Program-made: the position numbers and the translations under genes
Source: Protonemura montana
Taxonomy: Eukaryota > Arthropoda > Insecta > Plecoptera > Nemouridae
Direction: 5' to 3'
Length of the DNA: 64,000 nt
NCBI GenBank assembly: GCA_947568835.1
Contig: OX387604.1
Span: 21,047,076 to 21,111,075 of the forward strand
In this document: positions 1 to 64,000 of the stretch, piece after piece
How positions within the stretch are numbered: the first letter of the stretch is position 1
Layout of the letters: every line of letters begins with the position of its first letter
The notes under the pieces: model-generated
The model's database searches: none
Seen by the model: the letters and a program-made list of their open reading frames with translations, nothing else
Told to the model about the DNA's origin: nothing

Positions 1-1077
1 TTGCTCCCCTCCTCTTCCTAAGAATGAGGAAAACCAGAACATTTAGTCAAATAAAATAATTAATTGGCAAATAGAATAATTGGCAACTATCAACAGCAAA
101 GGCAATATAACAAAATAACTATCACAAAAATTGTAACCAGAGCTGATCCTATAGCAACAGAAATGTTACATGATCTCAAGAATTTGCCCATCATTTTCTT
201 CCCTTCCTCACAGACATGGCTTCATTTGCCAAGAGGGATTTGCTGCCAACTTGGCGACTGCTAATGAAATATTATGATTGGCTTATGGGTTTTCTAGAAT
301 TCGACTGATTAGTCTTTCAGCTGCGCTGTTACACTAGTCTCACTCTGCAGATTAAGCCCCAAATGACCCCCCTAGGACGATTCTCAAAACCTATCCGATA
401 CAAAATGGGAGGGAGTCGGAGGTAATCTAGTTTTGGCACCATGTGCACTTTGGTACCATTTTGGGGGCTATTTCATGCACTGCAGACTCATATTATAGAG
501 CCTACCAATGTAAACCATTGTCACCTATGCAGCCAGGTACCTACCAGGACCTCTTTTCACCACTTTCTGTTTTTATGACTTGTATGGAGAAGACAAAACT
601 GAAAGTTCAGAGTGTATTTAATCAACCAACGGTTGCAAGAGAAGATATGGGAGGTTAACAAACAGACAGCTCAACATTATGTACATTCAAAACACAAAAG
701 TGCCTCGAATTTTCTGCTAACTTAGTTGTTGCTCAACCTTCAACAACTCTTCCAAAAGTAAACCCAAGGAAACCCTCTGATTCCAACTTGCCAAATCAAA
801 CAGAGCCCAGAATTGAAAATAGCTGCATGACAAAGATCATGACATTAAATAATTGCAAAAAATAGAGTCACTGTTGTTGTACTACTGCCTATTGAGTGCT
901 TATGGAAACAGAATACTTGCTAGTGCCTAATTTTTGCAACAGTGTTCAGTTTGTTAATAAACAAAAGACAGTGCAATTCAGCTTAGTTCCCAACAATCAT
1001 GACTGCAAATACTGGTTTGTTACAAACACTAGGTTATAGAAGTCTCATGCCAATGAATGATATGCGAAAGAACTTAC

Positions 1078-3553
1078 TGTCTGATGAACGCTACAGCGTC
1101 CTCATACTTCATGCCGAGCTCGATGAGGGCAAGCGCAACCATGACGGGCGCTCGGCCCAGACCGGCAACGCAGTGCACAGCGACGCAAGAGTCGGGAGAG
1201 TCGCGGAACCGGCACTTTAGAAGCTCGAACCATTCTTCCACCACAGCCGACGGTGGCGGTGTACCTAGAAATCAAGGACGGTTAATTCAGTTACCTAACA
1301 TCAAACACTGCATTTTCCAAACAGTACAATCTAAATTAGTCGACTTGTATTGAGCCCAATGTGAATTTATTTGTTGGTCAATGGGCCAAATGGTATTGGT
1401 TTGGAAAGTGTGCTGTAAAGTCGATTTATTTTTCCATAGCCCGGTAAACAATTTAAGTTGACATTACATATGCATTGTATTGTTTGAAGTATTCTCTTCC
1501 CCACTTTTGTCACAACTCTAGAATTTCTTTGCAATAATAAAAAGAATAGTAAAAAAAAAACAATGTTCCAGAATAAGCATAATTTATATTTAAACTGTAG
1601 AAATTAAACACAGATTTGACTCAGGCAGGGATTGCCAACTGTGCATCCAAATGCAGCAAACTTGAATGCCTATGCGAATGGATTTATGTGATATGAAACC
1701 AGCAAATATTAACCATTTGATGATGAGGTTAAACCTGACGTAGTCTAGAAGAAAGAAGGGGAAATCCGGTGCCGGCTTGTAGCCTACTCCTGTTGACGAG
1801 CACCAAGGCGACCACCGGCTGAACATCCCTTCCAAAAGATAGTAACATGCGAAGAACAGGATTCCTCCACAAATCCGTGCTATCAAGAGGTTAATATGCA
1901 AGGCAAATGAAGTTGCTCTACTAACTTTCATCCCCCCAACCTTTCTCCCAAACAGAACTGGTCATGTGTATGATAGTCATACCTGACCCAGCGCAACGTT
2001 CCTAACTTCCTTGATTTCTTTAGAACTGGTGTAACAAACACCCTTGAAAGTTTGGAACTTATCTGGATCTGATCTACAAAAATGTCCCCAGAAGGTTGTT
2101 TCAATTGCTCCTCTCATTTGCTACATGCAATCATCTCAATTCTTTGTTATCCAGAGATTAAAAAAAATTAAATCATTCACAGAGTTAATGGGTACAGTAG
2201 GTCATTTCACCTGCTGTTTATTTCTCCTTTATCAATCAGATTGCATTTTTAATATACCCAGGGGTTGGGGTTTCTTGAAGTTTCCAGTTCTTATAAAAAA
2301 AAACAGCGCAAAAATGTATGGCTGTATAAAATTTGACTGTTTAAACTTGAATTGCTTTTAATATTTGTAACAGATTCGTAACTTTTTTGTAATAGATCTA
2401 TTTCATGGAAAGTTGTTTTCTGTCTAATTGGTTACAGTTGAAATTAAAAAATGGGAAAAATCTAGCATTATTCCTATAACACAGAAAACATGAATGACAT
2501 CTATCCTTCCTCAATACAATAACTGATAAAATCAATGCCAAATATGTCAAATAACTAGAAGTTGCATAAACCAAAACAAAGGTGATTCAACAAACTCCCA
2601 TAAAGCTTAAATAAGTTTGCAAAATGGGTGAAAGAATGTTGCCAGGAAATACCCTTACAATAGAAGGTGGACATGAAAATGGTTGCCTGCAATCTGTTTC
2701 AAAATCAAAAACATATCATGAAAATAGTTTATGGAGTAACCAACTCAATGTCAGCATATAAAAAAAACCACAATTTCAATGATATGCCACAAAAGTCTAT
2801 TTGGATCCACTAGTCCCCAGGACTTCAGGCACAATAATGATCAATTTTCCAGACGGAAAAACTAGTTTCCAAAAACCAGCGTCAAACATGTCAATAGTCT
2901 GCAAGAAAAAAATTCACAGACAATGGCCATCTTTCACAATCGGGCATTCAGGAAGAAATAACTATTGATCAATACAGGAGCAAAATTGGGATAACTTCAA
3001 TGAGTAAGAAAACAGAACTAAATACTCCAGTGAAGTAAATAAAGAAAATAGGTAGGTCTTTGAGAAATTGTCAAGCGCTGAAATGTGTACCTAATTGGGA
3101 CTCCCAAACTGACGATGTGCCTCGGAATTTAGATGCTTAAGGCAAAGTCACGACAATCTGGTGAAAAAGTGCCTAAATATGAGTTTATTGTTTAGCAATT
3201 TGAGAAGTTCGACGTTTGATAAAATAGTATCTTGTCAGAGCTTGGCACTTGGAATCAAAAGATCCGTTAAAGAAAAGTGATAATTTTGTATGATGAATTG
3301 ATTAATGATATTTACCATCATCAAACATGAGGTCGGTGACACTGATCCCCTCGTTCTTGAGTGTTTCCGGGCTGTAGCTCGGCTCACAAACTCGTACAAC
3401 TTGCTTCACCTTATGCTTCTTCAGCTCCACGATGTAATTCTGGATGGTTTGGTCAGTGGGCCGGTCGGTGATCAGAAACTTCATGTTCTTGTACTCGATC
3501 TCGCAAGGAGCCGGTCTCAAGTCTTTCGAACGCATGTTGTGACTGGTAGTCAT
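1078..3553 (-). CDS. PRL-1: PRL/PTP4A-type protein tyrosine phosphatase, 3' end off the window
   Basis: PRL phosphatases are small dual-specificity phosphatases, usually held at membranes by a C-terminal prenyl group, and they bind CNNM magnesium transporters. Two coding exons are visible: 3316-3553 (start ATG at 3551-3553) and 1078-1264. They join in phase through G|GT at the general-acid loop MFDDG. The encoded part is about 141 residues against a usual 170-178. It contains the family core around DLRPAP, FLITDRP, the regulatory Cys in VVRVCEPSY, and the P-loop [11 protein letters not shown] with catalytic Cys and Arg. Upstream of the ATG the frame stays open only to an in-frame TAG, so this Met is the start. 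The second exon ends ATC AGA CA with donor GTAAGTT. The exon with KRRGAIN, the polybasic tail and the CAAX box was not found in bases 1-1077 and must lie to the left. The roughly 2-kb intron carries a 5S-type SINE. Confidence 0.93.
1718..2030 (-). repeat. 5S rRNA-derived SINE, copy 1
   Basis: This block aligns over its whole length with 61868-62228, by eye at about 70%, in the same orientation. Read on the minus strand, its head resembles 5S rRNA (ATCAAGG, GTTAGGAACG, CTGGGTCAGGTATGAC), though more decayed than in the other copy. The body shares GAACAGGATTCCTCC and a GACCACCGG block with the other copy (plus-strand wording). It sits in the PRL-1 intron in the sense direction of that gene. Boundaries are approximate and no target duplication was identified. 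Confidence 0.7.
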
Positions 3554-5509
3554 GACTTGTACAAAGCTAGATTGTTTGCCGCCTCCTTCTCCACCACCTC
3601 CTGCTGTCGATCTCTTGCTGCTTTGATTATGGCAGAGGGTACCAGGAACAGTACTCTACTACCCATCCAAGAAAGGAATAAATTTTATCCTGACGATTTC
3701 GATCAAATTGGCGTCGTACTCCACACACAATCGTTAAGATTAAAATTCAGCAATGCACTCAGATGTTTCAAGGACAAAAATTTCAGGCGATTCGAGATTC
3801 GTTTCTGATGGTGGATACTTTTCAAAAATGACTTGAGGTTTCAGATCTATCACTGCTGGCCAGTAGCGTGTTATTTTAAATAAAAGTTTCTTCCGTGTTT
3901 GTTGATATGCAAAACAGTCAGCCACTGATGCCCATACACTATAGCGAGAGAAAAGTATCACAATAGTAAACACTTTTCTTTTCACACGATATTATGCAGG
4001 AAATCACTTTGGCGGCCTGAGTTCAAAATGAAACACCGACGCTTAGGTATTTACTTTGATAGACACGACTTCTCTTTAGGTACGAAAATAATATGACTAC
4101 TTATTATATCTCACACATAGCACTTCTTCTAAAATGAATGAGTTTGTTTTGGTCAAGCACAACGTAGCCAGATGCTGTAATGATGAGCGATAGTTTTTTT
4201 CTCTGTATTTATCTTTACGCACCTTTACCAACCTGATGGGCCCTGGAAAATAATTCACACTATGCAAGTACTTGCTCGATGCTGCGAAGCCCGATGGTTC
4301 TTCGAGCTCGTCGGCTATTCTTGCGAGTCGTATGATCTCCGTGAGCCCAGCCAATGCTTCCACAAAGGTGAGTTGTCTTCCAAAGGGTCTCACCAGATGG
4401 TAGTTTGGGGTGCGTAACTGGATGACCGCCCTTGATGGTCGATACTAGTGTTCACCGCGCCAACTGAACTGATATGCAACGCACTTATTTGCGGTGTTGA
4501 GCTTGGCAATACTCTCCCGCGTCCAAATGGAACTCCATGAATGTGAGCACAGTCCCACCAAGAAACTGGAAAAGAAGAGAACATCGTCTGGTACAATGTG
4601 TGGCTACCACAGTTACCATCAAGGTACTAGCAACTATCAGTATCACTGGAAAAGATGGTGCTAGAAAATATGAGTATTAGACAATATTGTTAAGACATAA
4701 AATCAACTCATATATTGGAGAAATAATTAAGACGAATTGTGCATCCCAAGGTTAGATATATTTTTTTCGAAATATCCTACTAGAAGACTAGGTTCTAAGA
4801 TACTGGCTACCACTCCCACACACCAGCACCTCATCCTGACACCCTAACCCTAAATACCTTCCAGTCAAGCTAACAGGAATGTTTTTTCTACTGCCTCTTC
4901 AAGATACTCCCTACAAACTATTTTCGATAGGAACCTTGTTTCGTCTCGTTTTTTTTTGTATTAGCCCTATTGAAAAATCATCCACGATTACTGCCAAAAT
5001 GCTGTCTGCAGAGGGTCAATATTTACATCAATATCTGTCGGCTATCTCTGCCGTTTGAGGATACAGTGCAAGAGAGACTTTGACAGTGCCTCGGGAAATC
5101 ACGCAAAGACATTGAAGTGACCAGGATCGAAACAGAGTCCACCGATCACTACGCAACCAGATACCCAACCCCCGCGATCTCCCAGGCATATGGATAACAG
5201 TTCGGTTTCCAGAGACGTGTACACTTAAGATGCGTACATGCAAGGAAATCATGATATTTTTCATATACCCTAGGATAATATACCCTAGGATATATTAGGT
5301 GGATAATACACCCTAGGTCCATAATTATTTATTCTTTTCCAGCTCAGTCAACTACTGCATTCAGTGTGAACTGCGCAGGTGACGAGGAGAGTTTCATTCC
5401 GTCAGAACAGATGACTATGCACGTTTGGAGACCTCTCTGTAGCTCAGATCTAAAATCTGCAGCTGATGAAAGGCCTCCACTGAAAGAATATCAGAGGAGC
5501 TAAGCAGAG
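3554..5509. other. PRL-1 upstream region, no coding gene recognised
   Basis: This stretch probably holds the 5' UTR and promoter of PRL-1. The first 80 bases or so upstream of the ATG are purine-rich on the minus strand (a run of Gly/Glu codons if read), consistent with leader. Minus-strand open frames at 4097-4393 and 4390-4596 have no recognisable domain. At 5265-5320 there are about three degenerate repeats of ATACCCTAGGATAAT. Confidence 0.4.
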
Positions 5510-5517
5510 GAGTGCAC
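5510..5517. repeat. Target-site duplication, P-element copy A, left
   Basis: GAGTGCAC directly precedes the element's CAGGGGG end and is repeated exactly at 7301-7308. Eight bases is the duplication length of the P superfamily. Confidence 0.92.
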
Positions 5518-5590
5518 CAGGGGGTGGTAAGCAGGATAGCCCAGTGAGATTCAAAAATTAGTACCGTTGATTGCTATTTAGAGCGCGCTG

Positions 5591-5610
5591 TCTGCTACGA
5601 GAGTAGCAGA
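5591..5610. repeat. Subterminal palindrome in P-element copy A
   Basis: Arms TCTGCTAC and GTAGCAGA flank a 4-base GAGA loop, about 75 bp inside the 5' end. The same palindrome is present in copy B. It may be a protein-binding site or part of the end complex; this is inference. Confidence 0.7.
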
Positions 5611-5651
5611 TAGCTTTAGCGTTCCAGGTTTTTGATAATGGCCGGCGGCTA

Positions 5652-5690
5652 TGACGTCTTTAGCGTCAGCTCTGACGTCTTTAGCGTCAG
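5652..5690 (+). promoter_or_regulatory. Twin palindromic repeats upstream of the P transposase start
   Basis: The 18-mer TGACGTCTTTAGCGTCAG occurs twice without mismatch (5652-5669 and 5673-5690), with a period of 21 bp, about two helical turns. Each has inverted arms TGACG and CGTCA around 7 bases and contains a CRE-like TGACGTC. They lie about 85 bp before the transposase ATG and are conserved in copy B (30752-30769 and 30773-30790). Candidate binding sites for a host activator or for the element's own THAP protein. Confidence 0.6.
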
Positions 5691-5774
5691 TAGAGGCAGA
5701 GCAACAAGTGCTAGAAGTGTTAAAAGCTGTGGATGATATTTACCAGAACTCTAATTAAAGTCTGAAGTGGTGCT

Positions 5775-6829
5775 ATGGGAAAGGGCACGGGTCGTGTGCA
5801 AATGATTTGCAAGTATAGGGAGTGCACCAATACTCATTTGAAGGACCCGGCATTGTCTTTTTTTTATTGCACTAATAAAGACCAAGCACAACGCGATGCC
5901 TGGTTGACCCGTTCCGGCAACGAGGATTTGGTGGGTTCAACTGCGGAACATTTGAAAGCGAAGGGGTTTCGTTTGTGTGCTATACATTTCGAGAATAGCG
6001 AGTTCGTTAATATAAGAAAAAATCGGTTGGTCAAGAATGCGCTTCCTAAGCTGTATGCTGCTGAAAATGATCATGATGTCATTGACATTGCCAAAGACAC
6101 CGACACTGTGGCAGGTGAGGGAATCTGAGGTCCTGGCATACACTTTATGTTCCAGTAAATAGCCATTACTAGTGGGTACTACACTCTCCTAGCCTGTAGC
6201 TAATATGGACTGAAATTCGATTGCAGAATCGTCACAAGATGATAGTCCAGTTGCCATGTCTGAGGCAGAGTTTGTTGGTGATGGCATGGATGCTGCTGGG
6301 CCATCTTCACCATCAGTCTCCTCTCACCAGACTACACCATTTGGTAAGTTTAAAATCAATCTATGCACATCCTCCTTTCACTATAACTTTAAATTCAGTA
6401 CATTCAAATGCCAATAACCTGGGAGTTCTTATTGTATTTGTTCATTTATAATTTTTAGTCATTCACAAAAGAAGAGGCTCTATTCTCGGAGAGTTGGGGT
6501 ACAGTCTAGGTGAGCGCACACCGAGAAAGAAAACCCTGCTGTGCAAATACAAGAAAGCTGTGAAGAGGGTGCACCAGTTACTCAAACAGACTTCGCTACA
6601 AAAAGATAAAATTAAAGCGAAGGAGTTGTTGATGGCCGACTTTGTCAGCATCAATCATGAGTGGCTGGAGTGCTCTATCCATGGAGACATTCTGCTCACT
6701 CCGCTCCTGCAACTGTTCTGCAGAGTCATGCTGCACAGCTACTGCAAGAGAAGAAACCGCATGATTTCTGGAGCTGCGATAAAGGCAACCACCATCAAGA
6801 CCAGGATGAAGATTGTCAGGCACAATTGA
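5775..6829 (+). CDS. KP-like truncated P-element protein (275 aa): THAP domain plus coiled coil, no catalytic core
   Basis: Exons are 5775-6114, 6227-6343 and 6459-6829, with the same splice sites as the full-length copy. Residues 1-113 hold a C2CH THAP DNA-binding domain (ICKYREC, then LCAIHF, then the ALPKLY box). Residues 153-206 include a basic, leucine-bearing stretch (about 178-206) that could form a coiled coil. At residue 206 the deletion joins KDKIKA directly to KELLMADF in the same frame, so the last 69 residues and the stop are those of the full transposase. In Drosophila, KP elements with a comparable deletion encode a DNA-binding dimeric repressor of transposition. The same role here is inferred. 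ATTAAA follows the stop at 6911-6916 as a possible poly(A) signal. Confidence 0.8.
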
Positions 6830-6997
6830 ACCTCACATTGCTACAGCATATCTTGTGTGTTCAGCATGTCTTCTTTGTATGTTTTCACTTGCATAATTTC
6901 TAATCACTTCATTAAACACTTATATGTGTCAAAAATGATGCTGTTTTTCAATTAGTTATACCTTGGTCCTTGACTGATAATTTTTTGCTGTAACACT

Positions 6998-7138
6998 GAA
7001 TCTGCCAATGTAATGCCATTGCTTTATTAGTAACCTTTGCAATTTGATGAGAAAAATTAATGTCTGTAACAAGCATTATTATTTCCTCTCAAATTGCAAA
7101 TGTTACTGAAACAGCAATGACATTACTAAGACAGATTC
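6998..7138. repeat. Long imperfect inverted repeat in the P-element 3' region
   Basis: Arms 6998-7051 and 7085-7138 pair at 42 of 54 positions around a spacer of about 33 bases, downstream of the transposase stop. The same structure is at about 27051-27191 in copy B. It would fold into a hairpin in RNA and resembles an old internal duplication. Confidence 0.7.
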
Positions 7139-7300
7139 TGAATTTGAATGAAAACCGGGGCTAAATGATCGGTGAGGGGGAGTCGTGGTGCGGGGTGCAA
7201 ATAGTACCGTTGATTCGAACAGAGATGGCGCTAGCTGCGCATTTCGTGTAGGTTTTCTCCTATAACATTGGGTTACCCCTCTCTACCTAACTCCTCTCTG

Positions 7301-7308
7301 GAGTGCAC
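7301..7308. repeat. Target-site duplication, P-element copy A, right
   Basis: Exact repeat of GAGTGCAC found at 5510-5517. Confidence 0.92.
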
Positions 7309-8869
7309 TCTTTAAGAGGATGCACAACCACTCACATTCCCCAGATGGAATGCCACGTCCAGTAAACTTATTGCAACACACTCCACAAAAGCCCATTATG
7401 CCTGCTCGAGATCAAAAATAGTTCCTAGCAATAAAATATTGACACGTAACTGGATAAGGGCTGTTGAGTATTCTCACGACTAGCGTGTTTTATTCGTGGT
7501 GGAGAACTAATTGCGTGTTTCATTGGTGACTGTTCGATTGGTGCCATCAAAGAGATTAAATAAATGACTGCGTTTGCGATTACCGTCATAAGGAACTAAG
7601 CCATAAGGAAGACAGAAGTTCGACCACACAGAAAAAAAAAATACATTGTACGTCATACAATTGCAATAACATCATGTTATAAACGCAATCACGATCGATT
7701 GGTGCCGGCTGGGAATCTCCTGATATACTACAAGTGGGTAGCGCTTCCCAATTTCGGGAAAAGCCCACACAAGGAACTAGGCCAAACTTATGAACGCGAA
7801 CGCCTTTTAAACTCGGTGAAAGGTCACGAGACGAACGGCAATGTCGGCAAGTGTCGATCGAAATGGCATTCGACGGGTGCCACGCGTGTCGTGTCCCCCC
7901 CCCCCCCCCCCCCCTCCTCATCACATTGAATATAGTCTATAGACCTTCAAGAAACTCGAAATAATTTATTAGGACAGGACGCTTTTACAGGCCGCGCATG
8001 ATGACTCTCGCATGGCCACTTACGCACGTAGTAAGGTGCGTAGGAAGGTGCGTAGGAAGGTGCGTATTCTTGCGTTCCATATGACGTACCCTAACGACCA
8101 AGAGCAAATTAAGTGTTATCCCAAGGCACACTCAGTAGTCTTGGAAACTTGATTGGCCGCCGAAGACTTGTTCGACTATCTTTTGCTGTGTTTCAAAATA
8201 CCGATACCCTCTTCTGCACTGGCGTTACACCCACCTATACCGTCAGCTACACGCGTTATCCATCCCCATCGCCACAGCCAATTAAATCACACGACTGAAA
8301 GATAGCGGACTGTTAACTCCTATACCGACCCCTGCTCAACGGGAACCACTCAATCCTATCAGGAAAGAGTCGGCCAGATCGGATCCCTTATCGCACACTC
8401 CAGACATCGGACATTTGCTAGGGCGGGAAACTGAAGCGCAAACTGGACCACGACCCCTTTGTAGTCAAATCGTCAGCGTGGCCGAGTTTCCCCACCGCCG
8501 GGTCAGATCGGGCCGCCAGGGGGCAGGATCGGGGGCAGGATGGGGGCGGCAAGGGACCCGACGGGACGAGCGTGGATCGATGCCAGACAACAGTTTGCCG
8601 CGAAGCAACGTGGCGGTACGCGCGATATCTGCAAGCAGGTCGCATGGCAGGGACCACCTCCCGTCCCGAGGAGCCTATCAGGCACCACGTGGCATGCGAC
8701 CTCCATCGCCGAACAAGGTGATTCCGATCAGCATTCACTGGACACTATGTGTCTCATATTGAACAGATAAACGTCAAAGGCGAGAGAGTACGCGGACGCG
8801 AGAAGCGGAGATAGGGAGTGTGCATCGATTTTTGTTATTTTTATGCAAGACGTAACCAGCGGATAGTAA
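7309..8869. other. Gene-free stretch with a poly-C run
   Basis: No coding exon was recognised. A run of 20 C lies at 7895-7914 and is a likely polymorphic or assembly-sensitive site. From about 8.4 kb the sequence becomes GC-rich and CpG-rich, giving long overlapping open frames on both strands (8415-8770). These look like composition artefacts. Confidence 0.5.
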
Positions 8870-9228
8870 CAGTGGCGTAGCTGAAGGGCTGCGGGAACGT
8901 CAATAGTGGGGCTGTCCAGTAAGATAGTACGGCCCCCCGGAGGATAGTTTTGAATGCAATCGAACTCCAAGAGAAAAAATAATAAGAATACACGTGTTTG
9001 ACTGGCCCCTAAATATTTTCACAAAGCCACGATACCAGCGCCGACATATTTCCAGACACTTATCCGTAACCATATCAAATCTGCATTTAGCCAAGATACG
9101 TTAGAAACGATGTTACTGGTAGAGTACAACAACAGTGTGTATCACTACTTCATTTGTGTCAGGATGGGGAGAGGCCACAAAAAATGTCCATCTGTGGTTG
9201 AGGGGATGGAATCGCTATGACGCCACTG
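8870..9228. mobile_element. hAT-like MITE, decayed
   Basis: The ends form a short inverted repeat: CAGTGGCGTAGC on the left, and CAGTGGCGTCATAGC as the reverse complement of the right end. CAGTGGCG is a common hAT terminus. Flanking octamers GATAGTAA and GCAAGCAA match at 5 of 8, compatible with an eroded target duplication. No coding capacity. Confidence 0.6.
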
Positions 9229-12200
9229 GCAAGCAAGTGCGTCATCGTGTATCGAATCCATTCCCAGAACTAATTAGATGCGTTCTCTCCAAATGACATG
9301 TATAGAAGTGACATTGTGCATTGGCGCCAGCCGGCCGGCCTTTACGAATTCCCAGAGTGCCACCAAACGAGTGCCGCCTCCGAAGCGTTTGGCACGGAAC
9401 GCTATCCCAATACCCCTGGCATTTGAACCGACCTACGAAGACCCTACGAGCACAACACGGCAAAACACAGCATGCAATGACAGGTGTAACGATTTGGACG
9501 AAGCGCGTCGGAAGCAAGCGCCTAAAGCCGGGGGCGTGGAGGAGGCGTCGCGACACACCGCTAGGCCCTATACAAACTGCCGCCCGAACTCGACCACCCA
9601 CACCTGTTGCACTTTGATAGTAGCTTGAAGATATTTCTGCCTGGTCCACAAGCCCGGCGCCCGCTCGGCGCCTCTAAACAATTGCCTGCGTCCTGCGATT
9701 AGCCCGTCAAATGTCGAACACCCAATAAAGACACGGTATCAGATTAGACGTACAGTTTCACTGCAATCGGTCAGTTCGCTTCGTCACTCTTCTCATCACG
9801 TTTTTTTGAAAAAATTTATAGATTGGTATGTATGCATCACTTCCCGGATTCGCGATAGCGACAATCTAGAATCCACATGTGATTGATCGACTATCGCTCG
9901 TGACTTATGATAGTAAACATTTTGTACGAAATCAGAGTCGAATGGTCCGAGCACGTTGGGACAGCGTCGATCTGCCAAACCCTGTTTGCACACGGTCGCC
10001 ACTCGACGGATCACTGGTGCACGTACGTCCGAACAGGGACGAGGATACCTTGTGACTGAATGCATTTAGATGAAATTGTGTGAATGTGCATGAGCATGCA
10101 CCGTCCCTGCTTGCCTGTCTGTTCGTTCTCGGCTAGGGTAGGGGAACGTACAGGGGAGGAGCTTGAAGTCTGCTACTCGCAACACTTTTAAATCGAACCC
10201 GTGACACACCACACAAAAAAAAACACACACACACACACAGAGATAGATGTATGTACGCACACAAATAGGGATAAAATCGCGAGACGAAATTATTGGAATT
10301 TTTGGTATTGTAATTGTTGACGAGGATGGCGGTCAGTTTTCTTTCACTCCCAGAAACAATCTGATCACTAAATCGAGGCAGGTCCCAGGTGTTTGTTTCA
10401 TCATTGAAAACAATAATACAATCTACGTCGGAATAGCGGCCTATTCTATAATTGAATATTTGGCACAGCTACACCCAGGCGGTCACGGACGTCCATGTAA
10501 TAGACTATTTCAAAATACGCACCTAACGGCGCAGTTAGCAACGCAGTTTGCCCTGGCTGGCAGGCGACGCACACTTTGATGCGCACTTTCGGCTTCGCTT
10601 TTCAAAACCAAACCGATAGCCGATTCGAAATCACATAGACCTGAACCCCGATAAGCCTATTGCGCAGCTGAAGGTAACATTTCACATTCACATTGTGATA
10701 GCTGCATACCAACGACCGGCTCGATTTTCGATCCAAAACAATTACTTTCGCGAAACCACTGTTTGCTGTTAACTGCTACCACTTCGCACGAAATACCAAT
10801 CGATCGAAACCGTTTCGGTCACAATTAAAAGGCAAATGTTGTGAACATTTAACATCCGTGTTTATCAGTGGTCAGTCGACATCGAGATCTCATTTCGCTT
10901 GGAATTGATCTGAGTTTATGATTATAGCTGGCGTAATTCGCGTCCGATCTACGGTGACCTGTTGCATTCGGTGCAGGGGGAGGGGGCACTCGTGACGCAC
11001 TCTGTTCGTTACGCCGCGGATACGCCAGCAACGGCGTCGCCGCACAGCCGGTTACCCCCGATTGTGCAACACTGATGATGGCACTGAAGGAAAAGGAATA
11101 ACAAGTGATTGCTCAATGTTTCTGTCCAGTTTCCCATGCATGACCCTTCGGGTTCCCTTGAAATGAGGACTACAATATCGTGTCTAGCCGTGCTAGAGTA
11201 ATGCGAGTTGCGACCACGTGAGCTACAAGACAAGATTAACTAGGATGGAATTATAGTCCCTGTCAATGTCAAGTTAGCATGAGATTGTGTCTAAGAGATA
11301 TTTCCGATTAGGTAGTTAAGTTACTAGTTAGCAGTTTCATTTCGGAAATTTGAATAATGAAGGTCTATTTCTGAAAGCCAGAGCCATACGTGCCTGGAAC
11401 TGAAGCAATATTTTATTAGATTATAGTTAGATTAAAATTGCTAAATCCATATCTTGCCATCTTAATCTAACAAGGAGGCGGATGTTTTGAAAGCAAATAA
11501 ATTAACAATAAAATAATGTGCATGATGATTAACTAGTACGCATCGGATGTAAGTACGTTTAAATCGTTCGAAACCATTGTCTCGTATTGAATCAAGACAA
11601 GAGGTATTTTTTTTTTTTTTTTACAAAATGGGTCTCTGCGCCAGTGGCCTCGAAAAGTGCACGTGTTTGCTTGTTTTTTATTGTTCGAAGGGTCAAAGAC
11701 AGACGCTAAGACCATGCTCAGACCGAACTAACTCTGAAGGCCAGAGAAGAACACTGGAAGGGGCAGCCGGGCTGCTCGGCTGCGGCGACGCCGACCACCG
11801 GGACGGCCTTCATGATACACCGTCTACATCCATAGTGCCGACTAGACCAACTAAACTCAATAACACTGCTAACAAAAATAAGAATAAGCAATCTACGCGG
11901 GTCTGGGGCCTGCCTAATTCACTGCCGACACCTTGCAAACTCATCATTGAAATATGCCACAAGTTGTTTGTTTGCTACTTGCGAACTACTCACTGTGCGT
12001 AAATACAAGGTTTCTGTATTTGCGGATGCTTTAGTGAATGGCTACAACAGCGGGCTGGGTCAGTGATCTTAGTTCTTGCTTGCAGTCTGTGGTCGGCAGC
12101 AGGCGTCGCCAATAAAACCAAGCCAAAGTAATTTTCATTCGGTCTCTGGCGTTATAGACTCACGTAAATCACTTGTATTCCACTCCCACTTTCTATTAGC

Positions 12201-14886
12201 AAATATTAAGCGATCTGAGAGCACAGAGTCGACATTTTATTTCACGGCACAACAGAATAGAATTGATTATTCAGCTGTTGGTCGAAGAAAACTTGTAAAA
12301 ACATACCATGTGCATACCCCGAAGCTCGCCCGGTATACAGGGCAGCACGGATTCTGAAAGGTCTATTATGTTTTGCAAGTGCGTAACTTACTCTGATTGA
12401 ACGTTAACTGTTCAGTTCCTCTAGCCCTTGGTCTGACGTCAAAAGGTCAGGTCTTGACACAAACTGATGGCCGAGGCCACACACGTGCCCAAACTAGTTC
12501 TCACAAACGTATGTCAATATTTTGCTCGATCATCCACTCAAACGTAGTAAGTATCATCATTCAGGTATTGCAACTTTCGGGGAAAAGTCCGACAGTACAC
12601 TGATATGACACCGATTGGATTCGGATCAGCTGACGAAGTTTTCTCAACTTGCATGAAATTGTACTTGAAAATATTGTAGCAGATAAGAATGGATAACATT
12701 ACTGTCTATGGTACTCTCGAGTGATACAGGAATGTAAGGCAAGCACGGTGGCTTGTTTTTCTCAGGAAGTGATTATACCAACCCTGTCTATTGACCCCAC
12801 CCTTAGACAGAGGGTTTCGTAGAAACCTAACCTCTATTCACAGCCAACTGACTTACAAACGATCATTCACCTCGCATTGAAAACTGTATCTGGTTGTGAG
12901 GGGTCGCCCCTTATTAGTCTCGAGTTCGAAAAATATAACTACATAAATTCAATACACTGTAACTACTCGGAATCTCTACGCGTTCTGTAGTGATAGGGGC
13001 ATGCAGCTGCGTTAGAACTGCAATCAACTGTATACGTAGCCAACATAAAATTACATACGAATCGGATATCTAAGTGCATACTTCTAAAATTCTATCGAAA
13101 ATGAATGCTAGAAATTACATTTTATTTTATCGACAAGAGATTACCTTATCCTAATCAAAATGACGTGTTTGGACTGCAACTAAGCGCAGTACAATGCATT
13201 CGTAATAATACTCGTGTATTTTCTCATTCACTACTGCTTCTTACACTCCGAAAAAAAAAAAAAAAAATACAATTTCTACTCAACTAGACCAAAAGTGACG
13301 TACATTTTATACATAATATCACTCAAATAGGACTTAATATGTAGTTGGAACTAGCAGCGAACTCGTCCATCACAGTGGGTAACATGTACCAGATATCCAG
13401 ATATGCATAGGTTTCATATTTAGACCATTAACATGTACCACGGGAAAAGCGTGGCCTAGATAATAATGAGCAAAAGAAATATTTAATATTACTATGTTTC
13501 ATTTATAACTTACCACAAGAGCCATACACATTGAATATGGATTAAACGGATAGAGCCGCGAAATCCAGGAGGAGCTATATCGCAGACACCACCAACACCC
13601 AACAGACCTGACTGGTAACTGAGTCGTATTTCACAAAATGGTGGTTAACAGGAAATGATCACTGGAGAAGTCAGAGAAGTCCATGAGCCGAAAGTGTCCC
13701 AGTAAATATCAAAAGCATTTCCATGGGTCATATTGAGCGACTTTTGAACGTAAATGTATATATCAAACATGCTATTATTAACTGTGTGCATCATTTACCG
13801 TTTGGCGGTAGTAGTTAAATGGTTGCTTAGTTTTGTTGCAAGTCAAAAGTGCAACTTCTGAACATGAAATTTTGTTCAAAATTGTATGAATCATGGGAAT
13901 CTTTGATGGGAATATTGGAATAAGTGTCAAAGGTAAAAGAAGTTACGCATTTTTATGTATATAATATTATTCAAATTCAACAGCACAGTTTTAGTGTGAT
14001 CGCAATAGTTTGCAGGAAATAATAAATAACATGCCTCCCAGTAAAAATGTGATATTTTAAAATATCTCTTTAGGATAAACATCAAACTAAATATCTTTAT
14101 CAACCTATTAAGTTGCTTGATATCATTTGATTGTACATTTTCACCGCAAAAAATTTAATTATTTCAGGTACCCGATAAAATATAAGAATATTATGATGAT
14201 AATATAAAGAATGCCTTCTTACACATTTTTCAACTGGTCTTGGCATTTGGTTAGCAAATAAATTGTTGCAAAATTAAAATTACGTCATGGCTTTTTTAAT
14301 AGTTAGATTTAATAGATTGATTCATAGTAGGATTTGTTGACTTTGAGCATCACAGCTTGTATTTATACACACAATGCTCTATGATTGTGCACATGTAGGA
14401 GTTAGCCTACTCCTGAAAACCTCTCATCATTCCTCGGGAAATTCTTCTTGGACCATGTCCGTACCGACCATCGAAAATCAAAATAAAATAGCTCCAACTG
14501 TTGTGTAAAGCAAAACACAACTCAAAGACAACAATTATTTCAATACTGGAATTTTTTGTAGTTGAAGTATAAATCTGGATTTAAGTAAATCATGAGTTCT
14601 GATTCAGTCTAGAAGCCTGCCCGGCATTCTAGAAGTACATCTCAGATTAGCTTTACTCATAAGTGCGAGCCAATCGTTACAAACAGTGCAACATTAACTA
14701 CTGGGTCTAGTCAATTGATTTACTTATAGACAAGTTTTTCTCATTCAATCTAATCGTCTAATGAGAAATCAACTGCACAAGGAATTTAATTCTTACATGA
14801 GCATTTGACCTAGAGCACAATGCAATAATTACTTTTCATTTATATACAACCTATTCAGTATTTGGTAAATTATGCAGGCTACAGTC
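9229..14886. other. Gene-free stretch upstream of hAT-like element and Oatp-A 3' end
   Basis: The stretch to about 9.7 kb is GC-rich. There is a CA/AC run near 10.21-10.24 kb and an A run at 13250-13267. Open frames at 9242-9649, 10247-10579 and 11577-12002 have no recognisable domain or splice context. I see no convincing gene. Confidence 0.4.
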
Positions 14887-15293
14887 CAGTGTTGGGCATT
14901 ACCATAATAGAGAGCTTAAAATACCAAGTAATCAGCCAGCTGGTATCAGTACCAGCAAATAATCCAATACATGTAATGCAGTTAAATTAATTGCTAAGTT
15001 ATTCAATACAATTGGCATTGCTCTTAGGTTTTATTACCTTATTCTATTGACAGTCCTACATTTTTTGGAGTACATAGCTAAAGCTGGTAGCCGATATTAC
15101 CAAAAATCTGCAAGTAACTGCAAACTTTTTCCCTCTCGGCACGGTACCTGTGATTTGACTTAATCCAGACAAGCAACAGTAATTTTACCTAAATACTACA
15201 TGCAACCTGATCAATTCAGCTCTATCGACATATGACAGCAATTTAATAATATAATATGTCTAACACTATGTGCTTGTAATGTACCCAACACTG
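14887..15293. mobile_element. hAT-like MITE
   Basis: The left end CAGTGTTGGGCATTAC matches the inverted right end CAGTGTTGGGTACATTAC. CAGTGTTGGG is a frequent end of hAT MITEs. The 407-bp interior has no coding frame. The flanking octamers CTACAGTC and CATAAATG do not match, so the duplication is lost or a boundary is misplaced. Confidence 0.6.
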
Positions 15294-15398
15294 CATAAAT
15301 GACCCAGCGTTTTGATTAACTAGAAAAACCAGCACAATTTTTTAATTATGTCTACCACTCAATTGTTGGAGAAATTATTTGTTTGTTGCTTTTTCAAA

Positions 15399-18300
15399 TC
15401 ATGGATGTGAGTGTCCCTCTTGGAATGTGTTAAGCGTAGTATTGGTTTCAGTGTCAGGCTCAGGATCCAGCATCCTCACAGCTGCTTCTTGGTCCATAGC
15501 TGCCACCAGCCGAGCTTGGTTCGGATGGTCCACACTAGGCGATTTCTCTTCGAACACTGCAAATGATAGTAATTTTAAATGCAGATGTCAGATGAAACTT
15601 GGGATTATATTTATTTCAGACTGACTTACACTTATCGAGACTGATAATCGAGCCGACAATATCATTCACTGTTATTGGAGGCTCTTCCTCGAGCTGCCGC
15701 CGATTCCTTACGAGCCACCAATCGACCATGAAAAGAGCCAAAGCTAAGATCTTGATCGCAGCACAGATCCCAACGTACCTAAGCGAAGAAATAAAGCAAT
15801 CGTTAGCCCTTTAATCTATTAATTTCTCTTCAGCTTATCAGTAGTTACTGTTACTCACCTAAATCGAAACTGTTCAATGTCATAGAGTAGACATCTTCCT
15901 CCTTTTTCTCCACAAGTACTCGTCCACAAAATGCATGTTGAATCGATCAGATTGCCAAATATTATTGGAGCTGGGATGTATCCAAAAAGTCGGAATATAA
16001 CAAATTGCATCCCGAGGGCAAACGATCTTTCTTCTGGCCCGACGGATCTACCGACATAAAAACATGGATGTTTATACTGACTTGAGCATACACCAAGCAT
16101 GGTTTGTTTTAAAAAACATGGTTGTCATGTTGTTATGGTTGTCACATGGTTGTCAAAAACATGGTTTGTCATTATTTAAATAATTGTCAGCCACAACTAA
16201 AACACACTAAACAGTCTGGCAATTTGTGTCCATCCCCTCATCAAGGAATTGCTCAATTAAATCTAGTTCAGATTGTAACCAGATGGAATTCATTGGTTAA
16301 CTAGAAAGTACATTTTGAAAAATATATTCTTCGCTAGACCATACCTGAGTACAATCATGAGAAGAGGCATTTGAGTGACAGCCACGATAAATGTCATGAA
16401 GAAGAGCAATATGAGGAACGGAAAGATGGTTCTACACGGAGAATTGCATGGTCCCGCGGTCGCAACGGGCACAACCGTGACTTCCGCAAACTCGTGTAAG
16501 CCTGCAGACACGGGACCCGAGGAGTTGTTCTTGCTTTCATCAATACCTGCAACATCCAACATCAAATACCCTGAATGATGTGCATCTACTGCTTAACTGT
16601 TATATTTTCTTACATTCATTAACACACAATTTTGGCCATAGGATTATTTTGTATCTCAGCTTTTCTCTTCTAGCTGGGTTATTTGTTTGGTACTTTCAAG
16701 TGCAGATTAAGTTATTGCTGCAATTTGAAATTGCATGTAAATCACTTGACACTCATTGAAAGCCAAAATTTTAAATATCAGAGCCATCAATTCATTCTTG
16801 TTCCTGCCAGGCCAGAACCCCTTTTCACCAGCTCACTGCCAAAGAATTGCAATCCCGCAAAAATGGTTTTCACTAACAATTGGTAAATAAATAAAGGGCC
16901 CCAAGGGAAACCAGAGCCAATGAGACTGAAAATACCAGTCAGGGTCAAATATACAAAAATTACCAGCAAAATTTAAAAATTTCTGAGAAACAAAAGCCAG
17001 AAAATAAGTCCAAAATGTGACATCATACATGTGATCATACTGCGTTTTCTTTTTAAATTAATACATTTTAAAATATAATTAAGCTGATTTAGTGTTGTCA
17101 TAAAAAACCTCAGTATTCTAAGAGATTCTAATCACGGATCTGACTCGCGAAATTGCGATAGTTAAAAAAAATGCAGTACTTATACTTATTTCAATGCTGA
17201 CAGTGCATACAATAAATACGTTTGGCTTGGTGGACTACCTCATTTTATTCTAAATATTCAGACCACACTAACCACTATCAAAGGATGCTACTACCTTTGT
17301 TTTTGCAGCATAATATTGCGTTACGTCTCTTGTGCTTTTTTTTACAACAACCCTGTCTTTTATTACGCGACTATAGCCTTACTGTGTCCAATTTCGCAGA
17401 TAGATGGATTAAAAATTGAAAAAACCATTGGGTTCTTCAGAATTTGAAGCCAGAAATTGATAGTAAATACTGAATTTGAGATGGAATTACAATTTTGAAT
17501 AATTACACCCAATCCTGCAGAATTGAGAACAGTAAAAAATAAGTGAATATGGGTCCAGGGTAGAAAAATGATTTAAAGTGACCACACAATTTTTGAAAAC
17601 AACAACTCCTATATGCTGGGTACAAGCATTACGTTGTGATTTGAGAGATTTATCCAAATTGCTGAACATTATCGCTGTTCATTTCTATTGCAAGTATGCT
17701 ATCAAAGTAGAATGTAGCTATGAGTTAATCAAAGAATTAAGTTTTTTTAAATAACGTGTATGAATTGCAACAAAGATGGCAATAGAGATTTTCTCATGGG
17801 CAGTGGTACAACTACCGTGGGGGGCTCGTGGGGCCTTCGCTCATGTTGTGTTTCCCAAAATAATTTTAAAGTAAGAGTTGCATTTCAAGCACTCTCACTA
17901 CCCCATTGGGCTGTGGGACTAGATTCTCCTGGTAATGGTTACATAGTCACTACGTTGCTACTGCCGCTGAGTGCGCAGGCTACACACTCAAAGCTACTGT
18001 ATTACTCTTTTTCCACGCAAATTACCGAATTTGCGTTATTTCTGCGGGTTTGGGTAACTTATTTTTCACAATCGTGGGGAAAAATTATTTTACAGAATAG
18101 AGCAAGAAGTTTGGTAGTCACTGTTCACTGGGCTACGGTGGCTGATGCCAGTCACCGTTGGGCTCAAAAATGCATATTAAATGTGACAATAACAAGAAAG
18201 TGAATAAACTTCCAAAAACAAGAGCTTTTTCGTGTTTTCTGGTTTGCAGCGATAGTTTGGTCGTGACAAAAGAAACTTTTCTAGTAAAACTGGAAATTCG

Positions 18301-21300
18301 TCTGACGTGCACTAAGAGAAAATGCAGTAAGAATAGATTAGATTAAGCTTATATATTGCGGAGTTTAATTAATAATAATCCCAGTTTCAATTATTCTCAA
18401 TCAAATTTGGCGCAAGGTGTCTTGACTGATTTCCTCTCATTTAAAGTATAGTATGTAGTCCTTTCGATCTTAAATCTATCATACTTCTCTCACTCACAGG
18501 CACAATTGGTGAAGTTTGCTCTTGAGCTGAAAGCGGTACAACCGGCATGACAAGGACTGAAGTAGGTAAGTCCATTGTTTCCACAGACTGGCTCGACGTC
18601 AGCCGTTCCACAATCGCAGCCGAAGTTGCAAGAAGCAGTCAAGTTCACTTGGAATGGTTCGGGCTTGGAGCTGGAATTGGTAAGAATGATCCGCTTAACA
18701 CAATTGATTTGTTTATCGTTAAATGTTTTCAGTGCCGGTAAATATGAGGCTAAGGATCTGTAAATATGGCATGGTTTGTTAGTGTCGTTAATGGTTTTGC
18801 TTGCTGAATTCACTTTTCGTCCTAAAAAGAAACCTTGTCATGGGTCTGTCGTTCCATGCCATGCTTTGTACTGTTGATCATTTTGAAAAAATGGATTTTT
18901 CATCTTTTTCTCTCTTTAAGAAATTTTACAAAATTGCTAACCAAAGGATCTCGCCTTTTAATCGGATCCATTTGATTGGGGCATGGTACAATTTTTAGTG
19001 TCAAATTGAAATGCACAGGTTTTTAAATGAAGCTTGATACTGTCCAAAACATTTGGTTACCCACGTTTCAAATGACTTGTGGCGTGTGGACTCAACTAAA
19101 AAAAGTAATGGACTTTGGAAACCTGCTTGACAAAGAAACAAAGATGTTGTGACAGGATGTTTTCACTCAATATCGTAAAAATCACCAAGTCCATAGGGCT
19201 TTAAACTGCAGTTAGACATAATTGTCCAATTTTTTTTTGATCCGCTGATAGCTAAGCTCAAAATATAACATTGTAGAATTGTAGTGATGGTTGGTTTACA
19301 TACCTATTAAAATATGGGATGGTCGTCCCCGCCATTTTCACGTTGGCACAACCCAAAAAGAAGAGTAATCCATAACATGCTAAGCAAATGGTATTTGAGA
19401 TCAGGACAAACTGCACAGCTCCCTTTGGTTTCAGCTCGAGTCTTTTCAACAGGCAGCCGCCAAAAAATATGCCGATACATGCCCCAGGTATGGCAATTGA
19501 CCCTGAAAACAAAATCTATGAGTCGAGAGAAAACTCCACAGTGTTTTCATTTTTCAGTAAAATTGTTGGAGCACTATACCTGTAAACACTGATGCTTGAC
19601 TCTTTCCAAGGCTAAATTGAGTCTCAAGGTACTTTGGTAGAAATACAACAAAGCCTGATACGATGATAAGCTCCATACAGGCTCCAAGACATGTCACTAC
19701 ATAGACGGGGTTACAAACCAGCCGCAACATAGATCGAGGAATATCTGAAAATTAATAAACAACAAAATAGGTGTGTCGACTTTTTTGCTCTAGGTTCCAA
19801 GATAGAAAACCAATTTTTAAAACGACAATAAGACTCTTGATCCAGATTGAATCACTGACTTTAGTTTCAAGATCACAAATAATGATTTTTTAAAAATTGA
19901 TGTTACAGTAAACTTCTTGGTTTGTTTTGTCAAGGAGAGGACTCTTTTTCAGATAACGAACAGTGCTGTCAGTTACCAGATTACGAATTTGCTATAATAA
20001 CTAATCAAGTCATTGGGCAGACAGTGACAGGCTTACTATAGAGACCCAGTGAACAGGCCATCATAAAAACTAAAAGACTTCATTCACGTTTCCCTATAAA
20101 ATTAATGCAGTTACGATTAGAAATAGCTAAATTAATAACTATTTGAAACTGGCATTAGAAGTCCCTTCAAATTTAGTGCACCAAGAAAGGAAACATATAT
20201 AGCACTTGATTTTTGATAAGGACACAAAAAAAAATGCATTGCATTTTGGAGTCACCAGCTTATTGTAGCCATAGAGCCTTTATCAGATACTGCCAGAGAG
20301 TTAGTTTGGGGTATTTTAATCGGCCAAGCCACCTTCTGATGTTCACTTAACTGGCAACTTTCAAAGGCACCAGCTGATTCAAGAGGCTAATTGCCAATTG
20401 GCCTCGTGAAAATCTCCGGGATGTGGCTGACGAAAGGTCGTTGTCATTACAGGACCCTTGCCGGAGACGTAGGTACAGAAAACATTCCTCTTTATGTGTA
20501 TAAGCGGGTATAATGTTACCTTTGATATCTTTCCCATAGCCTGTGTCATTTGTTTGGTCCGCTTTCTTATTCCCATCGCCGAGTTTGTTGCTTCTCGAGT
20601 TATCAATGGGCTGTGCTTTCTCCATGAGTCTTATTTTCTCTTTTTCGCGAAACAAAGTCTTCGGGAACGAAAAGAATGGCACGGCCACAAGAATGAGAAG
20701 AAGTCCACACAGCAAGAAACCTCCCCACCACATTCCCACCCAATGCCGATCACCGGGATCTAGAAGAAACGAACATAATTTTTTTTTACATATAATTCAA
20801 GTTGCCCTTTTAGCTTTTGCAGAGTTTGGAATTTGGGAGGAAGATTGTTTGAAAACTAAGTACTAAATTTATATGAACAGGAGTGAGGGTGGTGTACAAT
20901 TTACGATTGACATTTATAATTTGGGCTTACATTTACATGTTTGCAATAGTGTAATGATGGCTACAATTTGTATCAGCCAGGTATTAAAACAAATAAAAAC
21001 CCTTTGGTATTATATAAAGAGCATCAAACTATTCACAGAAACAGTGTGACATTATCAAAGTAAAATTAAGCTCTGTTGATCATACGTACCGATCGTAATT
21101 GCAGCACTGGAGAATGAGTCCATATGGAACGAAAGCAAATAAGCTCCGAGAAGAAACCCAAGAACGGGGCCAAATGCAGCCATGCTGTACATGAAGCCTG
21201 CAAATTGGAAAAGTACCAAATAATTTGTAGTCGATCAATCATTATTTGTGATTTTAGTGTCCACACAAAATTATGTTACATTTGGCACTTGAATATTTAA

Positions 21301-24300
21301 TTGATAAGATTAATACTGTGGATAGGGTCAAAATCAAGATAGAAGTCAGGAAAATAGTTAAATGGTGGTTTAAGTTAGGTTATGTTTTTAAGTGTTAAAC
21401 AATTGTGCTATGATTGGAAGAGTTGTTCAACCCCAAAAAGAGCCTGACCATTACACATTTAAAGCCAGATTTGTCAAATCAGTAAAATTGAGCAGTATTT
21501 CGACAAAATGGTGTTAGAGATTATGAGAAATGAATGAGTATCTTTGATTAGACACAGAAAAACAAAATCTATTTTTAAGAATAAAATGTTAAAAAAATTT
21601 GAAAAAGAAGTATCATATAAACAATTTAAATGATATGTGTCGTAACTGCAAGCTGCTAAGAGTTTTACCGATGTAAAGGGAGGCACTATCCGGGCGAACA
21701 TGGTCATCGATGTAGGTGGTCCCAAGCGTGAATAGGGGAGACCCGCCACAGCCTAGCAGCAGCTGGGCAACGACAAAGAGGATGACCGGTCCAGCAGTAG
21801 ACGGCGTTCCTTGGATGCAGTTGTCCCCTCGCAAGTTGTTGTGTGGGGCGAGCGGGGGAGCCGACAGTCCTGTGTGAAAAAAACGAAACAGCTATTAGAA
21901 GGCTCTGACTGCAATTAGGATGTCACAAAAGTTGTCACGTTCAAGTTCCGTTACAGGTAAAAACTAACGCTTAAGCTGAATTTACAGAGACATTTTTTTC
22001 ACGGGCAGATTGTTGTTGATTTTAATTTTTAAATGAAGTGTGAGTCCAGTGAACAGTGAATAGTGAAAACTTAATACGAGGTTGCGATAACGGCAGATTT
22101 GTTCGACACCTACGTAGATATCCTATTCCTATGAACACAGGCTCTCAATTTACCATCACAACAATAGTTATGTTGCTTACTGCTAGTTTTTTATTTGTCA
22201 TTATAGTTGACCCTATGGCCTACCAAACTAAATCTATAAGGCATAAATAAATTAAATTATTATAGAGCTTTGAGTACAACCACCTTACTTTGCAAGCTCA
22301 AAAAAAAATTACTTGTTAAATAAAAAAACAGACACTTGCTTGTAATTTCTCAAGTAGACAATACCAAGATTGCATCCTCCACAGATCAGATGAGACATTC
22401 AGCAAAGTAGGCTTTGAAGTCAACAAAGCCAATAGACATGTGGCTGGGGGAACGACTATCCTTAGTGTATCGCGGAATAATGCATTTCAATCTTTTGCCA
22501 GAACGTAGGACTCATTTTGTAACTTCACGAGTCAGAATCTGTGCCGGAGCATGTTTACAGAAAATCACTTAAGACGCAAAATTTGTTATAGAAGTAAAGT
22601 CTAAAAATATTGGAAGAATTTGCTAACAAGATACTATTCCTACTATCCTTTTCACATCTTTATGCTATAATCATAAAATAAGTTCTACAAACCACCAGAG
22701 AAGTCAAATTTCTTACTACTGGCTACTCATTAAATATCACACGTGCATAAAAAATGCATGAGCCAAGGGAAAAATACAGAGGTTTCAAGGAACAAAACTG
22801 GCTCTGTAAAATATTAACCCATCGTAAATAAAGTATCAAAGAATTACTAACATGCAATGTTGTGAATCGGACATTTCTAAATCAATTTTTATGTGCATAA
22901 AGTACGATGGGAAACTAACAGATGGAGAAAGATTTTACATCAAGCAGACTTAGTTCAGATGCAACGAAACTTATAACAGATTATGTGCTCATAAAACATT
23001 AAATGTCATGAATCAAGCTTATATTTGAACGTAAAATTTAGAAAATATTTGCTCCCTAAGGCATACTTTTCTTTCTAATTGGCAGTTAAAAGGTAAATTG
23101 ATTTTGATTTGCACTGTAGAATTTGTGGCAGAAATGGTCTAAATATTTATTGTTCTAGAATTGGGTGTCTATCGGCCAGGCACGACCATCAGCATTTTGA
23201 ATGACAACCGACCTCTTCGCAAACTGTATTGGTCACAGGTCAAAGCATCCTATGTGCTTTAAGGTCTCCCCATTTGTCGGAGAAATGGAAGGGACAAAAT
23301 TCCAGGGCAAACTTTATGAAAAGACCTAAAAATTGTGTTTGTTAGGTTAGACCATAAGGTCATTAGGTTTTACCTGTGGTTTTACCATAAATGCAACCAT
23401 GGCTGTGGAATTTTATGTTCAGCTAAGACCAAGCATCAAGAATTCAATGACCTTTACTCGAATCGGGTTTAGCTCTCAAACCAGGAATTTACCATCACAA
23501 AGTGTACTGACTATTGTAAACTAACCAGTGCCAAGGCGTCCCAATCCCATGAACTGCTCTCGAAGCCCTACCGGCACTCCCCGACAAATATTTTCCTCCG
23601 TCGAATTAGAAAGACTCGAAGCCAGGTGTGGTTCAGCAATGAAGTGCGGCAAGATGAAAACGATTGATCCAATACCCATGATCATTGAACCTAGAACAAT
23701 AGCAACATTTATGTTTGATATTTAGGCAATACGGTACATTTACTTAGAATGAAGGAACCATTGTTCAATAAAGCTAGTTGAAGTAGATACTATCATGGTT
23801 GTTTAAGTACCCCAAAATATTTTTGTACAAAAATGTTACAGATAAAAACTTAAAAAAATTGTTAATTAACATATTGTATCAGAAAAATTGTTTAACCATA
23901 AATCTAGTAATACTATGACTGTCTCACTATCTTTTCAAAACTACTCAAAACAATGACCTTTAACTGGTAACGTACCAATAGCAATCCAAACAGGGATGTG
24001 CCGCCTGGAGCCCAAATAGCTCACAAATATTACAGTGACTACATTTCCTATCTCATAGGAAGATGCAATCAAGCCTGATAGACTGGAAGGAATCTCGAAT
24101 CGCTTTTCTATTGTCGTTATCACAGAGTTTATGTAGCCTGAGCTTAAAGCTTGTTGAAGGGTTACCAAGAATGACAACAGAAACACGAAGACCTGTAAAA
24201 AAGTAATGTACATTTTAGATGTAGCAACTATAGGTTACTGTTAGAATATTTAAAGACCAGTCATGGGAGTGCTAAAATATTTACTTTGATGTTTCCAGAG

Positions 24301-25303
24301 CCCTGGATCGCTAGAGGCCGACAAGAGAGAATGCCACAATCTCTTGAGTCGTCCAGTATTATTTCAGGCTCAACAAACGTGTGGGTCTTCTCCTTTTCAA
24401 CACTCCTAGAATCATAAAAATATCACATTGGTGGTTAGGGTGGGAAAACAAGAGATTTTTAAGGGATGAATATATTTTCAAGTTTGCATTGTTTCGTTTG
24501 CCGAGCGACTGTTAATGTCAAAAGTTAGCAAAGTAACAATAGGCGGAGCTAATTTGCTGAGAAAATTACATTTTTCCAATTTATAGTTCGTGATCACATT
24601 CTTTTTTCGGTTGTTTTCTTTATTGACTTGCTTTTGTTTCGTGACTTGTTTATATTGCAGTGGAAACACGTCTTTTTAATTATCTCTTGCTGCTGAGTTG
24701 ACTCACGATTTTCGCTCAAAAACTCAGCTCCTGATTTTTGACATAAATATTCAGTGTTCAACTTTTCTTGTTTTTGACAGTTGTGGTCTGCCTCTGTGTG
24801 CAGTGCATTTCCCTGAGTTTTTGTTCACTTCACTTGTTTTAAAGTTTGAGTCGCCTTCAAGTTATAGCTACCTTCACAACGGTCCATAACCCGGCCAGAC
24901 CACGCTCAATGTCACCAAAAGCTACAAATCCCACTCACTAAAAAAATCTGTGATTCTCTTCGAGTTTGTTCAGCGAGAGCACCTTGAACCCGCCACCATA
25001 TGAAACGCCTCGTTCAAGAGACCAGACAGATATCACGGGCATATCACTTGCTTGCACTGCAGAAGATAAGTCGCTTGTAGCTACATACCTTTCCAGGAGA
25101 CCTGCAGAAGGATTTCTGCTATGGCATTTCACGAAGGGTTCGTGATAACAGGCTGATGATGACCCAGCCTCCCCGCTAGCTGATGTTGTCTTCTCATTGA
25201 CATCTTCTTCGTTTGTTGCTATTTCCGAATAAAGTCCAGTCAACGCATAGATTGACTCTTGACGCCGATGGGTTCGGTGGTTTCCGCTACTCGTAGTGCT
25301 CAT
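15399..25303 (-). CDS. Organic anion transporting polypeptide (Oatp/SLCO), Oatp-A, 14 exons, about 882 aa
   Basis: Oatps are 12-helix plasma-membrane carriers for amphipathic organic anions, including hormones and xenobiotics. Exons: 24939-25303, 24285-24402, 23976-24192, 23526-23690, 21669-21869, 21090-21197, 20520-20759, 19580-19744, 19304-19502, 18498-18670, 16345-16546, 15859-16047, 15630-15778, 15399-15556. All phases agree. Landmarks are a hydrophilic N-terminus of about 135 residues, DCGILSCRP before helix 1, TTIEKRFEIPS, the family signature as HWVGMWWGGFLL (Met where the consensus has Ala), a Kazal-like loop (CDCG, EPVCG, CHAGC, NCAC), and RSFALGMQFVIFRLFGYIPAP. The ATG at 25301-25303 opens a 121-codon exon. 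The exon 1-2 junction needs the downstream half of a TAG/GAG acceptor (24402); the upstream half would give a TAG codon. Helix 2 (VVTVIFVSY) recalls Drosophila Oatp58D, but the subfamily is uncertain. Confidence 0.92.
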
Positions 25304-26880
25304 TGTTGATTATTCTAAAAGCAAGTTTGAAATCTTACATGTGTGTGGCAATAAAAGAGATCAAAAGATTAATGAGTTCGTAGCGGACTTATGGTTGCCA
25401 ATTTGTAAATGAGTGACCGGAAACAATTCTTACTTTCTGTGTCTTGGTTGTCATCAGAATCGTTATTGCGCAAATCTATCATTTCGCCTCACAGGCAGAA
25501 AGTTTGACATCGAATGATTGAGTCTTTGCACAAAAAATTATGAATCACTATCATTTCATCGCGGTTTATTAACTGACCGATTCTGATCAATCAACAAATG
25601 GTAATCAGTAACGCTAAATGAACGCTAACACACAGAGAGAAGCTACCATTTTGGACTGTCGAAGACGGAAAGAAAAATGTGACTAGGAAAAAATATGAAG
25701 ATCGCATGCAGTGAATGCAGGTGATTTGTTGCAGAGGAAAAGTGGGGGATGGGTTGGACGAAATAGTAATGCGTTTTTCGGCACTTCTGTCGCAGTGCGA
25801 AACATCGCATCGATGTTGACCAAAAAGCAATCAATATTCAAATTGGTTAGGAGTCGTCAAGGAAAAAGTTTTCTCGACAGAACGATTCGGAAAATGTATT
25901 TCCTTTCATATATATGTATATGTATTATTTGAACGTTTTTGTTTAAACGTTTCGCCGGTTGCTGTTTTTTTCCACTCGCAACGCTTTGAACAAAGGTGGT
26001 CTTCTATTTGAAGCTACGTCGAACAGTTTCCACGAGATGTTCAATATTTGAAAATAATACCTATACCTATCAAGCGGCTAGTCCGTCTTGCACTATTGGA
26101 CCAAATCAATGTTTTCTTTACAGCGCGTCAAACGGCATGACATATCACGCTAGAGCAGAACAAAGAGAGCTAATCAAGAGCAAACACCATATATAGGATC
26201 AGGAGCATCGCTATTGGTCCGGAGTTCAAATACGTTACGTAGTTTTAAATAATTGTTTTTCTCCATACAGCTCCGAAAGTGAAACTCATGTGGTGTGGAA
26301 CACATACTCTCATTTCATAACAGAAAAAGGAACGTGTGCTATGTTTTTAACTTCGTATACCGCCTGCTACAGCGAAAAGATTGTTATCAAATGTCGCCAC
26401 ACTTGACTGTACTAAATTAACATGAACACGCTGGACCATATAGATTTCCTTCAGATGATAACTGTACTAACGAAACAATTAACAGGTATACAACGAGTAA
26501 ACACCATTTGTTTCTATCTACAGACACCTTCTGGTCAGAAGAAAAATCAAATTTCAAAGTACACACTGCTTCTGTTAATCCGTCTTTTCGTTTTCAACCA
26601 GATTCCACTTAGTGTCTAATTAACACCAATTATTTATCTCAGCTGAAAATGATTCATAAGCAAGTAACAATAGTCGTAATGGTACTTACTTGGTCATGTA
26701 AGACGATCTTAAATTACTGCATAGCCGCAGTATGGTCTAGTAGAACATATCGGGGGCGAAAGGTTTCTTTCATTGTGTCAGCGAGGTATAAGCATTGTGC
26801 GAAAGAGAACCACGCGATGCCGCCACGGCTAGTAACTGGGACTGACTGACTGGCTGGCTGGCTAGTTCCTTCGTATGGTC
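25304..26880. other. Upstream region of Oatp-A
   Basis: This is the likely 5' UTR and promoter of Oatp-A, bounded on the far side by P-element copy B. No coding exon was recognised. A GACT/GGCT simple repeat lies at about 26846-26868, next to the insertion. Confidence 0.45.
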
Positions 26881-26888
26881 CCTACCAC
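26881..26888. repeat. Target-site duplication, P-element copy B, left
   Basis: CCTACCAC (GTGGTAGG on the element's strand) is repeated exactly at 30941-30948. Confidence 0.93.
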
Positions 26889-29800
26889 CAGAGAGGAGTT
26901 AGGTAGAGAGGGGTAACCCAATGTTATAGGAGAAAACCTACACGAAATGCGCAGCTAGCGCCATCTCTGTTCGAATCAACGGTACTATTTGCACCCCGCA
27001 CCACGACTCCCCCTCACCCATCATTTAGCCCCGGTTTTCATTCAAATTCAGAATCTGTCTTAGTAATGTCATTGCTGTTTCAGTAACATTTGCAATTTGA
27101 GAGGAAATAATAATGCTTGTTACAGACATTAATTTTTCTCATCAAATTGCAAAGGTTACTAATAAAGCAATGGCATTACATTGGCAGATTCAGTGTTACA
27201 GCAAAAAATTATCAGTCAAGGACCAAGGTATAACTAATTGAAAAACAGCATCATTTTTGACACATATAAGTGTTTAATGAAGTGATTAGAAATTATGCAA
27301 GTGAAAACATACAAAGAAGACATGCTGAACACACAAGATATGCTGTAGCAATGTGAGGTTCAATTGTGCCTGACAATCTTCATCCTGGTCTTGATGGTGG
27401 TTGCCTTTATCGCAGCTCCAGAAATCATGCGGTTTCTTCTCTTGCAGTAGCTGTGCAGCATGACTCTGCAGAACAGTTGCAGGAGCGGAGTGAGCAGAAT
27501 GTCTCCATGGATAGAGCACTCCAGCCACTCATGATTGATGCTGACAAAGTCGGCCATCAACAACTCCTTCACTCCCCGAAGGAAAATGGTCTCCGAGATC
27601 AGGGCGCTGAACCTGTCCAACAGCGACTCAACAAAGTCCACCATGTTCCTTGTTGGATAGGTCAAGTGCTCCTTTTGCAGATCATATTCCTTCAAGGAAA
27701 TGAAGAGGTGGTCTTCAGTCAGCTCGTGCGTCAAGATCAGCGACTTGCATTCGGTGCATGATATGACTAAGCAAAGGCGCTTGGCAATGTAGCCGCATAC
27801 GTAAGCGGTTGGCAGTCTCCGCAGGTCCGTGAGCTGGTCCTCTTCTCGCGAGGCAACTGGTACCGCAAGCAGACGAGGATTTGTGGTGGCCCTGTCTGAT
27901 GGTCGCAGCACCTACAAGAAATGAGTAATGAGTTACCATGCTCATAAAGATAATATCAGCAACCATACATATTTGTTTGGTGCATAAACATTAAAATTAC
28001 CTTTGAAGGTGTAACAGAGGCATCCTTTTTCTCGAGGAGAGCCCGCAGGTCGCTGAGCAGCTGGTCGTTGTCACGCTCACAGTTCGTTCCTCTGGACCTG
28101 TAGCTGCTCAGGTTGGTAATGGTTGCTGTCTTCAGGGCAGCAGCAAACTGCACTGTCGTTGGGTTCACATTACAAATGCCATGTTGGCGTATGGTCCCAA
28201 ACAAGTTTTCCAGAGCATCCTGGTCAAGATTCCTCAAGGAAAGGTAGCGAAAGCCTTTTTCAGTCCTCAGGTAGTCCCACAACTTCACTAAAGAAACAAT
28301 GGTGACAAGAATACCCGAGACTGTTGGTGGGCTTAGCTTCTGCAAAAAGGTTAATTATATGTCAATGTAATAACCTACATAGATTTATTTACCTGTAACA
28401 GCAAAATGTGGTACCTAACAGACTGGTAGATCATAAAGCTTACCCGTCCAGTGTGAGAGTTGGTGAATCGCCAGCCTAGGACTTTAGCTCGCATCTCAAC
28501 CCAGAACTGCAGATGCGGAGATTGGTTGGACAGAACACAACGCAGCTCCTTTCCCCGATCAGGGTGCAGTGTGGAGCCGTTGACACTGTCAAAAAACTTG
28601 TCCAAGAGCTCCACAAACTCAGCAGTGTGCATGGCCTCCTTTGGAAAAACGCTGCCATCCCCCCAAGTGGCCATGGTCAGCATCCCTGCAGCAACCGTGT
28701 GGCTCAGGACCTGGGCTGCCAAACTGACGCGCATCTTGAATGACCCTTCTGGTTTCAGATGGTTTGCCGTCAGCTTGATAGCCATTCTTGCTGTCAGCTG
28801 ATCAAGCTCGTAAAACCTTTCCAGGTGCTCCCACTTGGCAGTTTTAAAGCACGATTGGACCTCATCCCACCAGGTAACATTGTTTTTCTGAAGAATGTTC
28901 CTCATACATTTTAAGAGATGAGGAGGATCAAAGAGTACAAAAATCTTCTTGCCATCAACCTCGAAAAATGTCTCACTCGAGCCATCAGGTGTGGCATCCG
29001 ATAGCTCCCGGATTGCTCCGCGGTTGGTGGGGCCCTGATCACACACTGTGACCACAACATTTAAGCCAATGCCTAGCAACGCACTGATGGCATGCCGCAA
29101 CAACTTTGCCAAAATGTCACTAGGAACGGTGTCACATGTGTAATAATAAGCAATCGGTTGCTTCCACCTTTTGGCAAGTCCTCGAACCATTATAACAAGG
29201 GCATGATTGGCGATGACTCGTGTTGTGCCAAGGTGGCCGTAGTCTTCAAACCCTGAAAATGAATTTTAGTCAAATATTGATTTATTGTATTAATACCATT
29301 TAATCAAAATCAGACAACTTGATGTAGTCTTCCTTACCTGATACGTTGTCCTCGCTCTCGTTATAGTAGATGCCCGAGCGCAAGGACATCTCGTCGAAGA
29401 GGACAACACAGCATCGGTCCCTCTCACTCATCTTACTCGCCCGTGTAGCAAGATGAGCGAGAATTTTTTGGTTTAGGCCCGTTTTAAACGACAAGTTGTC
29501 CAATAAAATGCGCAATGTTTTCGGGCTCGGCAGAGTAATTATTTTGCGCATATATTCGTAGCACCGAGGGCTTCGCTTCATAATGGCCAGTGCCCAGATT
29601 TTGTCTTGCAAATTCCACCTATAGGTCAAAATTTGTTGTTAAAACAAGCTCGAACAGATAATTATAAGATTATTTCCACCCGTTGCTTACACACCTGCGA
29701 GACTTTATTGGCCGGTTGCGGTTCCGAAGATCTCCCAAGATGAAGGACGACATGGCAGGGGAAAAGGTTTCTGTGTCGGAGATAAGCCTCTCCAGTGCTG

Positions 29801-30940
29801 GCGCAGATTTCAATTTCTCCACAGCTTTAATTTTATCTTTTTGTAGCAAAGTCTGTTTGAGTAACTGGTGCACCCTCTTCACAGCTTTCTTGTATTTGCA
29901 CAGCAGGGTTTTCTTTCTCGGTGTGCGCTCACCTAGACTGTACCCCAACTCTCCGAGAATAGAGCCTCTTCTTTTGTGAATGACTAAAAATTATAAATGA
30001 ACAAATACAATAAGAACTCCCAGGTTATTGGCATTTGAATGTACTGAATTTAAAGTTATAGTGAAAGGAGGATGTGCATAGATTGATTTTAAACTTACCA
30101 AATGGTGTAGTCTGGTGAGAGGAGACTGATGGTGAAGATGGCCCAGCAGCATCCATGCCATCACCAACAAACTCTGCCTCAGACATGGCAACTGGACTAT
30201 CATCTTGTGACGATTCTGCAATCGAATTTCAGTCCATATTAGCTACAGGCTAGGAGAGTGTAGTACCCACTAGTAATGGCTATTTACTGGAACATAAAGT
30301 GTATGCCAGGACCTCAGATTCCCTCACCTGCCACAGTGTCGGTGTCTTTGGCAATGTCAATGACATCATGATCATTTTCAGCAGCATACAGCTTAGGAAG
30401 CGCATTCTTGACCAACCGATTTTTTCTTATATTAACGAACTCGCTATTCTCGAAATGTATAGCACACAAACGAAACCCCTTCGCTTTCAAATGTTCCGCA
30501 GTTGAACCCACCAAATCCTCGTTGCCGGAACGGGTCAACCAGGCATCGCGTTGTGCTTGGTCTTTATTAGTGCAATAAAAAAAAGACAATGCCGGGTCCT
30601 TCAAATGAGTATTGGTGCACTCCCTATACTTGCAAATCATTTGCACACGACCCGTGCCCTTTCCCATAGCACCACTTCAGACTTTAATTAGAGTTCTGGT
30701 AAATATCATCCACAGCTTTTAACACTTCTAGCACTTGTTGCTCTGCCTCTACTGACGCTAAAGACGTCAGAGCTGACGCTAAAGACGTCATAGCCGCCGG
30801 CCCAGAGAGGCGCCGGCCATTATCAAAAACCTGGAACGCTAAAGCTATCTGCTACTCTCGTAGCAGACAGCGCGCTCTAAATAGCAATCAACGGTACTAA
30901 TTTTTGAATCTCACTGGGCTATCCTGCTTACCACCCCCTG
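26889..30940 (-). mobile_element. P-superfamily DNA transposon, apparently complete copy B (4,052 bp)
   Basis: On the minus strand the element runs from CAGGGGGTGG at 30940 to CCTCTCTG at 26889, between perfect 8-bp duplications GTGGTAGG. It carries all structural features of copy A (14-bp subterminal direct repeat at 26974-26987 and 30886-30899, twin palindromes, 3' inverted repeat) plus the 2,253 bp missing there. The transposase frame is open across all seven predicted exons. Near identity to copy A and intact duplications point to recent movement. It lies about 1.6 kb upstream of the Oatp-A start codon, in the same orientation as both Oatp genes. Confidence 0.96.
27360..30667 (-). CDS. 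P-element transposase, 7 exons, 908 aa, no break seen
   Basis: Exons: 30328-30667, 30099-30215, 29695-29983, 29338-29618, 28444-29252, 28001-28339, 27360-27911. Their lengths sum to 909 codons including stop and every junction keeps phase. Domains in order: C2CH THAP zinc finger (residues 1-113), acidic Ser-rich linker (114-152), coiled-coil-like region (about 178-206), then the RNase H-like catalytic core. The core has acidic residues in LFDEMS (Asp about 324), VCDQGPTN (Asp about 414), and DQDALENLFG (Glu about 656), followed by the family motif IRQHG...NVNPT. The segment between the second and third acid corresponds to the GTP-binding insertion of P transposases. The protein is as long as human THAP9 (about 900 aa). 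Enzymes of this family excise and reinsert the element in a GTP-dependent way. Activity here is untested. Confidence 0.93.
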
Positions 30941-30948
30941 CCTACCAC
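30941..30948. repeat. Target-site duplication, P-element copy B, right
   Basis: Exact repeat of CCTACCAC found at 26881-26888. Confidence 0.93.
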
Positions 30949-32223
30949 GTCCTAGCTGCAAGCATCGAGTAGACTACATTGAACACAAAATATATCGAGC
31001 CGCTAAACGCTATAGTTGTCCGCACTGATGGACGCACAATGAACTGCTCACATAATACACGCAAACGTGTTTAATTCTAAAGATTAACGTATCAATTGTA
31101 AAATTTCGGTAAGGTTAAGAAATGGGTGGTAAACGCAGTGTCAGAAATGTGAAGTATAGGGGCAAAAATCAATATACATCAAAATGTTTAGCAGCGTTGA
31201 TAAATTGGAGATTCGAGAGGAGTCCTACAGATAGCAGTGTGAAGCTGGAACTGTGCTCCAGTTGATATCTAAAAACCCAATGCAAGTACAATGAGATCAG
31301 TTGAGATCAACGTGGCATAGCACGAGTTGAATATTGTAAAATTTAATATTTCTTATTTTCTTTAGCATCTTTTTACTTTGATTGGTTACTCCGGTGACGA
31401 TAATTCTGAGTTATCAAAAAGAAAATTAGAGCTATTACTCTGTTGCAATGTTATTTATATTCAAATAAAATATTAACTTTCTGACTTTGATCGGCCGTGT
31501 GTAAGTCAGTTTAATTAAGTCTTATTAATTAGTCATTTTAATTTATCATTTTAATTTATCATTTTGATTTCTACCTCGGTCTTCCCCTTCTAATGATTGT
31601 AAGTGACTGGTATTTTTGGTCGCAGTTGCATTAGGCGTTCCATCAAAAATCATCTCTGTGAACAACGAGTGTAACCAAATAATACCTAAATAATTGCATT
31701 CTCCACACAGTACCTGTCACAGGCTTCTGCTATACAATAAATACCAATTACTGCCAGCAATAAAAGTGCAAGCAATTAAAGTCACATTCCGCTTCAAAAA
31801 TGTCATCTTCCAGTTAAGGAAATGTTCATGATTTCACCGATGCAAATCTTTGCACATTTTAACAACATATTTATTTTTCAAAAATTATTATTATACACAT
31901 TACATGAATTACCATTAGATTATTACCATCAATAAGTCGCGAAAAGTAATTAATCAATGCGAATATTTGTTTCCCAATAAAATGACAGATTTTCTTATCT
32001 CCCTTGTGTTGTACCTAGAATGATACGTAGGTAATTCGTGATAATACCCGAGTTAATACTCACACACATAAACAAGTAAAAAAGTTCAAGAAAACTTTTC
32101 ATTGCGATTGAATCAGTTAGATACGGTTAAAATACTTGACTTTCAGGTAAATTAACGAAATAAAAAACATTATTTTTTTGCGTGTTGAAAACAACACGAT
32201 TCTTAGAGTCTCTGAGATGTCTG
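30949..32223. other. AT-rich gene-free stretch
   Basis: No open frame, splice-consistent exon or recognisable repeat was found. A short TAATTTATCATTT duplication lies near 31.53-31.56 kb. Confidence 0.5.
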
Positions 32224-32762
32224 AGATCTTATCTGGACCAGTGAGGAAGAGAGCTGATGTCGGTGATCACCATTTACCAATGAAGTATGTTTCTGCGATG
32301 AGATCTTATCTGGACCAGTGAGGAAGAGAGCTGATGTCGGTGATCACCATTTACCAATGAAGTATGTTTCTGCGATGAGATCTTATCTGGACCAGTGAGG
32401 AAGAGAGCTGATGTCGGTGATCACCATTTACCAATGAAGTATGTTTCTGCGATGAGATCTTATCTGGACCAGTGAGGAAGAGAGCTGATGTCGGTGATCA
32501 CCATTTACCAATGAAGTATGTTTCTGCGATGAGATCTTATCTGGACCAGTGAGGAAGAGAGCTGATGTCGGTGATCACCATTTACCAATGAAGTATGTTT
32601 CTGCGATGAGATCTTATCTGGACCAGTGAGGAAGAGAGCTGATGTCGGTGATCACCATTTACCAATGAAGTATGTTTCTGCGATGAGATCTTATCTGGAC
32701 CAGTGAGGAAGAGAGCTGATGTCGGTGATCACCATTTACCAATGAAGTATGTTTCTGCGATG
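32224..32762. repeat. Tandem array: 7 perfect copies of a 77-bp unit
   Basis: Units start at 32224, 32301, 32378, 32455, 32532, 32609 and 32686, each beginning AGATCTTATCTGG and ending TTCTGCGATG. By eye all seven are identical. Each contains the 10-bp perfect palindrome GGTGATCACC. 77 is not a multiple of three, so the array is not a protein repeat. Perfect identity implies recent expansion or homogenisation. Confidence 0.97.
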
Positions 32763-33826
32763 ACTCGTTACCTTCTCTAGCCCCGGATTGCAAGTTATTT
32801 CAAGCCCCATCCAGGGAAACAAGAAAACCCCTTTGCTGTCCTCACATTTAATATGCACAGAGTGGAGAAAACAGTCAGAGTGAATAATTTCCTCAGAAAT
32901 AAACAAGACTTTGCGAATACCTTGTAAACATTTTTCCACGTCCAAAGTAGAAAATTTCAGCGGTTTCAGGTGGACTGTTAATATAGCTCAATGAAAGTGG
33001 ACATTCTAAGATGATGCGTCTTAAAGTGTTACCTTTCCAAATTCCAACTTCTCTAGGAATTGTCATCAAGTCATTCGGAGCTAGTTGGAGGCTATTATGG
33101 AGGAATTACCTGCATTCATTACGGAAAATTGAAACTATATCTGGACATATCTATCAAGCTGAATTCTATTTTTATGGTATGGATGGTTCAATTTAATTAA
33201 TTAATTAGTTGTATGACTAAATAATATAATATTTGATAGACTAAAATAAAAACACATTCGCATTTTATTGATAAAATCTATCATAGTCCAAACTGGAAAA
33301 TCGTGTTTTCTCATTTCCAGGGCCTTGAAGGACTTGGAAAAGTCATCAAATAAAATGCATTGATTGCATTGGTCAATGATGATTCTAGACCAATTCTCCC
33401 CCTTCCCCTCCCTCCCACCCCTCCAATAACCACTAGATAGATCCCCTGTTGCAGATGCAAGATATCGATGGTTAAATAAATGAGATTACCATGGGGTTGA
33501 ATTACCCCCCTTCTCTAAAAACACCCCAAATATTTCCCCTGCTTTGTGTATTCGGACACAGGTGTGCAATTTCCAAAAAAAAAATACAAGGAAAATTAAA
33601 ATGGCAAAAAAACATTTTACCACATTTGATATGCTACATAGATAATAAATAATATCGCTAAATGAGAAAAATGTTTCTATTCAGTCATGACTTGAATTAG
33701 AATTATGTTCTACGAAACATATGTTCAGGTTGCAGGATCGTTTGGTTTCTCTAGTGCAAGAGAATGCCACCATGTTCACATTTTTTGAACGCTACATGCA
33801 AAAAATGACAGGTCCGTTCATTTGTT
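32763..33826. other. Region between the tandem array and Oatp-B, with an unexplained minus-strand frame
   Basis: On the minus strand an open frame of about 90 codons runs from near 33000 to the edge of the array at about 32763 (containing VEKCLQGIRK, IIHSDCFLHS and FPWMGLEITC). It has no start codon of its own and I do not recognise it. The rest is low-complexity flank plus the probable 3' UTR of Oatp-B. Confidence 0.35.
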
Positions 33827-36800
33827 TCACTGTTCATTCTTTCTGCAATTTTCTTGCTGAACTGTCTCCTTGAAAGAGTTTTCTGTTGGGGTAGGAGGCA
33901 CGTAATACCTCCAAGCCAAGAAGAAGCACGTAAGCCCCACCAATTTTCCCGCCATGGCCAAGCCCATCATATAGCTGCAAAAAACAGACATGTCCTAAGC
34001 TTTTAATCTCTCTCTCTCGTCAAAAATTTCCTTTACAAATGTGAGTATCATAATTCGACTTACTAGCTCATATATTGATTATTAAATACCAAACAAGCCC
34101 CATTATCGTCACAGCTCTCTTGCCACAAGATGCAAGTTCGATCAATCAGAGCTCCGAACAAAAGGGGGGCAGGAATTGTGCCCAGCAGCCGCACTTTCAA
34201 CCATTGAATGCCGAGAGCAAAAGACCTCTGCTCGTCCTGAACGCACCTAAAAATGACAAAAAAACCACGTAGTTCGCACGTCAAAAATTTAATTAAAACA
34301 CTCGATAAATTGAAGAAAACTACTTTCGCTCACCTTAAAGTAGCAGCTAACGCCGGCATTGAACATAAAAATGTAGTAAGCATTACAAAAAATATTAGAA
34401 CCAGAAAAGGAATTAGATTTGGACAGTCAGTTTCACAGTTGACGTTTTTTGCAAATGCTGGCTTTTCTTCGAGGGATGGAATGCAAGAGCAGTTTGTGTA
34501 AAACTTCAAGTTTCCCTCGGATGTTTCTTCTTTGCATCCGGCGTGACAAGGAGAATAGTACATGATTTTGTCGCTTCCACAAACAGGGTCGAAAACGGCA
34601 GTGCAAGCGCAGGGTTCATTGCATGTACTGTTCAATGAAATTCCACTGAAACAAATGTTTAATTGACAATTGTTGATATCATGTCTCTTATGGCAAATAA
34701 ATAAATGCAATACAGTGGGTGAAAGGTTGGTATAATGATTTCCATATTGATGGGCTTTCAGAAGACCCATAGCCCTTACTATGCCCATAGCAACATTCAG
34801 CAACTACAATTCCAAAAATAGATAGACTATAGCAATATGCATTTCATTTAGTAACATTTCCTATAATGGGTCCAAAAAATGTATCGAAATCTCAAAACGT
34901 AAACCAACGAAAATCAAAATCGTCACTTACAATATGTTACATTTATAAATGAGTTTTAGATGTCTTAATACATCTCGCACACGTTTGTAAAATGTCACTG
35001 ATAATAATGCGGGTTACCTGTTGTGTTGAAATCCTTGCGTAACTCCAGCAAACGCAAGATTTGGGCAGGTTAGTAGAAACCCGAATGTAAAGCAAGCCCC
35101 GACAAAGGTACATGCTACGCAAAGCTTGATGATCCCAGCACACTTCAAGCCCATTCTCTTCACCAGATAGCCACCAAGGTAGGTTCCTCCTCCACCGGCC
35201 GGTACAGTCATCATGCCTGGGACAGGTCGTCACAAAGCCTTTATTTGAAAGCCTTTAGGTGAAAAGGTATCGTCTAATATGAAGAAGTTTGGCTAAATTC
35301 CATTTCTGTTATACCCAAACGGTCTAATAAAATATACTATAACTAACGACAGAGTCATTACCACACTAATCCATCCCTTACACCACTCACTCAACCCTCC
35401 ACCCTCCCGTTTCCCATGGGGTGATACGCACTAGCAACACCAATAAAAACCTATTACGAGTCAAATTTTAAAGGCTTTGTTAGGCTTGGTATTTGACAGG
35501 CTTTACAAGCAATAACATTTGAAAGATTTTGTTAATAGTTAATAATTATTAGCATTTTTCAGAAACTTTGTTTTGAACTCATCAATCGCAATCAGTTAAT
35601 TACATTTAGATGAAAGATGATTGTTTACCCATGAGTAAAGATGAAGCAGTCGGATTGATCCCGAACTGGTTTTCCAGAAATTTCGGCAAAAACGCCGCAA
35701 AACCGGAGACCAAAAGTCCTTCAGATGCTGCGGCGACATTCAGGAAGAAAAACGTTGGATTTTTCAGGAGATTTCTCAGCGCCTTCGGCATTTCTGACAA
35801 TTTGCTAAAAGCATCCTTCTTCATCCTGCCATGCGCCTCTGATACCTTTTGGTTTCGGAGTTGTGCTGCCCCTGAAGCAATCACGTGAGAGGAGAAACAG
35901 TTAGGTATACCAATGACGAATGAGCAACACTGTTTACACATCCCTTCTATCAAGGGTTCATGACAAATATTCATCCAGGGGACTTATAAGTTGAGGCAAA
36001 TACATAACGGCCAAGAGGGCTCTTTTGATAATATTCTCTGAAATTCACTGGCACGAGTTGTCGAAACGAATTAAATAGGAAGTGGTGAGCATAGGTTATT
36101 ACCATTCTATTAAGTATTAAATATCAATTTAGATAAATTCAGAAAAAATCCATCCCGAGCAAACGTGTCGTAAAATCCAAAGACTCTTCGAGTGCACGAG
36201 CAAGTAATTATGACGCATATTTCGTTGTACCTATCGTATGTTTTGACATTTTGTATGGTCATAAATCATTTGCCCACTTAAGAGTGAGAGTGTGGGGAGG
36301 GGAGAGGATAATCCCCAACATCAAATACAGAAGTTTATCTTGCCATGACACGAAAGTTTGATGTTGTCAAGCAATATCAGAAAAATAACATATTTTAGGA
36401 ACGAGGAGGGACATTCCATATTATTATGCTGCCCGTTGACAATTTCATTTATCAAACAATCATCAAATCACATTGAGTCTGATGGAAAAGCCCTCCACTA
36501 AATGTCACATGCAGGGTGCGCTAAGTGACGGGGCTACGCTCAGAGGAGCATGGGAAACATTGAAACTGCCGAAACAGATAAAGTCCCGAACTGAAAAATA
36601 ACTTCAACCTACAATAGGGTCATTCCATGTCAAATCAGCTGACTAAAAAATCGTCCCTCTCAGTATTCGACCAAATTTGGTAACGATGGTAACCACATTA
36701 TTTCTATTGTTGAGATGTTTTCTGTTTGCCACTGAGCCAAATGGTTCACCCGGTACGGCCCGCAAACGGTGGGACAGCGCTGAATTTTGGGATGCACGCG

Positions 36801-39800
36801 CCGTTTTTTTTTCTCAAATTGCGTCGGCTGTAGTTAAGATAGGTTGAAGAAAAAATATTCACTTCAAAAGTATTGAAATTTTGTTTCATAAAATATAAAT
36901 TTTGATTATTAAGAAAAATAAAAATCTCCCCTTCTCCCTTTTTATTTTTGCTACCCCTATTATCTTTCAAAGCGGTATGTTAATTTTCTTGAAAAAAAAT
37001 AGACTTAATAGCTATAAGTATAAACTTCATTTTTTGAAAGTTTTAGAATGGGACAGCGAGTGAATTTTGAGATAAAAATAAAAAATTATCACCGTGTGTA
37101 AAAAATTGCATGTTTTTACATGTGTTTACGAGTACATGGGTTAATCCACACAAAATCAACACAGCACTAATCCTGATCAACTTTTATGTGAAATAAAAAT
37201 ATGCTTACGCATAGAGCAGGCTTAGAACAGAATAATACAAACGTTTTCAACATTTTGTCCAGCACCGTTCATGCGCAGTAGCATTCCAAACTTGAGCACT
37301 TTTCAGTGTTTTGATACGCCTTCTGCCACGTTTGGGCTTCTAGCTCACGACTCGTTCAAGATAACGAAAAAATAAAATAACCAATAGAAAGCTGAGAAAA
37401 TTTCAGCGAGGTGAAGTTGAAAAAAATTCATGAAAATATAAAAACTACTCTTAATCTTCAAACATCCTCTAAATTAAAATAAAAACAATTTAATGAAAAT
37501 TTACCGAAAATGTAATGAGACATCACCAAAGAACTGATTGAACTTATCTGAAAGTTTCGTGATGAAATTCGCGTAAGTTTTTGAGATAGTTATTTTTCTC
37601 GATTTCGGAATCGAATAGGAATTTCACAATTAAAAGATGTGCTGATTTACCTACTAAATTTATTTATTCGAGAAAAACAAATGAGCAAAATCTATGAAAT
37701 CAGACTGGTTGATCATTTAACGGGGATTTTGCTTGCATTAACGCTTTGTAACTACGCTGTGGGCACGTTAAAAGATTAAGGGAACTTAAGTTGATAAAAG
37801 TCAGTGAACACAGGATTAAAAAAAAATATATACATATATATAATATATATAATATATACAAAAAAATATATATTTTATATTATTATATTAATTATATAAT
37901 ATTATAATATTATAATCAATATATTATTATTATTTTATTATTATCTATTATATATATATAAGGATACATAGGCTAATTAACGCTAAGTGAATGACGGTTA
38001 TAGTAGAAAATATGTTTTATTTTTCCACTATACTGCATAAATGTATATTTCAAATTCTTATGTTATTTACAAGACAAACGTTCTAAATTATTTAACACTG
38101 GGTGCGTACCTATAGGAAAATACCAGTAGAAGCTGAATGCATTTCATTGGCCATTGATGCATAGACCATTTACAAGTATGCTGTCAACTTACTGCAAATG
38201 GATGACAACCTAATAGTTAATACACCCCATAATTCTACAACCGCTCTATTTCATATCAACAGAAAGAGATCTCTTTACAGACTCCCCGCTGTTAGAATCT
38301 CAGCAATTGCATTGGGGGCTTGAGATTTTGGTAATATTTGCCAAACGACACACAAGTTATCTACAGAGACATCCATATTGCTTCCTGGCCTGGAAGAGTG
38401 AAGAAAAATTGATCTGATTCCCGACTTCCGGCACACCGACGGCAAATTGCCCCTTATCTAGTAGCTGGGTGAGAATTGGGAGTGGTACTTACCTGGAAAC
38501 TGTGCAGGGAACCCTGCCAAGGGTATGGCCACGGCCACAGACAGCATCGTGGTGAGCAGGAAGCCCATCCACCACGCACCCACCCATACGTTGCTGTCTC
38601 TTGACATTCCAACTCTGCAAGAACCATCACCACAACCTATAAACCCTTCAGCGTCACGATCCCCTGGGGTTAATGGAAAAGTGAAAAGTGATCTCATTAT
38701 GTACCTACCTACGCAAAGAGTAAAATCAAAAATCTACGTATTAAAAACGCAGGGGCTGTGAAAAGGATTTCATTTCGCTAGTATTTTCCCCTCCGCGAAT
38801 GTTTATTTTATATTTGCACTGTGCACAATGAAAATCTCGACGGTAGCATCTATCTGTACTCCCAAAAACCACCCTGTTTTCTCCCTCAGGAAGAGCTAAT
38901 AAACTTTGGTTAGCAAACAGAGTCTGGTCTGCCTGTTTCTCTGCACCCCAACCTTGCGTAGCCCCCGTCGACGAATTTACTTTATCTGGCGATATTGAGC
39001 CCTGGGGACCCCCACACGCGGTTCGCGCTAAAGCGCAAATACGCATTTATCCACATCGAGAAAAAACTAGAAACTTGCCTCGCACTTAGAGGGTATTGTA
39101 TTCGCGACTTTACTCTTCATTTTGTTCGAAAATTTTTCAGAAAGGTGTGTATATCGAGACGGAAAGTTTTCTTGGTGTCTGCTACCACTGGGTTTCCATT
39201 TTGAAGGAAAACAAGCCTGAGGCAACAGATGATATCCCTTTTAACGCTAGATACTCTTTCATCTTCCGATTTTCGAAGAATCATAGCGTGAGGGTTTGTG
39301 ACGGAGAAGATATTCACATTTTCAGGTATTAAAGATAATCCGCTCTCGCACGCAAGATCAAACTGAAAATTTCATTTCGTTGTTTTAAATTTCATTTTGT
39401 TTATTGGTGCCCCTCTCCTACATTAATTTTCACGGGGGGCGGCTTTCCACTCGCGAGCTTAACAGTGCTGTAGTCACGGAGTAATCTCCCTATTTTCTTT
39501 TTTTTTGTGTGCGTGTATATAATAATTTTGATAGTGGCCAAGTGGGGTTACCTTTACTCAGTAGGTATTACAGGTAGGCGAGGGTGTCTACATCCGCGAG
39601 GTGCTACATAGACGGAGACCGGGCTGCCCGCAACGCTAATGAAAGTGCGATGAAAGCAATCTAACTCAAAGTATTTTCATCGCATGAATAATTCAGCAGG
39701 TGGCTCTAACCTGTCTCCTTCCACTATCTTCTATCTACGTGAAGCCACACTCGATTTATCAAAGTCGTACTTCTTAGTTCATACCCCAGTCTCTGAGCTC

Positions 39801-41780
39801 CCTAGTAGGTATAAGGAGTCGGAGATCAAAACATTAAGGAAATAAAATTCCAGCGAGGAATTTCATTTTGGCCACTGTTCTGCTAGATGTGACAAACATC
39901 CTTTATTCACGAACTCGTTGGCCAACGTTTTCTAAGTCATGGTCACAAAATACGCGCGTCTCGCAAAACTGAAAACCGTGCCTAACAAAGTGCAAGTCCT
40001 CTCCACATGAAAAATGGAGAGCGAAAGAAAGTGAATTGAACAATCAGTACTTACTGGGAAGGGTCGACAACCATTACGTCCGTGTAGATGCTGAGGAAAT
40101 GTCCTCCGAGGGCATATCCGAAAGCAGGGCCCACAATAGCCATGGTGTAGAAAACCCCTATAAACACCCCAAAATTCAGTAACCGACCTTTCTGAATCAA
40201 CTCGACAGGACACCACTTTACCATCAACCTCTTTCCTTACCGAGATAAACTGAAGACATTTTAGTGGATACGGTTTCGTCGATAAGAGTCACACCAAGTG
40301 TATAAAGAGGTGAAGATCCAACCCCATGTAGGAAATGCCCAGCAAAGAACACCCACATAAGCAAAGACAAGTCATACGTAGATTTGTTTCTGTAACAGTC
40401 TGTGGTCGTAGAGTTCAAACCACACATATTGCTCTCCGAAGATCGTCCATCTCTATATGGTCCCACAGCAAAATGTGGCATTGCGTAGATGAAAGATCCT
40501 AAGCCCATAACTAGGACACCTCCGCCTAGCCAGAGGGGTTTCGACGCTCCTACCCTGCCCCCCAAATAAGTGACAGGAATCAGACAAATGAATGAGGCGA
40601 TGTCGTATGCCCCAGCAATTAATCCTGTTTGTGAAGATCGCAGTCCGAATCGACGTTCGATTGTAGTTATTGAGACGTTCACGAACCCGTTCACGACCAT
40701 TCCTGAAAGAAACGTGCTTGAGTTAGTGGCATTTTCTTAGGTCGTCACAAGTTTTCTCTGGAGTGTTCCACAGCTTTCAAGTTTCAACAGCCACCAATTT
40801 AAAGTACTGATAGCTTCTATGACGATCCAGTTTTTTAAATATATTAAAACACTCTTATTGAAATTAAGTTTACCAAGTAACACGTGTAAAAGTTTAGAAA
40901 ATCACTTTCATTTTGATTTATTACAAATGCAAATTAAACTTTTCCTCTGTTATTATACGTCGAATCGTGGTTATCACGTGGGCTGATGTTTGAATCCTCA
41001 CGCTTTATGAATGAAACATCATCAGATCGTTCCATTTAGTGTAAAGTGGTTCAACAATAACTTGTCCACTGTACACACCCACGTACTACAATTGGACGAC
41101 AAAGAATTATAGTACGGAACGTTCAATCGTCCTATGAAAATAGCCTACGCTTATGTAGCTCTTGTGTAATCCAATCGTAAATCACAATGACTTAGTAGGT
41201 ACCTACTTGTTTTGTTGTGTGTTAATTGAATTTGTTATGTTTACTGAGGGTATAGCAACTAGTGTAAAGAAGTACTTGAAATCTGTTCACAACTTTTCTA
41301 CTTGACAAAGTCCCTAGAGTTGCAAAGCCCCTCGGGATCAAAATCCCCAATTGTTGCTTCGGAGTTCGAAATGGATTGTCGTCCGGTATCACCTCGAATT
41401 CATCATTGTGTCAACCTTATCAATGGTACGCAGCTTTTATCGATTATGTTTGCAATGCTACCCAAAGTTTAAAACACACACACACACACATACACACATT
41501 TCAAATTCTCATGTTAAAAGTCACCGAGAAGAAATCTATTTACAAGGTAAGAACTTGATAGCTTTGAAACAGATTCCATAAGGTCCTTCTTTAATTATTA
41601 TTGAATGTTACCTTGTAGGGCTCCTGCCCAACACAGCCCGAAGAGAACCCATTTCGGAGTACGAAACCGCTGAAGACACGACGCTCGAAGAAACCACCAA
41701 CCACAAGGAAAATCAGGCTCCTCCGCTGCCACAGCCTCTTTTTCCTCCACTCCTTGCAAAGGCAGGAAATACGTGGACAT
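33827..41780 (-). CDS. Organic anion transporting polypeptide, SLCO4-like, Oatp-B, 9 exons, 646 aa
   Basis: Exons: 41612-41780, 40241-40702, 40055-40157, 38493-38614, 35629-35871, 35018-35216, 34334-34645, 34064-34246, 33827-33974; all phases agree and the frame is open to TGA. The start is the ATG at 41778-41780, preceded by an in-frame TAA. The protein follows vertebrate SLCO4A1 closely: CGWWFLRASCLQ before helix 1, VNGFVNVSITTIERRF, HFLHGVGSSPLYTLGVTLIDE, family signature VWVGAWWMGFLL, PAGGGGTYLGG, Kazal-like loop (CACTAVFDPVCG, CHAGC, NCSC), SMPALAATLR, RSFALGIQWLKVR, and DRTCILWQ. It should be a 12-helix plasma-membrane anion carrier; the substrate is unknown. The 199-bp exon at 35018-35216 and several phase-1 junctions have exact counterparts in Oatp-A, so the genes are old tandem paralogues. 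Confidence 0.95.
36605..37130. repeat. Candidate dispersed repeat in an Oatp-B intron
   Basis: The block starts with GGGTCATTCCATGTCAAAT and contains two related phrases, TGGGACAGCGCTGAATTTTG near 36770 and TGGGACAGCGAGTGAATTTT near 37050. Such internal repetition suggests a mobile or repeated origin. I could not assign a family or ends. Confidence 0.3.
37820..37965. repeat. AT-only low-complexity tract
   Basis: A run of TA/ATT repeats with almost no G or C, inside the intron between 35871 and 38493. Confidence 0.85.
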
Positions 41781-42774
41781 TTTCTCTACCAACTCGTTTT
41801 CTTTCTCGAACTGAACATTTTCAAACACGTGTTAAATCCCGGAAAACAGGCAAACACTTTTTAGCAAACACACACAACAAAAACTAAGATGTATTTACTA
41901 AATTAAATCTCTTGACATTTTTAGTTTTTCACTGAGCTCTGAAATATGTTTTGTAATGACCGCATCTTGGTATCGATACTATTTTGATACGAATTAGAGT
42001 CGGTTTTGATAGCGTCCCGATGTCCCTATGCTCGCGTCGCTTCAGTCACGTCCACCCTTTGAGAGGATCGCCAGCAGACTGATCCTGGCTCATGCTTCTG
42101 CTCCTGCTCCTGACTCCAGCCTCCTGCCTCCTGGTCGTAGAGTGACAGTCTTCATCTCTAGCCACCCAGTGCTCCCTCATCTCATCTCATCTCATAGCCT
42201 ACACACACTCACACACACACACACAGAATTCATTGACAAAAATTGACGATAAGCTGATGTCGTGTCATCTCGGTGAGAAATGGGATTAGCTTGGACAGGA
42301 AAAAATTGAGGGCCATTCAACACTGTGGGTAATATAAAACCTTTTGAATGTTTTGGTTATTAAATGTATGTGCTCATACACGTCAAATGTCAAATATTAA
42401 AATCAAAAATGATTGAAATTAATAAGTTTCAACAGACAAAGACAATACTATAACGAGGTTACAACAATCAATCCGAAAAGCGTGAATACTTTGTCATAAT
42501 TTTCGTATTTAATATTACATGTATAATGCAAGTTGAACTTGAAAATGAAGGAAATCCACTACCAAGCGATGATTCAAAAATATTTGTAAAGTCTTAACTG
42601 TTATAATTATAGACTTGGACTAACTAGATCATCACGAACCATTTTGGGAACCCAAGGAGCAAACATTTATGAGCGGCAATTGAAAAGTCAAAATTTTCAA
42701 TTGGCTATTTTCAATCTGAGCCAGGTAACTTGAAACATGTGAAATTAAACCGTGTTGCCCGAAGACCGATGAGT
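41781..42774. other. Region between Oatp-B start and lipase C 3' end
   Basis: Likely promoter and 5' UTR of Oatp-B. It contains a CATCT run followed by a CA/AC microsatellite at about 42178-42226. No coding exon was recognised. Confidence 0.5.
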
Positions 42775-45700
42775 TCATGAGGAAGGAAAGCCGACAGCAG
42801 CCTCTCCTGGGTCACTGCAACATCTAATATCTCCCACGTCGTCCGGTGTTTGTGGGCAATAAGGCTCGTCGTAATTCGTCACGCAGTAAGTTCCAACAGC
42901 GCTGAAGCAAATAAAGTGCCGACGAGCGATGCGATCACCCGATCACATCGATAACATCGATAACATCGATCACAGCGATCACCCTAACTGAACTACAAAT
43001 ATCTGGACGTCCTGATCCTGATCATGATTTTCGGATCGTAAGGCGTCGATTTACAGACTACAAGATAGTTACTTATAAATAGTTCCCGAAATTGGTCGTT
43101 TGAACTAATTAACTCAGTATATGAAACTTCATTATTTTTTACGTTACACAATTGTTTACTATTTCCCTCAAATATCGAACTGTTTTTCCCCTAAAACAGA
43201 CTTTACCAAGCAGACTTAACAAAAAAAAAAAAAATCTAGAGCTGTTATTGTAACAGTTTTGGATTATTTTTTTTAATTTGCATCATGGTATTTCCGAAAC
43301 GCAATACACGTGTAATCGTGAATATTAGGAAGGGGAGGGGAGGGATGCACGCGAATGGCGCTGGAGCCCTAGTCAATGGTGTAAAACATATTTGAGAGGA
43401 GTCAGCCCAAAAAATGATACTACAAACTGCACATACCGGAGCTCTGTGACAATTTGCTTAAAGCCGTACCAAAAAGGCAAAACATGCGCCAAAAATGAAA
43501 ATTCAACCTTTCCTAACACTACTCTATGCCTATGAATTCGCAAAAAAAAACATTGATATTCAAGTGTCTTATCTGTTTGCGTTTTAGTTTGCACAATCTC
43601 GTTTTGTTTAAAAAAATATATCGGCTAACTTTGAAAAAATCTATAAAATAATACCATCAAATACGAGCCTCTCTGTCAGGTAATTTGAGCTCATCTTGAT
43701 TAAATCCACCGCTTCAGTTGTGTTTGTGTGATAGCAAACCTCTCACAACTCTCGTAATGAAGGTTTGATCTTCGTACCTGTTGGGTGTGTGCTCCCCCAT
43801 CAGAATTGGTCCCCCAGCCTGTGCGGTCGAGGGTCTCTGGGTTTTCGACCCTGTAGGGCAGCGCCGGGTGCACGACGAACTAAGTCGGGAGGTGTGGGTG
43901 TTGATGCTTTCTGCCAAATAACACACACTGCGCATATGACTGCACAATGCCACATCTAGAAACGATTGCAACAAGTCATTTACCTACTGGAACTGTTTCA
44001 AGAAAAGTATTTTTGTTGTTTTTAATATGAGCTTTTGTACAGAAGGAATATCCTGATTAATATTTGAGGATGAAAAGAATTGACACAAAAAAAAATAGCT
44101 GGATATGTTACGAATTTGTATTTTTTCATTATTGTCATTGATTATAATTGCTCCCCAAATATGAGTTCAACAAAATTCAAGAACAGAAATGATATCGGGC
44201 ATCGGCTAACAGTCAGGTGTAGAAGGGGCATACGTATATGGCCTGTTTAAAGACGAGATTGTTCTCTCCAGTTGTCAAATTGCAATGGACAAGAGAATTC
44301 TAGCAGGGATTGCCACTCACTGGTTTTGTTCGCGCAGAAAGGTTGCATCCTGCCACCATTGACGCAGAAATCCACACTTCCCAGCCTTCCAGCTTCTCCA
44401 TAATGTCCAGCATTTGTGTGCATCACCTGCACCACTTCAGCATCACCACTACCTAACTTATTCGGACTTCTGATCAGAGGCTTCGCTGGGTCCAAAGCTG
44501 AGAAAAGTACAAGATGTACATACATTCGATCCTATTACAATGTCTATTTTTTATTTCGGTTTATGCATACGATATTAACTTTATCAACATTTTATCGAGT
44601 CATGTATTTATTTGGAATTTGAAGCTCGGGTGAAATCGAGGGCACTAAAAGCAAGTGTTCGAATTGAATTAAAATACCTAGTTTATATTATGGTTATGGA
44701 ATTATGAAACGTTCCAGATTTTGAATAATTTTTTACACATACAAAAAGCGACATCAAAAATATAACAGGTTTTTTTTTTAGAGGTGTTAATTTTTTTATC
44801 TTGTCCCTATGCACTTCTTTGTGAACCTGTTAATTTCTATGTTGCCCCTTCTGAGACCCAATTTAGCCGTCCGGCACTTAATTTGGGAATACCGGGAAAA
44901 GCAAAGAAAGGTGACGCTATCCGTTTAGCGTCGCATCGTTAGAATATATTTCAAATCAGACAATCAAATCATAAAAGTCATCATCTGGAGTCACTGTAGT
45001 AGACATTGCTAGAGTTATAAGTACTGACCTAGTATCCGATGCATTCGAAACTGCAGCGCCTGTGAGATTAGACCACAGAGATGAGCACCTAAGCTGTGGC
45101 CAACGCAGGTTGACATATCTTCCGGAAGACCGCTAGTTCTCAAAAACGTAAATGTTTGAGCAGCGCACTTTGCGACCAATTTCAAATTGTGAACCGCTGC
45201 TGGGTAACATGGAGGCTTAGCGATTTCCCCCCAGTCCAACACAAATACATTGTAGCTCCCATTTTTTAAATAAGCTGAAAAAAAGATACGGAGTATCGAT
45301 AATATTTCCAGTAAAATATATGCATAATACGACTTCATACTAAGAAGCTCGGAAGTTACGCAAGACAGAGATATAAGTATTTTACCATCACGAAGAATTA
45401 CCGTCGGTAACTTTCCATCTCCACCAGCATACCCATGAATTAGAAGCACATTTTTGTGGAGGGGGTTCCAGCCACTAAATCTGAGCCAGTCCGCTTCAGC
45501 TTCATTGACTTTCTTACGGGTTTTTGGGCTCTCACTGAAACACATTGTTCCTGTATTGTCCACTTGCTAAACATTCGGAATAGATGTCTGCCAAAATAAG
45601 TCAACAAAATTTAATTCAAATGTTTACTTCAAGGCATTACAGAATATTCTGAAGCTTTTTGGTTAGTAATCTCTGTTACTACCTTAACGCTCACAAAAGA

Positions 45701-46481
45701 TCTGTTTGTAGGATTTTTCTAATATGCCAGCTTAGGGTTTGATATCAGGGATTAATAAGGAAATAATTATCCTCAGTTTACCTTGCATACAAGTACATAC
45801 TGACGTCCTGGTCGGGGCACTCCTCCAACTGGTCCCTCGTCCACATGCAATCGGCTCTAGTGTAATTCCCGGATATGTCGCCCAAATAGAGAGGTCTGTT
45901 CAAGAATCCCTCTGGTCGAGTAGCTATCCGATTGAGCACCCCAACCCCTTCATCACGTCTCCTTCCTTTGCGTCCCCCGCGACGATGAAAGATCTGGGGT
46001 TCACATTCTGGCAAGAACAACACACAATATTCACAAGCCTCGCAATCTCTAGCACACACAGAGTAAATGCAGTCCCTTCCCCTATACCCCGGGCAACAGT
46101 CCCAATGTCCCGGCTGCAATTTTATATTAAAATGCAAATTGACTTTAAGCGTAGATAGGAGAACAAAGAAGTAAATCTAGTGTCATCTTGTTACTTATAT
46201 CCAATTCTGATTTCAAATTTATTTTAAACATGGGGAATTTTCTGATGAAAGTGTAAAAAAATTATTACGTCTAGAAAAATGTCCCCAAAATATAAAAATT
46301 GCACTGTCAATGGTTAGCATTGAGACTGGACTGTCTCATGGTAATTTTAAAGAACAAGTTCAATGATGCATATTTAATACATAAAGGTATGGAGTTAGGT
46401 ATGTAGAGAGTAGGTATATGAGATGTACTTACGTAAGACAGCGATGGTCATTATCAAGATAGAAATAAGTATGAGTTTCAT
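42775..46481 (-). CDS. Secreted pancreatic-lipase-family enzyme, lipase C, 7 exons, 383 aa
   Basis: Exons: 46433-46481, 45782-46007, 45386-45534, 45029-45274, 44321-44497, 43778-43955, 42775-42901; all phases agree. The first exon encodes only the signal peptide MKLILISILIMTIAVL. The mature part contains LEECPDQDVSMYLY, the oxyanion-region sequence LLIHGYAGG, nucleophile motif GHSLGAH, catalytic Asp in LDPAKP, and His in LCSHMRS, so the triad is complete. The C-terminal part keeps paired Cys (RCPTGSK, GTYCVT, RCCSD) and MGEHTP, typical of insect members. These enzymes hydrolyse neutral lipids or phospholipids outside the cell; the substrate is not evident. Second-exon start: the acceptor at 46008 joins the signal exon in frame, while an earlier acceptor near 46115 does not. 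Same orientation and intron pattern as lipase D. Confidence 0.93.
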
Positions 46482-47213
46482 CGCGAACGGGTCCAATTGA
46501 ATGACAACCTTTCACGGCAGTGGTACGACAGTGAATGCACCTAACGGACACCAAAGGATGCTATAGGTACTTTTGATATGTCACATCAAATGCGGGTCAT
46601 TATCCTTCGAAATGTTTCCTTATAATGATGATTAAAATGTACCACCTGTGCTCTGCAGGTCGCACAAGCACTCGCGCCGGCACGGACACTGGAAAGTGAA
46701 GACATGGCCCAAGCTTTCATGCTCATGTGGATTTCACTCCGTAGGTAGGAGCCATCATTTACCAGGCAAGTTGCTCCGTATTTCGTTGGATTGGTTGGGT
46801 ATGGTTGGTGGGGGATCTGATCACATCAGAAAATAGACTAGTAAGATAGGTATGAAAAAGCATGGATATACATTTAAATTAATCAAAATTGTGATCAATA
46901 GCGTGTTTTTGTTACATAAGGCAAAAGTTTTTTGCGCTTTTTTTTCTTTTTAATTATACTATATTTTGCCGAAGCTCCCCTTTCTTTGATCAGCGACTTC
47001 CTGATTAACCTGGCAGCATGATTATTATTTCGTAACATTTTTGATCTGCAATATTTTTGGTGACACACCCACTTCTAGGCTTCTGCTCCACATACCTACC
47101 TCTCAGCAGCGTGAGAGGTGGGTGAGAGATCAGGACAGCACTTGATTAAGATTTAGATACCTATAAAAATCGATTAGCATCAAGCCTTTGATGCTTCGAG
47201 AGATGCACTAATG
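46482..47213. other. Upstream region of lipase C
   Basis: Likely promoter and 5' UTR of lipase C. No other coding exon was recognised. Confidence 0.5.
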
Positions 47214-47221
47214 GTTTCAAG
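47214..47221. repeat. Target-site duplication of hAT-like MITE, left
   Basis: GTTTCAAG, repeated exactly at 47876-47883. Confidence 0.75.
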
Positions 47222-47875
47222 CAGCCACCGGAATTTTTATGTTTTTCGATTCCGATTCCGAATCCGATTCCATGTTACACAAAATACAAATTCCGATTCC
47301 GATTTTGATTCCACTCGGAAAATAATAACAATTCCAATTTCGATTCCGATTCCGGAAAGCTCATAAGAAAAATTCCAATTCCAGAAAACTCACAATAAAA
47401 ATGTTGATTTTGATTTTGATTGTTCTGTTCGGTCTCTATCAAATTACAAATTATAAAAATGTGAACTGCGACGCTGTCGGCGTCGCGACAAAGGGGTTAG
47501 TCTTAACTGAACTAGTTGGAAATGCAAATAGTCAAGAAGCCGCCTACAAGATTAAAACTATAGTGTTATCACTTCGGTAAGTCGACTGTCGCCCTACGCG
47601 ACTTTGCACCGAAAATCAAACCATCGAAAGTAACCAGCTGCAAAGATGCACAGAATGGAATTCGCAGTAGAAACAAAAATACTACTAATAACCATGATAT
47701 GAAAAGTTACATTGCTACCTACCAACCTGCCAACCTGTTTTATTCTCAGCTAGTTCAGCTCACAGACCACAAATAAAGTGTTGGTTTTGAATAGAATTTT
47801 TTCGGTAAAACCAAAAATTCCGATTCCGATTCCGATTCCATTTACCAGAAAATAAAATTCCGATTCCGGTCCCTA
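47222..47875. mobile_element. hAT-like MITE with ATTCCG-rich subterminal regions (654 bp)
   Basis: The element lies between perfect 8-bp repeats GTTTCAAG. Its left end CAGCCACCGGAAT matches the inverted right end TAGGGACCGGAAT at most positions. Both subterminal regions are filled with ATTCCG/CGATTC hexamers (47247-47360 and 47817-47868), in opposite structural positions. The interior has no open frame. Subterminal clusters of short repeats are typical transposase-binding regions in hAT elements. Confidence 0.72.
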
Positions 47876-47883
47876 GTTTCAAG
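47876..47883. repeat. Target-site duplication of hAT-like MITE, right
   Basis: GTTTCAAG, matching 47214-47221. Confidence 0.75.
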
Positions 47884-50037
47884 GCCACTTACGTATAGTA
47901 AGATAAAACAGCCACCAAATTAACCAACATGTTTATTATTTACATTAGCCATGAGTACGTACAGTCGATTTGTACGAAATAACCACGCAACTCATTACAC
48001 ACCTAGCACGCCTCAAAAATGATGAAGATGAGGCCATGGCTAAATAAAACAAAAATTACAAATTCTTGTGTTTTTATGGAACTGACAAGGCAGAAACCAC
48101 ATGCAGAAACGAAATTGACCTTATGTCTTAAACTATTTCACTCGAGAAATCCGGAACTTTACGTACTACACCAAATTGCGAGATAATTTGGTTGGCTCGA
48201 AGCGTATGTCGCACAATTTTGTTACTTTTCACCTCTAAATATTTATAAAGTCTTACTTATACTTCCATTTAGTAATAATTTATTGCTGCTCTGAAACGGG
48301 ATTTGTTTCCTTAAACTGCAGGGTGCCTCTCCGCTTGAAATCTAGGTCCCTGACACAAGCTCACAAGCTCTCCTGAAAGTCATTTCTTACGCCAAAATAT
48401 GTGCTGTAATATGCCTATTGCTTCAGGTGGCCAAGATACAGAATTTTGAAATATTCACCGAAGGGTGGGAGCTTACAATTTTGTGCCTTACAATTGGTGC
48501 CCAAGTATAGGTTCTTTAAAACCATCTCAACATCCCCAAGAACGGGATCTTTATAAACATGTGCGATAGAGTTGGTCATGGGTGTTATCTTAACGTATGC
48601 CCGCCTAAGGGTGGGATATTTCAAATTATTCGCTCTACAATTGGTGCCCAACTATAAAAATATGTTCAATACGATTGGTTAAGAAAGTGATTTTATCAAA
48701 TATTGTCAGGATGCCACACAAGTAAGTGCATCACTTCAAAATTTTCCCATATCATGATTAAATTAATTACAACTTGTGTAGAAGAGTGAGCGATGTAAAG
48801 ACAGTATGATCACTCCATCTAAGATAGACCCAACCACTGTTTATTTTTTATTAAATATTCAGAATACTTGTGAATTACCTATTTTGCTCACATTTCAGTG
48901 CCAAAAGTTCTCGAGACCACGAGTAAATTGAATCACTCCAAACTTTACAAATTGTCTCATCATTTGGAAGTGGAATCATCCTGGGCTTGTTTAGCTTGTA
49001 CAGTGTACGAGTGCGTTTAGATGTTTATACGCTGTAAACAGCCATGTTTACTTTTACCTGCCTCGCTTTTTCAAGTCGCATTGACCCCTGAATGACGCCA
49101 TTAGTCCCGTGCCAGAAGACCCATTGTCAAAAAAGTGCGTTGCTAAACACCACAAATCAATCCACATCGTTTTGCTTCGCTTTGCAAGTACTAAAAAGAC
49201 GCGACTTAAAAGACGCACTCATCACACACCGCGATGGTGTTCGTGAATCTGTTCATTTGAGGTGTCCCTCCTCTCCTCTCTAAACAAAGATATACGTCTT
49301 TTTTAACTTTCTTACGCTTTGAACATTTGTATAAATTTAATATTTATTTTAAGCCAAGATTGCATTATTCACAACGATTGTTCCTATATTATTGTTGTGA
49401 TATGGTTAATGCTCTAAGGTTAATGCATCGATCCAAGCCAATTGATTAAAGCCGTCCATGCTCAACGGAAGATTTAATTCTCCGAAAGTATTTTAATAAA
49501 CTAGTACATAAAAGTCAGCACTTGAATCGCAGCACATTTTAGTTCTACAAGAGTAATTTCCTACCTTTTAAGTTCGCGACTCAAATGTTTACCCATACGT
49601 CGACAGTTTCAATTCGCATCACACATTTGTACCAACAGAAATTTGTCTGGCATTGATTCTTTGCTCCAAACTGCTCAGTTCTTCTCTAATTGGAGACAAA
49701 AGTCAGAGTCTAGAAACATTTTCTCCGATCAAATGTGAGATGGTGATAGTTAATTAAGCATCATTTTATGCTTCGATTACGCTAGCTTTTCAAATCAAAA
49801 ACATAATATAAAATAAAATTGTATTTAATAGTGAAATTGTATATAATATAAATAAATAACTTAATTCATACTGATATGTACAAAAATATTCTAAGATAAA
49901 AACCTATTACAAAAATAATACTTTTGAGTCATTGTTGCACGAGAACGAAGTGACATTGAAGGGGTTCAGTTCGTCGTGAAACAATTAGCAATCAGAACAA
50001 TTATTCTCTAATAAAGTTTGATAGAAAACTTGTTGTG
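47884..50037. other. Intergenic region with a degenerate 50-bp duplication
   Basis: No gene was recognised. At about 48458-48511 and 48600-48654 (plus) two related blocks both contain AAGGGTGGGA and end in TACAATTGGTGCCCAA plus a short tail. The resulting minus-strand open frame (48415-48651) is a by-product. The last 200 bp or so hold the 3' UTR of lipase D. Confidence 0.45.
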
Positions 50038-53000
50038 TCAATCGAAGGGGCATTCGAGACTGTTCTTTATTGTGACGCAATAATGGCCAGATGCTCTGAA
50101 AAATCAATTTACATACAATATTAGACAAATGTCAAAATAATGATAACTGACGCGATGTCATAGAGATATTGCAAATTGAATCATGTTGTAAATATTACCC
50201 TTCAGGGGTAGCTTCACCCATAGCTACCGAAGGGCCTGACAACAAGCCTAGCGAGCGACCCCTTTTTGGACACGAGGGGGTGCACGGAACACCCAGGTGT
50301 TTCTTTTTGCCAGCGATAGTCGCTGCGAAGTAACAGGCGCTCTGGAAGTGGCTGCATCTTGCCCGCCCTGCATTAATAAAACATTTAAGGTTATAGCTGT
50401 AAATTGCAGTTGTAATTTATAACGTGGAGAAATAAAACATTTGTCGGCAATTCTCTTCCAGCTCCCGAGAGATTCTAAATAGCCTTTCATAAAACGTGTG
50501 TGCATGTGTGTGTGTGTGATGATTTCTTTCTAAAAATGTTTATTTTTTTCATGAAAATTGTGTTTACGTACTACCACGGCTTGGGGAAATACGCGTGCCA
50601 TTTTCTGGAAATAGAAAATTGAAGTATCAGTTTTCATCCCTAAATTTGGTTCATAGCATATCGTTTTTTTTTTCTGACAGTAATATCTCGAAGAAAAATT
50701 CTTTTCATTCTAGTTCCTGCGACCCTAAGAACTGTGATTTGTAGAAAGTTTTGATTATATCGTGTCTGTATCTCCCTACAACTGCCGACAAAATGCCTTA
50801 CTTTCTTTGAAAAATTGTCAATAAAAAGAAATGCACTTACGAAGTCGGTGGCCCTTACAGCCCGGTTGACTGCGACCCCCATTGATACAGAAGTCAATGT
50901 GGCCCACTTGCGACTCTTCGCCCAATGCCCCTGCATTTGTGTGCAGCACTTGCACTTGAGTCGCGTCGTCTCTAGTCAGTCGAAACGACCGATTGCCGTA
51001 ACGGTCAACCAACGGTCGAGCTGGGTCCAAACCTGATTCAAATTTAAACGTCAATCTCGGAATAATAGTTCGCTCTTATTTTAGGTCGACCATATTTAAA
51101 CTATAGGTAATGATGATGAGCTTGAAGAGTACATCACCAAGAAGTCTCCATTAATTGGCTAAACATGAGTGAAAAGCCATAAATTCCTACCTAGACCTAC
51201 GTGAATGATTTCTTAAGATTTACTTATTGATTTCAGCTAATAAGAAATAAACATGATTCCTACCTATTATTTTGTGCATTTTAATGCTAAGATGATTACT
51301 CATCATTCCACAAATATGTGCACCCAAACTGTGGCCAACACAGTGCGTCTTTCGAGCCAAAGCACCCTGATCAGTGAGATACGAGTAGAGCTGAGCAGTG
51401 CACTGGGCCACCAGTCTCGTATTGCTCAGAGCCGACAAATAACAAGGGAACAGCGTCAATGGCTCCCAATCGACCATAAACACATTATAGTCGCCTCTCT
51501 TCACGTACGCTGCACGTAGACCATAAAGAAAAGAAACAATCAGTGTTATTTTCTGCACGTTACGTTGAACAGTTATTGTAATTGAACTAATGTAATGCAC
51601 ACCTGTAACCAGAAGTGAAAAGGAGCGTGCTCGCTTGCTAAGAAGCCATTCAACCGACTTGAAACGCACAAATTGTGACGATTTATGATAATAAGGTTCG
51701 GAACAACTGTGTTACTGAACGGAAAGTGGACCAAATTTATCAGAACGTGAAGTTTAATGAATTTGTGTGATAAAAATTGCCAAGTTGGGATGACCAGTAC
51801 TTACCAGCTCTTATAAATGTCATTGGAACTTTGCTTTCGGTCCCGTTGAATCCGTGTATTATAATCACATTCTTTTTGCCTGGATCCCAGCCACTGTATT
51901 TCAGTGACGCAGGATTGCGGAGATCTATTATCTTTCTGTAAGGATTCTCGCTGAAATATGGATGATTAATATTAGATTTCATTGTACGAATTAAAGATGT
52001 TGTGCTTGAAAGTAACGTAATCCGGGTCCGGATGAAATTATATTTACTGTGTGTATAGAAAGAACTTGATATCGCTATCTGGACAACTGGAACTTTTTTT
52101 GAGGACGCACCTCCAATACCGGACATCGAACATGTTCATAAGAACGGTGCCAAAGCATGCTAGAAACAGAGAAAACCACGAGGAGGATTAGGTGCAGCAT
52201 TGGAGATTCAAATGTGTAATGTTAAAATCACAATCACAAATCGTCAGTCAGCCTGAATGCCGAGCTGATGATCCAACCGGTACCTGGTTCAGATTTTTTA
52301 TTCAAGGTGACAATAATTTTTTGAGAAAGCTCAATCTGTGATCGTCGTGGGTTGATTTTTTTAAACTGATGCCAAATTAATTATTAACTTTTATATTAAA
52401 GAAATGTCTCACTAGGGAAATTTGTGGGAGTTGCCAGTTGCCTCCATCATCCAAGAGTTCGATTTATTTAAAAGTTTTGTTCTTATCTTGGTTGAAATCA
52501 CAAGAAAATACAAAATATCAACTACATTTTTGATTTAGTATTAGGAGGCTTGAAGCGCATCCACTTTTAGATTTTTCCCTGTAAGTTATGTCTCCAACGT
52601 TTTTCTGTGAAATTCCTATACCTATGTGTCCAACAAGAAATTGCCCGCGATTTTCCGACCTATCAAAATAAGTACATCACTTCGGGACAACATGAAAGTA
52701 CAAACAAAAATCTCGGTCAGAATCTTCCACCGCACCTTTTAATACTGAGAGAAGGCGATAAAAAAACTGTCTCCGGATCACGATTAAACCTCACGTCATT
52801 TGCCCTCCATTTTTGGCACATCTCACGACTTAAAGAGATGCCATGTTATTATCAGAACACGACTTTCAAGAAACAGACCGAAGGAAATACCGAAAATATT
52901 AGAAGGTCTATATTGACCACTTTGAATTACTACTCTCATAGGCACGCAACTTTCTTACACCATCGTGCAAACTTTGAAAATACAAATGTGTTAAGTGTAA

Positions 53001-53696
53001 TGAGACTAGGCATATTGAAAATAGTGTGCATTATTTGAGAAAAACGTGGTAATGTTATTGTTATGTTGTTTATATTAAAGTGGCGTAAAAAGAGAATAAA
53101 CTGCTGCAAAACCGGTCCATTGATGTACCATTCTTTTGACCTAGACTAGAGAATAATCTGCGATTATAGGATGTACAAGCGGTCCAGTAACACCGATGGA
53201 TATTCTGTTGTGCCACTGATTAACTAATTACAATCGACAGAGAGCCAGAAAGCCGAAATGTTTGACATTATTTCTGTGAATTGTCATAGGATTGTATGTC
53301 ACGTGGTTCGTATCGTCAAAAAATTGTTTATAAATCCAAACGCGTTTTTTTAAACATTTTTATAATGGTGTCGATGTTCTTCCAAATTATGCTGATTTCT
53401 GTGTATTTCAGCTAAATGTAGGCAAAAAAATAGGGGATGAACAAGTTTTAGAGAATACGACTTTACAGTGTGTTTCTGAAGGTGTGTTCTGATGCCTCGA
53501 TTGACTATCACTTGTCTCATGAAAAATAAAAACTTTAAAACAAATAAATCTCCAAAAAATTGTGTGGCAAAATGTAAGACCATTATTAATATCAAGGCAA
53601 TTATAATTCGTGTTCACCGTAAACGGTGGTCTATTACCTACCTGGTAAGAATGCAGAAACTCCGAGAACAAGGAATCCAACAATGGCAAAGTTCAT
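50038..53696 (-). CDS. Secreted pancreatic-lipase-family enzyme, lipase D, 7-8 exons, 325 or 335 aa
   Basis: Exons: 53642-53696, 52048-52159, 51805-51950, 51264-51509, 50841-51032, optional 50575-50604, 50199-50367, 50038-50095. Exon 1 is a signal peptide (MNFAIVGFLVLGVSAFLP) separated by a 1.5-kb intron. Landmarks are CPDSDIKFFLYTH, IIIHGFNG, nucleophile motif GHSLGAH, Asp in GLDPARP, and His in RCSHFQS; the triad is complete. MGEATPEG and GHYCVT close the domain. The 246-bp exon with GHSLGAH has the same length in lipase C, showing common descent. A 30-bp microexon with good splice sites just before the catalytic His is in frame whether used or skipped; skipping gives the spacing seen in lipase C. 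Within exon 2, a signal-peptide-like frame upstream of 52159 is more likely the polypyrimidine tract of the acceptor. Confidence 0.92.
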
Positions 53697-54324
53697 GGTA
53701 AGACATTACCAACCCGGGCAGCAGCTAATCAAAGACTAAGATGAAACCGTACTTCTGCGTTGCACTTGAATCTGCTACAACTCCCAATGAATGATGCGCG
53801 ACGCCTTTTCGCGATGCCCTAGTTGTGTTCGGTAGGATCGAGGTAGTAGCAGGTGTAAGCATTTATTTCGAACATTCTAACTGCTCAATGCTTTTTCGTG
53901 TCGAGCGGAATGATAAACGTTGGCTAAGCTATGATTATATTAATTTACGTGAACGTTGTAAAAAAATATTGACATGAATTTGATTTCAGAATTAGATCGA
54001 CCCTGATGGGTAAACCGGTTTTGTAATTTTGACCATCAACGCGATTTTTGCAGTTATACTTATAGTCTTATGAATATATTGTGCTTGATTTTTCTCGAGA
54101 AAAGATGGAATAGGGCACATTTTCTCGATTTTTTTGATTTCTCATCGAATCTTGCGCAGTTGAGCGGGTTGATTTTAAACAAGAACCCCTGTTTATACTA
54201 GTGTGCGCAGCCTGCATAACACCACACATGTGTCAGTGGCCGAGTCCCCACATAACCTCAATTGTTCTGCCATACGGGCTGACGATAACAAGTGAAGCAA
54301 TTGATTGATAACACATTTAGTAAA
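53697..54324. promoter_or_regulatory. Shared upstream region of lipase D and DDX28
   Basis: The start codons of lipase D (minus) and DDX28 (plus) are 628 bp apart in divergent orientation, so both promoters must lie here unless a longer leader intron exists. No TATA box or other clear element was identified. Confidence 0.55.
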
Positions 54325-56506
54325 ATGTTGCTTAAATTAAGAAATATGCATTTGCGATCGATCGGTGCATTTCAAGAAAATCTTCGCCCGTCATCTTCTT
54401 TGCCTTCAGTACATGCAAACGAATTTATAATGAAAGTACGCAATTCGAAGCAAACTAGACACAGAGATGGAAATAAACAACCAATAATTAATTGTAAACG
54501 ACAAGAATTCAACCACTTCTCTGCTACTCTGCATGGAAAGTTTGATACAGTGCCTTTGGCATCCATTGGTTGGCACCACAAAAGGGCGAAGGGAGATTAT
54601 TTTGTGATTGACTTTTCAAACGAAGAAAAACGTAGCAAATCTCTCGTTACTAGTATTGCCCTAGCTAGTGATAGTTTTAAAAAGTATGGAGTCTCAGTTG
54701 AGCTTGTGAAAGCTCTTGAAAGAAATGGCATTACCAAAACGAAATCTATTCAAGGGCAAGGAATACAATCCTTGCTCTCCAGAGCTAACACACTTGTAGC
54801 GGCAGAGACAGGTTGTGGGAAAACCCTGGCTTTCTTACTTCCCATGCTACAACAGATAGCTGAATGGAATCCACTCATTGAAAACAGATCACAGCAACTT
54901 AATTCTCCTCTTGGTCTTATTATAACCCCAAGCAGAGAGTTGGCACATCAAATTTGGGTAAGAGCTAAAACAACAAATTGAGAAGTATCTACTGCATCTA
55001 TAATACAAATATTTTAAAAACGTTGTCCTGTTTTACAGGAAGTCTCAAAGTCCTTGTGTGAAAACATGGACATTCAATGCAAAGTATTAATTGGGGGAAG
55101 AACTAAGCTAAAAATGATGAACCCTAACTTTGAGAAAATTGATCTACTTGTTGCTACACTTGGTGCGCTTGGCAAGTTAACGACTACTGGTATTTATAAT
55201 ATGAAGCAAGTTCGACATGTGACACTGGACGAAGCAGATACACTCTTGGATGAAAGTTTTAGTGAGAAACTGACACATTTTCTACGCAGATTTCCAGTAA
55301 GTTGAGAACTGTGAGATATTTTTTAAGAAAATGAGTTGCTACTTAAAATTATTCAATCTTTTGACCACATTTTGTGTTTCAGTTTCATTTCAAGGGAATT
55401 GAGACACAAGACACCTTTCCATCGGGAGCACAGCTTACCCTAGTTAGTGCCACCATGCCTACAAGTTTACCTGATATGCTAGCTGATATTGTTGTGGTAA
55501 ATAACCCTATTTACTCAAATTGATTTTCTATCTAGTTCTTTTGGAGAGAAAATTTGAATTCGAGTGCGCATAATAAAAGGTTATACCTGGGCCATCACTC
55601 TGAGAAGCATTATCTGTTGTAGAATTTTTGAAAAATTATACCGTTTTAAGTTTTATCTATGGAATCAAAGACATATATACTGTGGATCACTGTAGACAAA
55701 GATCGTTATTTTGAGCAAATTAAGAATATATGATTCACAAATATATGTGAGTTCTCCATTGTGATCAATTAATTTAAATTTCACTGTGATCATGAGCCTA
55801 ACATTGCCACATTTTTTCAGCCTGAATCTTTGCAAAAAGTGACTAGTGAACGACTCCATCAATTCCTCCCGAACGTTTCTCAGCGGTTTGTGCGAATGGG
55901 CAGATCTGACAAGCCGGGAGAACTTCTTCGCCTTCTCAAAACCAACTCTGGTCCTGTCATCGTGTTCAGCAACAAAGCTTCAACTTGTGATTGGGTGTCA
56001 CTGTTTTTGGAGGAAAACAACATAGCGTGTGTTAACTTAAACGGAGATATGCCTCTCATTGTGCGGATGGGCAAATTTGAACAATTTAAGTCTGGAGTGG
56101 TGAATATCCTGTCTTGTACGGACATTGCATCGAGAGGACTCGATACCATCAATGTCGAGCATGTTATCAACTACGATTTCCCTCTGTACACTGCCGATTA
56201 CATCCATCGATGTGGTCGGACGGGAAGAGAAGGAAGCCCTAACAAGTGCCGAGTCACCAACTTTATCACTGCTCCTCGAGAAATCGATCTGGTGCAGAAA
56301 ATTGAGGTAGGAATGGAAATGAAAGGAGAGAAAACAAACAAACAGAAAAAAAAACATTAAGGTTCTGGACTAAAATTGTATGCTAATGTTGTTTTAAATT
56401 TCAGCTTTCAGCAAGGAAGACTGGATCTCTGCCCAATGTTGATGCTAATATATCTAAAGTTATTCAAGATAAAATATTGAGAAACAACCGTACTTCAAGA
56501 GTATGA
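54325..56506 (+). CDS. DDX28: DDX28-type mitochondrial DEAD-box RNA helicase, 5 exons, 530 aa
   Basis: DDX28 unwinds RNA during assembly of the mitochondrial large ribosomal subunit. Exons: 54325-54957, 55039-55296, 55383-55496, 55821-56306, 56405-56506, all in phase 0. The first in-frame ATG gives MLLKLRNMHLRSIGAF, a basic amphipathic start fitting mitochondrial import; the frame extends upstream only through a GTG. Helicase motifs in order: I AAETGCGKT, Ia PSRELAHQ, Ib region TLGAL (TPGAL in human DDX28, TPGR in most relatives), II LDEADTLLDESF, III LVSATMP, IV VIVFSNK, V CTDIASRGLD, VI HRCGRTGREG. DEADTLLDESF and the NYDFP and LVQKIE stretches are characteristic of DDX28, and length is close to the human protein (540 aa). 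Introns are 81-324 bp. Divergent from lipase D. Confidence 0.96.
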
Positions 56507-57097
56507 TTTATTTCTGCTGTGTTCAGTATATTGACAGGTGATGTACTAAGAAGGCATTATTTTATTCCCTGCATATTATTTGAATATGAGCCAGGTTTTG
56601 ATGCAGGTTTGCTAACTAATGAATACAGAGGCTGTGAAATGTATTACTACAAATTTACATAGCCTCATCAATCTGTTTTGTATTTGTATTTCATAGCTTT
56701 GGACAATTGATTGGGTTACCATCAAATGGTTGCCATGCTTTAAATTTGAAAAAACTTTTCAGCTATGGACATAGAACATTCTTGGAACTCAACATCTGTA
56801 TGTTTGTGTTTTATGGCATGCAAAACATGTTTTAGTTATATTTATATTCAAATAGTGCTAAGATTTAAAAATCTATTATAGAAAAAATTGATTACCAGAG
56901 TCGATTTATATTATGCATTAATTCGTAGGACATTTTTTTGACATTGAAGTGGAATTGACTCTGGAATGAGATGAGTCTTGTCTGAACTTATTGATTGTAA
57001 AGAGACGTGATGGTCACATATTTCTAATTATTAAAGAAAAACAAACCAGCATTTCTTCCTAGTTGAAATATTAACCAGCTTGATGCAGAGTATGAAT
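56507..57097. other. DDX28 3' flank
   Basis: AT-rich sequence following the stop codon, presumably 3' UTR and spacer. No other gene was recognised. Confidence 0.5.
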
Positions 57098-57286
57098 GGA
57101 CTACAGCAGTGTTTCCCAAAGTGTACTCTTTGCGTACCCGAAGGGGTAGGCGATGCACTTTTCTGGAGAGCTTCACATTACTACTAGACACATTTCAGAA
57201 ATATTTGTTTGAACTTTTAGCATGGGCAACCCGATGGATTGAATTTCTTACTTTTTACGTTCAAGTTTGGGAAACACTGGACTACA
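57098..57286. mobile_element. Short hAT-like MITE with its 8-bp target duplication
   Basis: GGACTACA occurs at 57098-57105 and 57279-57286. Between them a 173-bp element starts with GCAGTGTTTCCCAAAG and ends with TTTGGGAAACACT, an inverted pair of about 14 bases. The ends could be shifted by 1-2 bp. No coding capacity. CAGTGTTTCCCA is a widespread hAT-type end. Confidence 0.82.
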
Positions 57287-58869
57287 TAATTAATTCCATA
57301 GCAATTTGTTTAATTTTATTAATGCGTTCTGCACGTATTTTCAGAAAATTGTTTGGTTTTTACTGTTTGATTTCAGGAGAATTTAGGATCGTTCTAGCAT
57401 TTGAAATGTTTTGACATTGCAGACTGAATGCACTGATAATCATTTTTTTATTTATTAGTAAAATTATAAGTATTATCTTCAACGGTAACATTTTTAGTTG
57501 CTAGGGATCACCGTTAGAATGTTTTGGTATTCGTTTAAGTCTCTGTTTATTAAAAGTAAGGTTTCTTGAACGCTATTTTGTTGTTGTGGGGTGTTGTAAA
57601 GGCTGTCAGCCCAAAGTAATCAGGATTGTTTCTAAGTGTAAAGATGGTGACGGTCACTACGGGCGGTACATATTTAAGTGCTGAGCAGGCATTTTGTTCT
57701 TGAAATTCCACACATTTTTTAAATCGTTCTTGTTATTTTCCGAACTTCACAAACCTTCATAACATTTTATTTTAAATTTTGCTTTAAGGTCAAAATGCCA
57801 ATTTTTTCATTTAATTGGACGCAGAGTGTTATGACCGTCAAATTTGTTGTACATTTTATTTTTTGCTATTGATACTTACGAGTAGAATTTTTCCCAAATT
57901 CAGGGATTTGGTCCAAAATAATGTGAATTCAAATTTTTTCTCTATGTGTACAGGCGGAATTTTTACCGTTTCTACAAGAAAAATATTACAAATTCTGTTT
58001 GTTATTCTTTGGGGGAGGCACAACCATTGTAAACAGCCGGATCTGCTGAGTCTAATGGTCAGCGAATTTATATCAAAATAAACTAATCAATATTTCCATT
58101 CTCTGAAATTTCCAAGAAATGTTCGCGACCGTAGTTGGAGTAGACTGGAACTTTGACAACACAAATATAACGCACGATACCTGTGCTAAATGGTCTTGCT
58201 GCATTTTGCTCTTATGCTGAAGTCACTTAGCTATGGCTGGATAGATGCATATGAGTATATAAATATACCTACTCATGAGAAATATATACTTGACCTTTTG
58301 CGGAAAGTGTTAGAGCTTGGCTTGCTACGCTTATCCATACATATGTTTAAAATTTAAAATTTAACTTTATACAATCGTTGAAAAAAATAAGAGAAAAGGA
58401 ATGACAAAATGTTTCCATCTTGCATCATCGCCTGCAGTTATATGCTATCATATCACTACTTATATGCTATCATATCACTACTTATATGCTACCAATGCTT
58501 TCACTATATCGTGGTCGCCTGAACATAACGATTTTAGTACCCATATATATATATTTTTTAGTCAAAAAACCAGGTCTAGGCGACCGACTAACAGCATTGT
58601 GAAAAGCTTATTGTGATAATGTTTACAATGGATCTAATCTCGTTCAATTCATTGGTGTATGATATCGATTGCGGAAATGCATCCTAGATAGCGATTCAAA
58701 ACTGATGACATAATAATGATGGCTCAAGATGATTATATTGTGAATACATATATTTTTTGTTTCATTTGCAAAATTGAAATGAAGCCCAGCTGGCGGGTAC
58801 ACAGCGAACTATGTTCTATGAATGGGTTTGTTTGTGGCCAATCAGATTTCTTCTCGCTAGGTAGTCAGG
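57287..58869. other. Intergenic AT-rich stretch
   Basis: No gene was recognised. A 22-bp unit (starting TATGCTATCATATCACTAC) is repeated about 2.3 times at 58441-58492. Confidence 0.45.
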
Positions 58870-59406
58870 AATTCAGTCGACCAGTTTGCCATCTCATATG
58901 CCTTGTGCTAGCAGCCGCACGGTATGCTAGCTGGTTCGCTAGCTGGCACCGCAGCCTTGCGAGTTGTGAGTGCCTATTGCCTGTTCGGTTGTAGAGAGTG
59001 CGGAGTAGAGCGGTGGCGACTGTCGACTTGCCAGCGAACTGGCTGATAGGTGCGGGCTACCAAGCTGGATGCTTGCCTCGCGTCCCTACCCTCTTGTAGA
59101 CAGTTCAGCCTGATGTAGGCCTACTTGTTGCGTCAATTTATTCTTTTCGTTTTCCCGTATCGTTTTGTACCGTTTTCGTTCAAACAGTGACCGTGTGCCT
59201 TCGACATAGTAGCGAAGTGTTCTATGTTGCGATACAGTTGTGAATTTGTGTGAAGTTTCAAGTGTTTAGTGTTCGACTTTAGGGCTGGTTAGTGTTTACG
59301 AGAAGAACGCATGCGATTGGAATTCTGGGGCATCGCCGATTACCCAACTCGCGACTCTGGTATTTATCGGCTACGTGAAACTCTTCGTGTGAATCCAGGG
59401 AACGGC
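58870..59406 (+). other. Possible 5' untranslated first exon of the SIPA1L-type gene
   Basis: Composition changes here to a more GC-balanced sequence without long repeats, and it ends at a good donor (GGC followed by GTAAGA at 59407). The next coding start on this strand, at 62514, is immediately preceded by an acceptor, so an upstream leader exon must exist. The start of the exon is a guess and no core promoter was proved. Confidence 0.3.
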
Positions 59407-61867
59407 GTAAGATTTTTTTCTTGAGGAATTTGTAGAATTTGTAGATTTTAACATAGCTTGTCCATATATATAAACTACCTGATTGACGGCGGTGCTTGTA
59501 GCTAATAATAATGGGCATTCCTTTGATGTATTTACGGGATGTGGCTTGTCGCTTCGCTTACATCTGCTATAGGATTACATTGAAAGATGTGACAAGTGTC
59601 ACACCAAGAACTGGTCTACAGAGTAAACTAAATGTGTCGTTGACAGTCATTATTAGTCGCTGGTGCAGTCACCAGCGCCCGATTTCTTTTAACTATGTCT
59701 GTCTTAATTCGTAGAAGCAATTAAGTACCTATATACTTCTCTGTGCTATTACGGCCTTGACGCTGGAGGTTTAGTGCTTTGTAGCACCGGAAACAAATCT
59801 CACGAAAATCATTGTTCTTAAAAAATCCTTTACATGGCAACTCACTTCAGTCGCAAAGACAACACGATGGAACAAAATCTAGTACCTACCGAAATGTAGT
59901 GTCCTGCGCTCTTCTTGCATAAATTAGTTGATCCCTCATGCATAAGATTACCAAGTCGTACTAAGTGCAGGAGGCTATTTAATTAGTCTAGTCTAGTAGA
60001 TGGATAATTGTTGAATTGTTCACACTTGACTAACTGTTGTTATTATTTCCCGTTCTTACACTCTCACGCGTGTGGGAAGTTGAGCATTACTTGGAATTGA
60101 TTCTGTTCACAATGTGTGAGTGCGAGAATACTAGAAGGGGTCATTTTCTACTGTCATTACTCGCAGTCGTATGCAAGCTCACATCTTACTTGACCTATGG
60201 CCAACTTAAGTAGGAGGAATTCTCTTCAAAACTTGTTCTGGAATAGAACGCGGAGTAACGCGCCAATAGAATAGGCAACGAATTAAGAGATTGCTTTACA
60301 TTTCATCGGAATTGAAATTAATATGGTACCTACATTGCCTCCCATCCATATCGACTCATATTACCCATTACGTATACAAACAGTTCCTCAAAGTAATATA
60401 TCTGATAATGCAGTTGTTATAGAGGAAGGACAGTCATTACACGAGTTTTATATGAACTTTTGAACAATGATGAAAGTTAGGGCTGTTTGATAACCGTGGT
60501 CGGTCACGTCATGGTTTCTAAAAACCCCTCATGTGAATCGAGGAAAATCAACCAGCATCCGGAAATTCCGTCGCTTCTCTATTTATTCGGCATGGGAGGC
60601 GGAGTAGTGTTCTTTCATCTACTTTGCACTGCCAATATTTCAACGATTTGACTAGGTACTTGTGAATGACACGTCCTAAGCAGCAGCGGATATATTTATG
60701 ACCAACATCTAGTGACCAAAATTCTTAGGCTAGGAACAGGTAAAGATATTCTTGTCAGCGTTAGCAGCCGAAAAGGTTTCAGTGAGCCCGTCTGACCGTG
60801 AAAAGTCACGTTTCGGCGCCGTCAGTCCCTCGTGCGAGCTTCTCATTGCTCACGTTTTTCCAATACTATTTATCACCACCCTTATCCCACCCTAATCAAA
60901 TCTCACCCTATACCCCACTTTTATTGTTTTTAGCCCAGAGAAATTAGCGAAGTCAAATTCCTAACGTATTTGTATCCTTAGATTTTCAGAAACCTGTAAA
61001 TTAGTAAGCTTATGACCCCTATAAGTCATTAGGACCTTTTTCTGCGGCGCTAATTTTTGCCACATAAGTAATCTCTGTTGGGTTCTTTAACATGTTACTT
61101 ACTGTAGGAATTATCACTTGTCGTTACTTTACCATTACTCATTTTAAGTATGTATGAACATAACAGCAGCTGCATAATCGATTGCGTGAATAAGGCTGCC
61201 CATTACGATCACACATGATTTCTGATCATCCATGCATTCTAGGATTTTAATTGACTGTAAGGAAATGTGATCAATGTTTGAAGATGGTTTTAAGTATAGA
61301 GTTAACATTACTTCTCAATTAGGAGTAGCTACTACCTATGACGAGTTAGGAACCAACAGCATGCCCATACGAATTACGATAATCGTAGTGTGACGATAAC
61401 AACCTTAATAACAACAATAATAACACTCGTGTTTAATGGTTTCTTTGTACACTACCCTAATCTTAGTTGGAAGTAAAATGGGCATATGTGCAAACACCGG
61501 ATCGAGTTTTGAGGGGTTTCGGGGGCTTATGTTTCTAAATATAAATAGTGAGTACATTTAGATACAATGGCACGATAAGAAAAAAAATCCTCGTCTCTAG
61601 CTCTACACAATGCCTTTCCGTCATACTGGCTCGTATGGCTTATTATGAAAGACTTCTTATCTTCTTAGCAACAGCAACCCAGGGGAGAGCTAAGTTAGTT
61701 TTACCTTTGGTTTCACCGCCAAATGGGCATATTTTCAAATGTTTTTTGTGTGCTGACACAGACTTGCTCAATTTGGTCACATAACTGATGTTTTAGTGTT
61801 GTTAAACGACGCATTGTTTTGACAAATGGCCCTGTGGCACTGATCTAATGGCGTCGATGAACGAGTG
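59407..61867. other. Probable first intron of the SIPA1L-type gene
   Basis: No coding exon was recognised. The interval is AT-rich with short open frames only. Confidence 0.35.
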
Positions 61868-62228
61868 GGTGATAATAAGGATGATGACCAACCTAACCTA
61901 GCCTGGAAGGGAGGAGGAAAAACCTAGGCCCCAGCACTTAACCTACACATGTTAAAGAGAACCAAATGGACCACCGGTTTACAGTCCTTCCTTAAGGATG
62001 GTACAACTCGATAAACAGGATTCCTCCACCAATCCATGCTGTCGAGAGTTTAAGAGAGATAACCAAGGGGAAAAAAATTGTGTACCAACTTCCATCCCTG
62101 CAAACTCTCTCCCGAACAGAACTGGTAATTTGTATGATGGTCACCCATTCAATACTTGATCCAGTGCAGTGTTGCTTAACCTCGGTGATGTCACATGAAC
62201 CAGTGTTCCGGTCTGGTCATTCGAACTT
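61868..62228 (-). repeat. 5S rRNA-derived SINE, copy 2
   Basis: On the minus strand the head reads TCACCGAGGTTAAGCAAC, then GATCAAGTATTGAATGGG and TGACC, which follow the 5S rRNA internal promoter region (CACCGAAATTAAGCA, then GTACTTAGATGGGGGACC). The upstream ATGACCAGACC also fits the 5S 5' half. The rest is shared with copy 1 at 1718-2030. It lies antisense in the probable intron before the first recognised SIPA1L coding exon. Ends are approximate. Confidence 0.8.
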
Positions 62229-62513
62229 ACTAGATCTATTGGGCCAGTTAACCAATCTTGCTGGGTCCAATCAGTAACCACAACAATGTCCTGAACTCAG
62301 CAAACAGAAATAATGATCGGCCTAAATGGGATTTGCTAATGTGGAGGCCACCTTAGGAAGCAGTAAATCTAAACCATCATGTTCCACTAAAGACGGGAGA
62401 ATTAGAGTGACATCTTCCTGGAAATACTTGCATATTCACCTTACAAAACATTATTGATTGCCCAACACAAGAACCAAGACTCATTCCCATTTTTTTCTAC
62501 CTAGTGTGATGGG

Positions 62514-64000
62514 ATGAGCTATCGAGGGAGTTCTCGCGCCATGCAATATTCAAGTAGGCGACCAGAAGCTCTTTACCGGAGCAACTCCAGCCTCGAACTC
62601 GAACACCATCATTCTCACTTGGCAACCGGTCTTGGGAGTGGAGGCCCCGTCGAATTACGCCGCGAATATGGAAGCCAAGGCTCGATCGACATAATGGGGT
62701 CGACAGCAGCTCCGGCAGAAAGCTTCTTTGCCATGCTCCAAGACTACAGGCCGTCCACTCTAGCAGTGACGGATCAGAGAAGTCCCGGCCCGGCAGAATA
62801 TCTCAGAGGTAAGGTGGTTTGTTTTGCAGCATAGATCCTGCACAGGTGAATTATGGTTTGCCTTATGGCTGGTTTTATGTATCGGTGTACTACAGTACAG
62901 TGGCGTGTGGTGGGGCTAGAACTAAGGTATGCTCTTAAAAAAAATATATATATATATTTATAAATATATATATTTATACATAGATTTATTTATTTATTTA
63001 TATATATATATATATATGGACGCTGCAGGGCAATGTTAGTGTCACCCACGCGATTGTACCCAAAACAGAGCCAGCCAATGACTGATTGACTGCGGCAAGC
63101 TACCTCGTGGCGCCAGAGGAAATCTAAGCAAGAGCGGGAAGTTATTTGAATTATCTCCCAGAACACTGCTGCCGTGCCGATAGAGCTAAAAGCTACTGGG
63201 GCCGTAGCTTACGATGACGCGTTGCTAGAGCTAGAGGAGCGAGAGCAATTGAGAGAGAGCAAGTGAGAGGGAAGTACCCTCCTCCTCTCCGCTCACCCAG
63301 CGTCACCATGTATAGCGCCATAAGAGGAAGCGCGCTTTTAACGTTGAAAAACTGAAAACATCAGCCCGATTCTTTTTTCCCCGCCAAATTTGTAAATAAT
63401 TATCGTAAATGATAGAACAACCTTAAAATAACCCACTTGGTGATTTGCTCAGGGCATGCGGCGCATGCCCCGCATGCCCTGACCACACGCCCCTGCTACA
63501 GTAACACTATTTAAACTGTCTTCTCGAAAAATGGTCGCCAAATTACTTCTGTACCGACAAAAACTGAGGAAGCGTCTAGGTTGAGTCACCGCCATTTCGA
63601 GTGTTAAGATGTTTTATTTTGTTATTTCTTGCAGATAACTTGCATTTAAGACTGGTTTACACTCAATTAATCTTTGATAATGCTAAGCTTAAGGAATATT
63701 ATACATTTATCAATATTTTGAATCATAATTATTTCTTTGTAGAGGTTTGTTCAGAAGGGCGGCTTCAAGTGCTATCGGGTGGGACTAAAGGCTGGCTCGT
63801 TTGCTCAGCAGAAAGCTATAAATTAACGCCATGGCCCTCTGACTTTACCTATAAACCTAATGGTGCAGGTTTGAAAGTGTCAGGATGTGGCCCATGAAAT
63901 AACAGATTGCATTTTTCAATTGGCAGGCAAAGTGGCTCCCCCTCCTGCCTCAGAAAATGCAACCAACTCGCTGACAGAAGATGGCTCGTTATCTACGAGC
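62514..64000 (+). CDS. SIPA1L-type RapGAP (spine-associated RapGAP family), N-terminal part only
   Basis: SIPA1L proteins are large cytoplasmic Rap GTPase-activating proteins with RapGAP, PDZ and coiled-coil regions, acting at cell contacts and synapses. Two exons are visible: 62505-62808 (ATG at 62514) and 63927 to the edge, joined in phase as G|GC. The encoded sequence has the family's N-terminal signatures [36 protein letters not shown] and [11 protein letters not shown], matching the order in vertebrate SIPA1L1 (RSNS, REYGS..SID, ESFFDLLKGY). The catalytic domains lie beyond the window. The frame is open from the acceptor at 62504 to the ATG, so an upstream coding exon cannot be excluded, and vertebrate proteins are longer at this end. 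The intron holds a hAT-like MITE. Confidence 0.82.
62890..62897. repeat. Target-site duplication of hAT-like MITE, left
   Basis: CTACAGTA, repeated exactly at 63496-63503. Confidence 0.88.
62898..63495. mobile_element. hAT-like MITE in a SIPA1L-gene intron (598 bp)
   Basis: Left end CAGTGGCGTGTGGTGGGGC and inverted right end CAGGGGCGTGTGGTCAGGGC match at most positions, between perfect 8-bp repeats CTACAGTA. The interior has a TA/TTTA tract at 62938-63017 and, near the right end, three GCATGC cores in a GC-rich palindromic block (63451-63480). No coding frame. Confidence 0.87.
63496..63503. repeat. Target-site duplication of hAT-like MITE, right
   Basis: CTACAGTA, matching 62890-62897. Confidence 0.88.

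Follow-up and report, generated by a model that had tools for sequence, protein, structure and literature searches.

KP is the best-known example of a transposon that is kept in check by deleted copies of itself, and in the P element of flies a 66-kDa repressor arises through intron retention. Internally deleted P copies have been reported in flies (PMC7776569). KP lacks bp 809–2561 and codes for 207 amino acids, 199 of which match the transposase (PMC4938643). For P deletions, an interrupted transposase together with the presence of the DNA-binding domain has been used to define putative repressors (PMC12393704). A literature search on truncated-transposase repressors of the P superfamily led to a single paper, a review of the P element, and one on self-insertion of P elements to a single tool paper.

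Here, we describe a complete copy (F) and an internally deleted copy (D) of a P-superfamily element in a stretch of 64,000 nucleotides from Protonemura montana (contig OX387604.1), hereafter called the window. The pair resembles several described systems. Zebrafish Pdre2/Pdre likewise belong to the non-drosophilid P superfamily, with 8-bp target site duplications (TSDs) and a full-length THAP9-type gene, and Pdre also has multiple internally deleted copies (PMC7776569, PMC10983969). The termini differ, being CATACCTGTCAAC in Pdre2 (PMC10983969) and CAGGGGGTGG in the element described here, and the word “repressor” is absent from the available part of the text of PMC10983969. The P elements and P-MITEs of Anopheles gambiae are comparable in that a separate lineage harbors P-superfamily copies along with short relatives of them, with TSDs of 8 bp; however, the central regions of the P-MITEs are unrelated to P (PMC1562414), whereas D results from a simple deletion and has a coding open reading frame (ORF). 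Comparable, too, are the putative repressor deletions from experimental P invasions, since D also has both of their sequence features, the interrupted transposase and the retained DNA-binding domain. Those deletions, however, were tracked in populations through their frequency and by RNA-seq (PMC12393704), whereas D is one genomic copy.

Complete and internally deleted copies of a P-superfamily element

Copy F occupies positions 26889–30940 of the window on the minus strand and comprises 4052 bp with seven predicted exons, which, joined at six predicted GT-AG introns, form a single uninterrupted ORF for a 908-aa transposase. It is flanked by the TSD GTGGTAGG, located at 26881–26888 (read on the minus strand) and at 30941–30948. 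Four Pfam families (PF05485, PF21787, PF21788, and PF21789) matched the F protein above their cut-offs, covering a THAP domain (aa 12–93, E = 4.5e-07), a TNP-like RNase H N domain (aa 294–426, E = 7.1e-37), a GTP-binding insertion (GBD; aa 454–571, E = 2.8e-17), and an RNase H C domain (aa 652–680, E = 7.3e-10). The P helix-turn-helix (PF12017, aa 242–285) scored 22.2 bits, slightly under its cut-off of 23. A phmmer search against the PDB matched F to the Drosophila P transposase 6p5a (E = 1e-28), with Asp324, Asp414, and Glu656 of F aligning onto D230, D303, and E531, the catalytic triad of that enzyme (PMC7776569). F consequently shows the layout of the P superfamily, i.e., a THAP domain, an RNase H domain interrupted by a GTP-binding insertion, and a D-D-E triad, and it looks autonomous. 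Within 29670–29990 (minus strand), retention of intron 3 would let exon 3 of F continue for a few codons (…SRRCVSNGWK) before a stop, and the predicted THAP product of approximately 256 aa recalls the 66-kDa intron-retention repressor of flies.

Copy D is an internally deleted element of 1783 bp with exact boundaries at 5518 and 7300 on the plus strand. The sequence GAGTGCAC flanks it on the left (5510–5517) and on the right (7301–7308), so that both copies carry the 8-bp TSD of the P superfamily. Exon 1 (5775–6114, aa 1–114) contains the start codon and the THAP domain (aa 12–93, with Cys12, Cys17, Cys68, and His71), the predicted exon 2 spans 6227–6343 with GT-AG boundaries, and the predicted exon 3 (6459–6829) holds a possible coiled-coil stretch, the deletion junction 6618|6619, the native C-terminal 69 aa, and the stop codon. 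Splicing at the predicted GT-AG introns would give an ORF of 828 nt including the stop, corresponding to 275 aa, in which residues 1–206 of F (with the change Leu198Ser) are joined in frame to residues 840–908. THAP is the sole transposase Pfam domain left in D (PF05485, E = 1.8e-07, 32.3 bits against a cut-off of 23.9).

D lacks aa 207–839, and with them the helix-turn-helix, the GTP-binding domain, and the entire catalytic triad. It retains the 5′ leader except for 16 bp, introns 1 and 2 together with the stop codon, an ATTAAA hexamer resembling a polyadenylation signal (6911–6916, plus strand), and both ends of the element. The main ORF, the splice sites, and the ends are undamaged. The first-pass annotation of this locus had given the deletion as 2253 bp, the joint as residue 206 to the native last 69 residues in frame, and the product as 275 aa, and all of these numbers proved correct. 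Its statement that the catalytic core was removed while THAP was kept is likewise confirmed, as the triad lies within the deleted residues and PF05485 scores above its cut-off in D.

The termini of the element read CAG…CTG, and its inverted repeat is weak, consisting of an offset imperfect match in 21 of 30 columns; the terminal inverted repeats of the fly P element are 31 bp long and perfect (PMC7776569), those of Pdre2 13 bp (PMC10983969). A 14-bp direct repeat, TAGTACCGTTGATT, is located subterminally, once at element nt 42–55 and once at a distance of 85 bp from the 3′ end (5559–5572 and 7202–7215 in D, plus strand). When the left end was shuffled and compared with the right end, a shared 14-mer was reached in 0 of 2000 shuffles, the longest being 12. 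By likeness to the internal 10-bp sites of the fly P element (PMC7776569), TAGTACCGTTGATT might be regarded as a candidate transposase-binding site. In a BLAST comparison of the element with the window, the 3′ region of each copy also matched its reverse complement over 141 bp. Positions 6998–7067 and 7069–7138 of D form a 70-bp imperfect inverted repeat (77%), which is present in F too.

Relationship of the two copies and their surroundings

Apart from a 16-bp match, the BLAST comparison yielded only D and F, with the 141-bp self-match inside each. Over 1783 aligned bases, the two copies differ by two substitutions (window positions 6594 and 7170), one of which produces Leu198Ser, the sole amino-acid change; beyond the deletion, the only further difference is a single 16-bp indel in the 5′ leader. 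Judging from this near-identity, D and F split very recently. An interpretation of the two as haplotypes or as an assembly duplicate was ruled out, since their TSDs and flanks differ.

The 2253 bp missing from D correspond to 27571–29823 on the minus strand (element nt 1118–3370 of F) and encode aa 207–839, including Asp324, Asp414, and Glu656. The junction is blunt with no shared base, and a search for microhomology at this point found none. It occurs once within the 64-kb window. The exact 34-mer of the junction had no match in prokaryotic and viral contig collections, in which no animal transposon would be expected, and the largest transposase exon had no relatives in the viral contig collection. 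The 14 bases spanning the junction (6614–6627) agree at 93% with part of the THAP exon (5955–5968), which is probably a coincidence and possibly the trace of a bridging template in repair.

D and F are separated by approximately 19.6 kb, and local hopping is described for P elements (PMC7776569 section 7). F is situated between two tandem paralogs on the same (minus) strand that encode OATP-type transporters with Kazal domains. Pieces of one of them were detected by Pfam at 40736–34333, and the other runs from its first detected piece at 24141 to a last, weak match at 16344, past which D is located. Seven tandem 77-bp units with 100% matches lie between the two genes (32222–32763). A Pfam scan of 20 further open frames, out of 84 listed with at least 90 codons, returned pieces of OATP, lipase, Kazal, and DEAD-helicase sequences. 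Two paralogous lipase genes (45018–45566 and 51223–51955, minus strand) share about 46% identity over 93–94 aa, and DEAD-box helicase gene pieces (DEAD, Helicase_C) are found at 54289–56357 on the plus strand. Searches for tRNAs and Rfam families gave no matches.

Outcome of random deletions

As a null model, internal deletions of F were drawn at random, 400,000 in all, with 150 bp preserved at each end, and the 300,992 deletions of at least 500 bp were analyzed. In 69.0% of these, THAP was spared and one or more catalytic codons were lost; deletions that kept THAP, hit the core, and had both breakpoints in exons and in frame made up 12.0%. When retention of the possible coiled-coil region was required in addition to THAP and a hit in the core, the share was 44.8%, and 8.5% were also in frame. 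An earlier count with a slightly different rule had given 72.3% and 12.6% of 150,459 deletions. When the deletion length was fixed at 2253 bp, THAP and the coil region were retained, the core lost, and the frame preserved at 147 of 1500 positions.

Since THAP comes first and the core lies in the middle of the gene, KP-like products are the usual outcome of deletion. Most internal deletions of such a gene spare THAP, and architecture alone can therefore not be read as selection; as random deletions often give the form seen in D, its architecture is no evidence for it. The arrangement of D is compatible with function, though it bears no sign of selection, and the preservation of the frame is best taken as chance. 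Still, the 8.5% obtained for THAP, coil region, and frame together leaves scope for selection.

Comparison with KP

Like D, KP is an internally deleted P-type element that kept both ends and THAP, lost the catalytic core, and codes for a short N-terminal fragment of the transposase. The first-pass annotation had interpreted D as KP-like on the basis of the lost catalytic core and of the retained frame, THAP domain, and coiled coil. Retention of the frame turned out not to be a shared feature: with only 199 native residues among its 207 (PMC4938643), KP has lost the native frame. To judge by KP, frame retention is dispensable for repression. The two products also differ in extent. KP leaves the native frame only after the helix-turn-helix, as residue 246 of F corresponds to P residue 153 in the alignment with 6p5a, which places the helix-turn-helix region within the 199 residues of KP. 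The N-terminal part of D, by contrast, ends at residue 206, before this region (F 242–285), and is followed by 69 native C-terminal residues. Binding, repression, and abundance have been reported for KP, whereas D would by its sequence be a putative repressor.

A KP-type repressor would retain a dimerization region (a leucine zipper), and for D a coiled coil had been proposed. The stretch of residues 176–206 contains neither proline nor glycine, and its best 28-residue heptad window has hydrophobic residues at 5 of 8 a/d positions. However, 180 of the 881 windows of F score just as high. For residues 176–221 of F, three heptad registers tie, placing residue 198 at position e, a, or b, and the score of the best heptad window is the same before and after the change Leu198Ser. 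A single-sequence structure model of D exon 3 (mean pLDDT 59.6) predicts helices at aa 174–196 and 200–224 with a break at 197–199; the THAP exon was modeled with a mean pLDDT of 43.6. Given the frequency of the heptad score along F and the low confidence of the helix model, the proposed coiled coil is doubtful; it is plausible, yet not distinguished from chance.

What stands of the KP-like reading is thus the interrupted transposase with a DNA-binding domain present; the retained frame is not a trait of KP, the helix-turn-helix covered by KP is missing, the coil is doubtful, and the form is no sign of selection. The further suggestion that the same self-limiting strategy has arisen independently in another lineage is a conjecture.

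Explanations for the deleted copy

All observations taken together, D is probably an ordinary non-autonomous derivative, produced by internal deletion from a P-superfamily transposon that was active recently, and a repressor product is plausible for it. This explanation is based on the distinct TSDs, the two substitutions in 1783 bases, the ORF and domains of F, the footprint-like scar in the leader of F (see below), the null model, and the deleted copies reported elsewhere. It would involve the excision of a full-length copy without the leader footprint of F, followed by a repair that recopied the element partly from both sides and joined the new ends bluntly, with loss of the middle. Abortive gap repair has been described with short direct repeats of 5–8 bp (PMC8700633), and the lack of microhomology at the junction counts against this route in the form described there. 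As D has an intact 8-bp TSD of its own, the shortened copy would later have moved to its current site. Since both ends and the subterminal repeats were kept, an F-type transposase should be able to mobilize D in trans. If transcribed, D could yield a 275-aa THAP protein that binds the ends of the element without cutting, given that it has kept the 5′ leader, introns 1 and 2, and the polyadenylation-like signal; a weak interference with the transposase would be plausible as a by-product.

A special case of this explanation, which is a serious possibility even if we lean slightly against it, is that the 275-aa protein is absent or inactive and that D acts as a transposase-titrating DNA substrate or as a source of small RNAs. 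The intact ends and subterminal repeats of D are in line with such a role. For flies, both a preferential mobilization of deleted copies and a limitation of P invasions by non-autonomous copies have been proposed (PMC12393704). Moreover, the 16-bp indel alters the leader in such a way that the first upstream ORF has 32 codons in D and 10 in F, two further upstream ORFs being identical, and the longer one could reduce translation in D. The undamaged state of the main ORF, splice sites, and ends of D, on the other hand, speaks against an absent or inactive protein.

We consider it unlikely that D is a KP-like repressor maintained by selection. Under this reading, D would be transcribed and spliced, and its THAP protein would dimerize, occupy the subterminal sites, and block the transposase, so that carriers suffer less transposition. 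It is in accordance with the intact THAP domain, the loss of the catalytic residues, the preservation of the leader, introns 1 and 2, the polyadenylation-like signal, and the subterminal repeats, and the presence of an apparently intact element as target; D also shows both features used to define putative repressors in flies (PMC12393704), where KP accounts for 11 of 16 P copies in one strain (PMC10299278). Within the window, however, a single deleted copy was found, the helix-turn-helix is lost, unlike in KP, and random deletions often produce this form. As to the dimerization it assumes, the coil is in doubt; Leu198Ser falls into this stretch and leaves the best heptad score as it was, but the low-confidence model breaks the helix at 197–199.

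A footprint-like scar in the leader of the complete copy

The 16-bp indel between the two copies is due to a structure in F that resembles an excision footprint, GGCCGGCG-CCTCTCTG-GGCCGGCG (30795–30818, minus strand), where D has a single GGCCGGCG (5640–5647, plus strand) and thus provides the unoccupied counterpart. The direct repeat GGCCGGCG is 8 bp long, which is the TSD size of the element, and the middle 8 bp, CCTCTCTG, equal the 3′ terminal 8 bp of the element itself; alternatively, they could be composed of the last 7 bases of the 3′ end and one base of the 5′ end. F therefore displays, in sequence form only, a P-type footprint with a duplicated 8-bp target, a terminal remnant, and an unoccupied site in D. 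This suggests that a copy in the same orientation was inserted into the leader of an ancestor of F and then excised.

The short form of such a footprint has precedent in flies, though it is not the sole form there. The fly P transposase leaves 17-nt overhangs (PMC7776569 section 7). Among repair products from Drosophila spn-A mutants, 14 isolates carry 8 nt of terminal repeat between a target copy and a second, nearly whole one, while a second class, also of 14 isolates, retains most of both overhangs; these two classes are the commonest spn-A repair products seen (PMC2895639 Table 1). In the fly, the 8 nt can stem from either end, whereas those in the leader of F would come from the 3′ end only.

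It is very improbable that the 16-bp difference reflects a plain local duplication or slippage: short direct repeats are indeed not rare, with 278 pairs of 8-bp repeats 4–34 bp apart in the window and 14 of them exactly 8 bp apart, but only in the pair of the F leader does the whole insert equal element-end sequence, 8-mers fitting any combination of element ends are rare (on both strands, 10 among the 8090 of F and 32 among the 127,986 of the window, with true ends and footprint counted), and the first spn-A class has a matching layout (PMC2895639 Table 1).

If the structure is a footprint, the excision machinery of the family to which D and F belong would have worked recently in this host. 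Its absence from D would further indicate that D derives from a full-length copy without the footprint and not from present-day F; a precise loss of the 16 bp in D may be considered instead.

Implications

The most far-reaching combination of these elements, namely that a non-drosophilid P element independently made a frame-preserving 275-aa THAP repressor (206 + 69 residues, without helix-turn-helix) while its intact copy bears the scar of a self-insertion and excision, is decidedly unlikely. If true, it would place self-limitation and self-attack in one P-superfamily family within 26 kb. D and F offer a clean and testable example of an apparently intact element paired with a coding deletion derivative, and their termini differ from those of the fly P element. 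As the footprint-like scar in F suggests a recent excision, a transposition assay appears realistic. The pair bears on how general the limitation of transposons by their own deleted copies is.
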